Shown piece by piece: positions 1 to 64,000 of a stretch of DNA of 64,000 nucleotides. Both the position numbers and the translations under genes were made by a program. Origin of the DNA: Pseudomonas sessilinigenes (GTDB lineage: Bacteria; Pseudomonadota; Gammaproteobacteria; Pseudomonadales; Pseudomonadaceae); NCBI RefSeq assembly GCF_003850565.1, contig NZ_CP027706.1, forward strand, positions 5,890,001 to 5,954,000. Reading direction: 5' to 3'. The notes under the pieces are model-generated. The model had not been told where the DNA came from. It made no database searches and was given only the letters and a program-made list of their open reading frames with translations. Numbering within the stretch: position 1 is the first letter of the stretch; every line of letters begins with the position of its first letter.

Positions 1-137
1 AGGCAGCGCCCACGTCCAGGGCTGAAACAGCCCTTACCGGCTCCGGGAAAAAAACGCCCGCGCGCCGGGAATAGTTTTCCGCAACGCTCCTGGCCCGGCG
101 CACTAGTCTGCTGCGATCCATCACACAGGAGTGGCCC

Positions 138-1292
138 ATGCCCATCATCACCTGCATCGAAGACCTGCGCCGACTGGCCCAACGCCGTGTTCCACGGATG
201 TTCTACGACTATGTCGACGGCGGCTCCTGGAGCGAGAGCACCTACCACGCCAACCAGGCCGACTTCGCAGGCATCAAGCTGCGCCAACGGGTGGCGCGCA
301 ACATCGACAATCGCTCGTTGCAGGTACACAGGCTGGGCATCGACATGGCCATGCCCCTGGCCATCGCCCCCACTGGCCTGGCAGGCATGGTCCACGCCGA
401 TGGCGAGATTCTCGCGGCCCGGGCCGCAGCGGCAGCCGGCATCCGCTACACCCTGTCCACAGTCAGCATCTGCTCCCTGGAGGACGTGGCCGAGGCTACG
501 GCCGCACCGTTCTGGTTCCAGTTGTACGTAATGCGCGACCGCGACTTCGTCGGCCGCCTGATCGACCGAGCCAAGGCCGCCGGTTGCGACGCACTGGTGC
601 TGACCCTCGACCTGCAACTGAGCGGGCAACGGCACAAGGACCTGAAGAACGGCCTCAGCACCCCGCCCCGGCCGACGTTGGCCAACCTGCTGAACCTGCT
701 GGGCAAGCCTCGCTGGGTCGCCGGCATGCTGGGCACCCGGCGTCGGCATTTCGGCAACATCATGGGCCACGTCACGGGCGTGCATGACATGCGCCAACTG
801 GCGGAGTGGACCTACCAGCAGTTCGATCCTTGCCTGAGCTGGGACGACATCCAATGGATCAAGCAGCGCTGGGGCGGCACCCTGATTCTCAAGGGCATCC
901 TCGACGTGGAGGACGCCCGCCTGGCAGTGGCCAGCGGCGCCGATGCGCTGATCGTCAGCAACCACGGCGGGCGCCAACTCGATGGCGCGCCGTCGAGCAT
1001 CAACATGCTGCCAGCCATTGTCGACGCCGTTGGCGGCCAGGCCGAGGTCTGGATCGACAGCGGCATCCGCAGCGGCCAGGACGTGATCAAGGCCCTGGCC
1101 CTGGGCGCCCAGGGCGCGATGATCGGCCGGGCGCACCTGTATGGCCTCGGCGCCCTGGGCCAGGCCGGGGTCAGCCAGGCCTTGCAGGTCATCGCCAGGG
1201 AAATGGACCTGACCCTGGCGCTTTGTGGCCACACCCGGATCGAGCAAGTCGACCGGCAACTGCTGGTGCCCGGCAGCTACCCCCTGCCCTGA
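138..1292 (+). CDS. FMN-dependent alpha-hydroxy-acid oxidase (lactate dehydrogenase/oxidase family)
   Basis: A 384-residue TIM-barrel flavoenzyme of the LldD / glycolate oxidase / mandelate dehydrogenase family, which oxidises 2-hydroxy acids to 2-oxo acids using FMN. The family active-site signature SNHGGRQLD is present with the catalytic His at residue 276. The FMN-binding N-terminal part (PLAIAPTGLAGMVHADGE) and the C-terminal phosphate-binding glycines (IDSGIRSGQDVIKALALGA) are intact, and the length is normal for the family. The ATG at 138 is preceded by a good AGGAG ribosome site. The substrate cannot be read from the sequence; L-lactate or mandelate are the usual ones. It converges on the solute-binding protein gene that ends 8 bases away. 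Confidence 0.9.
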   Translation: MPIITCIEDLRRLAQRRVPRMFYDYVDGGSWSESTYHANQADFAGIKLRQRVARNIDNRSLQVHRLGIDMAMPLAIAPTGLAGMVHADGEILAARAAAAAGIRYTLSTVSICSLEDVAEATAAPFWFQLYVMRDRDFVGRLIDRAKAAGCDALVLTLDLQLSGQRHKDLKNGLSTPPRPTLANLLNLLGKPRWVAGMLGTRRRHFGNIMGHVTGVHDMRQLAEWTYQQFDPCLSWDDIQWIKQRWGGTLILKGILDVEDARLAVASGADALIVSNHGGRQLDGAPSSINMLPAIVDAVGGQAEVWIDSGIRSGQDVIKALALGAQGAMIGRAHLYGLGALGQAGVSQALQVIAREMDLTLALCGHTRIEQVDRQLLVPGSYPLP

Positions 1293-1299
1293 GCTTCAG

Positions 1300-2340
1300 T
1301 CAACGGGCCGCCCAGGCATTGAAGCGCTGCTCCAGGTCCTCGCCGTGATCGACCCAGAACCCGGCATCCACCGCCCGTGCGCCCTGCAAGTTGGCTTCAT
1401 AGGTAGGCAACTGCCGCTGCACCGTCGGCGCCAGCAATGGCAACGCCTGGCGGTGCACCGGCCCGTAGGGGATGTTCTGCGAGAATACCTTTTGCGCCTG
1501 GGGCTGGCTGGCGAACAGGATGAAGTCTTCGGCCAGGGCCTTGTTCGGCGAGCCCTTGACCACCGCCCAGTACTCCGGGTCGTACAGGCTCTGGGGCCAG
1601 AGGATGCTCAACTGCATGCCCTCCTTCTGGGCCATGGCGATCCGCCCGTTGTACGCGGCGCTCATTACCACGTCCCCGGCGACCAGCCACTGGGGCGGTT
1701 GGGCGCCGGCTTCCCACCATTGGATATACGGCTTGATCTGGTCGAGCTTGGCAAAAGCCCGGCTCACGCCCTCCGGGGTAGCCAGCACCTGGTACAGCTG
1801 CGCGGGCGGCACGCCATCGGCCAGCAGGGCAATCTCCAGGGTGTACTTGGCGCTCTTGCGCAAGCCACGCTTGCCCGGAAAATCCTTGAGATTCCAGAAA
1901 TCGGCCCAGGACTCGGGCGCCCTGGCCAGCTTCTGCGGAGAAAAGGCCATGACCATCGACCAGACATAAGTCGCTACGCCACACTCGGTCAGGGTGCCGG
2001 GCACGAACTGCGCCGGATCGCCGAACCGGGCCAGGTCCAGGGGCTCGAACAGCCCCTCGTCACAGCCACGCAGCAGCTCTGGGCTCTCCACCTCGACCAC
2101 ATCCCAACTGGTCTTGCCGACCTCGACCATGGCCTTGATCTTCGATAACTCGCCGTTGTACTCGCCTGCAATCACCCGGGCCGCCCCAGTCTGGTCGAAC
2201 GGCTGGAAATAGGCCTGCTCCTGGGCCTGCTTGGTAGCGCCACCAAAGGAGATGACCGTGAGCTTCTGTGGCTCGGCCAAGGCGCTGGCACATAACAACA
2301 GCCACGACAATGCAACGCCGCAACGCAAGATACTGGACAT
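1300..2340 (-). CDS. ABC transporter periplasmic substrate-binding protein, polyamine (PotD/PotF) type
   Basis: A 346-residue exported protein with a clear signal peptide (about residues 1-22, ending ASALA) followed by the start typical of extracellular solute-binding proteins of the spermidine/putrescine family (KLTVISFGGATKQAQEQAY). Later family features are the DVVEVESPELLRGCDEG segment and the NGRIAMAQKEG segment of the ligand cleft. It probably captures a polyamine or other small amine in the periplasm. No permease or ATPase gene lies next to it here, so either it works with a transporter encoded elsewhere or the rest of its operon is missing. The substrate is inferred from family only. 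Confidence 0.82.
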   Translation of the reverse strand: MSSILRCGVALSWLLLCASALAEPQKLTVISFGGATKQAQEQAYFQPFDQTGAARVIAGEYNGELSKIKAMVEVGKTSWDVVEVESPELLRGCDEGLFEPLDLARFGDPAQFVPGTLTECGVATYVWSMVMAFSPQKLARAPESWADFWNLKDFPGKRGLRKSAKYTLEIALLADGVPPAQLYQVLATPEGVSRAFAKLDQIKPYIQWWEAGAQPPQWLVAGDVVMSAAYNGRIAMAQKEGMQLSILWPQSLYDPEYWAVVKGSPNKALAEDFILFASQPQAQKVFSQNIPYGPVHRQALPLLAPTVQRQLPTYEANLQGARAVDAGFWVDHGEDLEQRFNAWAAR

Positions 2341-2832
2341 AAGATCTACCTCAATGAAGCCGGCCCGCCCGCACGAACCGGCATCCCATGGGCCTGGCTA
2401 CGACCGTATCCACGGGCGGCACCGCACCAGGCACGACGAACCTTGTTCAGCGCCCAGGCGCCCGCAACCCGGGCCGCAATGCCTGGTAGCCATGACTGAG
2501 ATTTCTGTGATCCGGTTGTTCGGATGCGCCTGTGGCCTGTGGCGGATATCCCGGGCAGGCCATGTTCCGATGGCGAGTCATCGCTTGCTCCCTGTTGTTT
2601 TTGTAGGAAGAACAAATCGATCGGCCGTGCATCGCCAAGGCTCCCGGACGGGGCGTTAGCGCATGCAGGGGCTCATTGTCGACATAACCCGGAACCTGGC
2701 GAAACGAGGTTTTTATGAGGCACAGGCAAGGGAAAAGCTGCCTTGCAGGCGCTCCCCAAGGGCCATGCCCAATGCAGGACAAGCCAGCTAGAATCTCTGC
2801 ACCTTTGCCTTGCAAGCCGACGAGACCCGCCC
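2341..2832. other. Intergenic region, no gene seen
   Basis: About 490 bases between the divergently transcribed solute-binding protein gene and the C-S lyase gene. It must hold both promoters. Short open frames on both strands look like shadows with no ribosome site or family resemblance. I see no convincing hairpin, repeat or operator. Confidence 0.5.
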
Positions 2833-3981
2833 ATGAGCTACGACTTCGATACCCTGCACCCACGCCACGGCACCGGCAGTACCAAGTGGAGCCGCTATCC
2901 CGAAGATGTACTGCCCATGTGGGTGGCCGACATGGACTTCGCCGCCGCACCGGAAATCATCGATGCCCTGCGCCAGCGCCTGGAGCACCCGCTGCTGGGC
3001 TACAGCGTGGCCCGGGACGAGCTGCGCGCGGCGGTCGTCGCCGACCTGTGGCACAAGTACGCCTGGCGCGTGCAACCGGATGAGCTGATCTTCCTGCCCG
3101 GGGTCGAGCCGGGCTTCAACATGGCCCTGCACGCCTTCGTCAAACCGCACCAGCAGGTGGTGGTGCAGACCCCCAACTACCGGCCCCTGCGCCTGGCCCC
3201 CGGCAACTGGCAACTGCGCAAGATCGAGGTGCCGTTCCAGGTCACCGCCGAAGGCACCTACACCACGCCCATGGCCGAACTGCGCCAGGCCCTGCAGGGT
3301 GCCGGCGCGCTACTGCTGAGCAACCCGCACAACCCCCTGGGCAAGGTCTTCCCCCGGGAGGAACTACAAGCGGTGGCCGAGGCATGCCTGGAACAGGGCG
3401 CGCTGATCGTGTCCGACGAGATCCACGCCGAGCTGTGCTTCGACGGTCGTCGGCACATTCCCACCGCCACCCTCGGCCCGGAGATCGCCCGGCGTACCAT
3501 CACCCTGATGTCGGCCAGCAAGGCCTACAACGTCGCGGGCATGAAGACCTGCTTCGCCATCGTCCAGGACCCGGCCACCCGCCTGGCCTTCAATGAGGCC
3601 CGGGCCGGCATGGTGGACAGCGTCAGCCCCCTGGGCCTGGAGGCCACCCATGCGGCCCTGGTCCAGGGCGGCTCCTGGCAACGGGAGCTGATCGCCTACC
3701 TGCAGGCCAACCGCGACTACTTGCTCGAGGCGATACGCACCCGCCTGCCGGGCATCCGCATGCACGCACCGCAAGGCACCTACCTGGCCTGGCTCGATTG
3801 CAGCGGCCTGGGCCTGGAAGATCCCCATGCCTTCTTCCTCGAACATGCCAAGGTCGGCCTCAGCGCGGGGCTGGAGTTCGGTGACGATTGCAAGCAGTTC
3901 GTGCGCCTGAACTTCGGCTGCCCACGGGCCCTGCTGGAAGAAGGCATCCGACGTATGGAGCGGAGTCTGGAGCAGCGCTGA
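2833..3981 (+). CDS. patB: PatB/MalY family PLP-dependent C-S lyase (cystathionine beta-lyase type)
   Basis: A 382-residue fold-type I PLP enzyme. It opens with MSYDFDTLHPRHGTGSTKW, and the run LPMWVADMDFAAAPEI is diagnostic of the MalY/PatB C-S lyases, which cleave cystathionine or cysteine conjugates to a thiol, pyruvate and ammonia. SNPHNPLGKVF (cofactor ring contact), VSDEIHAEL and the Schiff-base lysine in SASKAYN (K230) are all present. The frame is open further upstream, but homology and length favour the ATG at 2833; an upstream start would add 30 unrelated residues. The gene converges on the gamma-glutamyltransferase gene. Both could act on thiol or glutathione-derived compounds, which is an inference from neighbourhood. 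Confidence 0.87.
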   Translation: MSYDFDTLHPRHGTGSTKWSRYPEDVLPMWVADMDFAAAPEIIDALRQRLEHPLLGYSVARDELRAAVVADLWHKYAWRVQPDELIFLPGVEPGFNMALHAFVKPHQQVVVQTPNYRPLRLAPGNWQLRKIEVPFQVTAEGTYTTPMAELRQALQGAGALLLSNPHNPLGKVFPREELQAVAEACLEQGALIVSDEIHAELCFDGRRHIPTATLGPEIARRTITLMSASKAYNVAGMKTCFAIVQDPATRLAFNEARAGMVDSVSPLGLEATHAALVQGGSWQRELIAYLQANRDYLLEAIRTRLPGIRMHAPQGTYLAWLDCSGLGLEDPHAFFLEHAKVGLSAGLEFGDDCKQFVRLNFGCPRALLEEGIRRMERSLEQR

Positions 3982-4011
3982 CCGAGGTGCCCCACAGCCA
4001 GTGACAGGCGC

Positions 4012-5622
4012 CTACCAGACAGCGATATGCGAGTCCGCCCGCGGCTCGGTGCCGCCACACAGCACCGCGCTTTGCGGGTCGCGCAGGATGATCTGGCCGC
4101 GACCAAAGCGGCTCAGGTCATGGGTGACCTGGGTCTGATGCCCCTGTTGGCCCAGGGCCTTGAGCAACTCGTCAGGAGCGCTCCGTTCGATGGCGACCTG
4201 CTTCTGGCCCAGCCATTGCCAGCGCGGGGCGTCCAGTGCCGCTTGAGGGTTCAGGCCGAAATCCACCAGGTTCATCACCATCTGGACATGCCCTTGGGGT
4301 TGCATGTAGCCGCCCATCACGCCAAAAGGCCCCAGGGGCACGCCCCCCTGGCTGAGAAACCCCGGGATGATGGTATGGAAGGTCTTCTTGCCCGGGGCCA
4401 GGCAGTTGGCGTGGGCCGGATCGAGGCTGAACTCCTGGCCACGGTTCTGCAGGGCGATGCCGCTGTCAGGCAGCACCACGCCCGAACCGAACCCGTGGTA
4501 GTTGCTCTGGATGAACGAGACCATGTTGCCCTCGGCATCGGCCGTGGCCAGGTACACCGTGCCACTGGCCTGGGGTACGCCCGCCGTCGGGAGCCGGGCC
4601 TGCTCGCCGATCAGTGCCCGGCGCCGCCGGCTATAGGCATCACTGAGCAGGTCGCCGACCGCCACCTGCATATGGGCCGGGTCGGTGATGTAGTGCAGGC
4701 CGTCGCTATAGGCCAGCTTCAGGGCCTCCAGTTGCAGGTGCCAGGTGCGCGGGCTGTCGCGCTGGTCGAACTGGAAACCTTCGAGCAGCTTCAAGGCCAT
4801 CAACGCCACCAGCCCCTGGCCACTGGGAGGAATCTCCCAGACTTCATAGCCTCGGTAATCGATCTTGATCGGCTGCACCCATTGCGGCCGGTAATCCTGC
4901 AGGTCGCTGGCCCGTAGATAACCGCCCGTGGCCCGGGAATGGGCGTCCAGGCGCTGGGCCAACTCGCCGCGATACAGGCTTTCACAAGCGCTGGCCGCCA
5001 ACGCTTGCAGCGTCTGGGCCAGGGCCGGGATGCGGAACACTTCACCGGCCCGCGGCGCACGCCCCTCGACCAGGAAGGTCGCGAACCAGGGCTCCAGCAC
5101 CGGATCGCTCTGCGCGCTGAACAGCTCAAGGGCCCGCTGCCATTGCAGGGCGACTACCGGCGATAACGGGAAACCGTCGTGGGCCAGTTCGATGGCCGGC
5201 TCCAGCAATCGGGCAAACTCCAACCGGCCAAAGCGCCGGGACAATTCGGCCCAGGCCGCCGGGCAGCCGGGTACGGTCACTGGCGTCCAGCCATGGAGCG
5301 GCATCCGCGCATGCCCCGCGGCCTTCACCGCATCGATGTTCAGGGCTGCCGGAGCCTGGCCATTGGCGCTCAGGCCATGGAGCTGGCCCTGGGTCCAGAC
5401 CAGGGCAAAGGCATCGCCGCCCAGGCCGCAACCCGTGGGCTCAACCACCGTCAGCACCGCAGCCGTGGCGATCGCCGCGTCGATGGCATTGCCGCCCTGG
5501 CGCAGGATCTGGATACCGGCCTCGGCGGCCAGTGGCTGGGACGTCGCGACCATGCCACGGCGAGCGAACACGCTCTGGCGTTGCGAGGCATAGGGGTAGT
5601 GATGAGCGGAGAACTTCAACAT
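4012..5622 (-). CDS. Gamma-glutamyltransferase family protein (YwrD-like)
   Basis: A 536-residue Ntn-hydrolase of the gamma-glutamyltranspeptidase family, which transfers or hydrolyses the gamma-glutamyl group of glutathione and related amides. The N-terminal block MVATSQPLAAEAGIQILRQGGNAIDAA and the autocleavage region are present. The likely nucleophile is the threonine of SGTVYLATAD (T355), and downstream SNYHGFGSG and MGGYMQPQGH complete the small-subunit core. No signal peptide is obvious, as in the cytosolic YwrD-like branch. I chose the ATG at 5622 because a GGAAGG ribosome site precedes it; an in-frame ATG at 5679 lacks one. Substrate is uncertain. Confidence 0.87.
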   Translation of the reverse strand: MLKFSAHHYPYASQRQSVFARRGMVATSQPLAAEAGIQILRQGGNAIDAAIATAAVLTVVEPTGCGLGGDAFALVWTQGQLHGLSANGQAPAALNIDAVKAAGHARMPLHGWTPVTVPGCPAAWAELSRRFGRLEFARLLEPAIELAHDGFPLSPVVALQWQRALELFSAQSDPVLEPWFATFLVEGRAPRAGEVFRIPALAQTLQALAASACESLYRGELAQRLDAHSRATGGYLRASDLQDYRPQWVQPIKIDYRGYEVWEIPPSGQGLVALMALKLLEGFQFDQRDSPRTWHLQLEALKLAYSDGLHYITDPAHMQVAVGDLLSDAYSRRRRALIGEQARLPTAGVPQASGTVYLATADAEGNMVSFIQSNYHGFGSGVVLPDSGIALQNRGQEFSLDPAHANCLAPGKKTFHTIIPGFLSQGGVPLGPFGVMGGYMQPQGHVQMVMNLVDFGLNPQAALDAPRWQWLGQKQVAIERSAPDELLKALGQQGHQTQVTHDLSRFGRGQIILRDPQSAVLCGGTEPRADSHIAVW

Positions 5623-5715
5623 GGCCAGAGCCCTTCCAGAGCGGATTGCGGCACACCGTTGAAGCAGTATGGACGGCAACGTCGGAGTAGCGACCGACGT
5701 TGCCCTGGCTGGACC

Positions 5716-6723
5716 TCAAAGGCTCAGGCAGATTTTCCCCAGGTGGGCGCCGGAGGCTTCATGGGCAAAGGCCTTGGCGATCTCGGCCAAGGGGAAGGTG
5801 CTGTCGATCACCGGCTTGATGCCGGTGGCCTCCAGGCCACGGACCATCTCCACCTGCTGCTGGCGGCTACCGACGATCAAGCCTTGCAGGCGCTGCTGCT
5901 TGGCCATCAGGGCCGCCGTGGGTACCGGCCCGGCCCAACCGGTGAGCACGCCGATCAGGGCGATGTGCCCGCCGATCCGGCACGCAGTGATGGACTGGGC
6001 CAAGGTGCCCGGGCCGCCGACTTCCACCACATGATCGACGCCCCGCCCGCCGGTGAGCTTGAGTACCTCAGCGCCCCACTCCGGCTGGGTGCGGTAGTTG
6101 ATGGTGTGGTCGGCCCCCAGCTCGCGCACCCGCGCCAGCTTGGCGTCCGAGGACGAAGTGGCGATCACGGTGGCGCCCATGGCCTTGGCCAGTTGCAAGG
6201 CAAAGATCGACACCCCGCCCGTGCCCAGCACCAGGACGGTTTCACCGGCCTTGAGGCCGCCGTCCACCACCAGTGCGCGCCAGGCGGTGAGCCCAGCGGT
6301 GGTCAGGGTCGCGGCTTCGGCATGGCTGTAGCCCTGGGGGGCATGGGTGAACCAGTGGCTGGGCTGGACCACCACCTGCCGGGCATAACCATCGACGCCA
6401 TCGCCAGGGGTGGTGCTGAAGTCGGCGATGGCCGGGCCGCCGTCATGCCAATGGGGAAAGAAGCAGGACACCACCGCGTCGCCAACCTTGAACTCGCTGA
6501 CGCCCTCGCCCACGGCCTCCACCACGCCGGCGCCATCGGCCATGGGAATCCGTCCATCGGCGGTGGGCAGGCCGCCGGTCACCACCGCATAGTCGTGATA
6601 GTTCAGGGAACAGGCATGGATCCGCACACGGATCTGCCCGGCGCCGGGCTGGCCCGGGTCGGGCAGCTCGACGAGCTTCAGGTTGTCCAGGGATGCCGGC
6701 AGGCTGAGCTTGATGGCTTGCAT
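5716..6723 (-). CDS. NAD(P)-dependent alcohol dehydrogenase / quinone oxidoreductase (MDR superfamily)
   Basis: A 335-residue medium-chain dehydrogenase/reductase. The N-terminal GroES-like half includes VRIHACSLNYHDYAVVTG. The Rossmann half shows the nucleotide-binding run VLGTGGVSIFALQLAKAMGA. The catalytic zinc GHE motif of classical alcohol dehydrogenases is replaced by IPMADGAGVVEAVG, which points to the zinc-independent quinone-reductase branch despite common annotation as zinc-type. It lies 93 bases downstream of the gamma-glutamyltransferase start on the same strand and may be co-transcribed with it. Substrate unknown. Confidence 0.85.
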   Translation of the reverse strand: MQAIKLSLPASLDNLKLVELPDPGQPGAGQIRVRIHACSLNYHDYAVVTGGLPTADGRIPMADGAGVVEAVGEGVSEFKVGDAVVSCFFPHWHDGGPAIADFSTTPGDGVDGYARQVVVQPSHWFTHAPQGYSHAEAATLTTAGLTAWRALVVDGGLKAGETVLVLGTGGVSIFALQLAKAMGATVIATSSSDAKLARVRELGADHTINYRTQPEWGAEVLKLTGGRGVDHVVEVGGPGTLAQSITACRIGGHIALIGVLTGWAGPVPTAALMAKQQRLQGLIVGSRQQQVEMVRGLEATGIKPVIDSTFPLAEIAKAFAHEASGAHLGKICLSL

Positions 6724-6785
6724 GGGAGGTACTCCACAGATCGATAATCTTCCAGGGGGCTAACCCTACCACCGAACGCCTGGCT

Positions 6786-6807
6786 GTAGCCGCTGCCGCA
6801 GGCTGCG
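6786..6807 (+). repeat. REP-like palindromic element
   Basis: The sequence GTAGCCGCTGCCGCAGGCTG and its flank resemble the short palindromic repeats dispersed through fluorescent Pseudomonas genomes. Related copies occur in this window at 13100-13140 and 39694-39789, also between genes. Confidence 0.5.
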
Positions 6808-6903
6808 TACACTGCGTCACCGGGATGCAGGTTTTCAGCCGCTACGGGGTCGACACAGGATCGCCAGGCAAGGCCCTGCGGGCCTTTGCGCCGCTTCACA
6901 GGC

Positions 6904-7872
6904 TCAGTAGCGGCTACAAAGCTCCACTCCCGGCCGCACAAAACACTGCTCGGTCACGGTCGCGCCCCATTGCTCGCCCACCTGTTCCTGCACCAGCACA
7001 AAGCCCTGTTCCTCATACAGCGCGCGTGCCGCATCCAGACCCTTGAAGGTCCACAAGCGGGTGGCAGCAAAGCCCCACTGGTCGCAGAACGCCAGAGCCT
7101 CGGCCAGCAGACGCCGGCCCAGCCCCTGGCCGCGGGCGGCATCATCGAGAATGAAGCAACGCAGGATCGCTTCACCACCCTCGCCCTCCCCGTCAATGGC
7201 GATGGAACCGATAATCCGCTCCCCCTGCAGCGCCACCCAGACTTCATTGCGCGGATTGTGCAAACGCCCCATCAGCTCGGCCATGTCCGCCGCCACCAGG
7301 CTTTCGAAGGGCTGGCCGAAACCGGCCAGGGCGGCGTAGTAGCGGGCGTGCATCTCGGCGATACGACCAATCACCCCCGGCCGGTAGCCCCGGGCGATGG
7401 TGCCGCATGCGAGCTGCTCGGGCGCCTCGCCCAGACGCACCGCGCGCAACGCACGGGCATAGTCGGCGATGCCCGCAGAGGCACTGCGCTGCTGTTCCGC
7501 GCTCAAGTGCGCCAGGGCCGCGGCCACCTGGGTCTGGGCAAAATGGTCGATGCCCTCCAGGGTCTGGCGCCCGCGGGCGCTGAGTTGCAGTTTCTTCGAG
7601 CGGGCGTCCTGTTCATGGGCCAGTTCGCAGATCTCGCCCGCCTCCACCAACTTGCGCACCAGGCGGCTGACGCTGGATTTCTCCAGCCCCAGCAGCGTCA
7701 CCAGATCACCGGCAGTCAAGGCATGGCCCTGGCCGATCTCCAGCAACGCATGCACCGCCGAGGGCGGGTAGTCGGTGGCGGCCAGGGTGGCCTGCATGAA
7801 GCCCAGCTCACGAACCATCTGCCGGGACGCCTGGCGCAACTGCGGGATAAGGGAAGCAGATTGGCTCGACAT
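6904..7872 (-). CDS. Bifunctional MarR-type regulator / GNAT N-acetyltransferase
   Basis: A 322-residue two-domain fusion. Residues about 10-150 are a MarR winged-helix DNA-binding domain (VTLLGLEKSSVSRLVRKLVEAGEI is the recognition helix; SARGRQTLEGIDHFA follows). Residues about 165-315 are a GNAT acetyltransferase with the acetyl-CoA signature DDAARGQGLGRRLLAEAL. The role is unknown: the regulator may sense the molecule its other half acetylates. An inverted repeat of the usual MarR operator type sits 29 bases upstream of its start codon, suggesting autoregulation. The next gene toward 9537 is divergent. Confidence 0.87.
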   Translation of the reverse strand: MSSQSASLIPQLRQASRQMVRELGFMQATLAATDYPPSAVHALLEIGQGHALTAGDLVTLLGLEKSSVSRLVRKLVEAGEICELAHEQDARSKKLQLSARGRQTLEGIDHFAQTQVAAALAHLSAEQQRSASAGIADYARALRAVRLGEAPEQLACGTIARGYRPGVIGRIAEMHARYYAALAGFGQPFESLVAADMAELMGRLHNPRNEVWVALQGERIIGSIAIDGEGEGGEAILRCFILDDAARGQGLGRRLLAEALAFCDQWGFAATRLWTFKGLDAARALYEEQGFVLVQEQVGEQWGATVTEQCFVRPGVELCSRY

Positions 7873-7900
7873 AAGGGTGACCTCACAAGTGAAGCATTTA

Positions 7901-7915
7901 GTTGTACCTTACAAC
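7901..7915. promoter_or_regulatory. Candidate MarR-type operator
   Basis: A perfect inverted repeat, GTTGTA-CCT-TACAAC, lies just upstream of the MarR-GNAT gene (start 7872). TTGTA/TACAA half-sites are typical of MarR-family operators. Binding by the adjacent regulator is inferred. Confidence 0.55.
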
Positions 7916-7985
7916 CATTTAACCCACAACCCTGGCTCAGGCTGACGACAAGCCCTGGTGGACAGTAATAAAAATTCAAGCACCC

Positions 7986-8004
7986 AATAATGAGAAGCAT
8001 TACC
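7986..8004 (+). promoter_or_regulatory. Fur box upstream of ECF sigma factor gene
   Basis: The 19 bases AATAATGAGAAGCATTACC match 15 of 19 positions of the Fur consensus GATAATGATAATCATTATC. The site lies about 45 bases before the sigma-factor start, where Fur-Fe(II) would block transcription under iron sufficiency. Confidence 0.72.
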
Positions 8005-8047
8005 ATAAGCACCCATTTTGCCCACCTCGACCTCGGAACCCTTATCG

Positions 8048-8557
8048 ATGGTGCCCACCCCTTCGCTACAGCACGCCGTGGGCGAGCTCTACCTCCAGCA
8101 TCACAACTGGGTGGTGCAACTGCTGCGACGCAAGCTCGGCAACCAGGACCAGGCCATGGACCTGGCGCAGGACACCTTTGTGCGCATCTTGCGCAGCGAG
8201 CAACTGCCGGTACTGCGCGAACCCCGGGCCTACCTGAACACCGTGGCCAGCCGCCTGTGCGGGCAGTATTTCCGCCGCCAGGCCCTGGAGCGCGCGTACC
8301 TGGAGACCCTCGCGCAGCTGGAGCCGCAGCACCAGCCCTCGCCGGAAACCCGACTGCTGGTACTCGAGGCGCTGGACGCCGTGGGCCAGGTGCTGGACGG
8401 CCTGGGCAGCCGGGTGCGCGAGGTGTTTCTGCTGTCCCAGCTCGAAGGCCTGACCTACCCGCAGATTGCTGAACGCCTGCAGCTCTCGGTCAACGTGGTG
8501 CAAAAAGCCATGCTCAAGGCCTACCGCCATTGCTATGCGGCGGTGTACCCGGGATGA
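8048..8557 (+). CDS. FecI-like ECF sigma-70 factor (iron starvation sigma)
   Basis: A 169-residue extracytoplasmic-function sigma factor. Region 2 is seen around LRRKLGNQDQAMDLAQDTFVRIL, and region 4 around SRVREVFLLSQLEGLTYPQIAERLQLS. It should direct RNA polymerase to the receptor gene downstream when a ferric siderophore binds that receptor. The ATG at 8048 is my choice; an in-frame TTG at 8018 would add 10 residues. Its last bases overlap the anti-sigma gene (ATGA), so the two are translationally coupled. The Fur-like box upstream makes it iron-repressed. Confidence 0.88.
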   Translation: MVPTPSLQHAVGELYLQHHNWVVQLLRRKLGNQDQAMDLAQDTFVRILRSEQLPVLREPRAYLNTVASRLCGQYFRRQALERAYLETLAQLEPQHQPSPETRLLVLEALDAVGQVLDGLGSRVREVFLLSQLEGLTYPQIAERLQLSVNVVQKAMLKAYRHCYAAVYPG

Positions 8558-9537
8558 ACGCCTTCCAGCCGGTGGACGATCAGGGCGCTGTGGAACAGCA
8601 GGTTCTGGACCAGGCCCTGGAGTGGCTGGTGCTGCTGCAATCGGGCATCAGCAACCCCGAGCAGCAGGCCGCCTGCCTGGCCTGGCGCCGGACCGACCCG
8701 CAGCATGAACTGGCCTGGCAGCGCCTGGCCGGCATCGGCCAGGACCTGCGCGACAGCACCCGCAGCCTGCCCGCGCCCCGCGCCCGGCAACTGTTGCAGG
8801 CTCGCAGCCACCCCGGGCGGCGCACCCTGCTCAAGGGCATCGTCGGCCTGGGCGTGGTGGCCGCCAGCAGTTGGAGCGTGCGCGAACGACTGCTGTTGCC
8901 GCAGCTGTTCAGCGACTATCACACCGCCACTGGCGAGCGCCGCCAGCTACAACTGGGCGCTGGCGCCAGCCTGGAACTGGATACCCGCACCAGCCTCGAC
9001 CAGCAGGCCAGCCCGCAGGGCTTGCTACTGCGGCTCAACAGCGGCCGCCTGTTGCTGACCCTGGGCAACGCTGCATCCGTGCAGGTCATCACCGCCGATG
9101 GCCGCATCCAGCTCGCGCCGCGCTCTCAACTGATCCTCAGCGTTGGCTTGCCGGGCATCAACGGCACCCGGGTACAACTGCTGGCTGGCAGCAGCTCGGT
9201 GAGTACCGCCCATGCCCCTGCGCTAAGCCTGGGCCCGGGCCAGCAAGTGGATGTCGCCCAACAGCGAATCGGCGCCCTGGCCGTCGTGCCCACCACGGCC
9301 AATGCCTGGACCCAGGGCCTGCTGATTGCCGAGCGCCGCCCCCTGGGCGAGGTGATCGCCGAACTCGACCGCTATCGCCCCGGCCTGCTGCGCTGCGCCG
9401 CCGAAGTCGCCGGGTTGCGGGTTTCCGGCTCGTTCTCCCTGAACCAGCCGGACGCCAGCCTCGATTTGCTGGCCAAGACCCTGCCGATTCGCATCCGGCG
9501 GGTAATGGGCTACTGGGCCTCCGTGGACGCGGCCTGA
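8554..9537 (+). CDS. FecR-family anti-sigma factor / signal transducer
   Basis: A 328-residue inner-membrane regulator. The cytoplasmic N-terminal domain carries the conserved run LAWRRTDPQHELAWQRL (DUF4880 type). A single membrane segment follows near residues 90-108 (LLKGIVGLGVVAASSW), then the periplasmic FecR domain with TGERRQLQLGAGASLELDTRTSLD and the C-terminal secretin-like part (RPLGEVIAELDRYRPG). It holds the sigma factor inactive until the outer-membrane receptor signals. The start overlaps the sigma gene stop by four bases. Confidence 0.9.
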   Translation: MNAFQPVDDQGAVEQQVLDQALEWLVLLQSGISNPEQQAACLAWRRTDPQHELAWQRLAGIGQDLRDSTRSLPAPRARQLLQARSHPGRRTLLKGIVGLGVVAASSWSVRERLLLPQLFSDYHTATGERRQLQLGAGASLELDTRTSLDQQASPQGLLLRLNSGRLLLTLGNAASVQVITADGRIQLAPRSQLILSVGLPGINGTRVQLLAGSSSVSTAHAPALSLGPGQQVDVAQQRIGALAVVPTTANAWTQGLLIAERRPLGEVIAELDRYRPGLLRCAAEVAGLRVSGSFSLNQPDASLDLLAKTLPIRIRRVMGYWASVDAA

Positions 9538-9545
9538 TTTTTCCT

Positions 9546-9578
9546 CAGTTTTTTTCAAGACGGCGGCAGTTTTTTCAA
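9546..9578 (+). promoter_or_regulatory. Direct repeat in the receptor leader
   Basis: CAGTTTTTTTCAA (9546-9558) and CAGTTTTTTCAA (9567-9578) lie 21 bases apart, two helical turns, in the 116-base gap before the TonB receptor gene. They could be part of the ECF promoter or a regulator site; nothing in the sequence settles which. Confidence 0.3.
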
Positions 9579-9653
9579 TCTCGTGCATCAAGACCAGGGA
9601 AGAAGCTGGAAAACAGCTCTGCGCCAACCCTTTCCAACCCACGGATTTTCCTT

Positions 9654-12044
9654 ATGCACATTCGCCTTACGCCCCTTGCCGCGGCCTTGCGCCCGATCGT
9701 CATCGGCCTTGTCATCGCCACCTGCAGCCCGCCCCTGCTGTCTGCGGATATCCCGTCTGTAGGCTATGACATCGCGCCAGGCAACCTGGACCAGGTGCTG
9801 GGCGCCTTTGGCCAGCAGTCCGGGACCATGATCGCCGTCGACTCGAACCTGACCCAGAGCCTACGCAGCCCAGGCCTCAAGGGCCGTTTCGCCGTCAGCG
9901 AGGGGTTGCAACGGCTACTGGCCCCACTGGGTCTTGTGGCAGTGAAAGAAGGCGAAGGCTACCGGGTTCAAGTGGCCCCCGAAGTAGCCAGCGGCCCATT
10001 GCAGTTGGGAACGACCAACGTCGTTGCCAACCAGTTAGGGACCGTCACCGAAGGCACAGGCTCTTATACACCGGGCACCATCGCCACAGCCACGCGCCTG
10101 GTGCTGACGCCACGGGAAACACCACAGTCGATCTCGGTCGTCACTCGCCAGGTCATCGACGACTTCGGGCTCAACTCCATCGATGATGTCATGCGCCATA
10201 CCCCGGGCATCACCGTGTCGACTTATGACAGTGAACGCACCAACTACTATGCCCGCGGTTTCTCTATCCAGAGCTTCCAGTACGACGGCATTCCCACCAC
10301 ACGCAGTAGCGCCTATTCGGCCGGCCATACCCTGACCGACATGGCGATCTATGACCGGGTCGAAGTGCTCAAGGGCGCCAGCGGCCTGCTCACCGGCGCG
10401 GGGGGCCCTGGCGGCACCATCAACCTGGTACGCAAGAAACCGACCAGCGAGTTCAAGGGGCATATCGACCTGGGTGCAGGCTCCTGGAACAACTATCGCT
10501 CGGAGATCGACCTCAGCGGCCCGCTCACCGAAACCGGCAACGTTCGCGGGCGGGCGGTAGCGGCGTATCAGGACAAGCAATCGTTCATGGACCACTATCA
10601 GCGCAAGACCAGTGTCTACTACGGCATCCTCGAAATGGACCTGACGCCCGACACCCTGCTGACACTGGGCGCCGACTACCAGGACAACGATCCGCGTGGC
10701 TCCAGCTGGTCCGGCAGCCAACCGCTCTACGATGCCTCGGGCAATGCCTTGAAGATGTCACGCTCATTCAACAACGGCGCCAAATGGAGTCGCTGGGAAC
10801 AGTACACCCGCACGGTATTCGCGACCCTGGAGCACAGTTTCGCCAACGGCTGGGTCGCCAAGGGACAGTACAACCATCAACTCAACGGCTATTACGCGCC
10901 CCTGGGTTCGATCACTCCCGATGACCCCGTTATCGGCTCGATCTACGCCAACAAGTTCACCGGTGAAACCACCAGCGATAGTCTCGACGCCTATGTTTCC
11001 GGCCCTTTCAGCTTTGCCGGGCGTGACCACGAGATGGTGATCGGTACTTCGGCGTCTCGTTCGCACTGGAAAGGCAAGGACTACGGCGCACCGACCTACT
11101 TCGGCAACGCCTACGATTTCTTCTCCTGGAACGGCAAGAGCATCGAGCCGGACTGGGGATCGCCAACCTCGCTCAACGATGAAGTCACCCGCCAGACCGG
11201 GATCTACATGACCGGGCGCTTCAGCCTCATGGATGACCTGAAACTGTTGCTGGGAACTCGCATAGCCAACTACCAGGTCACTGGCACCTCCGATGCCAAG
11301 GACAGCGGCAAGGTGATTCCCTACGCTGGCCTGACCTATGATCTCGATGACCACTTCTCGCTGTATGCCAGCTACAGCGAGATCTTCCTGCCGCAGACGC
11401 AGTTCCGCGACCGTAACAAGAAGATGATCGAGCCTAACGAAGGCAAGAACTATGAAGTTGGCATCAAGGGCGAGTTCTTCGATGGCCGCCTGAACTCCAG
11501 CCTCGCCTATTTCGAACTGCATGAAGAAAATCGCGCGATAGAAGACCTGGACTTCAACAAAAGCCAGGCCAATATGCTTGCCTATAAGCCCGTGACCGCT
11601 AAGACCAAGGGTTATGAGGCCGAGATATCCGGGGAGCTGATGCCCAACTGGCAGGTACAAGCCGGTTACACCCACAAGATCATGCGCGATAAGGCTGGGC
11701 AGAAGGTGTCGACCTGGGAACCCGAGGACCAGCTCAACTTCTACACCACCTACAAGCTCAGCGGCCCACTGGACAAGCTGACCCTGGGCGGTGGAGCCCG
11801 CTGGCAAGGCGAAGGCTGGCAGGTGATCAACAACAAGCCCAAGAAGACCCAGGAAAAGCTAACCCAAGATCCTTACTGGCTGGTAGACCTGATGGCGCGC
11901 TATCAGATCACCGAGAATCTTTCCACCAGCCTCAACGTCTACAACGTGTTCGACAAGCGCTACTACACCAACATCGGATTCTTCGAGTCGGCTTACTATG
12001 GCGACCCACGCAACGTGATGGTCAGCACTCGCTGGAATTTCTGA
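9654..12044 (+). CDS. TonB-dependent siderophore receptor with signalling domain (FpvA-like)
   Basis: A 796-residue outer-membrane receptor. A signal peptide covers about residues 1-31. The secretin/TonB N-terminal signalling domain follows (YDIAPGNLDQVLGAFGQQSG to about residue 115), then the plug (TPRETPQSISVVTRQ, YDRVEVLKGASGLLTGAGGPG) and a 22-strand barrel ending in WNF. The signalling domain and the ECF sigma/FecR pair directly upstream mark it as a transducing receptor that induces its own synthesis. The plug resembles ferripyoverdine receptors of the FpvA group, but the ligand cannot be assigned from sequence. The frame is open far upstream; the ATG at 9654 is chosen because the signal peptide begins there. 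Confidence 0.9.
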   Translation: MHIRLTPLAAALRPIVIGLVIATCSPPLLSADIPSVGYDIAPGNLDQVLGAFGQQSGTMIAVDSNLTQSLRSPGLKGRFAVSEGLQRLLAPLGLVAVKEGEGYRVQVAPEVASGPLQLGTTNVVANQLGTVTEGTGSYTPGTIATATRLVLTPRETPQSISVVTRQVIDDFGLNSIDDVMRHTPGITVSTYDSERTNYYARGFSIQSFQYDGIPTTRSSAYSAGHTLTDMAIYDRVEVLKGASGLLTGAGGPGGTINLVRKKPTSEFKGHIDLGAGSWNNYRSEIDLSGPLTETGNVRGRAVAAYQDKQSFMDHYQRKTSVYYGILEMDLTPDTLLTLGADYQDNDPRGSSWSGSQPLYDASGNALKMSRSFNNGAKWSRWEQYTRTVFATLEHSFANGWVAKGQYNHQLNGYYAPLGSITPDDPVIGSIYANKFTGETTSDSLDAYVSGPFSFAGRDHEMVIGTSASRSHWKGKDYGAPTYFGNAYDFFSWNGKSIEPDWGSPTSLNDEVTRQTGIYMTGRFSLMDDLKLLLGTRIANYQVTGTSDAKDSGKVIPYAGLTYDLDDHFSLYASYSEIFLPQTQFRDRNKKMIEPNEGKNYEVGIKGEFFDGRLNSSLAYFELHEENRAIEDLDFNKSQANMLAYKPVTAKTKGYEAEISGELMPNWQVQAGYTHKIMRDKAGQKVSTWEPEDQLNFYTTYKLSGPLDKLTLGGGARWQGEGWQVINNKPKKTQEKLTQDPYWLVDLMARYQITENLSTSLNVYNVFDKRYYTNIGFFESAYYGDPRNVMVSTRWNF

Positions 12045-12050
12045 CCCAAT

Positions 12051-12072
12051 CCGCCCGGCCCCCGCCGGGCGG
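12051..12072 (+). terminator. Hairpin after the TonB receptor gene
   Basis: A perfect 9-bp stem (CCGCCCGGC / GCCGGGCGG) with a CCCC loop lies 6 bases after the receptor stop codon. There is no run of T after it, so it may act as a weak or Rho-assisted terminator. Confidence 0.55.
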
Positions 12073-12158
12073 TCACTGGAGACTCGACGAAATCTCTACG
12101 ACCTTCCTGGCGACATCTGTTAAAACGCCCCTTCGATTGTTCTGTGGTGAAGCTTTCC

Positions 12159-13103
12159 ATGCCCCCAACCCTGCCCCAGCGCCTGCGTCGCCGCTGGCTC
12201 CCCCTGCTGTGCATGGCCCTGCTGATCATTGGCCTGCCGACCAGTTGCGCGGTGCTGCAGTACAAGGAACGCCAGCTGGTGTTTCGCATCGAGCCCGGTA
12301 CTGCCGGCTGGTTCCACGGCCTGCCGCAAGCGGTGCAGGAGTTGGAACTCAAGTCCAACCGCTTCAGGGCCGGACAGAACCTCCACGCCTGGTGGTGGCC
12401 GGCGCAACGCGCCGATGCGCCCGCGATCCTCTACCTGCACGGGGTACGCTGGAACCTCACCGGCCAGCTGTTTCGCATCGAGCAGTTGCACGCCCTGGGT
12501 TATTCGGTGCTGGCCATCGACTACCGGGGGTTTGGCCAGAGCCACGGCGAGCTGCCCTCCGAGGCCAGCGTCTATGAAGATGCCCGCGTGGCCTGGGAAC
12601 GCCTCAAGGTATTGCAGCCCGAGGCGGGCAAGCGCCTGATCTACGGCCACTCCCTGGGCGGCGCGGTAGCCATCGACCTGGCCGCCGAACTGGGCCGCCA
12701 GGCTGCCAACGAACAGCGTCCGGTGGCCGCACGCGGCCTGATCGTCGAATCCACGTTCACCACCCTGGCCGACGCTGCCGTGGCAGTGACCAAGACCCGC
12801 CTGCCGGTGCGCTGGGTGATGTCGCAGAAGTTCGATTCCATCGACAAGATCAGCGAAATCGGCATGCCGTTGCTGGTGGTCCACGGCCTGAAGGACGACT
12901 ACGTCCCCGCCCGCTTGAGCCAACAACTGTTCGCCGCGGCACTGCCGCCGAAAAAACTGCTGCTGGTACCCGGCGGCACCCATAACAACAGCATGAACCT
13001 GGCCGGCAAGGACTACGCCGTGGCGATCGGTGCATTGTTGAAACACCAACCCGCCACCGGCCTGGCCAGCCAACCTTCGGCCACCCGGCACGAAACCCTG
13101 TAG
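12159..13103 (+). CDS. Membrane-anchored alpha/beta hydrolase
   Basis: A 314-residue serine hydrolase of the alpha/beta fold. A basic N-terminus and a hydrophobic stretch (LLCMALLIIGLPTSC) suggest a signal anchor or a poor lipoprotein signal. AIDYRGFGQSHG forms the oxyanion side, the nucleophile elbow is GHSLGG with Ser165, and DDYVPARLSQQLF plus PGGTHNNS supply the acid and histidine. Related proteins are usually annotated as BAAT/abhydrolase or lysophospholipase-like; the substrate is unknown. The ATG at 12159 follows a GGTGA site; GTG codons at 12144 and 12147 are alternatives. The stop codon lies inside a REP-like repeat. It sits between the iron-signalling set and pchA but has no evident role in either. 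Confidence 0.8.
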   Translation: MPPTLPQRLRRRWLPLLCMALLIIGLPTSCAVLQYKERQLVFRIEPGTAGWFHGLPQAVQELELKSNRFRAGQNLHAWWWPAQRADAPAILYLHGVRWNLTGQLFRIEQLHALGYSVLAIDYRGFGQSHGELPSEASVYEDARVAWERLKVLQPEAGKRLIYGHSLGGAVAIDLAAELGRQAANEQRPVAARGLIVESTFTTLADAAVAVTKTRLPVRWVMSQKFDSIDKISEIGMPLLVVHGLKDDYVPARLSQQLFAAALPPKKLLLVPGGTHNNSMNLAGKDYAVAIGALLKHQPATGLASQPSATRHETL

Positions 13104-13140
13104 CCGCTCTGCGACAAGGCTCGCAGGGCCTTCAGCGATC
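13100..13140 (+). repeat. REP-like element at the end of the hydrolase gene
   Basis: The segment shares GCGACAAGGC...GGGCCTTCAGC with the copy at 39731-39789. It overlaps the hydrolase stop codon and sits between that gene and the convergent pchA, a usual place for such repeats. Confidence 0.55.
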
Positions 13141-13150
13141 GGCCGGTGCA

Positions 13151-14566
13151 TCACCCGGCCTGCATGCCCGGTGTGCTTGAGGTCGGGCGCAGCGCCTCGC
13201 CGATAGTCCGCAGCTTCAGGCAGGTCTCCCGGTATTCGCTCTGCGGGTCCGACTCGGCGACGATGCCGCAGCCGGCGAACAGGTGCGCCTGGTTGCCGCG
13301 GATCAGCGCCGAGCGCAGGGCCACGGCAAATTCGCCATCGCCCTCGGCATTGAGCCACCCCACCGGCGCCGCGTACCAGCCACGGTCCAGCTGTTCGTGC
13401 TCGCGGATGTACTCCAGGGCACTGGCCCGGGGCAAGCCGCCCACCGCCGGGGTCGGGTGCAGGACCTGCACCAGTTGCAGCAGCTCCACCTGAGGCCGCA
13501 GGCGTCCCAGCACCGGGGTCAGCAGGTGCTGGACGTGAGCCAGGCGGTGCAATTGCGGCTGCGGGGCGATCTCCAGCATCGCGCAGAAAGGCTGCAGCGC
13601 CTCACGCAGGGTTTGTACTACCAAGGCGTGCTCATAGCGGTCCTTGGGGCTGTCCAGCAACCGCTGTCCCAGCTCCGCATCCTGCTGCTCATGGACGCCA
13701 CGGGCACAGGTGCCGGCCAGGGCCACAGTGTTCAAGGTGCCGCGCGCCACCCGCACCAGGCGCTCGGGAGTGGCGCCAAGGAAGCAGCTGTCGCCACGGC
13801 TGAAGGCGAACAGGAACGCCTGGGGATAGGCCGCCTTGAGGTTCTCCAGCAACGCTCCACAAGGAATGTTGCGCTCGGCCTGCAGGCACACCTCCCGGGC
13901 CAGCACCACCTTGTTCAGGGCTCCGGCATTGATGCGTTCGATGGCGCCGGCGACCGTCGCCTGCCACTGCTGCGCACCACTGTCCAGGTCCTGCGGTTGG
14001 CTGCAAGCTGGCACCTGCAAGCGCGGCCCATGGGCATAGCGGGCCTGCAACAGGTTCCACTCCGCAGCGATCGCTGCCGCGCACTGGTCAACATCGGCCT
14101 CGGCCTCGATCCACAGGCTGAACAACCAGTGCTGCTGGTCGCCCTCGCGCAGCAACAGGATGCGTGGCAGCACCAGCGAGGTGTCGGCGAACGATTGCCA
14201 CAAGGCGCCACGGACAGCCTCCGGGTCGAAGGAAAACCCACCACACAGATAGGCCTTGCGCGGCCCCACCTGATGCGCCCGCTCCAGTAACTGGCGCCAG
14301 GCCTGGGTACTGGCGGCGAAACGCTCGGCGGCCGGCGGACTGATTTCCTCGGTACAACCGAAACCGGCCATGGCCAGGGCACCCTGGTCGCCGGACCAGA
14401 ACAGGCTCTGGCCGAACACCTGGCGGTTGCTCGCGAACAGCCGCAGCGGGTCCAGGCGCTCGGCGGCCTGGCTGAACACCACCAGCACCGCCCGGCCCTC
14501 GCGCCGGGCCTGGGCTTCGGCATCCTGCAACGCCCGGGTCAACCCGGGCAGGCATGCTTCATTCAT
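13151..14566 (-). CDS. pchA: Salicylate biosynthesis isochorismate synthase
   Basis: A 471-residue chorismate-utilising enzyme that converts chorismate to isochorismate, the first step of salicylate for enantio-pyochelin. The family core is intact: NKVVLAREVCLQ, LFAFSRGDSCFLGATPERLV, LAGTCARG, ALEYIREHEQLDRG and AGCGIVAESDPQSEYRET near the C-terminus, which provides Mg2+ ligands. The start at 14566 has a strong AAGGAG site and gives a length close to P. aeruginosa PchA. It is the last gene of the nine-gene minus-strand operon, and its start overlaps the pchB stop by 8 bases. Confidence 0.96.
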   Translation of the reverse strand: MNEACLPGLTRALQDAEAQARREGRAVLVVFSQAAERLDPLRLFASNRQVFGQSLFWSGDQGALAMAGFGCTEEISPPAAERFAASTQAWRQLLERAHQVGPRKAYLCGGFSFDPEAVRGALWQSFADTSLVLPRILLLREGDQQHWLFSLWIEAEADVDQCAAAIAAEWNLLQARYAHGPRLQVPACSQPQDLDSGAQQWQATVAGAIERINAGALNKVVLAREVCLQAERNIPCGALLENLKAAYPQAFLFAFSRGDSCFLGATPERLVRVARGTLNTVALAGTCARGVHEQQDAELGQRLLDSPKDRYEHALVVQTLREALQPFCAMLEIAPQPQLHRLAHVQHLLTPVLGRLRPQVELLQLVQVLHPTPAVGGLPRASALEYIREHEQLDRGWYAAPVGWLNAEGDGEFAVALRSALIRGNQAHLFAGCGIVAESDPQSEYRETCLKLRTIGEALRPTSSTPGMQAG

Positions 14567-14909
14567 CTTGCGCTCCTTGCTCCAGCCCGTGGCAGATGCG
14601 CCAGTGGCGCACTTGCTGGGCGATGTTCCAGTGGATGATCTGGGCGAACAGCGGCACCGCGAACATCGGGTCCAGTCCCGCCTCTCGTGCCCATTGCTGA
14701 CGCTGCGGCAACATCGCCGCGACCCGTTCCGGAGCGGCGATGCTCTGCTCCGTGGGCTTGAACTGTGCCGCCGCCTTGACATATGCCAGGCGCCGGCCGA
14801 GGGCCCGGATGATCTGCTCGTCCATGGCGTCGATCCCGCGGCGCACATCGTCCAGGCTGCTGCATTGCTCGGGTGTCTTCATATCGGTGTCCATCAGGGA
14901 AAGGGTCAT
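14559..14909 (-). CDS. pchB: Isochorismate pyruvate lyase
   Basis: A small AroQ-class (chorismate-mutase fold) enzyme that splits isochorismate into salicylate and pyruvate. MKTPEQCSSLDDVRRGIDAMDEQII, ALGRRLAYVKAAAQFK and PERVAAMLP match the PchB family closely. Two starts are possible. The ATG at 14909 overlaps the pchC stop as ATGA and gives 116 residues. The ATG at 14882 gives 107 residues and aligns with the start of P. aeruginosa PchB. Neither has a clear ribosome site, so translational coupling to pchC is likely and I list the longer form. Confidence 0.93.
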   Translation of the reverse strand: MTLSLMDTDMKTPEQCSSLDDVRRGIDAMDEQIIRALGRRLAYVKAAAQFKPTEQSIAAPERVAAMLPQRQQWAREAGLDPMFAVPLFAQIIHWNIAQQVRHWRICHGLEQGAQDE

Positions 14910-15685
14910 GGGGTCGAGGGCCAGCATTGCCACGCCGGCTCGCCAAGGCTGGCCAGCAGTCGGGTCAGGTGGCGCAGTACCTCGGCCTGCTGCTGGCGCA
15001 GGTAGAAATGCCCGCCGGGAAAAGTCTGGAAATCCGTGACCTGGCGGCTGCTCTCGGCCCAGGCATAGGCCTCGTCATGGTCCACCTCGCGATCCTGGGC
15101 ACCGAGGCATACGCTCAGCGGCAGGTCGAGGGTCCGGCTGGCGTCGCCGCGATAGGACTCGATCAACCGGTAGTCGTTACGCAAGGCCGGCAGGTACAGC
15201 TCGCGCAGGGCCGGGTCATCCAGGGGCGACGGCTGGCCATCGGACAAGCGCCGCACATCCGCCAGCAACCCGGCGTCCGGGCCCAGGTGCAACTCGCTGT
15301 GGCGCTGGCGATGGGGAGCCGGATGGGCCGAGACGATCAAGCGCTGCGGTGCCGAACCCTGTTGCTGCAAGCGCAGCGCGACCTCGAAGGCCACGGCCGC
15401 GCCCATGCTGTGGCCAAACAGCACCAGCGGTCGGTCTGCCAGGTCCGAGAGCGCCCGGGTGATGGTGCCGGCCATCCACTCCAGGCTGCCGGGCCAGGTT
15501 TCCCCGAGGCGCTCCTCGCGCCCCGGGTATTGCACACTGATCAGCTCGATATCCGCCGGCAGTTGGTCGCGCCAATCGTTGAAGAAGCTCGCACTGCCTC
15601 CGGCATGGGGCAGGCAAACCAACCGGCAGCGTGGCGGTCGCGACTGCGGATAACGACGCAGCCAGGCACTGGGGGGCTTTCTCAC
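14906..15685 (-). CDS. pchC: Type II thioesterase of enantio-pyochelin assembly
   Basis: A 259-residue external editing thioesterase. It removes wrong or stalled acyl groups from the carrier domains of PchE and PchF. LVCLPHAGGSASFFNDW and the nucleophile elbow GHSMG with Ser93 are typical, and GGHFYL near the end supplies the catalytic His. The start is a GTG at 15685 overlapping the pchK stop (GTGA), with a GAGGAGG ribosome site; no ATG is suitable within the conserved part. Confidence 0.94.
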   Translation of the reverse strand: MRKPPSAWLRRYPQSRPPRCRLVCLPHAGGSASFFNDWRDQLPADIELISVQYPGREERLGETWPGSLEWMAGTITRALSDLADRPLVLFGHSMGAAVAFEVALRLQQQGSAPQRLIVSAHPAPHRQRHSELHLGPDAGLLADVRRLSDGQPSPLDDPALRELYLPALRNDYRLIESYRGDASRTLDLPLSVCLGAQDREVDHDEAYAWAESSRQVTDFQTFPGGHFYLRQQQAEVLRHLTRLLASLGEPAWQCWPSTP

Positions 15686-16806
15686 AGCACACCCTCCTCG
15701 ACTTCCAGGGTCGATATCGGGCCAGCGGCAAGACCGCCCGCAAGGCTGACCCGGGTATCCGGCAGCCAACGGCGCACCTGCTCCAGGCATGCGACGGCAT
15801 CCAGCACCCGGGCCGCGTAGTGCAGGCCCTCGGGCAAACGGTCCCAATGCAGGGCACAGAAGGCCGCGACGCTGCCCGTCAGGCGCGAGCCATCACTGGC
15901 CCGCAACCAGGCGCTGGCCTGGTGCTGGCGCCCCTCACTCAGGCCGTCGATCTCCACCGCCAGCACCTGGTAAGGCTGGCGTCCCGCCACATCCAGGGCA
16001 CTGGCCTGGACCAGCGCGGCGATATTCCGGGGCGAGTGCCGCGACTCCGGAGCCGAGCCCTGGATCCGCCGCAACGCGGCCGCCAGCTGCCCACCCTCGA
16101 ACAGGTTGAAACCCTGGCCATGCCCGACCTCGAGATCGGCGAACAGGCGTTGCTGCTCGGTGCTCAGGTAGGGATAGGCCTGCACTCCGGCCACCGGCAG
16201 CCACTCACGCTCCAGCCACTGCTCGGCGGGAGCGGTGCTGCGCAGCAGCCGTCCCGCCGACCAGGCCATCTGCGCCTGGCCGAAACCATTGCCCAGGCTC
16301 AGCAGGAAGTCCTCGGCCGCAGTGTTGGACAAGCGCCCCAGGCCGCCGGCGTAGCAGCGCATGGCATCGATGCGCTGGAACGAGCGGGCCGGCAGCTGGG
16401 CGAACAGCCCGGAGAGCCCCGGCAGCATGCCCGCCGATACCAGCACCCGGCGCCCTGCCGGCAACTGGCCCGCCAGCCGTTCGTAGAGCGGATCGTCACC
16501 GCCGACGTCCAGGTAGTCGGCGCCGGCGGCCAGCGCCGCCTGGGCGACCCGATCGAGGATCCGATAGCTGGGGCCGGCGCAGTTGATCACCAACCCGCAG
16601 CCCGAGCAGAACGCCGCCAGGCTCGATTCGTCCCACAAGTCCAGGGGACAGACTTGCGCCCGTCCGCCCAGTTGCCGGTTCAGCTGTTCGGCCTGTTGCC
16701 GATCACGGCCGCCCAGGCGCAAGCGCCCGCTGTCGGCCAGCAGCAGGGCCACCTGGCGGCCGACACTGCCGTAGGCGCCCACCAGGCCGATGCTCATCCC
16801 GCTCAT
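15682..16806 (-). CDS. pchK: Thiazolinyl imide reductase of enantio-pyochelin synthesis (PchK type)
   Basis: A 374-residue NADPH-dependent reductase. The N-terminal Rossmann motif GLVGAYGSVG is near residues 6-15, and the later fold (INCAGPSYRILDRVAQAALAAGADYLDVGGDD) is that of saccharopine-dehydrogenase-like proteins. It reduces the second thiazoline ring before methylation. P. aeruginosa uses an unrelated reductase, PchG, for this step, so the presence of PchK here is one mark of the enantio-pyochelin pathway. Its ATG overlaps the pchF stop (ATGA). Function follows from family and operon position. Confidence 0.93.
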   Translation of the reverse strand: MSGMSIGLVGAYGSVGRQVALLLADSGRLRLGGRDRQQAEQLNRQLGGRAQVCPLDLWDESSLAAFCSGCGLVINCAGPSYRILDRVAQAALAAGADYLDVGGDDPLYERLAGQLPAGRRVLVSAGMLPGLSGLFAQLPARSFQRIDAMRCYAGGLGRLSNTAAEDFLLSLGNGFGQAQMAWSAGRLLRSTAPAEQWLEREWLPVAGVQAYPYLSTEQQRLFADLEVGHGQGFNLFEGGQLAAALRRIQGSAPESRHSPRNIAALVQASALDVAGRQPYQVLAVEIDGLSEGRQHQASAWLRASDGSRLTGSVAAFCALHWDRLPEGLHYAARVLDAVACLEQVRRWLPDTRVSLAGGLAAGPISTLEVEEGVL

Positions 16807-19800
16807 GCCGCCACCTCGGCGCCGAAGGCCCGGGCCACGGCCTGTACCTGGGGACTCTGCATGCAACTGAAGTGATCGCCCGGCACATCCACCACCCGTA
16901 GCTGCCCCTGGCACAGCGCCTGCCAGTAGGCGCTCATGTCCCGGTGCATGCCCGGCAGTACCTGTACCTCGCCGCTCTGGCGAATGAACAGCATGTCGCC
17001 CTGGTATGGCGTGGCCTCGTGCAAGGCCACCGCCGCCAGGCTATGGCGCAATACCTGCAACTGTTCACGCAGCCAGCCCAGGTCGCTCAACTGCGAGCCA
17101 GCATGGCGCATGGCCTCGGCGATCGCCTGCAGGCGTTGTTCCTGGGTCTTTTGCGCCAGGCGTCGCAGGCAGGCCAGGGCCGGTGCGCACTGGGCGTCGT
17201 CCGCCAGGGCCAGTAGCGACCCCTGGGGCACCCGTCCCGGAGTCTGCGCCAGCACCCGGGCGATGGTCCGTTCCATGGCCTGCTCGTCGGCCGGATACCC
17301 CAGTTCCAGTGGATCGGCCTGCATCACTCGGGCAAAGACGTACTCGGCCAGCAAGTCATCCTCGATCATGAACGGCACCCGGTAGCTGCTGATCACGCTC
17401 AGTTGCAGCACCTCGATCGACCGCGCCGCCAGGCACGCCGCAAGCTCCGTGGCCAGTAAGCCGCCGAGGCAGTAGCCGACGATGCTCACCTGGCGCCGGC
17501 CCTCGGCCTGCAAGGTATCGGCATAACGCTCCGCCAACTGGCGAATGGCGGTGGCCGGCTCCAGTGCCAGGTAACCCGGCACATCGTTGAGCACCAGGCC
17601 CTCCAGCAGCACTTGTTCGCCCAGGGCGGCGAACAGCGCGCGATACGGCGCCAGCGTGCCGCTACCGTCGTGGACGAAGATCCGCGCCGGTCCCTGGGCC
17701 TTGTCGCTGATGCGTACCAGCGGCGAATCGCCGTCCACGCCCTGCCCGCGCAAGTAGTCGGCCAAGGCCGCCACGGTGGGCTGGTTGATCAACTGGCGCA
17801 GCAGGTCGCTCCAGGGCAATTGCCGGGCCTGGGGCAAGGCTTCGCGCAAGCGACCCACCACCTGCGCCACCAGCAGCGAGTCGCCACCGAGCTCGAAGAA
17901 ACCCTGTTCGCGGCCCACCGCCGGAACCCGCAACAGCGTCTGCCAGACCTGGGCGATACTGCGCTCCAGGTCATCCACGGGCGCCGCGCCACTGTTGACC
18001 TGCTGCTCGGGGCCAGCGACGCCGATGCGGGCCAGGGCCTGGCGATCGACCTTGCCATTGGCGGTCAGGGGCATCTCGTCGAGGATCTGCCAATCCGCTG
18101 GAATCATGTAGTCCGGCAGGCACCGGGCCAGATGAGCACGCAGTGACTCGGGCTGAAGATCGTGGCGCTCGCTCTTGAACCGGGTGATGAACAGGTGCTG
18201 GCCGATTTCCGACATCGCCTCCTCGGCCTTGGGCAAGCACAGCGCAGGCTCGCCCCCGGCTTCCAGCAGCAGTTGCTGCCATTGCTCGCGGCGGATGAAC
18301 GTGGTGTCCAACTCGGCACGAAAGTCCTCGAAGGCCGTCAGGCCCTCCTTGAACTCCATGGACGCCATGATCTGGTAAGTGTCGCGGGTGGCCTCGATGA
18401 AGATCAGCCAGCCACCGGGGGCGAGCATCTCCCGCAACCGCGCCAGTACCCGGCTGGCATGCCGCGAGTTGTGCAAGACGTTGGCGCACAGGATCACGTC
18501 CAGCGAGTTGGACGCCACGCCCTGGGCCCAATGGTCCTGGTTGAGGTCGAACAGCCCATAGCTGACCCAGGGATAGGCAGCGAAATGCTCCCGCGCTTCG
18601 TTGAGGAAGAACTGCGACAGGTCGGTGAACTGGTAGTCCACCGCCAGGCCGTCCAGGGCCGGGATCAGGTCAGCGCTGGTGCCTCCGACCCCCGCGCCGA
18701 TCTCCAGCAAGCGCAGGCGCTGGCCAGCCGGATGCTGGTGGATGATTTCCTGCACCGCAGCGCACACCGCCTGGTTCAGGTATTGGCTGATGAGGTTCTT
18801 GCGGTACGCCCCCTCGGCGGTATCGGTACGGCCTTCGGGGAACAGCAGGTGCAGCGGATCGAGCTGGTCGCTCATCAGCGCCGGCAGTTGCTCCTGGCTT
18901 TCGCGCAGGTAGCGCAAGACCTCGCCACCCCAGCCCACCGACGGTTCCAGGGCCTCGATGCGCTGCCACTGGCGGCGGTATTCCTCACGCTCGACCAGCA
19001 GGTTCGAGTAACGCCCGGTTTGCCGGTCATGGCTGATCAGGCCTTCACGGACCAGGGCCTGCAACCAGCGTCGGATCAGCCGCTGGTTGCGTGGCGCGAC
19101 CTCGCAGACCTGCAACACCTGGTCCAGGTCATGCTCCTGTCCCGGTTCCTCGAACAACCCCGGACGCTTCAGCGCCAGGCCCATGGACAGCAACGCGGCA
19201 CGCTCGACGCAGGCCGACATCTCACTGACCTGGGCATCGCTCAGGTGTCCGCGTACCGCTTGCGCGGCGGCCTGGGTCCTGGCCTCCAGCTCCTGCGGCC
19301 AGGCCAGCGGCATGTCCCGCAGGCTGGCCCGCAGGCAGGCTTGCAGGCGCCGGTCGAAGGCCCCCTCGCCGGCCGCTACCACCACCGCCGACTCCACATG
19401 GGGGTGGCTCAGCAGCGCACTTTCCACTTCCGCCAGCTCGATGCGATGGCCACGGACCTTGACCTGGAAATCCTCACGCCCGAGGAACTCGATCAAGCCG
19501 TCCTCCAGGTAGCGCCCCAGGTCGCCGGTGCGGTACAGCCGCTCACCGCTGCGCGGATGGTCGATGAAGCGCTCGGCGGTTTTCTCGGCGTCCCCCAGGT
19601 ACCCCATGGCCAGGCCGTCGCCAGCGATGTACAGCTCGCCGGCCACCCCTTGCGGCCGATCACGGCCCTGTTCGTCGAGGATCATGAAACGCTGGTTGGC
19701 CAGCGGCGTGCCATAGGGAATGCTGCGCCAGTGCGAGGCAACCTGGGTGATCGGGTAATAGATCGACCAGATCGCCGCCTCGGTGGCGCCCCCCAGGCTG

Positions 19801-22220
19801 ACCAGGCGCAGTTGCGGCAGCAGTTGCGCGGTTTCGGCGGGCAGGTTCAGGGCGATCCAGTCCCCCGAGAGCAACGCCAGGCGCAACGAAGGCGCAGCCA
19901 TGGACGGTACCGCTTGCAGGTAGTGGGTGAGCATCTGCAACTGCGCCGGCACCGAGTTCCACAGGGTCACGCCGTGCTCCCGGGCACATTCGGCCCAGTG
20001 CGAAGGGTCAGCCCGGCGTTGCGGGTCCGGCAGCACCAGGGCACCCCCCACTGCCAGCAGGCCGAAGATGTCGTAGACCGACAGGTCGAAGCCCAGGCTG
20101 GCCAGGGCCAGCACTCGGTCGTCGGCATCGATGGCGAAACGCTGGTTGATGTCGACGATGGTATTGAGCGCCGCCTGGTGACTGATCATCACGCCCTTGG
20201 GCACCCCGGTGGAGCCGGAGGTGTAGATCACATAGGCCAGTTGCAGAGGGTCGACGGCCAACGCCGGCAGCGGCTGGCGGGCCGCCAACGGGCCCTGGTC
20301 GACCTGGATCAACTGGGTCACCCGTGCCGGCCAGCACAGGGCATCGGCGAGCCAGGACTGGCTGAGCACGCGGCTGACCTGGGCGTTGTCCAGGATCAGC
20401 TCGCGCCGGGCCTCGGGCTGGTTGGTATCCAGGGGCAGGTAGGCCGCCCCGGCCCGCAGGATCCCCAGCACCGCAATCACCTGTTCCAGCCCCTTGTCCA
20501 TGCACACCGCGACCCGTTCCCCGGGTTGGCATCCGGCCTCCAGCAGAGCCTCGGCCACCGCCTCGGCACGCCCGGCCAGTTCGCCATAACTCAATTGCCC
20601 GGCGCCCTGGATCAGCGCCACCCGCTGCGGGGCGGCAGCCGCCTGGCGCCAGAATGGCTCGTGCAGCAAGCCGGCGGGCAGCGGCTGGGCAGTCTGGTTC
20701 ACCAGTTCCCGTTGCAAACGCTGGGCCGCCGGCAGTTCCAGGCAGTCCTCCAGAGTCCAGGCCGAGGGCTCTCGCGCCAGGCGCTTGAGCAAACGTTCGA
20801 AGGTGTCGAACAAGGCATCGAGCAACTCGGCGCTGAATACCCCTTCGCGGATGTCCCAATTGATCGCCAGGCCGTTATCACGCTCGCTGACCTGGCAATC
20901 GATCAGCACCTGGGGCGTCTGGCTGATACCGAAGACCAGCTCGGCGCCGGGCATGAAGGCCCCGCCGCCACTCTCGCCACCGGCCCCCAGGGTACTGGTG
21001 AAGGCATAGGGCATCAGCGCCGCGTCCTGGCCCTTGCGCCGCGCCAGCTCGCGCAACACCTCGATGCCCGAGCACAGGCGATGGTCCATGTCCTGCCACA
21101 GGCGTTCCTGCAACTGCTGGCTGCGCTGGCCGAAGCTGCCACCCTGCAGGGTCTGCACTTCCAGCAATTCCACCGAGCTGAAGTCGCCCACCAGGCGGTC
21201 CACCTGGGGATGCAGCGACAGCCGATTGAGCAGGGTCAGGCTCAGGCAGAAGTGCCCGCGCCGGCTCCAACGGCCCAGGGTCTCGGCATAGGCCGAGAGG
21301 ATCGCAGCCGATACCCCGACCCCGGCCGTTGCCGCGTTCAGGCGCAAGGCATTGCAATCGCGCTGTTCCAGGCTCATGGCCCGACGCAGGAAGCGCGGCC
21401 CGCTGGGCGCCCCCAGCAACGGTAGTTCCGGAGCTCCCGGCAAGCCGTCGACCCGTGCCCACCAGTACTCGCGATCGCGCTGGTAGCGCGCTTGCTCACG
21501 CAAGCGACGTTCACCCAGCACGTAGTCGCGGAAGCTGATCGGCGCCGGCGCCGGCAGCGCCTCGCCACGGTACAGCTGCTGCAATTCGGCCAACAGCATG
21601 CGCACGCTCTGGTAGTCGCAGACCAAGAGGTCCACCGACAGGTGCAGGCGCGCGGTGTCACGGCCCTGGCTGACGCACAGCTCGATCAGCGGCCACTGCT
21701 GGGGGCTGGCCCGACGCAACTCCATGCGCTCGCGCAGGGCCTGCAAGGCGCTGCCGTCATCTTCGCGCAGGTCGTGGCGCACGACGGCGTAATGTGGCAC
21801 CTGGGGCAGGATGCGCTGGTAGCCCTCCTCCGCGACCACCGCGCGCAGCATGTCGTGGCGCACGATCAGCTGGTTCCAGGCCTGTTCCAGGAGTGCCGGG
21901 TCCAGCTCCTGCCGAGCGAACTCCAGGTAGCCATGGCAGGCCACGCCGCCATAGCTGAACGCCGTGGTACGCCCCAGCAAGTAGGCGGCTTGCACATCGG
22001 TCAGCGGGAAGGGTTCGTCCCGCGCGGCCAGGTCGGCCTCCAGGGTCGGCAGCTGCGCCGCTTGCAACAGTTGCAGTAGCCCATCCTTGTGCTCGCGCAG
22101 TTGCCCCAGGCGCGCTTCATCCATGACCCCAGCCGGGGCCCGGTAGCGCAGGCGCCCCTGTTCTTCCCAGAGTTCCACGCCCAGTTGTTGCAGGTCCTGT
22201 TGCAGTTGTTCCAGCGTCAT
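16803..22220 (-). CDS. pchF: Enantio-pyochelin nonribosomal peptide synthetase PchF (Cy-A-MT-PCP-TE)
   Basis: An 1805-residue synthetase. A short docking-like helix region (1-65) is followed by the cyclisation domain (about 75-500, motif DLLVCDYQS with its two aspartates). The adenylation domain starts near 525 (YVIYTSGSTGVPKGV, YRTGDLGRY). A methyltransferase domain interrupts it (LLEIGAGVGGTSADLIPAL). Then come the carrier domain (GGDSLL, Ser1448) and the thioesterase (about 1530-1805). The enzyme adds and cyclises the second cysteine, N-methylates the reduced ring and releases the product. The thioesterase elbow reads GYCLGG, with Cys1584 where serine is usual. It overlaps pchE and pchK by four bases each. 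Confidence 0.97.
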   Translation of the reverse strand: MTLEQLQQDLQQLGVELWEEQGRLRYRAPAGVMDEARLGQLREHKDGLLQLLQAAQLPTLEADLAARDEPFPLTDVQAAYLLGRTTAFSYGGVACHGYLEFARQELDPALLEQAWNQLIVRHDMLRAVVAEEGYQRILPQVPHYAVVRHDLREDDGSALQALRERMELRRASPQQWPLIELCVSQGRDTARLHLSVDLLVCDYQSVRMLLAELQQLYRGEALPAPAPISFRDYVLGERRLREQARYQRDREYWWARVDGLPGAPELPLLGAPSGPRFLRRAMSLEQRDCNALRLNAATAGVGVSAAILSAYAETLGRWSRRGHFCLSLTLLNRLSLHPQVDRLVGDFSSVELLEVQTLQGGSFGQRSQQLQERLWQDMDHRLCSGIEVLRELARRKGQDAALMPYAFTSTLGAGGESGGGAFMPGAELVFGISQTPQVLIDCQVSERDNGLAINWDIREGVFSAELLDALFDTFERLLKRLAREPSAWTLEDCLELPAAQRLQRELVNQTAQPLPAGLLHEPFWRQAAAAPQRVALIQGAGQLSYGELAGRAEAVAEALLEAGCQPGERVAVCMDKGLEQVIAVLGILRAGAAYLPLDTNQPEARRELILDNAQVSRVLSQSWLADALCWPARVTQLIQVDQGPLAARQPLPALAVDPLQLAYVIYTSGSTGVPKGVMISHQAALNTIVDINQRFAIDADDRVLALASLGFDLSVYDIFGLLAVGGALVLPDPQRRADPSHWAECAREHGVTLWNSVPAQLQMLTHYLQAVPSMAAPSLRLALLSGDWIALNLPAETAQLLPQLRLVSLGGATEAAIWSIYYPITQVASHWRSIPYGTPLANQRFMILDEQGRDRPQGVAGELYIAGDGLAMGYLGDAEKTAERFIDHPRSGERLYRTGDLGRYLEDGLIEFLGREDFQVKVRGHRIELAEVESALLSHPHVESAVVVAAGEGAFDRRLQACLRASLRDMPLAWPQELEARTQAAAQAVRGHLSDAQVSEMSACVERAALLSMGLALKRPGLFEEPGQEHDLDQVLQVCEVAPRNQRLIRRWLQALVREGLISHDRQTGRYSNLLVEREEYRRQWQRIEALEPSVGWGGEVLRYLRESQEQLPALMSDQLDPLHLLFPEGRTDTAEGAYRKNLISQYLNQAVCAAVQEIIHQHPAGQRLRLLEIGAGVGGTSADLIPALDGLAVDYQFTDLSQFFLNEAREHFAAYPWVSYGLFDLNQDHWAQGVASNSLDVILCANVLHNSRHASRVLARLREMLAPGGWLIFIEATRDTYQIMASMEFKEGLTAFEDFRAELDTTFIRREQWQQLLLEAGGEPALCLPKAEEAMSEIGQHLFITRFKSERHDLQPESLRAHLARCLPDYMIPADWQILDEMPLTANGKVDRQALARIGVAGPEQQVNSGAAPVDDLERSIAQVWQTLLRVPAVGREQGFFELGGDSLLVAQVVGRLREALPQARQLPWSDLLRQLINQPTVAALADYLRGQGVDGDSPLVRISDKAQGPARIFVHDGSGTLAPYRALFAALGEQVLLEGLVLNDVPGYLALEPATAIRQLAERYADTLQAEGRRQVSIVGYCLGGLLATELAACLAARSIEVLQLSVISSYRVPFMIEDDLLAEYVFARVMQADPLELGYPADEQAMERTIARVLAQTPGRVPQGSLLALADDAQCAPALACLRRLAQKTQEQRLQAIAEAMRHAGSQLSDLGWLREQLQVLRHSLAAVALHEATPYQGDMLFIRQSGEVQVLPGMHRDMSAYWQALCQGQLRVVDVPGDHFSCMQSPQVQAVARAFGAEVAA

Positions 22221-25200
22221 AGCACGCCCTCCACCATTGCGTTCTGATTGACGGGCCGCTGTTCCCGGCGCGAGGCGAGCAACTGCCCCTGCAGGGCCAC
22301 GGTGGCCGCGTTGAAAAAGTCCTTGAGCGACAGCTCCACCTGGAACTGCCGCGCGATACGTTCGATCAACCGGGCCGCCAGCAGGCTATTGCCGCCCAGG
22401 GCGAAGAAACCCTGGTGCCGGCCCACCCGCGGCACTTGCAGAATTTCTTGCCAGAGCGCCGCCAGGGCTTGCTCCCACTCGCCCTGCGGAGCCTCGCCGC
22501 CCTGGGGCTGGGCTCCCTGGCGCTGCTCTTGCAGCAGCCACGCCAGGGCCGCGCGATCGACCTTGCCGTTGCTGCTCAGGGGCAGCTCGTCCAGGGTCAG
22601 CCAGCTATCGGGCAGCATGTGCTCGGGTAACCACTGCCCCAGCCACTGGCGCAGGGACTGGTGGTCGGGCAGTGGCGCCACGCCAACCAGCACCGCCGCC
22701 AATTGCGGCTCGGCACCGGGCAGCACCAGGCTCAATGCCCGGCTGATGGCCGGGTGGCGCTCCAGGGCCACGTCGATTTCCGCCAGCTCGATGCGAAAGC
22801 CGCGGACCTTGACCTGATGGTCCATGCGCCCGAGGAATTCCAGGGTGCCGTCGGCCCAGTAACGACCCTGGTCGCCGGTGCGGTACCAGCGTCCACCGTC
22901 ATGCTCGACGAAACGCTGGGCCGTGAGGTTTGCCAGGCCGCGGTAGCCAACGGCGACCCCGGCGCCACCGATCCACAACTCGCCGGGCACCCAGTCAGGA
23001 CAGTCGCGCCCCTGCGAGTCCACCACCCGGAAGCACTGGTTCGCCAGGGGTCGGCCATAAGGGATCGAACGCCAGTGCCCGGGTACCTCGTCCACTTCTT
23101 GCAGGTTCGACCAGATCGCAGCTTCGGTGGCCCCGCCCAGGGCGGCGAAACGCACCGCCGGCCCGGCCGCTTCGCGCAGGCGCCGCGGCAGATCGAGGCC
23201 GACCCAGTCACCGGAGACCATGGCCAGGCGCAGCCCCGCCAGCTCGCCGGGGCTGCGCACTTGCAGGGTCAGCATGTCGAGCAACGCCGGTACCGAGTTC
23301 CATAGGCTCACGCCATGCTCACGCACCAGACGCAGCCACTCCCGGGGCTCCTTGCGCAGGGTATCGGCCGGCAGCACCAGCGCGCCGCCGACACTCAGCA
23401 GGCCGAAGAGGTCGTACACCGAGAGGTCGAAATCCAGGGCCGAGACCCCGAGCACCCGATCTTGCGGACCCACCTGGTAATGGCGGTTGAGCGCCTGGAT
23501 GGTGTTCATCGCCGCCTCGTGGCTCAGCTCCACGCCCTTGGGCTCGCCGGTGGTGCCCGAGGTGAAGATCACGTAGGCCAGGGCCTGCGGCGCCATGACC
23601 AGTGGCTGCGCCAGGGCCGGCGCCACCCGGGCCTGGGCCAGGGTCACCACGCGCAGCTCGGCAAGCCAGATGCCACCGTCGCGATGGGCGTCGTCGGTGA
23701 TCACCACTCGGGCCCCGGCCCGCTGGTAGATCATGTCTCGCCGGGCCGGTGGCTGCTCGATGCCCACCGGCACATAGACCGCGCCGGCCGCGAGGATGCC
23801 CAGCGCGGCGATCACCTGTGCACGCCCCTTGGGCAGGGTGATGGCCACCGTATCGCCCGGTTGCACCTCCCACGCCACCAGGGCGCCGGCCAACTGCAGG
23901 GCCTGGCGGGCCAGCTCGGCATAACTCAGGCTGCCCTGGTCGCAAACCAGCGCCAGGCGCTCGGGGTGCTCTTGCGCCTGCTGGAAGAACCCCTGGTGCA
24001 GCAGCTGCGCCGGGGTGGCGTGCAGGCAAGCATTGGCCACCTGGCGCACCTGCTGCTGGGCCGCCGGCAGAGGCAAGGGCGCCACCTGTTGCCAGTCATT
24101 GGCACACAGCCACAACAACAGGCCGCGATAGGCGTCGAACATCTGCTCCAGCAGGTTTTCGGGAAACAGCTCCTGCACCGCGTCCCAGTTCAACAACAGG
24201 CCATCGGCCTGGGGGTAGCTCTGGTGATCCAGCCAGACCTGGGGCGTCTGCGACAGGGCCCAGCCTGGCTCGCCCAGTTGCTCGCGGCAGGTCTGGTCGA
24301 CGAACGCCGGCCCCAGGTTGCAGGCGAACACCACCGGTGCGCCCTGGCCTGTGCCCTGGCGCAACCGCGCGCGCTCGCGCAGCACCTCGACCCCGGGCCA
24401 GGCGCTGTGGGCGATGTCCTGGTGCAACTGGGCCTGCAAGGCCAGGGCCTGCTGGCAGAAATCCCGGGGTTGGCGCAGGTCCACTTCCAGCAGCACCAGG
24501 TTGGAGAAGTCCGCCAGCAAATGCGGTACGCAGGGATGCAGTTCCTGGCGGTTGAACAGCGGCACGTTGAGCACGAAATGCGGATTGGCGCTCCAGCGGC
24601 CCAGCACCTGGGCATAGGCGCAGGCCAGGACGCTGGCCAGGGTCAGCCCGTACTGACGCGCACGTTGTTCCAGACTCTGCAACTGAGCGTGGTCCAGGCG
24701 CATGGCCAGGCGTTGGAACCGTGGCCGCTCCACTTGCTGCGGCTCACGGGCCAGGGGCAATTGCGGGCCGTCCGGCAACTGCTCCAGGCGCGGCTGCCAG
24801 TAGTCCCGGGCGGCAGCCAGTTGCGGCGCACGCAGGGCCTGCTCGGCCCGCAGGTAACGGGCGAAATCCCACTCCAGCGCCGGCAGTTGCTGCTCCTGGC
24901 CGGCATGGATCAGCGCCAGGTCCCGTAGCAGAATGCCGATGCTCAGCACGTCGGCCACCAGCAGGTCGATGTTCAAGTGCAAGCGACTACGGCCTTCGGG
25001 CAGCAGGCTCAACTGCACATCGAATACCTCGCCACGGCCGACTTCCAGGCAGCGATGGGACAACTGCTGGCGAATCCGCTCCAGGGCCTCGGCCGTGGCC
25101 ACGCACGAGGCCTCGCGCAGGTCGTGGACGGTCAAGCCGCGCCAGGGGCTGGCGGGCAGGATGCGCTGGCAGGTATCGCTGACGAAGCAGGCCCGCAGCA

Positions 25201-25684
25201 TCGGATGGCGCTGGCACAGGCGCCGCAGGGACTGCTCCAGGCGCTCGGGATCGAGCCCTTGGCCGTCCAGCTCCTGGTACAGGTGGCAACCAACGCCACC
25301 CAGGGGCATGCCGGGATCGCGGCCGAACCAGTAGGCCTGCTGCAGCGGCGTCAGGCCGAAATCACCATCGACCTGGCTGCCTGGCTCCTCCGGGCACAGG
25401 GCCACGGCGCCACGCCGGGCCTGGATCAGCGCCCACCAGGCGTCCAGGGTCGGGCGTTCGATCAACTCGGCGAAGCCGAGGTTCACACCCTCGGCAGCCA
25501 GCAGCGCCGGCAAGCGCATGATGCTTACCGAATCCAGGCCCTGCTCGATCAGCGACACCTGCGCCTCAAGATCCTCGGGCTCATAGTTCAACAGTCGTGC
25601 AATGCCCTCGCAGAGTCCTTGGGGTGAATGACTCAGGCCGGCATCCGCTGGGTGAGCGCGGGCCAGTGCTGGGTTATCGGTCAT
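22217..25684 (-). CDS. pchE: Dihydroaeruginoic-acid-type synthetase PchE (ArCP-Cy-A-PCP, no epimerase)
   Basis: An 1155-residue synthetase that loads salicylate and condenses and cyclises the first cysteine. The aryl carrier domain (residues about 20-90) has the phosphopantetheine serine in EQGLDS (Ser52). The cyclisation domain carries DLLVADVLS. The adenylation domain shows FTSGTTGEPKGVELSH and YRTGDQGRY, and the terminal carrier domain GGNSLL has Ser1100. P. aeruginosa PchE is about 280 residues longer because of an epimerase inserted in the adenylation domain; here the run from QVKVRGFRIELAE to SSNGKVDR is uninterrupted. Loss of that domain fits the opposite stereochemistry of enantio-pyochelin. 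An AAGGA site precedes the ATG, which overlaps pchI by 11 bases. Confidence 0.97.
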   Translation of the reverse strand: MTDNPALARAHPADAGLSHSPQGLCEGIARLLNYEPEDLEAQVSLIEQGLDSVSIMRLPALLAAEGVNLGFAELIERPTLDAWWALIQARRGAVALCPEEPGSQVDGDFGLTPLQQAYWFGRDPGMPLGGVGCHLYQELDGQGLDPERLEQSLRRLCQRHPMLRACFVSDTCQRILPASPWRGLTVHDLREASCVATAEALERIRQQLSHRCLEVGRGEVFDVQLSLLPEGRSRLHLNIDLLVADVLSIGILLRDLALIHAGQEQQLPALEWDFARYLRAEQALRAPQLAAARDYWQPRLEQLPDGPQLPLAREPQQVERPRFQRLAMRLDHAQLQSLEQRARQYGLTLASVLACAYAQVLGRWSANPHFVLNVPLFNRQELHPCVPHLLADFSNLVLLEVDLRQPRDFCQQALALQAQLHQDIAHSAWPGVEVLRERARLRQGTGQGAPVVFACNLGPAFVDQTCREQLGEPGWALSQTPQVWLDHQSYPQADGLLLNWDAVQELFPENLLEQMFDAYRGLLLWLCANDWQQVAPLPLPAAQQQVRQVANACLHATPAQLLHQGFFQQAQEHPERLALVCDQGSLSYAELARQALQLAGALVAWEVQPGDTVAITLPKGRAQVIAALGILAAGAVYVPVGIEQPPARRDMIYQRAGARVVITDDAHRDGGIWLAELRVVTLAQARVAPALAQPLVMAPQALAYVIFTSGTTGEPKGVELSHEAAMNTIQALNRHYQVGPQDRVLGVSALDFDLSVYDLFGLLSVGGALVLPADTLRKEPREWLRLVREHGVSLWNSVPALLDMLTLQVRSPGELAGLRLAMVSGDWVGLDLPRRLREAAGPAVRFAALGGATEAAIWSNLQEVDEVPGHWRSIPYGRPLANQCFRVVDSQGRDCPDWVPGELWIGGAGVAVGYRGLANLTAQRFVEHDGGRWYRTGDQGRYWADGTLEFLGRMDHQVKVRGFRIELAEIDVALERHPAISRALSLVLPGAEPQLAAVLVGVAPLPDHQSLRQWLGQWLPEHMLPDSWLTLDELPLSSNGKVDRAALAWLLQEQRQGAQPQGGEAPQGEWEQALAALWQEILQVPRVGRHQGFFALGGNSLLAARLIERIARQFQVELSLKDFFNAATVALQGQLLASRREQRPVNQNAMVEGVL

Positions 25685-27440
25685 GGGAGACGGTCCTTTG
25701 GGGTACGGAAGGGATAGGCCGCAAGCGCCAGCGATTGATCGCCTCGCGCTCGTGGAACAGGTCGCGATAACGGCCGGGGGCCGCCATCAGCTGGTTATGG
25801 TTGCCGCGCTGGACCAGGCGACCCTGCTCCAGCAGCAGGATCTGCCCGGCGCTGGGCGCCAGGGTCGGTTTGTGGGTCACCAGCACCACGCTGTGCTTGC
25901 GTGCCAATTGCAGCAGGGTGCGGTTGACCCGCGCCTCGCTGATGGCATCCAGGGCCGCCGTGGGTTCGTCCAGCAGGATCAGCCCCGCGTCCTTGAGCAG
26001 CACCCGGGCGAGCGCCAGGCACTGGCGCTCGCCACCGGAGAGGCTGACACCGCCCTCGCCCACCAGGGTTTGCCAGCCCTGAGGCAAGCGCTGGGCCAGG
26101 TGATCCAGGCCGGTGGCCTGGGCCGCCGCCAGCAGTTCACTGTCACTGGCCTCGGGGCGGCCCAGGCGCAGGTTGTCCCACAGGCTGGCGGCCAACGGCG
26201 GGCAGTCCTGGAACATCAAGGCAATGGAGGCATCGCGCTGGGCGGCCGAGATCTGCCGCAAATCGACGCCACCGAGCAGGATCGCGCCGCTGCTGACATC
26301 ACTGAAGCGCGCCAGCAAGCGCAACAGGCTGGACTTGCCGGAGCCCGAAGGGCCCACCACCAGGGTCAGCGAGCCGGGTGCCAGCTCGAAGCTGATGTCC
26401 TGCAACAACGTCCGCCCCTGGCGTACCAGTCCCAGGTCGCGAACCTCCAGGCGCGCATCGCTGGGCACCTGGGGCCGCTCGGGCTCGGGTAATGCCGGCA
26501 ATTGCAACAGCTCGCGCAGGCGCTCCAGGCCGTGGCGGGTCTGGCGCAAGGTGGTGCCCAAATTGACCAGCGCGCCCATGGGCTCCACCAGGCAGGTGGC
26601 GAGTATCGCCAGGGCCAGGTATTGCACGGCGCCCAGGCTGCCACCGAGCACCGCGTACAAACCGCTCAGCAAGACCCCGGTGTAGCCAGCCTGCAACGCC
26701 ACCGCCAACCCCAGGGCCGCCGGGAAGGTGCGCCAATGGGCCCGGCGCTGGGCCACGCGCTGCTGTTGCAGGGCCACGGCCAGCAGGCCGAATTCCTCGC
26801 CATTGCGCCCGCTGGCGCGCAGCAATGGCTGCTGGCGCAGGAACTCCAGGACCCGTGCCGCCGCCTCGTTGGCCGCCGCTTCGCTGAGCCGTTCGGCCTG
26901 CCCGCCCCAGCGCACGCCCCAGTGGTAGAACAGCAACAACAGGGGCACGCTGGCCAAGGCCGCCAGGGCCATGTCGCGGTCGTAGAAGAACAGCGCCACC
27001 AGCAATGCCAGGGGCGTGAGCAAGGCATTGGCCATGGGCTGCAACAGATGCGCCGGAGTGCTCATGATCTGCAGCACGGTATGGGTCACCAGGCGATTGA
27101 GCTCGGCGCCCCGCTGCTCGACGAACCACTCCAGGGGCAAGCGTGCCAATTGCTCTCCGATGCGCAGATTCAATGATTGCGCCGCGGCGCCACCGGCTCG
27201 ATAGCCGGCCAGTTGCGCATACCGGCGCAGGACCAGGCATAGGGTCGCCAACCCGGCGAAGAGCCCGGCCCAGCACCAGGACGCGGCACCGGCCGCGGCC
27301 TCGAAGACACTGGCGAAGGCCATGGGCAGCAAGGCCAGTGCCGCGCCCTGGGCCAAGGCACTGCCAGCCACCGCCACCAGGGCCCGGCGCAACAGGCCGG
27401 CTTCCCCGGGCTGCACACTGCGTAGCAAGGCACGGATCAT
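25674..27440 (-). CDS. pchI: ABC transporter, fused permease-ATPase half-transporter PchI
   Basis: A 588-residue exporter-type ABC protein with about six membrane segments in residues 15-320 and a C-terminal ATPase. Walker A is GPSGSGKSS, the signature is LSGGERQ, and Walker B is LILLDEPTAALD. Its ATG overlaps the pchH stop (ATGA), so the two halves are probably made together and form a heterodimer. In P. aeruginosa the PchH/PchI pair is linked to handling of pyochelin or its precursors; an exact role here (export or uptake) cannot be read from sequence. Confidence 0.94.
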   Translation of the reverse strand: MIRALLRSVQPGEAGLLRRALVAVAGSALAQGAALALLPMAFASVFEAAAGAASWCWAGLFAGLATLCLVLRRYAQLAGYRAGGAAAQSLNLRIGEQLARLPLEWFVEQRGAELNRLVTHTVLQIMSTPAHLLQPMANALLTPLALLVALFFYDRDMALAALASVPLLLLFYHWGVRWGGQAERLSEAAANEAAARVLEFLRQQPLLRASGRNGEEFGLLAVALQQQRVAQRRAHWRTFPAALGLAVALQAGYTGVLLSGLYAVLGGSLGAVQYLALAILATCLVEPMGALVNLGTTLRQTRHGLERLRELLQLPALPEPERPQVPSDARLEVRDLGLVRQGRTLLQDISFELAPGSLTLVVGPSGSGKSSLLRLLARFSDVSSGAILLGGVDLRQISAAQRDASIALMFQDCPPLAASLWDNLRLGRPEASDSELLAAAQATGLDHLAQRLPQGWQTLVGEGGVSLSGGERQCLALARVLLKDAGLILLDEPTAALDAISEARVNRTLLQLARKHSVVLVTHKPTLAPSAGQILLLEQGRLVQRGNHNQLMAAPGRYRDLFHEREAINRWRLRPIPSVPQRTVSHDR

Positions 27441-29182
27441 GACTGCCCCCCGCTCGCCGGCGTGGCGCAGAACTGTTCGGCGGCCCAGAGCCCGGCATAC
27501 ACCCCCTGCCTCTGGAGCAACGCCTGGTGGCAACCGCATTCCACCAGTTCTCCAGCTTGCAATACGACGATCTGGTCGGCGTCCTGGATGCTGCTCAGGC
27601 GATGGGCAATCACCAGCACCGTACGCCCCACGGCCAATTGCGACAGCGCCTGCTGGATCGCCGCCTCGGACTCCGGATCGCTGGCCGCAGTGGCCTCGTC
27701 GAGCACCAGGATCGGTGCCTGGCTGAGCATCGCCCGGGCGATCCCCAAGCGCTGGACCTCGCCACCGGACAACTGCACTTGGCCATCGAGCAGGGTGTGG
27801 TAACCCTCGGCCAGGGTGCTGATGCGGCAGTGGATCTGTGCCGCCCGCGCTGCTGCCTCGACTTGCTCCAGGCTGGCCTCGGGCCGCCCCAGGCGCAGGT
27901 TGTCCAGGACGCTGGCGCGCAATAGGCGCACCTCCTGGAAGACAAAGGCCACCTGGCGATACAGGGTCGCACTGTCCATGTCCCGCAGGTCGACCCCACC
28001 GATGCGGATCGCCCCGCCGCTGACGTCGGCAAAACGGGCGAGCAAGGTGGCCAGGGTGGACTTGCCGGCCCCGGAGTCGCCCACCAGGGCGGTCAGGGTG
28101 CCGGGTTGCAGTTGCAGGTCGATGCCCCGCAAAACCCGGGTGCCATCGGGATAGCTGAAGTCCACTGCATCGAAGGTCACCCGGTGCCCTTGGGGCTCCA
28201 GGGAAAAGGCTGGCTGGACCAATACCGGAGTGGCCAGCACTGTAGCGATCCGCTGCGCCGCCGCCCGGCCCTGGACCAGCGAGTCGGCGCCATGCCCCAG
28301 GGCCGCCACCGGCGCCGCCAGGGCAGGACCCAGCAAGGCGAACGGCAGCAGCTGCGTGGCTGGCAGCCATCCGGCAGCCACCAGCGGCACTCCGGCCACC
28401 AGCACCAGCGCCAGCACCAGCAATGGGGACAACAGCACCTCGACACTGGCCCCCAGGCCGGCCCAGCGCTCCACCCACTCGGAGAAGAACCGCCCGAAAC
28501 CGCGTACCGCGCTGGCGAAGTCCTCCTGCACCCGCTCTACCCGGCCGAAGGACTTGACCATGGCGATGCCCTGGACGAAGTTCAGGGTCGCGGTGGACAG
28601 CGCCCCCAAGGCACTCCCCAGGCGCTGGCGCTCCTCGCGGTAGTCCATGCTGCGCATGGCACGCAGGCGCCACAGGGCGAGCAGCGGCGGCAACAGCACC
28701 ACCAGGGCCATGACCAGGTTGACGCTCAGCAGATAGGCCAGGCTGGCCAGGGGCACCACCAGTGCCGCCACCAGATTGTTGGGCAGGTGCGCCACCAGCT
28801 GGTGCATGGCGCCGACATCGTCCAGCAGCGCCCGTTCGGCGGTTTCCCGCTGGCGACCGAACCAGGCCAGGGGCACCCGCGACAGGTGCGCGGCGATGCG
28901 TTGGCGCAGCTGGCGCTGCAGGTCGCTGTCGGCCAGGTGGCTGATCTGCAACGCCGCCGCCAGTCCCAGCAGGCGCAGGAGCAAAGCCCCGGCACCGGCC
29001 AGCAACCAGAAGCGCGCCTGCTCCAGATCCAGCTCGCCGGCCAGGAGCAACGGCGCCAGCTGGGCCACGGCGATCAACGGCAACAAGCCCACCAGCGCGG
29101 CGCTTGCCTGCAGCGCCATCGCCGCCAGCAAGCGCCCACGCACTGGGCGCAGGAGGTCGGACAGTCCTTGTCGATCAGCCAC
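27437..29182 (-). CDS. pchH: ABC transporter, fused permease-ATPase half-transporter PchH
   Basis: A 581-residue exporter-type ABC protein, partner of PchI. Membrane segments occupy residues about 20-300 ([21 protein letters not shown] is one). The ATPase part has [33 protein letters not shown] and [11 protein letters not shown]. The start is probably the GTG at 29182, about 10 bases after GGAGG and overlapping the pchD stop by 8 bases; a second GTG three codons upstream is too close to the ribosome site. The frame continues much further upstream without a start that fits the family. Confidence 0.93.
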
Positions 29183-30842
29183 GGCTAGCACTTCCCTCCG
29201 GCAACTCGGCCCGATCGCCGAAATACAGGGCCTGGATCGCCTCGCGCAGGTGCTTGCGGCTGACCTTGCCAACCCCGGTCTGGGGAAACGCCGGAATGAA
29301 CTCGAAGCGATCCGGCAGCTTGAACGCCGCCAACCCCTGGCTCCGCAGGTGGCGAAGCAAGGCCGGGGCCCGGGGCGCCGGGCCGCGGGGAATGACGAAG
29401 GCGCAGGTACGCTCGCCCAGGAAGGCATCGGGCATGGCCACCAGGGCCACATCGGCCACGGCCGGATGACTGAGCAGCAGGTTCTCCACCTCCTCGGCGG
29501 CGATCTTTTCCCCGCCGCGGTTGATCAGGTCCTTGTCTCGCCCCTCCACCACCAGGTAGCCGTCGGCGGTCAACAGCACACGATCGCCGGTGCGATAGAA
29601 ACCCTCGGCGGTAAAGGCCTGGGCATTGTGTTCGGGATAGCGGTAGTAGCCGCGAATGGTATAGGGGCCGCGGGTCAGCAACTGGCCCACCTGGCCGGCC
29701 TCCACAGGCTGGTCCTGTTCATCCACCACGCGGATCTCGTCCGCCGGCGACAGCGGCCGGCCCTGGGTATGCAGCACCCTCTGCGGCGGGTCCTGGGGGT
29801 CGGTGTAGCAGATCAGGCCTTCGGCCATGCCGAACACCTGTTGCAGGCGGCACCCCAGCACAGGTTCCACACGCCGGGCCGCCTCGAAGCTGAGCCGGGC
29901 ACCACCCACTTGCAACAATTGCAACTGGGGCACGCCCCGGCCACGGGCCTGGGCCGCCTCCAGCCAGACCAGCGCCAGCGGCGGCACCAGGGCGGTATGG
30001 GTCACCGCCTCGCGCTCGATCAGCTCGAAGCAGACCTCCGGGCTCGGCGAAGTGCTCAGCACCACCCGCCCTCCCACTGACAAGGCGCCGATGAAACCCG
30101 GGCAGCACATGGGAAAGTTATGCGCCATGGGCAGCACCACCAGGTACACGCTGGCACTGGTAAAACCGCAACGCTCGACACTGGCGCGCAGGTTGTAGAC
30201 ATATTCCTGGTGCCGACGCGGGATCAGCTTGGGAATCCCGGTGGACCCACCGGACAACTGGAAGCAAGCCACTGCCTCAGGGCTGGGGGACGGCAGCACC
30301 AGGGTTGGATTCGCGTCGTAGAGCCCGCACAAAGCGGTGAATTCCTCGGCCTCGCCAGCGACGATCACCCACTCCAGGTGTGGGTTGGAGGCTTTGAGCT
30401 CGCGAGCCATGGCCCGGTAGTCGAAGCCGGCGTCCTGGTCGGCGCACAGGTAGGCCCGGGCCTGGGCGAACTCGCAGAAGCGCCCGATTTCCAGCTGACG
30501 GTGGGCCGGCAAGGCGAAAATCGGCCGCACGCCGAGGCGGTACAGAGCAAAGCAGACCTCGACGAACGCCGCACTGTTGGGCAATTGCAGCACCACGTTG
30601 TCACCGGCTCGCAGGCCCAGGCGATACAGCCCGCTGGCCAGCTGGTCGACACGCAGGTCCAGTTGGCGATAACTCAGGCGCTGTTCGCCAGCGCTCAGCG
30701 CCTCGCGCTCGGCAAAGGCCCGGGCAGCCTCGCGCAACACGTCGCCGAACGTTTCTTCGCGCCAGTAACCGGCCTGGCGATAACGTTCGGCGAAGGCCTC
30801 GGGCCACGCGGGGCAATCCTGCTGATCATCGTAAGTGGACAT
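29175..30842 (-). CDS. pchD: Salicyl-AMP ligase
   Basis: A 555-residue stand-alone adenylation enzyme of the DhbE/EntE type. It activates salicylate with ATP and loads it on the aryl carrier domain of PchE. The AMP-binding loop is [20 protein letters not shown], and [31 protein letters not shown] and [18 protein letters not shown] follow; the catalytic lysine is in GVGKVSRK. It is the first gene of the biosynthetic operon, has an AGGAG ribosome site, and is preceded by a Fur-like box and a motif shared with fetA. Confidence 0.97.
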
Positions 30843-31004
30843 GCTGTCTCCTGGTTTTCTTGAGGCAAAAGGCGGCCATGGACCTGGAATTCCAGATCCG
30901 AGTGAAATGCGAAAAAAGGAAGCGTCAGCCGCGGCGGGAACCAGGCCTCGCCGGCTGGGCTATGGTGGTATTGCGCAAGGATTCGTCCATGGAGCTGAGT
31001 GCCT

Positions 31005-31023
31005 GGAAATGAGAGTGATTATT
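31005..31023. promoter_or_regulatory. Fur-like box in the pchD promoter region
   Basis: GGAAATGAGAGTGATTATT matches 13 of 19 positions of the Fur consensus. It lies about 165 bases upstream of the pchD start. Iron repression of this operon is established in related strains; that this is the site is inferred. Confidence 0.5.
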
Positions 31024-31069
31024 AATAGGCAATTTCCTGGACCGGGCAATTGCCAGGACATTCGTTTGC

Positions 31070-31090
31070 GCGGCTTTTTCTTTTGATTGC
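31070..31090 (-). promoter_or_regulatory. Candidate PchR-binding site upstream of pchD
   Basis: Read on the minus strand, this segment is GCAATCAAAAGAAAAA followed by GCCGC. It matches the segment at 32237-32257 upstream of fetA in 16 of 21 positions (GCAAnCnAAAGAAAA, then CGC three bases later). These are the two operons expected to be activated by PchR with its siderophore, so a shared AraC-type site is likely. Confidence 0.6.
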
Positions 31091-31138
31091 GCAACGCCCC
31101 GCCGGCAAAGCCTTACGGGGAGAGCCTCAAAAGCTAAA

Positions 31139-31153
31139 GGATAATCATTCTTA
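31139..31153. promoter_or_regulatory. Fur-like box upstream of pchR
   Basis: GGATAATCATTCTTA matches 11 of the 14 defined positions of the 7-1-7 Fur motif TGATAATnATTATCA. It lies about 63 bases before the pchR start, suited to iron repression of the activator gene. Confidence 0.55.
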
Positions 31154-31215
31154 ATTACAGATCAGAAATTTCCTGCTAGCTTATGACCTCTTTTCTGGTC
31201 CACAGGGAGTTCGCC

Positions 31216-32118
31216 ATGCTCAGCCGCCAAGCTGCGCCGCAGCCTGTCAAAAAGGATTTCACTCTGCACTTTCCCAACCCCCGGCAGGACGGTGCCGCCA
31301 CCGTGGTGCCAGAGATCACCCTGTCCACCGGGACCGTGTTGATGGAGAGCCAGATGTGGATGCAGGAATCGCTCTGGCAGGGCCTGAAGATCATCCTGGT
31401 GCTCAGCGGCCAGCTTAATTGCCGGGTCGAAGGCCAGCCGGAGGTGGAGATCCGCGGACCGACCCTGTGCGCCGTGGCCAACCAGGGCGAGCACTGCGGC
31501 GACCACCTGTTCGCCAGCGGCGTACCGGTGCGCTACACCACGGTGCAGCTGGACTTTCCCTCGATCCGTAACGTCGGCCTGGAGCCGGAGCGCCTGCTGG
31601 ACCAGCGTGGCGGCGGGCCGATGCTGTTCTGCCAACCGGCCAGCAAACCCCTGCTGGCCCTGGCCCAGCAGATCGTCACCTGCCCGCTGCAAGGCCCCAC
31701 CCGTTCCTTTTACCTGGGCGGCAAGGCCCTGGAACTGACAGCCCTGGGGGTCGAGGGCATCCTCGCCCATGCCGAATCCCGGCCATTGCAGGACAGCCCC
31801 TGCAGCTCGGCGGACATCGAGCGTATCCACGCCGCCCGCGACCTGCTGCTCAATTCGTTGCCAGCCTCGCCGTCGCTCTCCGAGCTGTCGCGCCAGGTGG
31901 GCCTCAACCCGCGCAAACTCACCGCCGGCTTTCGCCAGGTGTTCGGCACCAGCGTCTACGCCTACCTGCAGGAGCAGCGCCTGGGCGAGGCTTATCGCTT
32001 GCTGGCCAGCGGCGAGACCAATGTGTCCAGCGCCGCCTACCGGGTCGGCTACAGTCCCGCGCATTTCTCCACGGCGTTTCGCAAGCGCTTCGGGGTTTCC
32101 CCCAAATCCCTGCGCTGA
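31216..32118 (+). CDS. pchR: AraC-family regulator PchR
   Basis: A 300-residue AraC/XylS-type activator. The N-terminal ligand-binding half (LKIILVLSGQLNCRVEGQPEV) has a cupin-like look. The C-terminal DNA-binding half carries both helix-turn-helix units (PSLSELSRQVGLNPRKLTAGF and VSSAAYRVGYSPAHFSTAFRKRFG). PchR binds iron-loaded pyochelin-type siderophore and switches on biosynthesis and uptake genes. The ATG at 31216 follows AGGGAG; an ATG at 31183 has no ribosome site. It lies between the divergent pch operon and the fet operon. Confidence 0.95.
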   Translation: MLSRQAAPQPVKKDFTLHFPNPRQDGAATVVPEITLSTGTVLMESQMWMQESLWQGLKIILVLSGQLNCRVEGQPEVEIRGPTLCAVANQGEHCGDHLFASGVPVRYTTVQLDFPSIRNVGLEPERLLDQRGGGPMLFCQPASKPLLALAQQIVTCPLQGPTRSFYLGGKALELTALGVEGILAHAESRPLQDSPCSSADIERIHAARDLLLNSLPASPSLSELSRQVGLNPRKLTAGFRQVFGTSVYAYLQEQRLGEAYRLLASGETNVSSAAYRVGYSPAHFSTAFRKRFGVSPKSLR

Positions 32119-32236
32119 ATGCCGCGCCCGCTACACCGGGCGCCCAGCGCTGAACATCGCCTGACCTGCTTCCCTACTCGTCATTGACGCTCGCGTGTTT
32201 GCGCCGGGCCCATCCTGGCTGTGCCAACGAGTGCCG

Positions 32237-32257
32237 CAAACGAAAGAAAAGATCGCT
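32237..32257 (+). promoter_or_regulatory. Candidate PchR-binding site upstream of fetA
   Basis: GCAAACGAAAGAAAAG followed by ATCGC is 16/21 identical to the segment upstream of pchD (31070-31090, opposite strand). It lies 84 bases before the fetA start codon. Confidence 0.6.
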
Positions 32258-32292
32258 GCAGCCAAAGTTTTAGCCACCAGGCAACGTTCACT

Positions 32293-32317
32293 AATGAGAT
32301 ACGTTTGCATTCTCATT
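32293..32317. promoter_or_regulatory. Inverted repeat in the fetA promoter
   Basis: AATGAGA and TCTCATT arms are separated by 11 bases and end 23 bases before the fetA ATG. The left part (TAATGAGA) resembles a Fur half-site, and the position would cover the promoter or transcription start. Binding protein not certain. Confidence 0.45.
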
Positions 32318-32340
32318 TAATCCCCATCACGGAGTGAAGC

Positions 32341-34572
32341 ATGGGCACCCGCGTTGCGCACCGAAATACCCCAGGTTGGCCAGTCGAGCATGTGGCCGCG
32401 CGCCCCCCGTCCAACCGCGGCCCGCTGTCCTGCCTGGTCCACGGCGTGGCCCTGGGTCTGTCGCTGACCCAGGCCGCTAGCGCCCTGGCGGCAACCGCCG
32501 ACCAGGAGCAAGACCAGCCCCTGGTCCTGGACACCAGCGTGATCAGCACCAACGCCGTCGATTCGCCCACCGGGCAGCAAAGTGGCTACGTGGCCAAGCG
32601 CAGCCTCAGCGGAACCAAGACCGACGCCTCGCTCAGTGAAATCCCCCAGGCGATCTCCGTGGTCACCCGCGACCAGATGGACGCCCTGAAAGTGCAATCG
32701 GTGAACGAGGCCCTGCGCTATACCGCCGGGGTCCAGGCCAACACCATCGCCGCCAGCCAGCGCTTCGACACCATTTCGATCCGTGGCTTCGACGTCACCA
32801 CCGGCATGCTCCGCGATGGCCTCAAGGGCAACACCGCCCAGGCCTGGCCCAAGGTGGAAGCCTATGGCCTGGAGCGTATCGACGTGCTCAAGGGCCCGGC
32901 TTCGGTGCTGTTCGGCCAGAACGCTCCCGGCGGCGTGGTCAACCAGGTCAGCAAGCGGCCCCTGGACACCCCCTTCCACGAGGTGGAGATCCAGGGTGGC
33001 AGCTTCGGCCGGACCCAGGGCCAGTTCGATTTCAGTGGGCCCCTGGACGACCAGGGCCAGTTCCTCTATCGCCTGGTCGGCCTGCAACGGGACAGCGGCA
33101 CCCAGTTCGACCACATCCCCGACGACAAGCAGTTCATCGCACCATCCTTCACCTGGAAACCCAACGAAGACACCAGCCTGACCCTGCTGGCCGACTACAC
33201 CAAGGACAGCTTCGGCGCTCCACGCGTGCTCCTGCCCAGCCGTGGCACGCTGCTGGGCAACCCCAATGGCAAACTCAAGCGCAACGTGTTCCTCGACGAG
33301 CCGGGGCTGGACAACGGCCGCAACCAGTACAGCCTCGGCTACCTGCTGGAGCATCGCTTCAACGACGTCTGGAGCCTGAACTCCAGCGCCCGCTATGGCC
33401 ACGTCAACCTGCTGACCAACACCGCCAGCGGCATGTCCCTGGCCCCCGACCTGCGGACTTTGAACCGCGCCGCCTATCGCTTTCGCATCGTTGGCGATAC
33501 TTATTCGCTGGATAACAACGTCCAGGCCCGCTGGAACCTGGGCAGCACGCAGATGGTTTCGCTGCTGGGGCTGGACTACCGGCGCACCCGCGAGGACTAC
33601 CATCTGCTGGGCGGTACGGCATCGCCCATCGATATCTATCGCCCGGTACACGGTGGAGTCTTCGCGCCCGATAAACCGTTCGCCAACACCATGCAGCGCG
33701 CCGATCAGGTCGGGGTCTATGCCCAGCAGCAATTCACCTTCGACGACCACTGGGTACTCACCGTCGGCGGCCGCCAGGATCGCTCCAGCGCCCGTACCGA
33801 CAACCGCCTGGAAAACACCGGCAACAAGCAGAAGGACGAGAAGTTCACCTACCGTACCGGCCTGGTGTACCTGGCGGACAACGGCCTGGCGCCCTACATC
33901 AGCTACTCCACTTCGTTCGATCCGGTGTTGGGCACCAACTTCTACGGCACGCCGTACAAGCCCACCAGCGCCAAGCAGTCGGAGGTGGGGATCAAGTACC
34001 AACCACCGGGCATCGACAGCTACATCACCCTGGCGCTGTTCGACCTGACCCAGGAGAACGTCCAGACCGCCGATCCCGCCCAGCCCTTGAACAGGCTGCA
34101 GACCGGCGAGATCAACGTCCGCGGCGTCGAACTGGAAGGCAAGGCCAGCCTGGCCCAGGGCCTGGACCTGCTGGCGGCGCTGACCTGGAACGACGCCGAG
34201 GTGAGCAAGAGCAACAACCCGCTGGAAAAGGGCAAGCGGCCCACCGACACCCCGGAAAAGATGGCCTCGCTGTGGGCCGACTACAGCCTGCCCGACGGGC
34301 CGCTGGGAGGCCTGGGGTTCGGCGCCGGGGTGCGCTACATCGGCAGCACCAAGGGCGATCCCGCCAACACCCTCAACGTGCCCTCCTACACCCTGCTCGA
34401 TGCCGAGGTGCACTACGACTTCGACAAACTGGTCCCGGCGGCCAAGGGCCTGCGCCTGGCAGTCAATGCCAACAACCTCACCGACAAGCACTACTACGAA
34501 AGCTGTTCGGTGAGCAGTTGCAGTGCCGGTTACGACCGCAGTCTCATCGCCAGCCTGCGCTACCGCTGGTAG
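32341..34572 (+). CDS. fetA: TonB-dependent ferri-enantio-pyochelin receptor
   Basis: A 743-residue outer-membrane receptor. The long N-terminus includes a signal peptide ending near ASALA (about residue 50) and then a TonB-box-like run (LVLDTSVIS). The plug (SEIPQAISVVTRDQMDAL, ERIDVLKGPASVLFGQNAPGG) and the barrel (ending in a terminal aromatic, LRYRW) follow. Unlike the receptor at 9654 it has no N-terminal signalling domain, consistent with control through PchR. It heads the fet operon, with a CGGAG ribosome site. Ligand assignment rests on its place beside pchR and the enantio-pyochelin genes. Confidence 0.94.
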   Translation: MGTRVAHRNTPGWPVEHVAARPPSNRGPLSCLVHGVALGLSLTQAASALAATADQEQDQPLVLDTSVISTNAVDSPTGQQSGYVAKRSLSGTKTDASLSEIPQAISVVTRDQMDALKVQSVNEALRYTAGVQANTIAASQRFDTISIRGFDVTTGMLRDGLKGNTAQAWPKVEAYGLERIDVLKGPASVLFGQNAPGGVVNQVSKRPLDTPFHEVEIQGGSFGRTQGQFDFSGPLDDQGQFLYRLVGLQRDSGTQFDHIPDDKQFIAPSFTWKPNEDTSLTLLADYTKDSFGAPRVLLPSRGTLLGNPNGKLKRNVFLDEPGLDNGRNQYSLGYLLEHRFNDVWSLNSSARYGHVNLLTNTASGMSLAPDLRTLNRAAYRFRIVGDTYSLDNNVQARWNLGSTQMVSLLGLDYRRTREDYHLLGGTASPIDIYRPVHGGVFAPDKPFANTMQRADQVGVYAQQQFTFDDHWVLTVGGRQDRSSARTDNRLENTGNKQKDEKFTYRTGLVYLADNGLAPYISYSTSFDPVLGTNFYGTPYKPTSAKQSEVGIKYQPPGIDSYITLALFDLTQENVQTADPAQPLNRLQTGEINVRGVELEGKASLAQGLDLLAALTWNDAEVSKSNNPLEKGKRPTDTPEKMASLWADYSLPDGPLGGLGFGAGVRYIGSTKGDPANTLNVPSYTLLDAEVHYDFDKLVPAAKGLRLAVNANNLTDKHYYESCSVSSCSAGYDRSLIASLRYRW

Positions 34573-34578
34573 GCCGGC

Positions 34579-35460
34579 ATGCTGCGGCTACGTGAAATCT
34601 GGCTCGGGGTCCATCGCTGGCTGGCCCTGGGCCTGGGCTTGTTCCTGGCGCTCCTGGGGCTCAGCGGCGCACTGCTGGAGCTCAAGGGCCCGATCCTGCG
34701 CTGGGAGGTCGGCGGGCAGATGCTGCAGCTGGCTCCCGGCGAGCACGGCGCCCTGCTGGAACAGAGCGCCTGGATCAGCGCTGCGTCCAGCGCCTACCCA
34801 CAGTTGCACAAGGTGTTCGGTGCCGCCGCGCCACGCCAGGGCTTTCTCGAATCGGACAACGCCATCGTCTTTGGTGCACTCGAAGATCGTCCTGGCACCG
34901 GCATTGCCATGATCGATCCCTACCGCGCCGAGCCCCGGGGGTTCTTCGTGTTCGAGGACCTGTGGCTGGCGCGGTTGGTGGCCTTGCACCGCAGCCTGCT
35001 GTTGCCGCCAGCCTGGGGTTCGCTCCTGGTGCTGGCCTGCGGCCTGGCGCTGCTGGTCTCGTTGGGCAGCGGCCTGTACCTGTGGTGGCCGGGACGGCGC
35101 AGCTGGTGGAAGGCCGCCAGCCTGCGTCCCGGCAGCCGCGGCACCCGGCGCTTGCGCGAGTGGCACAACGTCGCTGCGGCCTGGCTATGCCTGCCCCTGG
35201 CGCTGATTGCCGGCAGCGGCGCCTGGCTGGCACAACCGCAGTGGTTCACCTGGCTGACCGGGCAACCCCTGGCGCTCAAGCCGCTGTTCTCCGCCGCCCA
35301 CGGCCAGCTGCTGCTGGGCGCTCCCGGTGCCTGGCTGGCCTTTGCCTGTGGCCTGGCGCTCCCCCTGCTGTACATCACCGGCCTGCTGTTGTGGTGGCGC
35401 AAGCGCGCCGCTCGCCGGGCCGTCCCATCGTTCAAGGAAATGACCCATGACACACCGTGA
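34579..35460 (+). CDS. fetB: PepSY-associated membrane protein FetB
   Basis: A 293-residue inner-membrane protein of the PepSY-TM family. It shows four hydrophobic segments: about residues 13-33 (LALGLGLFLALLGLSGALLE), 145-170, 205-225 and 250-275. The conserved motif HRWLALGLG is at the first helix, and LWWPGRR and LLWWRKR flank later ones. Such proteins accompany many siderophore receptors and are suspected of periplasmic ferric reduction; that activity is not proven here. It begins 6 bases after fetA and overlaps fetC by 14 bases. Confidence 0.85.
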   Translation: MLRLREIWLGVHRWLALGLGLFLALLGLSGALLELKGPILRWEVGGQMLQLAPGEHGALLEQSAWISAASSAYPQLHKVFGAAAPRQGFLESDNAIVFGALEDRPGTGIAMIDPYRAEPRGFFVFEDLWLARLVALHRSLLLPPAWGSLLVLACGLALLVSLGSGLYLWWPGRRSWWKAASLRPGSRGTRRLREWHNVAAAWLCLPLALIAGSGAWLAQPQWFTWLTGQPLALKPLFSAAHGQLLLGAPGAWLAFACGLALPLLYITGLLLWWRKRAARRAVPSFKEMTHDTP

Positions 35461-36580
35461 TCTGTTGCGCCGGGCCCGCCGCGGGCTCCTGTTGGGCCTG
35501 TTGCCGCTGGGGCTGCTGTGCAGCGCAGCGGCCAGCGCCGCGACCCTTACCGACCTGGCCGGACGCCAAGTCCAGGTGCCGGATAAGGTCGAACGCATCC
35601 TGCTCGGCGAAGGCCGGATGATCTATTCGCTGTCGCTGCTGGAGGGCAAGCATCCATTCGCCCGGGTCGCCGGTTGGCAGGGAGATTTTCGCGGCCTCGA
35701 CGTGCAAGGCTACGGCGCCTTCCACCGGGCCTTCCCGGAAGCCGAGAAGATACCGCTGGTGGGAGGAACTTCCGCCGACACCTTCAGCGTCGAGAAGGCC
35801 CTGGCCGTGCATCCGGACCTGGCGATCATGGCCCTAAGCGGCGGCCATGGCCCGAGCCCCGACAGCGAGGCCGTCAAGCAACTAGAAGCGGCCGGGGTGG
35901 CAGTGGTCTTCGTCGACTTCAGCAACCATCCGCTGAGCAACACCGTGCCCAGCATGCGCCTCTTGGGCCAGGCCCTGGGGCGTGAACAGCAGGCCCAGGC
36001 ATTCATCGACTTCTACCAGCGCTCCCTGGCCCGGGTCACCGACACCCTGGCCCAGGCCGGCCAGCTCGAGCAACCGACAATCTTCATCGACATGCTTGCC
36101 GGGCTGCAGGAATGCTGCGGCTCGCCGGGTACTGGCAACTTCGGCGAGATGATCAAGCTGGCCGGTGGTCGCAACATCGCCGACGGCCGTATCCCCGGCC
36201 CCATCGGCACCCTGAACGTGGAATACATCCTTTCCAGCGATCCGGATGTGTACGTGGCCACCGGGGTCTTCGCCGCGGGCCAGGGTGGCGTCACCCTGGG
36301 CTACTCGGCCACCCTGCAACAGGCCCACGACAGCCTGCGCCAGGCCGCCCAGCGCCCGCCACTGAACGAACTGCGAGCGGTACGCCAGGGCAATGTGCAT
36401 GGCCTGTGGCATATCTTCTATGACTCGCCCGAGCACCTGGTGGCGGTCCAGGCCCTGGCCAAGTGGCTGCATCCGCAGCTGTTCAAGGACCTGGATCCGG
36501 ACCAGACCCGCCGCGAGCTGTACCAACGGTTCATGCCGATTCCCGCCAGCGGCGTGTTCGCCACGAGCCTGGCGCCATGA
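35447..36580 (+). CDS. fetC: Periplasmic siderophore-binding protein of the FetCDE importer
   Basis: A 377-residue solute-binding protein of the BtuF/FhuD type. The signal peptide ends near SAAASA (about residue 32), and the mature protein begins TLTDLAGRQVQVPDKVERI, the usual opening of this family. SSDPDVYVATG and HIFYDSPEHLVAVQALAKWLHP are further family segments. It should capture ferri-enantio-pyochelin or its iron in the periplasm for FetD/FetE. A double cysteine (LQECCGSPG) in the middle is unusual for the family. Its stop overlaps the fetD start (ATGA). Confidence 0.88.
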   Translation: MTHRDLLRRARRGLLLGLLPLGLLCSAAASAATLTDLAGRQVQVPDKVERILLGEGRMIYSLSLLEGKHPFARVAGWQGDFRGLDVQGYGAFHRAFPEAEKIPLVGGTSADTFSVEKALAVHPDLAIMALSGGHGPSPDSEAVKQLEAAGVAVVFVDFSNHPLSNTVPSMRLLGQALGREQQAQAFIDFYQRSLARVTDTLAQAGQLEQPTIFIDMLAGLQECCGSPGTGNFGEMIKLAGGRNIADGRIPGPIGTLNVEYILSSDPDVYVATGVFAAGQGGVTLGYSATLQQAHDSLRQAAQRPPLNELRAVRQGNVHGLWHIFYDSPEHLVAVQALAKWLHPQLFKDLDPDQTRRELYQRFMPIPASGVFATSLAP

Positions 36581-37644
36581 CCCAGGCGGCTACCGAGGTG
36601 CAAGAACCACTCGCTTCGAGCCACTACCGCCAACGCCATGGCCGGCGGGTCCTGTTGTTGTCCGGCCTGGCCTTGGCGCTGCTGCTGTCCCTGGCCCTGG
36701 ATATCACCACCGGGCCTTCGGGCATGAGCCTGGAACGCCTGCTGCAAGTGCTGTGGGACCCAGGCTCGATGCCCCGGGTCGAAGCGGTGATCGTCTGGAA
36801 CGTACGCCTGCCCTACGCCTTGATGGCGGTGCTGGTGGGCGCCGCCCTGGCCCTGGCCGGGGCCGAGATGCAGACGGTGCTCGACAATCCCCTGGCCAGC
36901 CCCTTCACTCTCGGCGTCTCCGCCGCCGCAGCCTTCGGCGCGGCGCTGGCCATTGTCCTCGGCCTGGGCTTGCCCGGGGTACCCGCGCAATACCTGGTCT
37001 CGGCCAATGCCTTCGTGTTCGCCCTGGCTTCGGTGGCGCTGCTGTACCTGCTGGCGCGCTGGCGTGGGTTCGGTGTGGAAAGCCTGGTGCTGTTCGGCAT
37101 CGCCCTGGTATTCGCCTTCAACGCGCTGGTGGCCCTGCTGCAATTCGTCGCCAGCCAGGACAGCTTGCAGCAACTGGTGTTCTGGACCCTGGGCAGCCTG
37201 GCTCGCGCCTCCTGGGAAAAGCTGGCGATCCTGGCCGTGGCGCTGCTGCTGTGCCTGCCGTTTTCCCTGCGCCAGAGCTGGGCCCTGACCGCCCTGACCC
37301 TGGGCGAGGAGCGGGCCCGCAGCTTCGGCGTCGATGTCGGCCGCCTGCGCCTGCTGTCGCTGCTGCGTATCAGCCTGTTGTCGGCGCTGGCGGTGTCCTT
37401 CGTCGGCACCATCGGTTTCATCGGCCTGATCGCCCCGCACATCGCCCGGTTGCTGGTGGGGGAAGACCATCGGCTGTTCCTGCCGGCCAGCGTGCTCAGC
37501 GGCGGGTTGATCCTGTCCATGGCGTCGGTGGCTAGCAAGGCGCTGATTCCCGGGGTGCTGATCCCGGTGGGCATCGTCACCGCCCTGGTGGGCATTCCGT
37601 TCTTCATGGCCATCGTCATGCGCAACCGTCGAGGTGTCCTGTGA
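36577..37644 (+). CDS. fetD: Iron-siderophore ABC transporter permease FetD
   Basis: A 355-residue permease of the FecCD/BtuC family with about ten membrane helices. LPYALMAVLVGAALALAGAEMQ is the well-conserved early helix, and NPLASPFTLGVSAAAAFGAAL and VGTIGFIGLIAPHIARLLVGEDH match the family; the latter is the loop that contacts the ATPase. The start ATG overlaps the fetC stop, and its own stop overlaps the GTG start of fetE. A single permease implies a homodimer. Confidence 0.93.
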   Translation: MTQAATEVQEPLASSHYRQRHGRRVLLLSGLALALLLSLALDITTGPSGMSLERLLQVLWDPGSMPRVEAVIVWNVRLPYALMAVLVGAALALAGAEMQTVLDNPLASPFTLGVSAAAAFGAALAIVLGLGLPGVPAQYLVSANAFVFALASVALLYLLARWRGFGVESLVLFGIALVFAFNALVALLQFVASQDSLQQLVFWTLGSLARASWEKLAILAVALLLCLPFSLRQSWALTALTLGEERARSFGVDVGRLRLLSLLRISLLSALAVSFVGTIGFIGLIAPHIARLLVGEDHRLFLPASVLSGGLILSMASVASKALIPGVLIPVGIVTALVGIPFFMAIVMRNRRGVL

Positions 37645-38471
37645 ACCATTCCTCATCCTCGGCCAAGGGCTTGAGTACCGCCAGCCTGAGCATGCACTAC
37701 GGCAACCGCCAGGTGCTCGACACAGTGGACTTGCCGGCCCTGCAGGCCGGCAGCGTGACCGCACTGATCGGCCCCAACGCGGCCGGCAAGTCGACGCTGT
37801 TGCGGGGCATTGCCGGCCTGCACAAGACCTCGGGCCAGGTGCTGCTCGACGGTACCGACCTGGCTCGCCTGCCCCAGGTGGAGCGGGCACGGTATATCGT
37901 CTACCTGCCCCAGAGCCTGCCGGAGCGGACCCGCCTGTGTGCCTTCGAGGCCATCCTCAGTGCCGCCATGGCCGGGCACCGCAGCCCCGGTTTCACTCCC
38001 GGGCGGCCAAGCCCGGCAGTGTTGCAGGGCGTCGAGCAGGTGCTGGCCGACCTCGACCTGACGGCCCTGGCGGACCGCCCCATCGACGCCCTGTCCGGCG
38101 GCCAGCGGCAACTGGTGGGCCTGGCCCAGGCCCTGGTGCGCCAACCCAAGGTGCTGTTGCTCGACGAGCCCACCAGCGCCCTGGACCTGTACCACCAATG
38201 CCAGGTGGTGGAAGCCATCACCCATGCCACCCGCGAGCGCCAGCTGATCACCCTGGTGGTGGTCCACGACATCAACCTGGCCCTGGGCTTCAGCCAACAG
38301 GTGGTGGTCCTGCACAACGGCCGCCTGGCCGCCGCCGGCCCGGCCCTGGAGGTGATCGACCCACAGCTGCTGCGCGACGTCTATGGCGTCGATGCCAGCC
38401 TGGAACACGTGCGCGGTCGTCCCCTGGTGATGGTCGATGGCCGCCTGCCCTTTCACTCAGCCCTGGGATAG
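37641..38471 (+). CDS. fetE: Iron-siderophore ABC transporter ATPase FetE
   Basis: A 276-residue ATPase of the FecE/BtuD group that powers FetC-FetD. Walker A is GPNAAGKSTL, the signature is LSGGQRQLVGLAQAL, Walker B is VLLLDEPTSALDL, and the H-loop is VVVHDINLAL. Translation starts at a GTG that overlaps the fetD stop (GTGA). It ends three bases before fetF. Confidence 0.94.
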   Translation: MNHSSSSAKGLSTASLSMHYGNRQVLDTVDLPALQAGSVTALIGPNAAGKSTLLRGIAGLHKTSGQVLLDGTDLARLPQVERARYIVYLPQSLPERTRLCAFEAILSAAMAGHRSPGFTPGRPSPAVLQGVEQVLADLDLTALADRPIDALSGGQRQLVGLAQALVRQPKVLLLDEPTSALDLYHQCQVVEAITHATRERQLITLVVVHDINLALGFSQQVVVLHNGRLAAAGPALEVIDPQLLRDVYGVDASLEHVRGRPLVMVDGRLPFHSALG

Positions 38472-38474
38472 ACC

Positions 38475-39692
38475 ATGAGCAACGTTCAACCACTGCCCCA
38501 CGAGACCTCGACAACCTCCACCGACGCCACGGCCTTCGACCTGCGCCCGCTGCTGGTGGCCAACCTGGCCTGCACCATGGCGATGATGGCCTTCGTCGCG
38601 CTGATCGGTCCCATCGCCCGGATCCTCGGCCTGGCCACCTGGCAGGCCGGCATGGCGGTCACCGTGTCCGGGGTGATCTGGATGCTCCTGGCCCGGCCCT
38701 GGGGCCGGGCCAGCGACCGCCTCGGCCGACGGCGGATCCTGTTGCTGGGTACCGGTGGCTTCACCCTGGCCTTCCTGGCCCTGAGCCTGTTCATCGACCT
38801 GGCGCTGCACGCCCTGCCCTCGGCGCTGCTGGCCTTCGCCGGGTTGTTGCTGGGACGCGGGTTGATCGGGGTGTTCTATGCGGCGATTCCGGTAGGCGGC
38901 TATGCGCTGATTGCCGACAACATCGAGCTCCAGCACCGCGCCCGGGCCATGGCCTCGCTGGGTGCGGCCAATGCCTGCGCCCTGGTGCTGGGACCGGCCA
39001 TCGCCGCCCTGCTGGCGCGCCAGAGCCTGAGCTTGCCGTTCTATGCCATGGCGCTGCTGCCGTTATTCGGTTTCCTGTTCCTGCGCGCCCGCCTGCCACG
39101 CCAGGAGTTGCACCTGCAGCAGCCGCCGAAGTCAGTGAGCCTGGCTGACCGGCGCCTGCGCCGTCCGCTGCTGGTGGCCTTCGTGGCCATGCTGTGCGTG
39201 GCCATGGCGCAGATCACCGTGGGCTTCTTCGCCCTCGATCGCCTGGGCATGGCTCCGGCGATGGCAGCACAGACCGCCGGCATCGCCCTGACCCTGGTGG
39301 GCGTGGCATTGATCGTCTCGCAATTGCTGGTGCGCAAGCTGGAATGGCCACCGCTACGGATGATCCGCATCGGCGCCCTGGTGGCGGCCGTGGGGTTTGC
39401 CGCGAGCATCGTCGCCGCCCACGCCTGGGTATTGTGGCTGGGCTTCTTCATCTCGGCGGCCGGCATGGGCTGGATCTTCCCGTCGTTCGCCGCCCTGGCC
39501 AGCAATTCGGTAGACGCCGCCGAGCAAGGTGCCACCGCCGGCTCCATCGGCGCGGCCCAAGGCCTGGGCGTGGTGGTCGGGCCATTGGCCGGCACCCTGG
39601 TGTATGCCGTGGAGCCGCGCCTGCCCTACCTGCTGGCGGCGCTGTTGTTGCTCCTGGTCGCCGCCTGGCCCGAGGCCCGGCGCCAGTCCTGA
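38475..39692 (+). CDS. fetF: Major facilitator superfamily transporter FetF
   Basis: A 405-residue MFS protein with 12 predicted helices. The loop after helix 2 carries the family motif RPWGRASDRLGRRRILL, and the antiporter-like helix 5 reads ANACALVLGPAIAALLA, typical of proton-driven drug exporters. As the last gene of the uptake operon, three bases after fetE, it most likely exports the siderophore or recycles it after iron release, or exports a by-product. This is inference; importers of siderophores also occur in MFS. Confidence 0.85.
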   Translation: MSNVQPLPHETSTTSTDATAFDLRPLLVANLACTMAMMAFVALIGPIARILGLATWQAGMAVTVSGVIWMLLARPWGRASDRLGRRRILLLGTGGFTLAFLALSLFIDLALHALPSALLAFAGLLLGRGLIGVFYAAIPVGGYALIADNIELQHRARAMASLGAANACALVLGPAIAALLARQSLSLPFYAMALLPLFGFLFLRARLPRQELHLQQPPKSVSLADRRLRRPLLVAFVAMLCVAMAQITVGFFALDRLGMAPAMAAQTAGIALTLVGVALIVSQLLVRKLEWPPLRMIRIGALVAAVGFAASIVAAHAWVLWLGFFISAAGMGWIFPSFAALASNSVDAAEQGATAGSIGAAQGLGVVVGPLAGTLVYAVEPRLPYLLAALLLLLVAAWPEARRQS

Positions 39693-39693
39693 C

Positions 39694-39789
39694 CCTCGCG
39701 GCAGCGGCTACACAAGGCCGCGCAAATCCTGCAGCCGCTGCCGAGCCCGCGAGGCTGCGACAAGGCCGGCGGGCCTTCAGCTAACGATC
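39694..39789. repeat. Inverted pair of REP-like elements between fetF and sotB
   Basis: The arm at 39694-39709 (CCTCGCGGCAGCGGCT) is the reverse complement of the later AGCCGCTGCCG...GCGAGG at 39733-39754, with five extra bases in the second arm. The second copy continues with GCGACAAGGC and GGGCCTTCAGC as at 13100-13140. Such doublets commonly sit between convergent genes, as here, and can act as transcription stops. Confidence 0.6.
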
Positions 39790-39857
39790 TAGCAACACCG
39801 CCCTGGCGGGCGCTACGCACGCGGGCGCAGCCTGGGGCAGCGACTACATCCAGGGCT

Positions 39858-41039
39858 TCATTGCGCGGTGGCGCGGGCGATGCGCCAGCTCGACCAGCCA
39901 TAGAGCATCAGCGCCAGGGCCGCCAGGGCGCCGCCGGCCACGCCGACATAGGCGAACCCCAGTTGCCCGCCGACCCAGCTGCCGAGCAAGGCGCCACCGC
40001 CGATGCCGATGTTGTAGATCCCGGAGAACATCGCCATCGCCACGTCGGTGGCGTCCGGTGCCAGGGTCAGGACCTTGGACTGCAGCGAGAGGCCAAACCC
40101 CATGATCGCCATGCCCCAGACCACGCTCAGGGCCACCAGCGACCAGACATGCCCGTTGAGCGGCAGCAACAGGCCCAGGCACAACATCAACAAGGCCACC
40201 GCCACCAGCAGGAAACCCTGGGGGCTGTGGCGGTGCAGGCGGCTGAACAGCAGCGAACCGATGATCCCCGAGCCGCCGAACACCAGCAGCACCAGGGTCA
40301 CCACGTCGCCGCCCAGGCCCGAGGCCAACTTGATGAAGGGCTCGACGTAGCTGTAGGCGGTGAATTGCGCCGTCACCACCATGGCCGTCAACACATAGGC
40401 CGCCACCAGCGCCGGGCGCTTGAACAGCAGCGGCAGGCTGCGCAGCGAACCGGAGTTCTGGCTGGGCAACAGCGGCAAGGTGCGGATCAGCCACAGCACC
40501 AGCAGCGCCGCCAGGCCGGCGATCACGCTGAAGGTGGTTCGCCAGCCCAGGGCCTCGCCCAGCAGGCGCCCCAGGGGAATGCCCAGGACCATGGCCAGGG
40601 AGGTGCCGGTGGCCAGCAGGCCGAGGGCCTGTACCTGTTTGCCCGCGGGGGCCAGGCGCACCGCCAGGGATGCGGTGATCGACCAGAACAACGCGTGGGC
40701 CAGGGCGATGCCGATGCGACTGAGCATCAACAGGCCGAAGCTGGTGGCCAGGCTGGACAATATGTGGCTGACGATGAACAAGCCGAACAGCAGCGTAAGC
40801 AAGCGCCGGCGCTCGACGTTGCGGGTCAGCAGCATCACCGGCAGCGAGGTCAGGGAAACCACCCAAGCGTAGATGGTCAGCATCAGCCCGACCTGTTCGC
40901 TGGCCAGGTCGAAGCTCGCGCCGATGGCGCTCAGCAGCCCGACCGGGACGAACTCGGTGGTGTTGAAGACAAAGGCGGCCAGGGCCAACGCGATGACCGA
41001 CTGCCAGTTACCTTGGGGTGTCGCCTGGGGATTGCTCAT
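39858..41039 (-). CDS. sotB: SotB-like sugar/arabinose efflux transporter (MFS)
   Basis: A 393-residue MFS exporter with 12 helices. The N-terminal segment [20 protein letters not shown], the [20 protein letters not shown] helix, the [17 protein letters not shown] loop and [20 protein letters not shown] near helix 10 match Escherichia coli SotB/YdeA, which pumps out arabinose and IPTG-like sugars. The start has a weak ribosome site. A TetR gene lies upstream on the same strand, and a palindrome between the two may be its operator. Confidence 0.88.
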
Positions 41040-41071
41040 GTCGGGGTCGTACTACTCGTTCGAAGGTGGAG

Positions 41072-41086
41072 CGGATCCTGGATCCG
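41072..41086. promoter_or_regulatory. Palindrome between the TetR gene and sotB
   Basis: CGGATCC-T-GGATCCG is a perfect 7-1-7 inverted repeat 33 bases upstream of the sotB start, a fitting place for the operator of the TetR-type regulator encoded just upstream. Two overlapping BamHI-like words make chance occurrence somewhat more likely. Confidence 0.45.
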
Positions 41087-41165
41087 ATGAAAAACCCGGC
41101 CCCTGCTCGGCTGGTAGCGCTGTCCGGCGCCCACGGCGAGCGCAGCCAGGGTAATGAATCGCAGG

Positions 41166-41774
41166 TTAGTCAGGGGTTACGTTGCACGCGGTATCGAGGA
41201 CGCCCATGGCCAACGCCACCACCTTGCGCAGTTGCTCGGCGCTGGCGCCATCCCGGGCTTGCACCGACAGGCCATGCAGCACCGTAGAGTAATAATCGCC
41301 CAGGGAAGTTGCATCGCCATGACCTGCCAATTCCCCCGACTGCACCGCCGCCTGCAGCCGCTGGACGATGCTGGCGGTGCGCGCCAGCCGGTGCTCGGCC
41401 AGCCACTGGCGCACGCCGTCGTTGTCGCTGGAGCAGTTCACCGCCGAGGACACCACCATGCAACCCAGGGGTTGGCCTGGCCGGGTATAGAGTTGCACGG
41501 CCTCCTCGAGCAGGCGGGCGATGGCGGCACGGGCACTGGGTTCTTCGGCCAGGGCCCGATCGGCGAAACCGCCCTCGTGGCTCTCGTACAGCTCGATGGC
41601 TTCGCGAAACAGCGCCTCCTTGGAACCGAAGGCAGCGTAGATCCGTGCCGAGGCGATGCCCAGCGCGGCCACCAGGTCGGCCATGGAGGTGGTTTCGAAA
41701 CCACGGGCCCAGAACAGTTCGAGCGCCTGGCGCAACGCCTGGTTGCGGTCGAATTCGCGGGGTCTTCCAGCCAT
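41166..41774 (-). CDS. TetR/AcrR family transcriptional regulator
   Basis: A 202-residue repressor. The N-terminal helix-turn-helix reads FDRNQALRQALELFWARGFE, then TSMADLVAALGIASARIYAAFGSKEALFREA. The C-terminal half resembles TetR_C domains of the AcuR/YxaF-like group, with a CMVVSSAVNCSSDN stretch. It lies 126 bases upstream of sotB on the same strand and may control it and itself in response to an unknown ligand. Confidence 0.87.
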   Translation of the reverse strand: MAGRPREFDRNQALRQALELFWARGFETTSMADLVAALGIASARIYAAFGSKEALFREAIELYESHEGGFADRALAEEPSARAAIARLLEEAVQLYTRPGQPLGCMVVSSAVNCSSDNDGVRQWLAEHRLARTASIVQRLQAAVQSGELAGHGDATSLGDYYSTVLHGLSVQARDGASAEQLRKVVALAMGVLDTACNVTPD

Positions 41775-41912
41775 GGGAGTCAGGTATCTCGTCAGGATGA
41801 GCGGCGATCGGTGTGGCCCGATCGGCGGCCGGCACGGGGCGCCGGGACGAAATGATATTAGATTTGCGCCGTCCCCGGGCCATTTTCCCTGCCCGGGGAC
41901 GACGGTCGAGGC

Positions 41913-42800
41913 TCAGCCCGCCTGCTCTTCCAGGAACGGCAGCAAGTGGCCAAGGAAAGCCTCTGGCGCCTCCTCCATGATGAAGTGCCCGCAGTCCGGC
42001 ACGATGGCGCCACGCAGATCGCTGGCCCGGCCCTGCAGGGTCAGCAGCGGAGCATCGTTGGTAGCGTGCTCGGCGCCGATGGCCAGCACCGGCATTGCCA
42101 GCAACCGTTCGGCGCGCTGCTGGTTCTGGCGCACGGTCTCGGGAATCGCCCGGTAGTAGGCGAAGCCCGCACGCAGTCCGCCCGGGGCGGCATAGGCCTG
42201 GATGTACTCCTCGGTGGCCACCGCGTCGCGGCGGTGGGACCACTTGTCGAAGATGTAGTTGAGGTAGACCCGCTCGCGGCCGGCGATCAGCGCTTCCGGC
42301 AAATCGCGCAACTGGTTGAACATGAAGTGCCAGAGAAAGATGTTCTGCCCCGGCTCGACGAAGATCGGCGGCGCCTCGGCCAGCCCCGGGATCACCGCCT
42401 CGGTCAGCGCCAGGCGCTCCACGGCCTCGGGCCGGTCGCTGGCCAGGGCGTAGGCGACCCACATGCCTACGTCATGGCCGACCACGCTATAGCGTTCGAA
42501 CCCCAGCTGCTCCATCACTCGGTGCAGCACATCGGCCACGGCGCCGGTGTCGTAGCCGTGCTCCGGGCGATCGGATTGCCCGGTGCCCGGCGGGTCCACG
42601 GCGATGGCCTGGAAGCCCCTGGCGGCCAGGGCCTGGATCACCTCGCGCCAGGCGTACCAGGTCTGCGGCCAGCCGGGAATCAGCAGCACCGGCCGGCCAC
42701 TGCCGGCACTGACGCAATGGATCCGCTGGCCGTCGATGCGCACGTAGCGATGGGCCAGGCCGTGGGCATCGACCTGGGTGTTGTCGGTAAAGGCATTCAT
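41913..42800 (-). CDS. Alpha/beta hydrolase, epoxide-hydrolase-like
   Basis: A 295-residue alpha/beta hydrolase. IPGWPQTWYAWREVI gives the oxyanion motif (HGWP-like, with I in place of H). The nucleophile elbow is VVGHDVGM, so the nucleophile is Asp110 rather than serine, as in epoxide hydrolases and haloalkane dehalogenases. CGHFIMEEAPEAF supplies the histidine. A CGGAG ribosome site precedes the ATG at 42800. It starts 26 bases after the sugar isomerase gene and is probably co-transcribed from the promoter with the 30-base palindrome. Confidence 0.85.
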   Translation of the reverse strand: MNAFTDNTQVDAHGLAHRYVRIDGQRIHCVSAGSGRPVLLIPGWPQTWYAWREVIQALAARGFQAIAVDPPGTGQSDRPEHGYDTGAVADVLHRVMEQLGFERYSVVGHDVGMWVAYALASDRPEAVERLALTEAVIPGLAEAPPIFVEPGQNIFLWHFMFNQLRDLPEALIAGRERVYLNYIFDKWSHRRDAVATEEYIQAYAAPGGLRAGFAYYRAIPETVRQNQQRAERLLAMPVLAIGAEHATNDAPLLTLQGRASDLRGAIVPDCGHFIMEEAPEAFLGHLLPFLEEQAG

Positions 42801-42826
42801 CAATAGTGATCTCCGGGGGGAAAGGT

Positions 42827-43882
42827 TCAGGCGATGCCGAGCATGGCGTTGATCTGTTGGCGGTCGATGCGGGCACCGGCGAAGTCGTCGAAGATCCGTT
42901 CGGTGACGCGGATCATGTGGCGGTTGATGAACTCCACGCCTTCCCGGGCGCCGTCCTCCTGGTCCTTGAGGCAGCACTCCCACTCCAGGGTCGCCCAGCC
43001 GCCGTAGTCGTATTGCGCCAGCTTGGAAAAGATCCCCTTGAAATCCACCTGGCCGTCGCCGAGCGAACGGAACCGCCCGGCCCGCTCGACCCAGGAGCTG
43101 TAGCCGCCATAGATGCCCTGGCGCCCGCTGGGATTGAACTCGGCATCCTTGACGTGAAACATGCGGATGCGCTCGTGGTAGATGTCCAGGTACGCCAGGT
43201 AGTCCAGTTGCTGCAGCACGAAATGGCTGGGATCGAAGAGGATGTGGCAGCGCGGATGCCGATCCACCAGGTCGAAGAAACGCTCGAAACTGGTGCCGTC
43301 GTGCAGGTCTTCGCTGGGGTGGATCTCGTAGCACAGGTTGACCCCCTGCTCGTCGCAGGCATCGAGGATCGGCCGCCAGCGCCGCGCCAGTTCGGCGAAC
43401 GCGGTCTCGATCAGGCCGTCGGGACGCTGGGGAAAGGGAAACAGGTAGGGCCAGGCCAGCGAGCCGGAGAAAGTGCCCATGTCAGCAAGCCCCAGGCGCC
43501 GGGAAGCCCGTGCCGCCAGCTGCATGCGGTCCATGGCCCAGTCGGTGCGCGCCTTGGGATTGCCACGCAGGGCCTCGGGGGCGAAGTTGTCGCACATCGC
43601 GTCGTAGGCCGGGTGTACCGCCACCAGTTGGCCGAAGATATGGGTGGTCAGCTCGCTGATCACCAGGCCGTGCTCGGCCAGTTGGCCCTTGACTTCATCG
43701 CAGTAGTCCTGGCTGTGCGCCGCCGTGGCGACATCGAACAGCCGCTCATCCCAAGCCGGGACCTGCAACGCCTTGAAGCCCAGGTCGGCGGCCCAGCGGG
43801 CAATGCCCGGCAGGTCATTGAATGGCGCCGTATCGGCGCTGAACTGCGCCAGGTGCAGGCTGGGGCCCTTGAGGGTTTTCAT
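42827..43882 (-). CDS. Sugar phosphate isomerase/epimerase family protein (TIM barrel)
   Basis: A 351-residue member of the xylose-isomerase-like TIM-barrel (AP endonuclease 2) family. LCYEIHPSEDLHDG, ILFDPSHFVLQQLDYLAYLDIY, MFHVKDAEF and TLEWECC supply the metal-binding Glu, Asp, His and Glu positions. Such proteins interconvert sugars or inositol intermediates; the substrate is unknown. The AGGAG ribosome site lies within a 30-base palindrome, so an operator-bound repressor would block both transcription and translation start. It forms a two-gene unit with the epoxide-hydrolase-like gene. Confidence 0.85.
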   Translation of the reverse strand: MKTLKGPSLHLAQFSADTAPFNDLPGIARWAADLGFKALQVPAWDERLFDVATAAHSQDYCDEVKGQLAEHGLVISELTTHIFGQLVAVHPAYDAMCDNFAPEALRGNPKARTDWAMDRMQLAARASRRLGLADMGTFSGSLAWPYLFPFPQRPDGLIETAFAELARRWRPILDACDEQGVNLCYEIHPSEDLHDGTSFERFFDLVDRHPRCHILFDPSHFVLQQLDYLAYLDIYHERIRMFHVKDAEFNPSGRQGIYGGYSSWVERAGRFRSLGDGQVDFKGIFSKLAQYDYGGWATLEWECCLKDQEDGAREGVEFINRHMIRVTERIFDDFAGARIDRQQINAMLGIA

Positions 43883-43890
43883 CGAATGCT

Positions 43891-43920
43891 CCTATTATTT
43901 GTCGATCGACAAAGAATAGG
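43891..43920. promoter_or_regulatory. 30-base palindromic operator over the ribosome site of the isomerase gene
   Basis: The centre is the perfect 16-mer TTTGTCGATCGACAAA; outside it CCTATT and AATAGG arms extend symmetry to 30 bases with one mismatched pair (43897/43914). It ends 8 bases from the start codon. GT..AC half-sites of this kind are seen in GntR- and LacI-type operators, but no such regulator gene is nearby. Confidence 0.7.
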
Positions 43921-44056
43921 AACAAGCCGCTGCCAACGTCAACTGTTCAATCGCCGGACAGGCCATGGCGCAGGCCTTCGCCGCCATTGGGAAAAACGCC
44001 AGAGCCCAGGTAAATCAATGTCTCCAGCCCCATCGACGGAGCCTGATCGACGGCTG

Positions 44057-44085
44057 AAAAAAAGCCCGCGAACAGGGTCGCGGGC
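44057..44085 (-). terminator. Rho-independent terminator of the amidohydrolase gene
   Basis: On the minus strand an 8-bp GC stem (44064-44085, loop of six) is followed by seven T (complement of the A run at 44057-44063), 22 bases after the amidohydrolase stop. Confidence 0.85.
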
Positions 44086-44107
44086 CGCTTTGGCGCAATG
44101 GCCGAGG

Positions 44108-45853
44108 TCATTCGCCCGGGCGGTGGTAGACCTCGCGACCGGCGAAATAGGTGCTCAGCACCTGGGTGCCGGCCAACTGCTCATCGGGAACCTGGAACAC
44201 ATCGCGATCGAGCACGATCAGGTCGGCCTGCTTGCCCGGGACCAGGCTGCCGATCTGCTGCTCCAGGCCGATGGCACGGGCGGCATTGCGGGTGTAGGCG
44301 TAGAACATGGCCTGGCGATCGATGCCTTCATCCTTGTTCAACACCCCCTTGGGGCCCTTGCGACTGACCGCCTGGGCGATGGCCTTCCATGGCTCGGGCG
44401 TGCTCACCGGCCAATCGCTGGCACCAGCGATGGTGGCGCCGTTCTTGAACAACGAGCGCGCCGGGTACATGAACTGGAACTGCATGGCCGTGATGTAGGG
44501 CTTGAGCAGGTCGATGCTCAGTTCATCGGCGGAGGCCCAATACAGCTGCATCGAGGCGATCACGTCCAGCGGCTTGAAGCGCGCGAACTCCTTGGGATTG
44601 ACCATTTGCAGGTGGGTGATCGAGTGCACCACGCCACTGTGGCGCTGGCGCCGGGCTTGCTCGATGCCGTTGAGCGACTCACGCACCGCGCGATCGCCGA
44701 TGGCGTGCACATGCACCAGCCAGCCACGGGCGTCGGCGGCGCTGACCAACTCGCCGAAATGCGCCGGGTCGATCAGCAACTCACCGCCCTTCTGCGAGTT
44801 CTTGTAGGGCGTCAGCAAGGACGCGGTCTGGGCCGGAAACTCGGCAACACCATCGGCGAAGATCTTGATTCCCGGCAAGCTCAGGTTGGGCACATCGAGA
44901 AACTGCCGGCGTACCTGGTCCAGTACCGCAAGATCCGCTGGCCGGCTCTTGGGATTGGCCACCATCAACGCGGCGACCCGCAGGTCCAGTTCGCCTTTCT
45001 CGGCCAGCGCCTTGTACACCGGCAAGACGCCCACGGTCTGGGCCGTGGGATGCATGGCGAACAGCGCATCACTGGGTACCGCGTTGGCCGCCGGGTCCAT
45101 TAGCGCGGTGATGCCCAGGCTGTGGTTCAGGTCCCGGGCAGCACGCCCGGCGTCGAGCATCTGTTCGAAGCTCGGCGCCGGTACCTGGGAGGTCAGGGCC
45201 GAGAGCCCGGCATCGGCGACGAAGCCATTGGGCGTGCCATCGGGATGGTGACCGATGGTGGCCACCGCCTCGCCCGTCAGCGCCTTGACCCGCTGGGCAT
45301 CGATGCCGGCACGCTTGAGCATGGCGCGGTTGGCCCAGCCGGTGTGGTAGTCCCAGCCGACGAACAGGATCGGTGTATCCGCCCACTCGCCCTGGTTGAA
45401 GCGTTGCTCCAGCGCATCCACCTGGCTCCAATAAGTGGAAGGAAAACCGCTGACGCTCAGGGTATCGCCATGGCGCGCCTTGCCGTCGTCACGCCAGCCG
45501 CGCAGGCGTCGCTCCAGCTCATCCACCGGCAACAGCTGGCTTTCCAGGTCCGCGGCCTTGAGTTTGAGGCCACCGAAGATCGCGTGGCTGTGGCTGTCGA
45601 TGAAGCCGGGCATCAGCACCTTGCCCTGCAGATCGACCACCCGGGTGCCCGCCGTCTTGAGCGCCAGCACCTGGGCGTCGCTGCCGACCTTGACGATCCG
45701 CCCCTGCTCCACCGCCACCGCCTGCTGCAGGGGCTGGCCCTGCTCGGCGGTGAACACCTTGCCGTTGTGCAGCAGCAAATCCACCGCCGCTTGGCTTTCC
45801 ATTGCGACAAAAGCCAGCGCCGAGGCCAGCGTGATCGTCAGTGCGTTTTTCAT
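44108..45853 (-). CDS. Exported amidohydrolase (YtcJ-like, amidohydrolase 3 family)
   Basis: A 581-residue metal-dependent hydrolase with a signal peptide (about residues 1-22, ending SQA). The N-terminal composite domain is VDLLLHNGKVFTAEQGQPL, then GKVLMPGFIDSHSHAIFGG carries the HxH metal motif, and HVHAIGDRAVRESL and SDWPVSTPEPW carry later ligands. The order is that of YtcJ-type imidohydrolases acting on cyclic amides or amide bonds; the exact substrate is unknown. It is divergent from a LysR gene 105 bases away, which probably controls it. Confidence 0.88.
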   Translation of the reverse strand: MKNALTITLASALAFVAMESQAAVDLLLHNGKVFTAEQGQPLQQAVAVEQGRIVKVGSDAQVLALKTAGTRVVDLQGKVLMPGFIDSHSHAIFGGLKLKAADLESQLLPVDELERRLRGWRDDGKARHGDTLSVSGFPSTYWSQVDALEQRFNQGEWADTPILFVGWDYHTGWANRAMLKRAGIDAQRVKALTGEAVATIGHHPDGTPNGFVADAGLSALTSQVPAPSFEQMLDAGRAARDLNHSLGITALMDPAANAVPSDALFAMHPTAQTVGVLPVYKALAEKGELDLRVAALMVANPKSRPADLAVLDQVRRQFLDVPNLSLPGIKIFADGVAEFPAQTASLLTPYKNSQKGGELLIDPAHFGELVSAADARGWLVHVHAIGDRAVRESLNGIEQARRQRHSGVVHSITHLQMVNPKEFARFKPLDVIASMQLYWASADELSIDLLKPYITAMQFQFMYPARSLFKNGATIAGASDWPVSTPEPWKAIAQAVSRKGPKGVLNKDEGIDRQAMFYAYTRNAARAIGLEQQIGSLVPGKQADLIVLDRDVFQVPDEQLAGTQVLSTYFAGREVYHRPGE

Positions 45854-45958
45854 TGTTATTGGCGCCCTTGGTCAGAATGGGCAAGAGACTAGCCAAGCCG
45901 AGGGGGTTTTAAGAATACTGCTTCGGGCAACTCATTCTTTCCAAAGAGGCAAGACCCC

Positions 45959-46873
45959 ATGGACCAGTTGGGCGCCATCAGCATGTTCGTCGCCACCGCC
46001 GACCAGGGCAGTTTCACTCGCGCCGCCGCCCACCTGGGCAAGACCACCTCGGCCCTGACCAAGGCCGTCACCCATTTGGAAACCCAGCTGGGTACCCGCT
46101 TGTTCGAACGCTCCACACGCCGCATCGCCCTCACCGAGGCCGGGCACCTCTACCTGGCCAGCGCCCGCCAGGTGCTGGCCCAACTGCAACAGGCCCGGGA
46201 GGATATCCATCAGTTGCAGCAGCAGATGTGCGGCATCCTGCGCCTGGTGGCGCCGCCCTCCTTCGCCCCAGCCTTTCTCAACGCCGTCTGTTATCGGTTC
46301 CTGGAGCAATACCCGCAGATGCGCCTGGACGTAGAGCTGACCGACGAATTCGTCGACCTGCTCAGGGGCGGCTACGACCTGGCGGTACGCGATGGCCCGG
46401 TGGACCTGCCGGACCTGGTCGCTCGGCCACTGACCGCCAACCGCATCCTGCTCTGTGCCAGCCCGCGTTACCTGCAACGCAAGCCACTGCCGGTCACCCC
46501 GCAGACGTTTGCCGAGCATGACTGGCTGATCTTCCGCCACCCCGCGCTTAATCCGCATTTCTGGCACTTCACCCTCGATGGCCGGCAACAGCGCATGGCC
46601 CAGCCAGTGCCACGGCTGGCCAGTGACAACTACGATTTCCTGTTCGGTGCGTTACTGGCAGGCCTGGGCCTGCAACTGTGCCCGCAATGGAGCGCCCTGC
46701 CTTACCTGCAACGGGGCGAGCTGGTGCAACTGCTGCCCGAGGCAGTACCCGATCCGGGGCAGTTCGGCCCGATGATCCATATCATCTACCCAGCCCATCG
46801 GCGCCACACTCGCAAGCACCAGGCCTTCGTCGAATGCCTGAAACAGTACCTGGACGAACAGCATTTGCACTGA
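45959..46873 (+). CDS. LysR-family transcriptional regulator
   Basis: A 304-residue LysR regulator. The winged helix lies at residues 1-60 (MFVATADQGSFTRAAAHLG, TSALTKAVTHLETQLGTRLF), and the substrate-binding domain covers about 90-295. The GAGG ribosome site supports the ATG at 45959. An inverted repeat AAGAAT...ATTCTT (arms at 45911-45916 and 45934-45939) lies between this gene and the divergent amidohydrolase gene and may be its site. The effector is unknown. Confidence 0.9.
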   Translation: MDQLGAISMFVATADQGSFTRAAAHLGKTTSALTKAVTHLETQLGTRLFERSTRRIALTEAGHLYLASARQVLAQLQQAREDIHQLQQQMCGILRLVAPPSFAPAFLNAVCYRFLEQYPQMRLDVELTDEFVDLLRGGYDLAVRDGPVDLPDLVARPLTANRILLCASPRYLQRKPLPVTPQTFAEHDWLIFRHPALNPHFWHFTLDGRQQRMAQPVPRLASDNYDFLFGALLAGLGLQLCPQWSALPYLQRGELVQLLPEAVPDPGQFGPMIHIIYPAHRRHTRKHQAFVECLKQYLDEQHLH

Positions 46874-46884
46874 GCCCGGATCGC

Positions 46885-47364
46885 TCAACCGCCGGGTTGA
46901 AGCACCGGGATCAATCGCGCCGGCTTTACCGATTTGAATGAAAAGCTCGAGTAGATTTCCTTCACCGCGGGCAGGGTCTGCAGCACTTCGCGGGCGAACT
47001 CGCCGAAGGACTCCAGATCCTTGGCCAGCACTTCGAGGAGAAAGTCATAGCGCCCGGAGACGTTGTGGCAGGCGATGATCTCGGGAATCTCCAGCAACCG
47101 CTGCTCGAAGGCTCGGGCGGTCTCGCGGGAGTGGGATTCCATCATGACGCTGACGAAGGCGGTCACGCCGTAGCCCAGGGCCTTGGGCGAGAGGATCGCC
47201 TGGTAGCCGGTGATGACTCCGCTGTCCTCCAGCAACTTGACCCGGCGCCAGCACGGCGAAGTGGTCAGGGCGACCGTGTCGGCCAATTCCGCATTGGTCA
47301 GTCGGGCATTGTCTTGCAGGGCGACAAGCAGGGCTTTGTCGGTACGGTCCAGGCCAGCGGGCAT
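46885..47364 (-). CDS. mdeR: Lrp/AsnC-family regulator, probable MdeR
   Basis: A 159-residue Lrp-type regulator. The helix-turn-helix is DKALLVALQDNARLTNAELAD with TTSPCWRRVKLLEDSGVITGY, and the RAM effector domain follows (SRETARAFEQRLLEIPEI, ACHNVSGRYDFLLEV). It is divergent from the methionine gamma-lyase gene, the same arrangement as mdeR-mdeA in P. putida, where MdeR activates mdeA in response to methionine. The GAGG ribosome site fits the ATG at 47364. The name rests on this context. Confidence 0.87.
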   Translation of the reverse strand: MPAGLDRTDKALLVALQDNARLTNAELADTVALTTSPCWRRVKLLEDSGVITGYQAILSPKALGYGVTAFVSVMMESHSRETARAFEQRLLEIPEIIACHNVSGRYDFLLEVLAKDLESFGEFAREVLQTLPAVKEIYSSFSFKSVKPARLIPVLQPGG

Positions 47365-47444
47365 ATTTTGCCTCTATCTTTTGTTTTTATGATTATTTAT
47401 TCCAATCTTCAGCTTTTTAAGGGGCCAGATTAGAAATTATTGCG

Positions 47445-47477
47445 CCGGATTTGAGCATAGCATTAGAGCAAATCCGG
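47445..47477 (+). promoter_or_regulatory. Leader inverted repeat before mdeA
   Basis: CCGGATTTG (47445-47453) and CAAATCCGG (47469-47477) form a perfect 9-bp inverted repeat with a 15-base spacer. The right arm runs into the ribosome site (CGGGAG at 47475-47480), 9 bases before the start codon. It may be an operator half-pair for MdeR or an RNA hairpin that limits ribosome access. Confidence 0.5.
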
Positions 47478-47488
47478 GAGTCTTCACC

Positions 47489-48748
47489 ATGAACAATAAA
47501 AACAGTGATCTTGGTTTTTCCACCCGCGCCATCCACCACGGCTACAACCCGCAGGAGCATCAGGGCGCGCTGATTCCTCCGATCTACCTCACCTCCACGT
47601 TCACCTTCGCAACGGCCGAGTACGGTGCCGGCTGCTTCGCCGGACAAGAGCCCGGTTACTTCTACACCCGTATCGGCAACCCAACCCTGGCCTTGCTGGA
47701 ATCGCGCATGGCCGACCTGGAGAATGGCGAGGCCGCGGTGGCCTTCGGCTCCGGCATGGGCGCCATCGCCGCCACCTTCTGGACGCTGCTGCGCCCGGGA
47801 GACGAGGTCATCGTCAACCGCACGTTGTACGGCTGCACCTTTGCCCTGTTGCACCACGGCCTGGAGGAGTTCGGGGTCAAGGTCCGCCATGTGGACATGA
47901 CCGATCCGCAGAACCTGCGCGCCGCCATCTCCCCCGCCACGCGGATGGTCTACTTCGAATCCCCGGCCAACCCCAACATGCAACTGGTGGACATCACCGC
48001 AGTGGCGCGCATCGTCCGCCAGCACCCCAACATCACCCTGGCGGTGGACAACACCTACTGCACTCCCTACCTGCAGCGCCCCCTGGACCTGGGGGCCGAC
48101 CTGGTCGTGCATTCGGCCACCAAATACCTGTGCGGCCATGGCGACATCACCGCCGGTATCGTCGTCACCCGCCAGGAGCTGGCGCAGAAGATCCGCTTGC
48201 AGGGCCTCAAGGACCTGACTGGGGCGGTGATGTCGCCCCAGGATGCCTTCCTCCTGATGCGCGGCCTCAAGACCCTGAGCCTGCGCATGGATCGCCATTG
48301 CAGCAATGCCCTGGCCGTGGCTCGCTATCTGCAAGCGCATCCGTTGGTGCAGTGGGTGGCCTACCCCGGCCTGCCCTCCTTTACCCAGTACGCCCTGGCC
48401 AAGCGGCAAATGAAGCTGCCCGGCGGCATGATCGCCTTCGAACTCAAGGGAGGCCTGCCCAGTGGCTGCGGCTTCATGAACGCCTTGCAGCTGTTCAGTC
48501 GGGCAGTGAGCCTGGGGGATGCCGAGTCCCTGGCCCAGCATCCGGCGAGCATGACCCATTCCACCTACACCCCCGAGGAACGCGCCGCACACGGCATCGC
48601 TGAAGGCCTGGTACGTCTTTCGGTGGGCCTCGAGGACATCGACGACCTGCTGGCCGACCTCGCCCAGGCCCTGGAAGCCTGCGCGCCCATAGCAGTGGCA
48701 GCACCCGCCCAGGAGAACGCCAGCCGGCTCGACAAGGTCCTGCCCTGA
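47489..48748 (+). CDS. mdeA: L-methionine gamma-lyase
   Basis: A 419-residue trans-sulfuration PLP enzyme that breaks methionine into methanethiol, 2-oxobutyrate and ammonia. Family landmarks are YFYTRIGNPT, FESPANPNMQLVDI, VDNTYCTPYLQRPLDLGADLV and the cofactor lysine in SATKYL (K212). Cys116 in the TLYGCTF motif is the residue that marks methionine gamma-lyases over cystathionine enzymes, and the C-terminus QHPASMTHSTYTPEER is typical. The long C-terminal tail after residue 395 (AAPAQENASRLD) is not conserved. The Lrp gene divergent from it supports the assignment. Confidence 0.93.
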   Translation: MNNKNSDLGFSTRAIHHGYNPQEHQGALIPPIYLTSTFTFATAEYGAGCFAGQEPGYFYTRIGNPTLALLESRMADLENGEAAVAFGSGMGAIAATFWTLLRPGDEVIVNRTLYGCTFALLHHGLEEFGVKVRHVDMTDPQNLRAAISPATRMVYFESPANPNMQLVDITAVARIVRQHPNITLAVDNTYCTPYLQRPLDLGADLVVHSATKYLCGHGDITAGIVVTRQELAQKIRLQGLKDLTGAVMSPQDAFLLMRGLKTLSLRMDRHCSNALAVARYLQAHPLVQWVAYPGLPSFTQYALAKRQMKLPGGMIAFELKGGLPSGCGFMNALQLFSRAVSLGDAESLAQHPASMTHSTYTPEERAAHGIAEGLVRLSVGLEDIDDLLADLAQALEACAPIAVAAPAQENASRLDKVLP

Positions 48749-48829
48749 ACGGGCCGGACCGCCCTATCTGCAACCCAAGCAGTACCCGCAACACCCTTTG
48801 AACCGTTACCCACAGGAGTGGAACCAACA

Positions 48830-49963
48830 ATGAGTCGTATCAATAACAAAGCCACCCAACTGCTCAGCGCCATGATCCTCGCCGGCCTCGCCTGCCATTC
48901 CCTGGCCGCCGACACCATCCGGATCGGTATCGCCGGGGCCAAGACCGGCCCGGTCGCGCAATACGGCGACATGCAGTTCAGCGGCGCGCGCATGGCCATC
49001 GAGCAGATCAACGCCAAGGGCGGCGTCGACGGCAAGAAGCTCGAAGCCGTTGAATACGACGACGCCTGCGACCCCAAGCAAGCGGTGGCCGTGGCCAACA
49101 AGGTGGTCAATGACGGCGTCAAGTACGTGGTCGGCCACCTGTGCTCCAGTTCCACCCAGCCAGCGTCGGACATCTATGAAGACGAAGGCATCGTGATGAT
49201 CACCCCGGCCGCGACCAGCCCGGAGCTGACTTCCCGTGGCTACAAGATGGTGTTCCGCACCATCGGCCTGGACAATGCCCAGGGTCCGGCGGCAGCACGC
49301 TACATCGCCAAGCTCAAGCCCGCCAACGTCGCCGTGCTCCACGACAAGCAGCAGTACGGCGAAGGCATCGCCAGCTCGGTCAAGGACATCCTTGGCAAGG
49401 AAGGCATCAAGGTGGCGATGTTCGAAGGCATCAACGTTGGCGAGCGCGATTACTCCTCGATCCTGGCCAAGATCAAGCAGGCCAATGTCGACTTCGTGTA
49501 CTTCGGCGGCTACCACCCGGAAATGGGCCTGTTGCTGCGCCAGGCCAAGGAAAAGGGCCTGACCGCGCGCTTCATGGGACCTGAAGGCGTGGGCAACGAC
49601 TCCATCTCGCAAATCGCCAAGGATGCCTCCGAAGGCATGCTGGTGACCCTGCCCAAGTCCTTCGACCAGGACCCGGCCAACAAGGCCCTGGTGGAAGCCT
49701 TCCAGGCCAAGCAGGAAAACCCCAGCGGACCGTTCGTGCTGCCTTCCTACTCGGCAGTAGAGGTGATTGCCGGCGCCATCGCCGCGGCCAAGAGCGAAGA
49801 CCCGGAGAAGGTCGCCCAGGCGATCCACGCCGGCACCTTCAAGACCCCGACCGGGGACCTGAGCTTCGATGAAAAAGGCGACCTCAAGGACTTCAAGTTC
49901 GTGGTCTACGAATGGCACTACGGCAAGCCGAAGACAGCAACGGCCGATAACGCCGGGCTCTGA
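48830..49963 (+). CDS. Branched-chain amino-acid ABC transporter substrate-binding protein (LivK/BraC-like)
   Basis: A 377-residue periplasmic binding protein. The signal peptide ends near SLAA (about residue 27); the mature start DTIRIGIAGAKTGPVAQYGDMQFSG, then INAKGGVDGKKLE and YVVGHLCSSSTQPASDIYEDE, match LivJ/LivK/BraC. The ATG at 48830 follows AGGAG by about 11 bases; the GTG at 48818 is too close to it. No livHMGF permease and ATPase genes follow; the next gene is over 700 bases away and unrelated. It starts 81 bases after mdeA and may be co-expressed, perhaps feeding methionine or another amino acid. That link is inference. Confidence 0.88.
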   Translation: MSRINNKATQLLSAMILAGLACHSLAADTIRIGIAGAKTGPVAQYGDMQFSGARMAIEQINAKGGVDGKKLEAVEYDDACDPKQAVAVANKVVNDGVKYVVGHLCSSSTQPASDIYEDEGIVMITPAATSPELTSRGYKMVFRTIGLDNAQGPAAARYIAKLKPANVAVLHDKQQYGEGIASSVKDILGKEGIKVAMFEGINVGERDYSSILAKIKQANVDFVYFGGYHPEMGLLLRQAKEKGLTARFMGPEGVGNDSISQIAKDASEGMLVTLPKSFDQDPANKALVEAFQAKQENPSGPFVLPSYSAVEVIAGAIAAAKSEDPEKVAQAIHAGTFKTPTGDLSFDEKGDLKDFKFVVYEWHYGKPKTATADNAGL

Positions 49964-49972
49964 AGTACCGTA

Positions 49973-50031
49973 CCGGGCGCCGCCAATCTGGCGGCGCCCG
50001 GACGCTTTCAGGTGCAAGGCCTGAAAGCGTC
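49973..50031 (+). terminator. Two adjacent perfect hairpins after the binding-protein gene
   Basis: The first stem is 12 bp (49973-49984 with 49990-50001, loop AATCT). The second is also 12 bp (GACGCTTTCAGG at 50001-50012 with 50020-50031, loop of seven), so they touch. Neither has a T run. They begin 10 bases after the stop codon. Confidence 0.6.
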
Positions 50032-50680
50032 CTGCAAGACGGCCCTTCTGGAGCCAAACTTTCGCCATGATTCCCGAGTGTTCTAGTTGGGAATAAGTTG
50101 AAACCCTGGTAACAAAAAGAACCGCACCAGGTAACACTTCCCTCTATCTCCAATCTAAAACCTTAACCTTCCAATCACTTTGGAATGAGGTCAGGCTTTT
50201 TTCGAAAAGTCGTTAGCGTGCTTTGTTTTCTCCACAACTTTAAACCCTGAAACCCGCCCTGAAAGCTCAACTAAAATTCGCTCTAAAGCCCTGAAAAGCC
50301 CGTGGTAAAAGGCCCCTGCCATTAATGAAAGCCCAGGCCATGGGGCGACAAGCTGCCGCTCGAATGCCTGCCCCTGTTGGGTAAAGGTCGCGCCATGGCG
50401 GTAACCAAGCACCCAATCAAGGCACTCTGCCATCCAACTAAAACGTTAAAGCTAAAAACCAGTCCTTCCAGCAAGCGTTACCGCCAAAGATGAAACTAAT
50501 GTTACTGCACAAGTGAAAAATCCACCGCAACTAAAAAGTCAATAAAGGCGAATGCCAGTTCCACTTATTTCAGCAAAAAAATACTGTTTGCTAACTAAAT
50601 TCCATTTTGTATATCGTGCGCAACATCAAATTGCCAGCTTTAGAAATCACTTCAGCCAGCATCTTTAAGGAGAAAAGAAC
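50032..50680. other. AT-rich intergenic region before the collar-protein cluster
   Basis: About 650 bases, clearly poorer in GC than the rest of the window, with many A and T runs. It holds one weak open frame (50191-50433) and must contain the promoter of the collar cluster. I see no tRNA, integrase remnant or repeat that would mark an insertion point. Confidence 0.5.
50191..50433 (-). CDS. Hypothetical small protein, doubtful
   Basis: An 80-residue frame in the AT-rich region. The predicted protein (MAECLDWVLGYRHGAT to HANDFSKKA) is moderately basic, has no clear membrane segment and resembles nothing I recognise. The codon for the start is preceded by a poor ribosome site. It could be a decayed gene fragment. 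Confidence 0.25.
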   Translation of the reverse strand: MAECLDWVLGYRHGATFTQQGQAFERQLVAPWPGLSLMAGAFYHGLFRALERILVELSGRVSGFKVVEKTKHANDFSKKA

Positions 50681-51226
50681 ATGGATCCCTTTCTCGGCGA
50701 AATCCGCCTGTTCCCCTGGGGTTGGGCACCTGAAGGCTGGCTCCCGTGCGAGGGGCAGATCCTGCCATTCAACAGCAACGTGGCGCTGGCCTCCCTGCTG
50801 GGCAAGACCTTTGGTGGCGATGGCACCACCACCTTCGGCCTGCCGGACCTGCGTGGCCGGGTAGCCCTGGGACAGAACCTCAAGCCCTCGACTGTTCCTC
50901 CGATCATGGATGTCCATGTGCTGGGCACTCAGGGCGGCACTGAAACAGTGGCCATGCCGCAAAGTTCGCTGCTCGCGCACACCCATGCCACCCATGTCTC
51001 GAATACCACCGGTAACGCAGGACCTGCCGGCAACATTCCCGCCATCAGCTCGAACACCGCGGGCGCGGTTGCAAAACCGACCTACACCCTGGCGGCGAAC
51101 AATCCCATGCGCCTCAACAACGCCACGGTCGTTCCGACCGAGGGCTTGCCCATGCAGAACATGCAACCTTCCATCGTTGGCTGTTTCTGCATTGCCACGA
51201 CCGGCACCTACCCTCCGCGCCCTTAA
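50681..51226 (+). CDS. Phage tail-collar domain protein (MdpB-like), first of three
   Basis: A 181-residue protein of the tail-collar / microcystin-dependent-protein family. The N-terminal collar domain reads FLGEIRLFPWGWAPEGWLPC, then LPFNSNVALASLLGKTFGGD and GTTTFGLPDLRGRVALG. The middle is a Thr/Asn/Ala-rich, low-complexity region with HTHATH. The end NMQPSIVGCFCIATTGTYPP is conserved in the two paralogues that follow. There is no signal peptide. A strong AAGGAG site precedes it. No other phage structural gene is near, so this is a stand-alone bacterial collar protein of unknown role, not a prophage piece. Confidence 0.88.
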   Translation: MDPFLGEIRLFPWGWAPEGWLPCEGQILPFNSNVALASLLGKTFGGDGTTTFGLPDLRGRVALGQNLKPSTVPPIMDVHVLGTQGGTETVAMPQSSLLAHTHATHVSNTTGNAGPAGNIPAISSNTAGAVAKPTYTLAANNPMRLNNATVVPTEGLPMQNMQPSIVGCFCIATTGTYPPRP

Positions 51227-51261
51227 CGGCTATCTACAGGCCCTCAAGCAAGGAAACTGAT

Positions 51262-51837
51262 ATGTCTGAAGCCTTCGTCGGAGAGATCCGCATATTCGCT
51301 GGTAACTATCCACCTCAAGGTTGGACAGTGTGTGACGGCAAGCTTCTCTCGATCAACGACTACCAAATCCTGTATTCGTTACTGGGCACCCTGTATGGCG
51401 GCAACGGCACCACCACCTTCGCCGTGCCGAACTACTCCGACCGACTCGTTGTAGGGATGGGAAGTGGTCCGGGCCTGACCCCAAGGGCACTGGTGACAAC
51501 CATGGGAGTGACAGCAGTCACCATGCGCCCGGAGAACACGCCAAGCCATAGCCACTCTTTCAACGTGAGCACCGACAACGCCATCTCCTCAGAACCCTCC
51601 CCCGCGGCCACTTCCAAGAAGATGACCTTCGGCACGTTCCCGGGTGCGGGCATCATCACCGGCCTGTACAGCAAGGGAACCGGTACCTCACCTGCCCAAG
51701 CCCTGGACCCGGCCTTTCTCGACACCGCGCTGATCCCCCCCAGCATCAACGCGACCCCTCATACAAACCTGATGGGCTCACTGAGCATCTGCTACATCAT
51801 TTGCCTGGCCGGCCTGTATCCGACCCGCAACCAGTAA
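51262..51837 (+). CDS. Phage tail-collar domain protein, second of three
   Basis: A 191-residue paralogue of the preceding protein. FVGEIRIFAGNYPPQGWTVC, SINDYQILYSLLGTLYGGNG and TTTFAVPNYSDRLVVGMGSG form the collar domain. The middle differs (TPSHSHSFNVSTDNA), and the end LSICYIICLAGLYPTR is conserved. It begins 35 bases after the first and is likely co-transcribed. Sequence divergence among the three suggests old duplication with separate roles, for example different tips of one fibre. That is speculation. Confidence 0.88.
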   Translation: MSEAFVGEIRIFAGNYPPQGWTVCDGKLLSINDYQILYSLLGTLYGGNGTTTFAVPNYSDRLVVGMGSGPGLTPRALVTTMGVTAVTMRPENTPSHSHSFNVSTDNAISSEPSPAATSKKMTFGTFPGAGIITGLYSKGTGTSPAQALDPAFLDTALIPPSINATPHTNLMGSLSICYIICLAGLYPTRNQ

Positions 51838-51867
51838 CTTTTATCACTCAATCTGGAACGACCGATC

Positions 51868-52407
51868 ATGGACGCGTTTACCGGTGAAATCAGACTGTTC
51901 CCCTACAACTTCGCACCGCGAAACTGGGCCTATTGCGATGGTTCGACCCTTACTGTCCAACAGAACCCAGGGCTCTTTTCGGTCATTGGCAACATGTATG
52001 GCGGCACTCCAGGGATAACCTTCCAACTGCCCGATCTCAGCGGACGCGTCGCCATGGGTGCCGGAGCCCTCAGCCAGTTCGCCGTGGGTATCAAGATGGG
52101 CGCCGACCGGATACAACTGCAGCCCAATAACATCTCGTCCCATACCCACTTGGTCCTGGCCAAGGACGGCAGCGAAACGGCAGCGGCCCTGGACACCCCC
52201 AACAACACCGCTTACCTGGCACAACCACGCAATGTGCGTTTGTACAGCACCGTCGTCCCGACGTCGGGCGACCAAACGCTGGACCCTGGCACAGTGGGAC
52301 CGGCCGGCAACCCCACGATACCGCCGACAATGCGCAACACCATGCAGCCCTACCTGACGTTGTGCTATTGCATCTGCCTGGATGGCGAGTACCCGGTCAA
52401 ACCCTGA
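51868..52407 (+). CDS. Phage tail-collar domain protein, third of three
   Basis: A 179-residue paralogue. FTGEIRLFPYNFAPRNWAYC, TVQQNPGLFSVIGNMYGGTP and ITFQLPDLSGRVAMGAGALS form the collar domain. NISSHTHLVLAKDGSE is the middle His-containing segment, and TLCYCICLDGEYPVKP is the conserved end with a Cys-rich C-x-C-x-C core. It begins 30 bases after the second gene, and its stop codon overlaps the start of the acetyltransferase gene (TGATG), so expression is tightly coupled. Confidence 0.88.
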   Translation: MDAFTGEIRLFPYNFAPRNWAYCDGSTLTVQQNPGLFSVIGNMYGGTPGITFQLPDLSGRVAMGAGALSQFAVGIKMGADRIQLQPNNISSHTHLVLAKDGSETAAALDTPNNTAYLAQPRNVRLYSTVVPTSGDQTLDPGTVGPAGNPTIPPTMRNTMQPYLTLCYCICLDGEYPVKP

Positions 52408-52943
52408 TGACGTACTCCACGCACCTCTCACCAACGGCAAGCCCCGCGGTCGTACTGCGCCAGCAGGACGACCACGATCGGGCGTTCCTGCATGGGCTGT
52501 ACCTGTCGCGCCGCTGGGCCGAGGTCAGCGCGGTGCCCGGCTGGCATGACGACCAGCGCCGTGACTTCCTGGTGTCCCAGGCTGAGTTGCAACGCCAGCA
52601 CTATGAAAAACACTACCCCGCGGCGGATTTCCTGATCATCGAGCAGGCGGGCCTCCCCATCGGGCGGCTGTGCGTGAATCGCCAGGCGAACGATGTGCGC
52701 ATCGTCGATATCGCCCTGCTCCCGGCTTGGCACGGCCAGGGCATTGGCACGCAGTTACTGCAGAGCCTGCTCGCCGAGGCCGATGCCCTGGGGCGCTCCT
52801 GCAGCCTGAGCGTCGAACAAGGCAGCCCGGCCCGCAGACTCTATGAGCGCCTGGGCTTCCAGAGCGGCGCCGATAGCGGCCTCTATACCCAGATGCAGCG
52901 GCCCGTCCGGCCTGTTGCGCAAGAGGACCTCGACAACCCTTGA
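52407..52943 (+). CDS. GNAT-family N-acetyltransferase coupled to the collar genes
   Basis: A 178-residue acetyltransferase. The acetyl-CoA site is in VDIALLPAWHGQGIGTQLLQ, and SPARRLYERLGFQ is the usual C-terminal GNAT motif. The ATG overlaps the stop of the third collar gene (TGATG), so I prefer it over the ATG at 52362. Coupling to the collar genes suggests that its substrate may be one of those proteins or a compound made with them. No direct evidence for the substrate is visible. Confidence 0.88.
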   Translation: MTYSTHLSPTASPAVVLRQQDDHDRAFLHGLYLSRRWAEVSAVPGWHDDQRRDFLVSQAELQRQHYEKHYPAADFLIIEQAGLPIGRLCVNRQANDVRIVDIALLPAWHGQGIGTQLLQSLLAEADALGRSCSLSVEQGSPARRLYERLGFQSGADSGLYTQMQRPVRPVAQEDLDNP

Positions 52944-53057
52944 GTGTCGTGCAGGACCTGCCCATTGGGCCGGCTGTAGCCATGTTGTAACCGCTGGACC
53001 TTTATCAACATTCACGCTGGACACGACCCGCAAGCCGGTCGCAAGGCAGGAAGCCCC

Positions 53058-56000
53058 ATGAAAACGCCACTTATCGCGCTAGGTACCTGGGTGAAACGCC
53101 CGCTGCTTTCACTCTTTATGCTGCTGGTCATGCTGTCCCTGGCGAACCAGGCAATGGCCGCGGCTCCCGTGATCACCAGCCCGGCCTCGGGCAGTACCTT
53201 GCCCAGCGTGGCGGTGGGCCAGTCCATGAGCATCCCCATCAGTTCCACTGGCGGAGCCCTGCCTCTGGACAGGTGGGTGGAATGCGATGCCAACGACCCG
53301 GACTACGATGGCGTGACCCCCTGCCTGCCCTCGGGCCTGATCCTCGATCCGTCACCGGGCAGCGCAACCACCACACTTCACGGCGCTCCAACCACCGCCG
53401 GCAGCTACACCTTCAGCATCACCCTCAATGACGGCCTGAATCAGGGCGGTGTCGCCACCTACACCCTGTTGGTCACGAGCGGGGCAACGCCGACCCTGAC
53501 GTCGGTCTCCCCCAACACCGGGACCACCGCCGGTGCCACCGCCGTCACCCTGAGCGGCACCAACCTGACCGGGGCGACCGCGGTCAGCTTTGGCGGCACG
53601 GCCGCCACGGGTTTTAGCGTCAGCAATGCCAGCACCATTACCGCCACTACCCCGGCCCATGCCGCTGGCGCGGTGAATGTGATGGTTACCACCCCAAGCG
53701 GCACGGCGACCCTGACCAATGCCTATACCTATGCCGTACCGGCCCCGACCGTTGGCCCGGTGAGCGCCACGGTGGCCGCCAACAGCAGCAGCAACCCGAT
53801 CACCTTGAGCCTGAGTGGCGGCACCGCCACCAGCGTGGCCGTCTCCACTGCCGCGACCCACGGGACCGCCACTGCCACCGGCACCAGCATCACCTACACC
53901 CCCACCGCCGGTTACTCCGGCAGCGACACATTCGCCTATACCGCCACCAACGCCAGCGGCACCTCCAGCCCGGCCACCGTGACCCTCACCATCAGCGCGC
54001 CGACCCTGGCGATAACGCCGACCACTGTGCCCAACGGCACCCAGGGCACGGCCTACAGCACGACCCTGACCGCCTCCGGCGGCACTGCGCCCTACACCTA
54101 CGCAATCACCAGCGGCAGCCTGCCGGCCGGGCTGAGTCTGAACACCAGCAACGGATCGATCAGCGGTACGCCGAGCGCCAGTGGCAACACCAACCTGACC
54201 GTCACCGCCACTGACGCCAACAGCGCCACTGGCTCCAGGGCCTACACCTTGACGATCGACGCTCAAGCACCGGTTGCCAACGCCGTCAGCGCCACGGTCG
54301 TGGCCAACAGCAGCAGCAACCCGATCACCCTGAATATCACCGGTGGCACCGCCACCAGCGTGGCCGTCTCCACCGCCGCGACCCACGGGACAGCCACTGC
54401 CACCGGCACCAGCATCACCTACACTCCCACTGCCGGTTACTCCGGCAGCGACACCTTCGCCTATACCGCCACCAACGCCAGCGGCACCTCCAGCCCGGCC
54501 ACCGTGAGCCTCACCGTCAGCGCGCCGACCCTGGCGATAACGCCGACCACTGTGCCCAACGGCACCCAGGGCACGGCCTACAGCACGACCCTGACCGCCT
54601 CCGGCGGCACTGCGCCCTACACCTACGCAATCACCAGCGGCAGCCTGCCGGCCGGGCTGAGTCTGAACACCAGCAACGGATCGATCAGCGGTACGCCGAG
54701 CGCCAGTGGCAACACCAACCTGACCGTCACCGCCACTGACGCCAACAGCGCCACCGGCTCCAGGGCCTACACCTTGACGATCGACGCTCAAGCACCGGTT
54801 GCCAACGCCGTCAGCGCCACGGTCGTGGCCAACAGCAGCAGCAACCCGATCACCCTGAATATCACCGGTGGCACCGCTGCCAGCGTGGCCGTCGCCACCG
54901 CCGCAGCCCACGGGACCGCTACCGCCACCGGCACCAGCATCACCTACACCCCTACCCCCGGCTATTCCGGCAGCGACACTTTCACCTATACCGCCACCAA
55001 CGCCAGCGGTACCTCCAGCCCGGCCACCGTGAGCCTCACCGTCAGCGCTCCCACCCTGGTGATTGCCCCGGCCAGTTTCAGCAGTGGCACGGTGGGCACG
55101 GCCTACAGCACCATTCTCAGCACCAGCGGCGGCACTGCGCCCTACTCCTACAACATCACCAGCGGCAGTCTGCCTTCCGGCCTGAATCTGAACCCCCTCA
55201 CCGGCGCGATCAGCGGTACGCCAACAGCGAGCGGCACCAGCAACCTGACCATCACCAGCACCGACAACAACGGTGTTACAGGCAACAAGGCCTATTCCCT
55301 GCAAATCAATGCACAGGCCCCAGTAGCCAACGCGGTCAGCGCCACGTTGGCAGCCAACAGCAGCAGCAACCCGATCACCCTGAGCCTGAGTGGCGGCGCC
55401 GCCACCAGCGTGGCCGTTTCCACCGCCGCGACCCACGGCACCGCTACCGCCACCGGCACCAGCATCACCTACACCCCTGCCCCTGGTTACTCCGGCAGCG
55501 ACACCTTCGCCTACACCGCCACCAACGCCAGCGGCACCTCCAGCCCGGCCACCGTGACCCTCACCATCAACGCTCCAACCCTGGTAATTACTCCGGCCAG
55601 TTTCAGCAATGGCACAGTGGGCACGCCCTACAGCACCACCCTCAGCACCAGCGGCGGCGCCGTACCCTATGCCTACAGCATCACCAGCGGCAGCCTGCCT
55701 TCCGGCTTGAGCCTGAACACCCTCACCGGCGCGATCAGCGGTACGCCAACAGCGAGCGGCACCAGCAACCTGACCCTCACCAGCACCGACAACAATGGCG
55801 CTACAGGCAGCAAGGCCTACACCCTGCAAATCAATGCACAGGTCCCTATAGCCAATGCGGTCAGTGCCACGGTGGCAGCCAACAGCAGCGCTAACTCGAT
55901 CACCCTGAGCCTGAGTGGCGGCGCCGCCGCCAGCGTGGCCGTCGCCACCGCCGCAACCCACGGCACCGCTACCGCCACCGGTACCGGCATCACCTACACC

Positions 56001-58289
56001 CCTGCCCCTGGTTACTCCGGCAACGATACCTTTGCCTATACCGCCACCAACGCCAGTGGTACTTCCAACCCAGCCACCGTGACCCTCACCGTCAGTGCAC
56101 CGACCCTGAGTATCAACCCCGCGAGCCTGGGCGCAGGGACCAGTGGCACGCCCTACAGCACCACCCTCAGCACCAGCGGCGGCGCCGCGCCCTACACCTA
56201 CAGCATCACCAGCGGTAGCCTGCCCGCAGGCCTGAGCCTGAACGCCAGCACCGGGACAATCAGCGGTACCCCAAGTGCCAGCGGCACCAGCAACCTGACC
56301 CTCACCAGCACCGACAACAATGGCGCTACAGGCAGCAAGGCCTACACCCTGCAAATCAATGCACAGGTCCCTGTAGCCAACGCGGTCAGTGCCACGGTGG
56401 CAGCCAACAGCAGCACTAACCCGATCACCCTGAGCATCAGCGGCGGCACCGCCACCAGCGTGACAGTCTCCACCGCCGCAACCCACGGCACCGCTACCGC
56501 CACCGGTACCGGCATCACCTACACCCCTGCCCCTGGTTACTCCGGCAACGACACCTTTGCCTATACCGCCACCAACACCAGTGGCACTTCCAGCCCGGCC
56601 ACCGTGACCCTCACCGTCAGTGCACCGACCCTGAGTATCAACCCCGCAAGCCTGGGCGCGGGCACCAGTGGCACGGCCTACAGCGCCGTCCTCAGTAGTT
56701 CCGGAGGCAGCGCGCCCTACACCTACAGCATCACCAGCGGCAGCCTGCCCGCAGGCCTGAGCCTGAACGCCAGCACCGGGACAATCAGCGGTACGCCAAC
56801 GGCCAGCGGCACCAGCAACCTGACCCTCACCAGCACCGATAGCAACGGCGCCACGGGCTCGCGGGCCTACTCGATCAGCATCAGCGCCGTGCCCATCAGC
56901 GTGCCGGCCTCCAGCCAGATCCTCTCGGCCGGAGAAGAAGCCATCGTCGACCTGACCCAGGGCGCCACGGGTGGCCCCTTCACCCAGGTCATCCTGGGTA
57001 CGGTGAGTCCGGCCTCGGCCGGTAGGGCCATGATGCGCGGCCCCTTCTCGATGCGCTTCGTGCCCTCGGCGGCCTTTGCCGGTACCGCGATCATCAGCTT
57101 CAGGTTGCACAACGGCACGGGCTCCAGCGCTGCTAGCACGGTCAGTTTCATCGTCCAGCCGCGCCCGGACCCCACCAAGGATGGCGAAGTGATCGGCCTG
57201 CTCAATGCCCAGAGCCGAAGCGCAGAACGCTTTGCCAGTACCCAGATGGACAACTTCAACCATCGACTGGAACAACTGCATCAAATGCGTTGCGACCGCA
57301 ATTCGTTCAATGCCAGCCTGCGCAAGGACGGTAGCGACCTGCCCCTGGGCGAGATGGCCAAGGCCATCGAGCAGCAACTGGGGAGTTCGGCAAACCAGAC
57401 CGAGCAGCAAAAACGCGAAGCTGCGAGCGCTGCGCAAAATGGCGAGTGCCAACAGCAGGCCCTGGCGTTCTGGAGCGATGGTTTCGTCAACAACGGCTCG
57501 ACCCATGCCCGCGGCGCCCGCGACAACAGCTTCACCACCATGGGCCTGAGCGCCGGTGCCGACTATCGCCTGTCGCCTACCGTCATCGCCGGTATCGGCA
57601 TCGGCTACGGCACCGATCGCAGCGAGATTGGCGACCACAAGACCCGCAGCGATGCGGACGCCATTGGCATCGCCACCTATCTGAGCCTGAACCCCGCCTC
57701 GCAGTTCTACCTGGACGGTTTGCTGGGCTATAACCGCATCAGCTTCGACTCGCGTCGCTACATCACCGGCAGCGCCAACGACTACGCCCGTGGCTCGCGC
57801 GATGCCGACCAGTTGTTCGCGTCCCTCACCGCCAGCTACGAATACCGCCAGGGCCAGTTGTCGCTGACGCCCTATGGGCGTTTCAATGCCAGCACCACGC
57901 GCCTGGACGCCTTCAGCGAAAACGGCGGAGGCATCTACGGCCTGTCCTATGAGGAACAGCGCCAGCAGAACTTCACGTCCTACCTGGGCCTGCGTACCGG
58001 CTATGACCTGATGACCCGGGTCGGTGTGGTCACTCCCAAGGTAGGCCTGGCCTGGGGGCACAATTTCAGCACCCACAGCGACTACAAGATGCGCTACACC
58101 GACCAGGGCGACGAGGGCATCCTGTATCGCCTCAAGCCCGACGCCCAGGACAGCGATTTCGCCAGCCTGGACATGGGTATGGACTTCAACCTCGGACGCG
58201 CCTGGCAACTGGGCTTCTCCTACAAGACCGCCCTGGGCTCCGATGAGCGCAACGACAGCTTCCGCCTGGGCCTGAACGGCAAGTTCTAG
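53058..58289 (+). CDS. Giant autotransporter with tandem Ig-like repeats
   Basis: A 1743-residue type V secreted adhesin-like protein. The signal peptide is about residues 1-35 (LFMLLVMLSLANQAMA). Next come a putative-Ig domain (36-140), an IPT/TIG domain (141-226, PTLTSVSPNTGTTAGATAV) and six 175-residue repeats (227-1276). Each repeat pairs a cadherin-like fold (YSGSDTFAYTATNASGTSSP) with a putative-Ig fold (SGSLPAGLSLN). A linker with a helical stretch follows (FASTQMDNFNHRLEQLHQM), then a C-terminal autotransporter barrel (about 1475-1743) ending in F. It lies 114 bases after the acetyltransferase gene on the same strand and is probably part of the same system. No protease or RGD motif is seen. 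Confidence 0.92.
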   Translation: MKTPLIALGTWVKRPLLSLFMLLVMLSLANQAMAAAPVITSPASGSTLPSVAVGQSMSIPISSTGGALPLDRWVECDANDPDYDGVTPCLPSGLILDPSPGSATTTLHGAPTTAGSYTFSITLNDGLNQGGVATYTLLVTSGATPTLTSVSPNTGTTAGATAVTLSGTNLTGATAVSFGGTAATGFSVSNASTITATTPAHAAGAVNVMVTTPSGTATLTNAYTYAVPAPTVGPVSATVAANSSSNPITLSLSGGTATSVAVSTAATHGTATATGTSITYTPTAGYSGSDTFAYTATNASGTSSPATVTLTISAPTLAITPTTVPNGTQGTAYSTTLTASGGTAPYTYAITSGSLPAGLSLNTSNGSISGTPSASGNTNLTVTATDANSATGSRAYTLTIDAQAPVANAVSATVVANSSSNPITLNITGGTATSVAVSTAATHGTATATGTSITYTPTAGYSGSDTFAYTATNASGTSSPATVSLTVSAPTLAITPTTVPNGTQGTAYSTTLTASGGTAPYTYAITSGSLPAGLSLNTSNGSISGTPSASGNTNLTVTATDANSATGSRAYTLTIDAQAPVANAVSATVVANSSSNPITLNITGGTAASVAVATAAAHGTATATGTSITYTPTPGYSGSDTFTYTATNASGTSSPATVSLTVSAPTLVIAPASFSSGTVGTAYSTILSTSGGTAPYSYNITSGSLPSGLNLNPLTGAISGTPTASGTSNLTITSTDNNGVTGNKAYSLQINAQAPVANAVSATLAANSSSNPITLSLSGGAATSVAVSTAATHGTATATGTSITYTPAPGYSGSDTFAYTATNASGTSSPATVTLTINAPTLVITPASFSNGTVGTPYSTTLSTSGGAVPYAYSITSGSLPSGLSLNTLTGAISGTPTASGTSNLTLTSTDNNGATGSKAYTLQINAQVPIANAVSATVAANSSANSITLSLSGGAAASVAVATAATHGTATATGTGITYTPAPGYSGNDTFAYTATNASGTSNPATVTLTVSAPTLSINPASLGAGTSGTPYSTTLSTSGGAAPYTYSITSGSLPAGLSLNASTGTISGTPSASGTSNLTLTSTDNNGATGSKAYTLQINAQVPVANAVSATVAANSSTNPITLSISGGTATSVTVSTAATHGTATATGTGITYTPAPGYSGNDTFAYTATNTSGTSSPATVTLTVSAPTLSINPASLGAGTSGTAYSAVLSSSGGSAPYTYSITSGSLPAGLSLNASTGTISGTPTASGTSNLTLTSTDSNGATGSRAYSISISAVPISVPASSQILSAGEEAIVDLTQGATGGPFTQVILGTVSPASAGRAMMRGPFSMRFVPSAAFAGTAIISFRLHNGTGSSAASTVSFIVQPRPDPTKDGEVIGLLNAQSRSAERFASTQMDNFNHRLEQLHQMRCDRNSFNASLRKDGSDLPLGEMAKAIEQQLGSSANQTEQQKREAASAAQNGECQQQALAFWSDGFVNNGSTHARGARDNSFTTMGLSAGADYRLSPTVIAGIGIGYGTDRSEIGDHKTRSDADAIGIATYLSLNPASQFYLDGLLGYNRISFDSRRYITGSANDYARGSRDADQLFASLTASYEYRQGQLSLTPYGRFNASTTRLDAFSENGGGIYGLSYEEQRQQNFTSYLGLRTGYDLMTRVGVVTPKVGLAWGHNFSTHSDYKMRYTDQGDEGILYRLKPDAQDSDFASLDMGMDFNLGRAWQLGFSYKTALGSDERNDSFRLGLNGKF
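53736..56885 (+). repeat. Six tandem 525-base repeats inside the autotransporter gene
   Basis: Units begin at 53736, 54261, 54786, 55311, 55836 and 56361, every one exactly 525 bases, keeping frame. The putative-Ig halves of units 1 and 2 are almost identical at the DNA level, whereas units 3-6 differ by scattered bases, which points to recent duplication or gene conversion of the first units. Confidence 0.93.
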
Positions 58290-58354
58290 ACCCAAAGCAG
58301 GCTAGCGGTTGTGGCCGGCACCGTGCAGCGGGAACCCCTTCCCCTGTACTGCAG

Positions 58355-58398
58355 AAAAAAACACCCCGCCGGAGCCAGGCTCCGGCGGGGTGTTTTTT
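58355..58398. terminator. Bidirectional Rho-independent terminator
   Basis: A 15-bp GC stem (58361-58375 with 58379-58393, loop CAG) is flanked by six A on the left and five more T on the right. It lies between the convergent autotransporter and aminotransferase genes and can stop both. Confidence 0.93.
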
Positions 58399-58437
58399 CT
58401 CACCCGATAACGGATCGGGACAAGCGCCTATCGACCA

Positions 58438-59838
58438 TCAGGCCGCTGGCAAGCTCCCGGCGTCGATCTCACCTGCGGTGCGCTCCAGCGCGCGACGGGT
58501 CTTGTCCACCAGCTCGTCGATATCCGTCCGAGTCGCCACCAGGGCCGGGGCCATGATCATCCGGCCCAGGGTCGAGCGAATGATCACCCCCTCCTCGAAA
58601 CCCAGGGTGCGACAGCGCCAGGCGATGTCGTTCTCGTTGGCGAAGCGCTGGCGGCTGGCCTTGTCCTTGGCCAATTGCAAGGCGGCCACCAGACCGGTGC
58701 CCTGGATCTCGCCAATCAGCGGATGGTTGCCGAACACCTCCCGCAGGCACTGCTGCAAGTACGGGCCGGTATCGTCGCGGACCCGGTCCACCACGCCCTC
58801 GTCGCGCAAGGCCTTGAGGTTGGCGATGGCCACGGCTGCCGCCACCGGGTGCCCGGAATAGGTCAGGCCGTGGGCGAACACGCCACCCTCCTCCACCAGC
58901 ACCTGGGCGATGCGCTTGCCCAGCACCAGGCCGCCCATGGGCACGTAGCCGCTGGTCAGGCCCTTGGCGATGGACAGGGTATCGGGCTCGAAGCCGAAGT
59001 GCTGGTGGGCGAACCACTGGCCGGTACGCCCGAACCCGCCGATCACCTCGTCGGCGCACAGCAGCACGTCGTACTGGCGGCAAATGCGCTGGATCTCTGG
59101 CCAGTAGCTTTGCGGCGGGAAGATCATGCCGCCAGCGCCCTGGAAGGGTTCGGCGATGAACCCGGCGACGTTCTCGGCCCCCAGTTCGAGGATCTTCTCC
59201 TCCAATTGCCGGGCGCAACGCAGGCCGAACTCGGCCGGGCTCAAGTTGCCCTCATGGGCGAACCAGTAGGGTTCGTCGATATGCGCGACATCCGGAATCA
59301 GCCCGCCCATTTCATGCATGAACTTCATGCCGCCCAGGGCCGTGGCCGCGAGTGTCGAGCCGTGATAGCCGTTCCAGCGGCCGATCATCACCTTCTTCTG
59401 CGGCTGGCCGAGGATCTGCCAGTAGCGGCGCACAGTGCGGATCAGCACCTCATTGGCCTCAGAACCGGAGTTGGTGTAGATGGCATGGCTGTAGTGCCCC
59501 GGCAACAGGCTGAACAGCAGTTCGGACAGCTCCACCACCGCCGGGTGGGTGGTGTGGAAGAACATGTTGTAGTACGGCAGTTGTTCGAGCTGGGCCGTGG
59601 CCGCGGCGGCCAGGTCCTTGCGGCCGTAGCCGAGGTTGGTGCACCACAGGCCGGACATGCCGTCCAGGTAGCGCTTGCCGTCGTTATCCCAGAGCTGCAA
59701 GCCTTCACCCCGGACGATCACTCGCGGACCTTCGGCATTCAGGGCCTTTTGGTCGAGGAACGCATGGATATGGTGCGCTGCGTCCAGATCCTGGTAGTCC
59801 CGGGTGCTGCGTTGCGGCTGGGGGGTATAAGCACTCAT
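58438..59838 (-). CDS. Class III aminotransferase, polyamine (SpuC-like)
   Basis: A 466-residue omega-amino-acid/amine aminotransferase. LWDNDGKRYLDGMSGLWCTN, YNMFFHTTHPAVVELSELL, NSGSEANEVLIRTVRRYW and LLCADEVIGGFGRTG match the family, with the cofactor lysine in SIAKGLTSG (K292). The set most resembles putrescine/spermidine-pyruvate aminotransferases such as SpuC. The ATG at 59838 is chosen because AGGAG lies 7 bases upstream; the ATG at 59844 overlaps the permease stop (ATGA) but is too close to that site. The aldehyde it makes could go to the dehydrogenase at 61377. Confidence 0.87.
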   Translation of the reverse strand: MSAYTPQPQRSTRDYQDLDAAHHIHAFLDQKALNAEGPRVIVRGEGLQLWDNDGKRYLDGMSGLWCTNLGYGRKDLAAAATAQLEQLPYYNMFFHTTHPAVVELSELLFSLLPGHYSHAIYTNSGSEANEVLIRTVRRYWQILGQPQKKVMIGRWNGYHGSTLAATALGGMKFMHEMGGLIPDVAHIDEPYWFAHEGNLSPAEFGLRCARQLEEKILELGAENVAGFIAEPFQGAGGMIFPPQSYWPEIQRICRQYDVLLCADEVIGGFGRTGQWFAHQHFGFEPDTLSIAKGLTSGYVPMGGLVLGKRIAQVLVEEGGVFAHGLTYSGHPVAAAVAIANLKALRDEGVVDRVRDDTGPYLQQCLREVFGNHPLIGEIQGTGLVAALQLAKDKASRQRFANENDIAWRCRTLGFEEGVIIRSTLGRMIMAPALVATRTDIDELVDKTRRALERTAGEIDAGSLPAA

Positions 59839-59840
59839 GG

Positions 59841-61289
59841 TCATTCTCCTGCGCTATGGGAAGGTTCATTGCAAGAACGTGGCGAAGCAGTGGAGGCGGC
59901 AGGCACCAAGGGCTCCGGGGTGAACAGCGGCTTGCGCATCACCCACTTGACCCAGAGCACGGCAATCAACGAGATCACCCCCAGAACCACACCGGCACTG
60001 CCGAAGATCCGCCCAGTCACCTCAGGTGACGGCGAGACGTGATAGATCGCAAACAGCATGCCGACGATGCCCACCACCTGGGGCCAGGGATAGAATGGCG
60101 AACGGAACGGCCGTGGTGCATCCGGGTAGCGTCGGCGCAAGGCAATCACATCGACATGCACGATGATGTAGGCCAACAGCCAGGCCACTGCAGCGGCCAG
60201 CAACAGCAGGCTGATGGAGTCCGGGTCCTGCCCCAGCACCAGGATCGGCAGACCGGTGATGGCGGCAATGAACAGCACCGCCACCCAGGGCGTTCGGGTA
60301 CGCCGGCTCAGGCGCTTGAACTGAGGGAAGGCCTGGCCGTTCTGGGCCATGCCGTAGAGCATGCGAGGCAGCGCCGCCAGGGACGAGTTGACGGTGCTAC
60401 AGGTGGCAGTGATCACCGCCCCCACCAGGAACAACTTGCCGGACTCGCCGAACACCGTGGTGGCGAACAGGAAATGCGGCAGCGGATCGCTCACCAGCTG
60501 GTCCCGGGGAATGCACAGCAAGGCGCCGAGGCAATACAGGGTGATGACCAGGAAGATCAGGCTCAGGCCGATGATCATCGAACGCGGGATATTGCGCTCC
60601 GCCCGCTTGGTCTCCTCCACCAGCGGGCAGACGAACTCGGCGCCGACGAAGCCCCAGATGGCCATCGCCGCCAGGGCCAGGGCGCCGATGCCCATGGGGT
60701 TCCAGCCCTGCTCCAGGGACAGTTGCACACTGGCCTGGGCGCTGCTGACCGCGCCTAGCCCCAGGGTCAGGAGAATCACCACCATCACCACCGCCAACAC
60801 CGTCTGCAGCTTGGCGAAGACATCGATACCCAGCAGGTTGAGCGCGGTAAAGGTGCCCAGCACGCCATAGGCCACCAGCATCGGAGGCAACGCCCCCGGG
60901 TAGACCTTGCCGATGATCAGGTCCAGGAGCAGCAACTCGGCAGACAGCGCGAACATCGCCACCACCATGTAGCCGGAGAAGGTCGCGAGGATGGCCGGAA
61001 AGTGCCCGATGGCCACCTCGGTGTAGCTGCTCAGGCTACCGGCCCGAGGTACCAGCAGGGCCAGTTCGGAAAACGACATCGCATAGGTCAGGGCCAGCAG
61101 GTAGGCCAGCAGCAAGGGGATGAAGAAGCCCAACCCGGCCATCCCGGCCCCTTGCAACATCAACACCATGACCCCCTGGGACACCACCAGGCCCACGGCC
61201 ACCGAAACCAGCGAGCCCAGCCCGAGAACCCGGCGCAACCCGCCACCGGCAGCAGGCGCTGCCGCTGTGTCCAAGACATTTGCACTCAT
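59841..61289 (-). CDS. APC-family amino acid/polyamine permease
   Basis: A 482-residue secondary transporter of the amino acid-polyamine-organocation superfamily with about 12 helices. The N-terminal helix GLVVSQGVMVLMLQGAG, the AIWGFVGAEFVCPLVEETKRAERNIPRSM region of helices 6-7 and FKRLSRRTRTPWVAVL are typical. AAAGGAG before the ATG at 61289 fixes the start. Between the aldehyde dehydrogenase and aminotransferase genes it most likely imports the amine that these enzymes degrade. Confidence 0.88.
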   Translation of the reverse strand: MSANVLDTAAAPAAGGGLRRVLGLGSLVSVAVGLVVSQGVMVLMLQGAGMAGLGFFIPLLLAYLLALTYAMSFSELALLVPRAGSLSSYTEVAIGHFPAILATFSGYMVVAMFALSAELLLLDLIIGKVYPGALPPMLVAYGVLGTFTALNLLGIDVFAKLQTVLAVVMVVILLTLGLGAVSSAQASVQLSLEQGWNPMGIGALALAAMAIWGFVGAEFVCPLVEETKRAERNIPRSMIIGLSLIFLVITLYCLGALLCIPRDQLVSDPLPHFLFATTVFGESGKLFLVGAVITATCSTVNSSLAALPRMLYGMAQNGQAFPQFKRLSRRTRTPWVAVLFIAAITGLPILVLGQDPDSISLLLLAAAVAWLLAYIIVHVDVIALRRRYPDAPRPFRSPFYPWPQVVGIVGMLFAIYHVSPSPEVTGRIFGSAGVVLGVISLIAVLWVKWVMRKPLFTPEPLVPAASTASPRSCNEPSHSAGE

Positions 61290-61376
61290 GCCACACACTC
61301 CTTTCTTATTGTTGTGAACCTGCCACCGAAGACAGGCGAGGGGGTGCCGCTCGGCACCGCAAGGCACCCGCGTAGC

Positions 61377-62867
61377 TCAGCGCAACTGGATCCAGGTGGT
61401 CTTGAGCTGGGTGTATTTGTCGAAGGCATGCAGCGACAGGTCGCGCCCGAATCCCGACTGGCGCCCACCACCAAAAGGCACGGTGACATCCAGGGCGTCC
61501 ACGGTATTCACCGACACCGTGCCGGCGCGCAAACGCTGCGCCACGCGGTGGACACGGTTCAGGTCATCGCTCCATAACGAGGCGGCCAAGCCATAGACGC
61601 TGTCGTTGGCCAGGGCGATGGCCTGCTCTTCATCATCGAACGCCGTCACCGCCAGTACCGGGCCGAAGACCTCCTCCCGGGCGATGCTCATTGACGGGTC
61701 GACAGCGGTGAAGATGGTCGGCTCGATGTAGTTGTCGCTGCCATCGATAGACAAGCGCCGACCGCCACAGGCCAGCTGCGCGCCCTGCTCGCAGGCAGTC
61801 TCGATATGGCCCATGACACTGGCCGCCTGGCGTCGATCGACGATGGCACCGGCACGGCTGGCCGGGTCCAGCGGATGACCCGGCTGCCAGTCCCGGGCCT
61901 TGAGGCGCAGGCGCTCGACGAACTCGTCATGGATGCTGCGCTGCACCAGCAGCCGCGAATTGGCCGAGCACACCTGGCCCTGGTTGAAGAAGATGCCGAA
62001 CGCGGCCTTTTCAGCAGCCAGATCCAGGTCCTGGCAGTCGGCGAACACCAGGTTCGGGCTCTTGCCGCCGCACTCCAGCCAGACCTGCTTGAGGTTCGAT
62101 TGTGCCGAGTACTGCATGAAGTACTTGCCCACGGTGGTCGAACCGGTAAACACCAGGCAGTCCACATCGGGATGCAGGCCCAGGGCACGCCCGGCCTCGC
62201 TCCCAAGGCCCGGCACCACGTTGAGCACCCCTTCCGGCAAGCCGGCCTCCAGGGCCAGCTCGGCCAGGCGCAGGGCCGAGAACGGCGACTGCTCGGCGGG
62301 CTTGAGCACCACCGAGTTGCCCGCGGCCAGGGCCGGTGCCAGCTTCCAGGCAGCCATGTCGAGGGGGAAGTTCCATGGCACCACCGCGCCAATCACACCC
62401 AGGGCCTCACGGCGAATGGTGGCGTGGCTGCCGGTGCCGCCGGGAGCGACCTGATCATAGAGTTTGTCGATGCTCTCGGCGTACCAGGCAAAGACATTGG
62501 CAGCGCCCGGCACATCGATGTTCCAGGCGTCCATCACCGGCTTGCCCATATTCAGCGAGTCCAGCAAGGCCAACTCTTCACGATGGGCGAGCATCGACTC
62601 GGCCAGGCGCAGCAGTACCTGCTTGCGTTGCCCCGGCGCCATGCGTGCCCAGGGGCCATGCTCGAACGCCCGGCGCGCCGCGGTCACCGCCAGGTCTACC
62701 TCACTGGCGCCGCAGGCGCTGACCCGGGCCAGTACCTGGCCGGTGGCGGGGTTGATCGCATCGAAGGTGGCACCGGATGCCGCCGGCAAACGCCGACCGC
62801 CGATCAGCGCCTGGTCAATGAATGTCTGTTGGGCAGCCCGTTGCTGCCAGTAACGAAGATCGAACAC
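61377..62867 (-). CDS. Aldehyde dehydrogenase (PuuC / KauB-like)
   Basis: A 496-residue NAD(P)+-dependent aldehyde dehydrogenase. VVPWNFPLDMAAWKLAPALA and FTGSTTVGKYFMQYSA bind the cofactor; the catalytic glutamate is in LECGGKSPN and the nucleophile in NQGQVCSAN (Cys300). Sequence and context suggest oxidation of gamma-aminobutyraldehyde or gamma-glutamyl-aminobutyraldehyde. The start is a GTG at 62867 with GAGGG upstream; no in-frame ATG fits. It probably heads the operon with the permease and aminotransferase. Confidence 0.88.
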   Translation of the reverse strand: MFDLRYWQQRAAQQTFIDQALIGGRRLPAASGATFDAINPATGQVLARVSACGASEVDLAVTAARRAFEHGPWARMAPGQRKQVLLRLAESMLAHREELALLDSLNMGKPVMDAWNIDVPGAANVFAWYAESIDKLYDQVAPGGTGSHATIRREALGVIGAVVPWNFPLDMAAWKLAPALAAGNSVVLKPAEQSPFSALRLAELALEAGLPEGVLNVVPGLGSEAGRALGLHPDVDCLVFTGSTTVGKYFMQYSAQSNLKQVWLECGGKSPNLVFADCQDLDLAAEKAAFGIFFNQGQVCSANSRLLVQRSIHDEFVERLRLKARDWQPGHPLDPASRAGAIVDRRQAASVMGHIETACEQGAQLACGGRRLSIDGSDNYIEPTIFTAVDPSMSIAREEVFGPVLAVTAFDDEEQAIALANDSVYGLAASLWSDDLNRVHRVAQRLRAGTVSVNTVDALDVTVPFGGGRQSGFGRDLSLHAFDKYTQLKTTWIQLR

Positions 62868-63098
62868 GCTGCATGCCCTCGTCGGCCGTTGCCACGGCCT
62901 GGTTGTTATTGGAGTTCAAGGCGATGGTGCGTCACTGGGGAGCGGAGGAAAAATACTAAAAATATGCTCCAGTCCCATGAAAAAACTCTGTAGCCCGATG
63001 AGCCTCGACACCCCGTCGCAGAGCCCTCGCGGACGACCGTCAGGGTTTGAAGCAGCAGGCTGCGCGGGGCTGTGCCGGGGTCGGTAGACGAGGTCGAC

Positions 63099-63998
63099 TC
63101 AGGCCGGTTGCGCCAGCCAGTCCGCCAGGCGCAGCAATAGCGCATCGCAGGCCGCGAGCTGCTCCAGGCTGATGAACTCATCCGGCTTGTGCCCCTGGTC
63201 CATGCTGCCCGGCCCGCAGACCACCGTGGGGATGCCGGCCTCATGGAACAGTCCGCCCTCGGTGCCGAAAGCCACGGTGCCGAATTCCCGGGAGCCACTG
63301 AGCAGCGCCAGCAGTTCGGCGGCCTCGCTGTCGGGCGCGGTGGCCAGCCCCGGATAGGCACTCAAGGGCTGCAGGTCGATGGCGGTATCGGCTTGCACCG
63401 CGCGCATCCCGGGCAGCAACTGCTGCTGGGCATAGTCTTGCAGCTCATCCACCACCTGCTGGGGGTCGAAGCCCGGCAGGGTGCGCACCTCGAAATCGAA
63501 CTGGCAATCCTGCGGCACGATGTTCAGTGCCCGGCCGCCACGGATGATGCCGGTCTGCAGTGTGGTGAAGGGCGGATCGAACCGTCGGTCATGGTGCTGC
63601 GGCTGCGCCAAGCGGGTGCCGATCTCCCCGAGCTTGCCGATCAACCGCGCCGCGTACTCGATGGCATTGACCCCCTGGGGCGCATAGGCCGAATGGCAGG
63701 CGGCGCCCCGCACCTGGCAGCGCATGGCCAGCTTGCCCTTGTGCCCCAGCACCGGCCGCAGCTCGGTGGGCTCTCCGATCAGGCACAGCAACGGCCGGTG
63801 CGCTCGGGCCTGCAAACGGGCGAGCATCGGCCTTACGCCGAGGCAACCCACCTCCTCGTCATAGGAGAACGCCAAATGCACGGGCAACCGCAACGGCCGC
63901 CGGAGCAAGGTCGGCACCGCCGCCAGCACCGCGGCGATGAACCCCTTCATGTCTGCCGTGCCACGCCCGTACAGGCGCCCCTCGCGCTCGCTCAGCAC
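63099..63998 (-). CDS. Acetylornithine deacetylase / M20 peptidase, cut by window edge
   Basis: The visible 299 residues are the C-terminal part of an M20-family metallo-deacylase like ArgE. GRGTADMKGFIAA carries a metal-binding Asp, FSYDEEVGCLG the catalytic Glu pair, LIGEPTELRPVLGHKGKLAM continues the core, and GGLFHEAGIPTVVCGPGSMDQGHKPDEFI is the C-terminal signature with the last metal His. The N-terminus, with the first metal His, lies beyond 64000. It likely removes an acyl group from an amine or amino acid and may belong to the adjacent amine-catabolism set. Confidence 0.88.
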   Translation of the reverse strand: MLSEREGRLYGRGTADMKGFIAAVLAAVPTLLRRPLRLPVHLAFSYDEEVGCLGVRPMLARLQARAHRPLLCLIGEPTELRPVLGHKGKLAMRCQVRGAACHSAYAPQGVNAIEYAARLIGKLGEIGTRLAQPQHHDRRFDPPFTTLQTGIIRGGRALNIVPQDCQFDFEVRTLPGFDPQQVVDELQDYAQQQLLPGMRAVQADTAIDLQPLSAYPGLATAPDSEAAELLALLSGSREFGTVAFGTEGGLFHEAGIPTVVCGPGSMDQGHKPDEFISLEQLAACDALLLRLADWLAQPA

Positions 63999-64000
63999 GA

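Follow-up and report, generated by a model that had tools for sequence, protein, structure and literature searches.

In the window, i.e. the whole 64,000-nucleotide stretch of Pseudomonas sessilinigenes DNA analyzed here, three stand-alone genes encoding the tail-collar domain PF07484, a GNAT acetyltransferase gene and an autotransporter gene follow each other on the plus strand at positions 50681-58289 (coordinates and frames rechecked). We found that collars, the GNAT and usually DUF6916 form the core of this gene set, while its large partner varies. As the set of collar, GNAT and surface-protein genes recurs across phyla, it is more than a chance arrangement, and the data point to an undescribed surface-related system and not to leftover phage.

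Organization of the locus

The features of the locus are as follows.

49964..50680, + strand: A+T-richer upstream region of 717 bp, presumed promoter/regulatory (GC 47%)
50681..51226, + strand: COL1, stand-alone collar, 181 aa, lineage p1, HxH motif AHTHA (PF07484, E 2e-24; tree)
51262..51837, + strand: COL2, stand-alone collar, 191 aa, lineage p2, HxH motif SHSHS (PF07484, E 1.4e-24; tree)
51868..52407, + strand: COL3, stand-alone collar, 179 aa, lineage p3, HxH motif SHTHL (PF07484, E 2.9e-23; tree)
52407..52943, + strand: GNAT acetyltransferase, 178 aa, acetyl-CoA motif GQGIG (PF00583, E 6.5e-14)
53058..58289, + strand: autotransporter, 1743 aa, Ig-type repeats He_PIG and Big_9 (domain search; orthologues beside collars)
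53058..53162, + strand: N-terminal residues 1-35 of the autotransporter, resembling a signal peptide (hydrophobicity scan; read directly)
57468..58223, + strand: beta-barrel domain of the autotransporter, residues 1471-1722 (PF03797, E 6e-46)
58356..58398, no strand assigned: bidirectional intrinsic terminator, 20-bp perfect inverted repeat with loop CAG (direct reading and scan)

The gaps are 35 bp between COL1 and COL2, 30 bp between COL2 and COL3 and 114 bp between the GNAT and the autotransporter. The ATG of the GNAT at 52407 overlaps the COL3 stop codon by one base (TGATG), and the longest open frame of the gene begins at a GTG at 52362. The GC content of the upstream region is 0.473 vs 0.59-0.67 in the genes; the promoter scan of 49964-50680 returned no sigma-70-type promoter-like match and no Rfam match was obtained in 49900-53100. 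A terminator scan of 49900-58500 found sites solely at 58356-58398, with a T run on either strand. The original prediction, of three tail-collar genes lacking any other phage gene, a GNAT coupled to the third via TGATG and a 1743-residue Ig-repeat autotransporter, all on one strand with short gaps and a strong terminator at the end, was borne out in each of these parts, including the phage-free scanned flanks.

The 11 flanking ORFs scanned comprised eight metabolic or regulatory genes and three ORFs with no match, two of which are probably wrong-strand frames because enzymes were found on the opposite strand. No phage structural, lysis or integration gene and no ABC/HlyD/TolC-type exporter gene was detected among these 11. 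The upstream LivJ-type gene (48818-49963), considered as a member of the set, was rejected, since with 629 bits (cut-off 477) it is typical of binding proteins for branched-chain amino acids; the binding-protein genes of Deinococcus/Trueperaceae occupy a different place, which also speaks against its membership.

Linkage of the GNAT to collars and distribution of the set

The window GNAT scored 52.6 bits against PF00583 (cut-off 20.7) and carries the Q/RxxGxG acetyl-CoA-binding motif. Its score against the RimI equivalog TIGR01575 was 35.9 bits, below the cut-off of 86.4, and the PDB profile matches (60 of 100 listed) mix N-terminal, polyamine and other acetyltransferases. Five GNATs beside collars, in which the motif glycines are invariant, served as query for a genome scan of which the best 80 of 86 loci were kept. 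A stand-alone collar lies within 5.3 kb in all of these best 80 of 86 loci and within 2 kb in 78, figures that describe the clade of the query and not GNATs generally. Three collars are found upstream on the GNAT strand in 45 of the best 80 of 86, in 33 cases within 350 bp. Likewise, 17 of 18 GNAT matches (E<=1e-9) in 57 relatives were located within about 3 kb of a collar. Viewed from the collars, a strong GNAT match was present in 27 of 42 examined loci, chosen from the best or multi-collar matches and not from all matches; the 15 others comprise six with long collar ORFs, four with signal peptides, two at contig ends and three plain exceptions (L136, L142 and L144). In Spirosoma, a formyltransferase-type gene occupies the place of the GNAT. 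No similarity was detected between the ~412-aa gene that lies between collar 3 and the GNAT in alphaproteobacteria and that of Trueperaceae.

The best 80 of 86 loci span five phyla (Pseudomonadota 75, Acidobacteriota 2 and three other phyla 1 each), partly as MAGs, and are non-independent, with 75 from Pseudomonadota and 22 labelled Pseudomonas. Carriers are plant-associated, marine and soil bacteria from several phyla, and Pseudomonas protegens naturally has the set of the window. DUF6916 is encoded within 1 kb of the GNAT or a collar in 69 of the best 80 of 86 loci, and all 13 DUF6916 matches in the 57 relatives lie <0.7 kb from a collar; in the clade of the window, DUF6916 (PF21880) had no match (G000, G024, L051-L057). 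A count of recurrence, suggested together with the original prediction, was thus positive for the collar-GNAT set, with a collar near in each of the best 80 of 86 loci.

Collar proteins and their surface-like partners

COL1-3 scored 82-86 bits against PF07484, whose cut-off is 24. In the tree, the lineages p1, p2 and p3 are distinct, keep their order and travel together. Position labels on the 144-row collar tree, in which five p1 rows are under half filled due to a late automatic start choice, change 7 times vs 68.4 after shuffling, and the p1/p2/p3 distances correlate with r 0.87-0.88 (shuffle maximum 0.50). A long-branch warning applies to the collar trees (144-row; module vs viral triplets) and to the autotransporter-clade tree. 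An HxH motif, anywhere in the chain, is present in 144/144 triplet collars and in 177/189 collars of a wider set, both histidines are invariant in the 45-row COL2 alignment, and by profile alignment the motif matches HKH of T4 gp12 (1ocy). Modelling COL2 as a monomer with AF2 gave a poor result (pLDDT 45). Even with every upstream Met taken as a start, none of the 185 collar ORFs of the best 80 of 86 loci has a signal peptide. A few other stand-alone collars do have one, indicating that export of collar-type proteins probably occurs, and no strong GNAT match was found beside the four signal-peptide collar loci.

The autotransporter begins with a signal-peptide-like segment, contains seven He_PIG and six Big_9 stretches as well as a C-terminal PF03797 barrel, and ends in Phe; it agrees by sequence with type Va autotransporters, the signal peptide being assigned by a simple hydrophobicity rule. 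Domain search revealed no catalytic passenger domain and Tandem Repeats Finder no tandem-repeat array at the DNA level. In 249 Pseudomonas genomes, all seven orthologues (>=64% identity) follow a collar triplet, while none of nine distant homologues lies beside one; the autotransporter is thus not usually apart from the collars, an outcome that would have spoken against the original prediction. In Xanthomonadaceae and S. meliloti, autotransporters of a second clade adjoin collars in divergent orientation. Elsewhere the partners are a DUF4347/Big_12 giant, a cadherin, a PKD protein, an SLH-anchored Ig protein and others. Hence, of the predicted collar-autotransporter unit, the recurrent set of collars, GNAT and large surface protein outside prophages stood, whereas the autotransporter is the partner of the window's Pseudomonas lineage and is not universal.

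By a composition rule, 54 of the best 80 of 86 loci have a surface-like ORF no more than 2.5 kb away; 54 of 99 ORFs near the module qualified compared with 4 of 67 distant ones (Fisher 1.7e-11), and of 52 complete surface-like ORFs a crude signal-peptide rule flagged 21. The remaining 26 of the best 80 of 86 loci have no such neighbor, partly because of contig ends, and in two Sphingomonas loci scanned the neighbors are peptidases and a deiminase, with no adhesin.

We tentatively propose, giving it somewhat less than an even chance, that the set is a phage-fibre-head module which the bacteria have domesticated and which cooperates with a large, repetitive surface protein in attachment. Because position labels change rarely on the tree and the p1/p2/p3 distances are correlated, the three leaderless collars, each as large as a shaftless T4 gp12-type head, may fold into one heterotrimer; because the HxH motif is found in every triplet collar and aligns with HKH of gp12, the three would share a metal site to which each contributes an HxH pair. 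The GNAT would acylate the collars in the cytosol, as the lack of a strong GNAT beside signal-peptide collars and the formyltransferase-type substitute of Spirosoma suggest; the simplest target amine would be the N-terminus (MS[ED]P, MD or MA starts). The finished head could then serve the separately exported Ig-repeat protein, a partnership suggested by the enrichment of surface-like ORFs near the module, either as a binding tip that exits by a non-Sec route or as an assembly partner. In short, the module would probably be a heterotrimer that holds metal, is acylated by the GNAT and serves the surface protein.

Several observations run against this model. GNAT distances track those of the collars less closely (r 0.62-0.68), and DUF6916 is missing from the window's clade. 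Only one collar is present in 25 of the best 80 of 86 loci, so that a three-chain heterotrimer cannot be general. A module is also found in Paenibacillus, a genus without an outer membrane. In addition, given that no collar ORF of the best 80 of 86 loci has a signal peptide, a surface fibre built of collars would need another export route, and no exporter common to the collar-GNAT loci was seen among those examined. The surface assembly originally predicted is therefore upheld in the recurrence of the set with a large surface protein and weakened by the leaderless collars.

The leaderless collars and the failure to see a shared exporter also fit a set in which collars, GNAT and DUF6916 stay in the cytosol for folding, storage or regulation of the adjoining surface protein or of another product: GNATs and acetyl-CoA are cytosolic, and some loci, such as the two of Sphingomonas, have no adjoining adhesin. 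The resemblance of collars to receptor-binding phage heads and the probable export of signal-peptide collars argue against it, and we consider it unlikely but a serious contender. That collar-GNAT and autotransporter are independent units that are merely adjacent would agree with the 114-bp gap, the change of partner with lineage and the modules without adhesin; it is quite unlikely in view of the contrast between orthologues and distant homologues in the 249 genomes and of the second clade, which adjoins collars divergently. Collars that are leaderless, shaftless and similar to the gp12 head might also be released as soluble heads, as decoys or as binding proteins freed by lysis, having no physical tie to the surface protein. 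This very unlikely reading leaves the recurrent surface-protein neighbor unexplained, and the scanned neighbors in the window included no lysis gene. GNAT toxins are a known class, and yet a toxin-antitoxin or anti-phage defence locus is highly improbable, as the unit consists of collars, GNAT and autotransporter, lacks an antitoxin gene of the RHH/DUF1778 type and gave no PADLOC match for its five proteins. Finally, a prophage remnant or tailocin piece is scarcely credible: although the collars match PF07484 and nearly all their PHROG matches are tail families, some viral contigs have collar triplets of their own and 2 of the best 80 collar loci from viral contigs carry a GNAT of this kind, those two contigs resemble bacterial modules, the GNAT had no relative in viral_contigs and matched 50,697 phage records just once, weakly, the same gene set occurs in five or more phyla, module collars form a clade separate from the three viral triplets tested (100/97), and no phage gene was found among the 11 flanking ORFs scanned, in line with the prediction that the collars are not part of an intact prophage.

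Comparison with known systems and significance

The collars match the C-terminal head of T4 gp12 (1ocy) in profile, including the HxH segment. Unlike gp12, they are shaftless stand-alone proteins of about 170-190 aa whose genes have no phage genes as neighbors, and occur as three ordered paralogues linked to a GNAT and DUF6916. The autotransporter shares start, repeat passenger, barrel and terminal Phe with classical type Va adhesins with Ig repeats, but differs from them in being genetically tied to a collar triplet and a GNAT. Other Pseudomonas loci with giant Ig-repeat proteins similarly have a collar, a GNAT and usually DUF6916 beside the giant; these carry HlyD, M50-HlyD and OEP genes, which were not found in the scanned flanks of the window. 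A wider reading, that the loci represent a new class of surface machine in at least six phyla, in which an obligate collar heterotrimer acylated by a GNAT or formyltransferase would exit leaderless as the recognition head of Ig-repeat proteins of any export pathway (type V, HlyD/OEP-type or S-layer-anchored), is rather doubtful.

The chimaeric fibre (MAT) proteins of Bdellovibrio are phage-fibre-like trimers that a bacterium uses for recognition; we liken them to the module by description only, and they are not known to have a GNAT or DUF6916 partner. COG4675, 'microcystin-dependent protein' (MdpB), presumably comprises stand-alone collar proteins, a likeness of family label by name only. In PMC2738908, related bacterial matches are labelled 'Microcystin-dependent protein-like' alongside 'phage tail Collar Domain', and the text of an E. 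coli genome paper (PMC4134206) contains both 'tail collar' and 'autotransporter'. Annotated plasmid records with a visible label name stand-alone collar genes 'tail fiber protein'. In the open literature searched, with subscription papers and preprints outside its scope, DUF6916 is unmentioned, the unhyphenated phrase 'microcystin dependent protein' is absent and phage tail collar, adhesin and biofilm were not found together. Among the matches listed there, judged by title and start of abstract, none describes the collar-GNAT-surface-protein set, consistent with the earlier statement that no function is described for this combination.

The name 'tail fiber protein' suggests phage debris; in the loci studied here, the collars make up half of a conserved set of genes with ties to giant surface proteins and DUF6916, a domain of unknown function. 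If confirmed, the model would assign a role to many genes that are now misnamed and provide a testable case of phage-fibre domestication, and possibly a new leaderless export route.

Gene content of the locus and its flanks

The single 6.9-Mb contig of the P. sessilinigenes genome (G000) contains the window, and the genes under study follow each other on one strand:

50681-51226, + strand: COL1, stand-alone tail-collar protein (PF07484), 181 aa, 35 bp before COL2
51262-51837, + strand: COL2, tail-collar protein, 191 aa, 30 bp before COL3
51868-52407, + strand: COL3, tail-collar protein, 179 aa, its stop overlapped by GNAT by one base
52407-52943, + strand: GNAT, acetyltransferase
53058-58289, + strand: Ig-repeat autotransporter, starting 114 bp after GNAT
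58356-58398: terminator, a perfect 20-bp hairpin with T runs on both strands, 66 bp past the autotransporter

The short gaps, common strand and closing terminator are as first noted from the sequence. All five genes were also chosen by a purpose-written codon-usage gene caller, which placed the GNAT start 45 bp further upstream. Domain scanning assigned one flank to a Cys/Met PLP enzyme, a LivJ-type binding protein and Lrp-type and LysR-type regulators, and the other to an aminotransferase, an amino-acid permease, an aldehyde dehydrogenase and an M20 peptidase. None of the eleven flanking ORFs scanned was a phage gene (three had no match of any kind), in agreement with the claim that the triplet stands without other phage genes. 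Elsewhere in the window (16803-35460), the scan found non-ribosomal peptide synthetase genes, an ABC exporter, an AMP-ligase, a TonB receptor and a PepSY protein, presumably an enantio-pyochelin siderophore cluster.

Recurrence of collars with the acetyltransferase

Among 57 related genomes, 18 carried stand-alone collars, and an adjacent GNAT was missing only in G048, three of whose four collars were flagged with signal peptides. At E<=1e-9, 17 of the 18 GNAT matches had a stand-alone collar no more than about 3 kb away; the remaining one is a second GNAT of G000, at a distance of 33 kb. To survey one genome per GTDB species, we used an alignment of five collar-adjacent GNATs as query and took the best 80 of 86 relatives. 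A collar ORF lay within 5.3 kb of GNAT in all 80 loci and within 2 kb in 78. Three collars stood upstream on the GNAT strand in 45 loci, within 350 bp of GNAT in 33 of these and separated from it by a gene of ~412 aa in others; 25 of the 80 had a single collar. The loci span 5 phyla, 15 named orders and 30 named genera; given that 75 of the 80 are from Pseudomonadota, they are not independent. Of the gene order first noted, the pairing of collar and GNAT recurs throughout this set and the triplet in 45 loci, while the autotransporter is not general and the large partner varies.

Annotated plasmid and chromid records provided further arrangements. In Paenibacillus (Bacillota) the gene of an SLH-anchored Ig protein is oriented divergently from three collars and an annotated GNAT; in Spirosoma (Bacteroidota) three collars, a formyltransferase in the place of GNAT and a 1487-aa Ig/CBM protein follow on one strand; in Hymenobacter (Bacteroidota) one collar is flanked by two large proteins, GNAT being absent from the annotation.

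The ~100-aa DUF6916 (PF21880), an additional partner, was present in 70 of the best 80 loci, in 69 within 1 kb of GNAT or a collar, and was found neither in the window's clade (L051-L057) nor in the whole genomes G000 and G024. In the 57 relatives, all 13 matches lay less than 0.7 kb from a collar, 12 of them above the family cut-off. As an independent check, 274 genomes from the class were searched: 6 had DUF6916 and 26 had PF07484, including all 6; six of the ten DUF6916 matches were within 2.5 kb of a collar and the remaining four on other contigs.

Several loci carry additional genes. G345 (L148:6420-13206) has two collar triplets and a single GNAT adjoining the second. In Azospirillum (L156:109-17598) triplet, GNAT and DUF6916 lie amid glycosyltransferases, 2OG-Fe(II) oxygenases and PqqD-type, lasso-peptide B2 and asparagine-synthetase-type genes. 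In alphaproteobacteria, collar 3 and GNAT are separated by a member of a protein family (about 407-494 aa; 12 loci) that is perhaps a beta-propeller and has Tectonin/FG-GAP matches that are weak at most (L065:8669-9910; L161:8558-10042). In Deinococcus and Trueperaceae a periplasmic-binding-protein gene lies between the last collar and GNAT (L154:10147-11397; L160:9673-10842; L063:8714-9937, where the collar is single).

Among 42 stretches that we picked by hand from collar matches, 27 had a strong match to this GNAT clade. The other 15 comprised six with collar ORFs longer than 800 nt (L050, L137, L139, L145, L146, L147), four with signal-peptide collars (L048, L049, L138, L143), two close to contig ends (L133, L140) and three plain exceptions (L136, L142, L144), indicating that stand-alone collars without this GNAT exist.

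The large surface-like partner

An ORF counted as a surface-like partner if it encoded 500 aa or more, had a surface-like composition and was no further than 2.5 kb from the collar block; 54 of the best 80 loci had one. Surface-like ORFs made up 54 of 99 near ORFs versus 4 of 67 at distances above 4 kb (Fisher p 1.7e-11). In examples chosen for Pfam analysis the partner was an autotransporter in Xanthomonas and S. meliloti, a cadherin in Bradyrhizobium, PKD/Ig in Roseibium, Big_1 in Puniceibacterium and DUF7933/DUF11 in Blastocatellia; in an Acidobacteria MAG, CarboxypepD_reg repeats adjoin GNAT. Another Pseudomonas has a DUF4347 and Big_12 partner with HlyD and M50-HlyD genes, and OEP genes in a sister locus. 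Exceptions were two Sphingomonas loci neighboured by peptidases and a deiminase and an Alteromonadaceae locus beside a sensor kinase; the scanned large neighbours of L100, L101 and L115 showed no recognised surface domain.

In other Pseudomonas (L034:3686-17888 and matching parts of L032-L047), collar and GNAT, mostly with DUF6916, lie within an exporter-like locus. It encodes a DUF4347/Big_12 protein of 2000-3000 aa together with two HlyD proteins, a fusion of an M50 peptidase to HlyD, and an OEP protein; sulfotransferase, hydroxylase or mannosyltransferase-type genes accompany these in some cases. The proteins scanned from the L032-L047 loci included no ABC transporter.

The window's autotransporter carries export domains, and its barrel gave 16 matches at E<=1e-20 in 15 of 249 genus genomes. 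The seven with 64% identity or more all directly follow a collar triplet and GNAT. An autotransporter usually found apart from the collars, which was named beforehand as an outcome that would refute the proposed system, was thus not seen among these orthologues. None of the nine with 35-42% identity does, and seven of those nine genomes had no PF07484 match at E<=1e-18. In the barrel tree, which carries long-branch warnings, 17 collar-adjacent barrels form two clades, one from Pseudomonas and Aeromonas (same strand, downstream of collars) and one from Xanthomonadaceae and S. meliloti (divergent from collars), with nine unlinked barrels between them, so that gain or loss of the partnership must have happened repeatedly.

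Collar lineages, phage relatives and proposed function

When the 144 collars of 48 triplets were placed on a tree, their position labels (first, second, third) required 7 changes against a shuffled mean of 68.4; near-copies inflate clustering of this kind. In a carefully built tree with 54 module collars and nine from three viral contigs, four groups required 4 changes, and the module collars (those from the bacterial loci) lay on one side of a branch with support 100/97; L173 and L185, two of the viral triplets, arose by triplications of their own. Distances of the three lineages across 30 loci correlate (r 0.87-0.88, where 2000 shuffles reached 0.50 at most), and for all three collars the Acidobacteria locus L080 stands beside Hoeflea. 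Given these correlated distances and common odd neighbours, the lineages seem to travel together. Such a pattern would be expected of different subunits of a heteromer, but does not prove one. GNAT and collar distances are less correlated (0.62-0.68), and the L080 GNAT, 4 kb from its own collars, has different neighbours than they do.

PHROG matches of the collars were almost all to tail families. Phage records numbered 152 for COL3, all below 60% identity, only one for COL2 and one, weak, for GNAT. A search of viral_contigs for GNAT relatives found none; among its best 80 collar loci at least two had a GNAT of this kind and at least one DUF6916, and the GNAT-bearing L162 and L168 look like bacterial modules. 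Three tandem collar genes (about 220-237 aa) without this GNAT occur on L173, L176-L182, L184, L185 and L195, some adjoined by collagen-like ORFs; those placed on the tree (L173, L185, L195) fall apart from the bacterial module. Most simply, the collars would derive from a phage fibre head that was domesticated long ago.

The collar profile matches T4 gp12 (1ocy, E 5e-6; 5iv5 and 1pdi, 1e-5) and the long tail fibre 8kec (E 1e-9), and the collar HxH motif aligns with HKH of gp12. In gp12, zinc is bound by the HxH pairs of three chains. HxH is present in 144 of 144 triplet collars and 177 of 189 of a wider set, and both histidines are invariant in the 45-row COL2 alignment.

No signal-peptide-like start was found in the 144 triplet collars, nor in the 185 collar ORFs of the best 80 loci with every Met up to 60 residues upstream tried. 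Outside these loci a few collars had signal peptides (4 of 189 collars in one scan; four of the 42 collar-selected stretches). The latter four represent a second kind of stand-alone collar, possibly exported through Sec, with no strong GNAT match adjoining and one weak match 2 kb from L138. GNAT and the module collars thus occupy one compartment, the cytosol, and any surface role requires a non-Sec exit. Here the surface reading is at its weakest, and this is what chiefly speaks for the rival reading, a cytosolic assembly factor.

The data establish the composition, order and linkage of the genes, their co-inheritance, the conservation of HxH, the absence of leaders on the collars and the export domains of the autotransporter. 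On the surface reading, the collars would form a heterotrimer that would hold metal, GNAT would act on them, as linkage, the shared compartment and the one formyltransferase swap suggest, and the purpose would be attachment. No description of a collar-GNAT-surface protein set was found in the literature searched, among the matches listed; the parts belong to known domain families, and the unit as a whole matches no known kind of system with which it was compared. The whole account, a domesticated, metal-holding fibre-head heterotrimer on which GNAT acts and which serves attachment, is tentative, with a chance that we put slightly below even. The narrower claim, that these genes are a genuine and conserved functional set partnered in this lineage by the autotransporter, is very probable.
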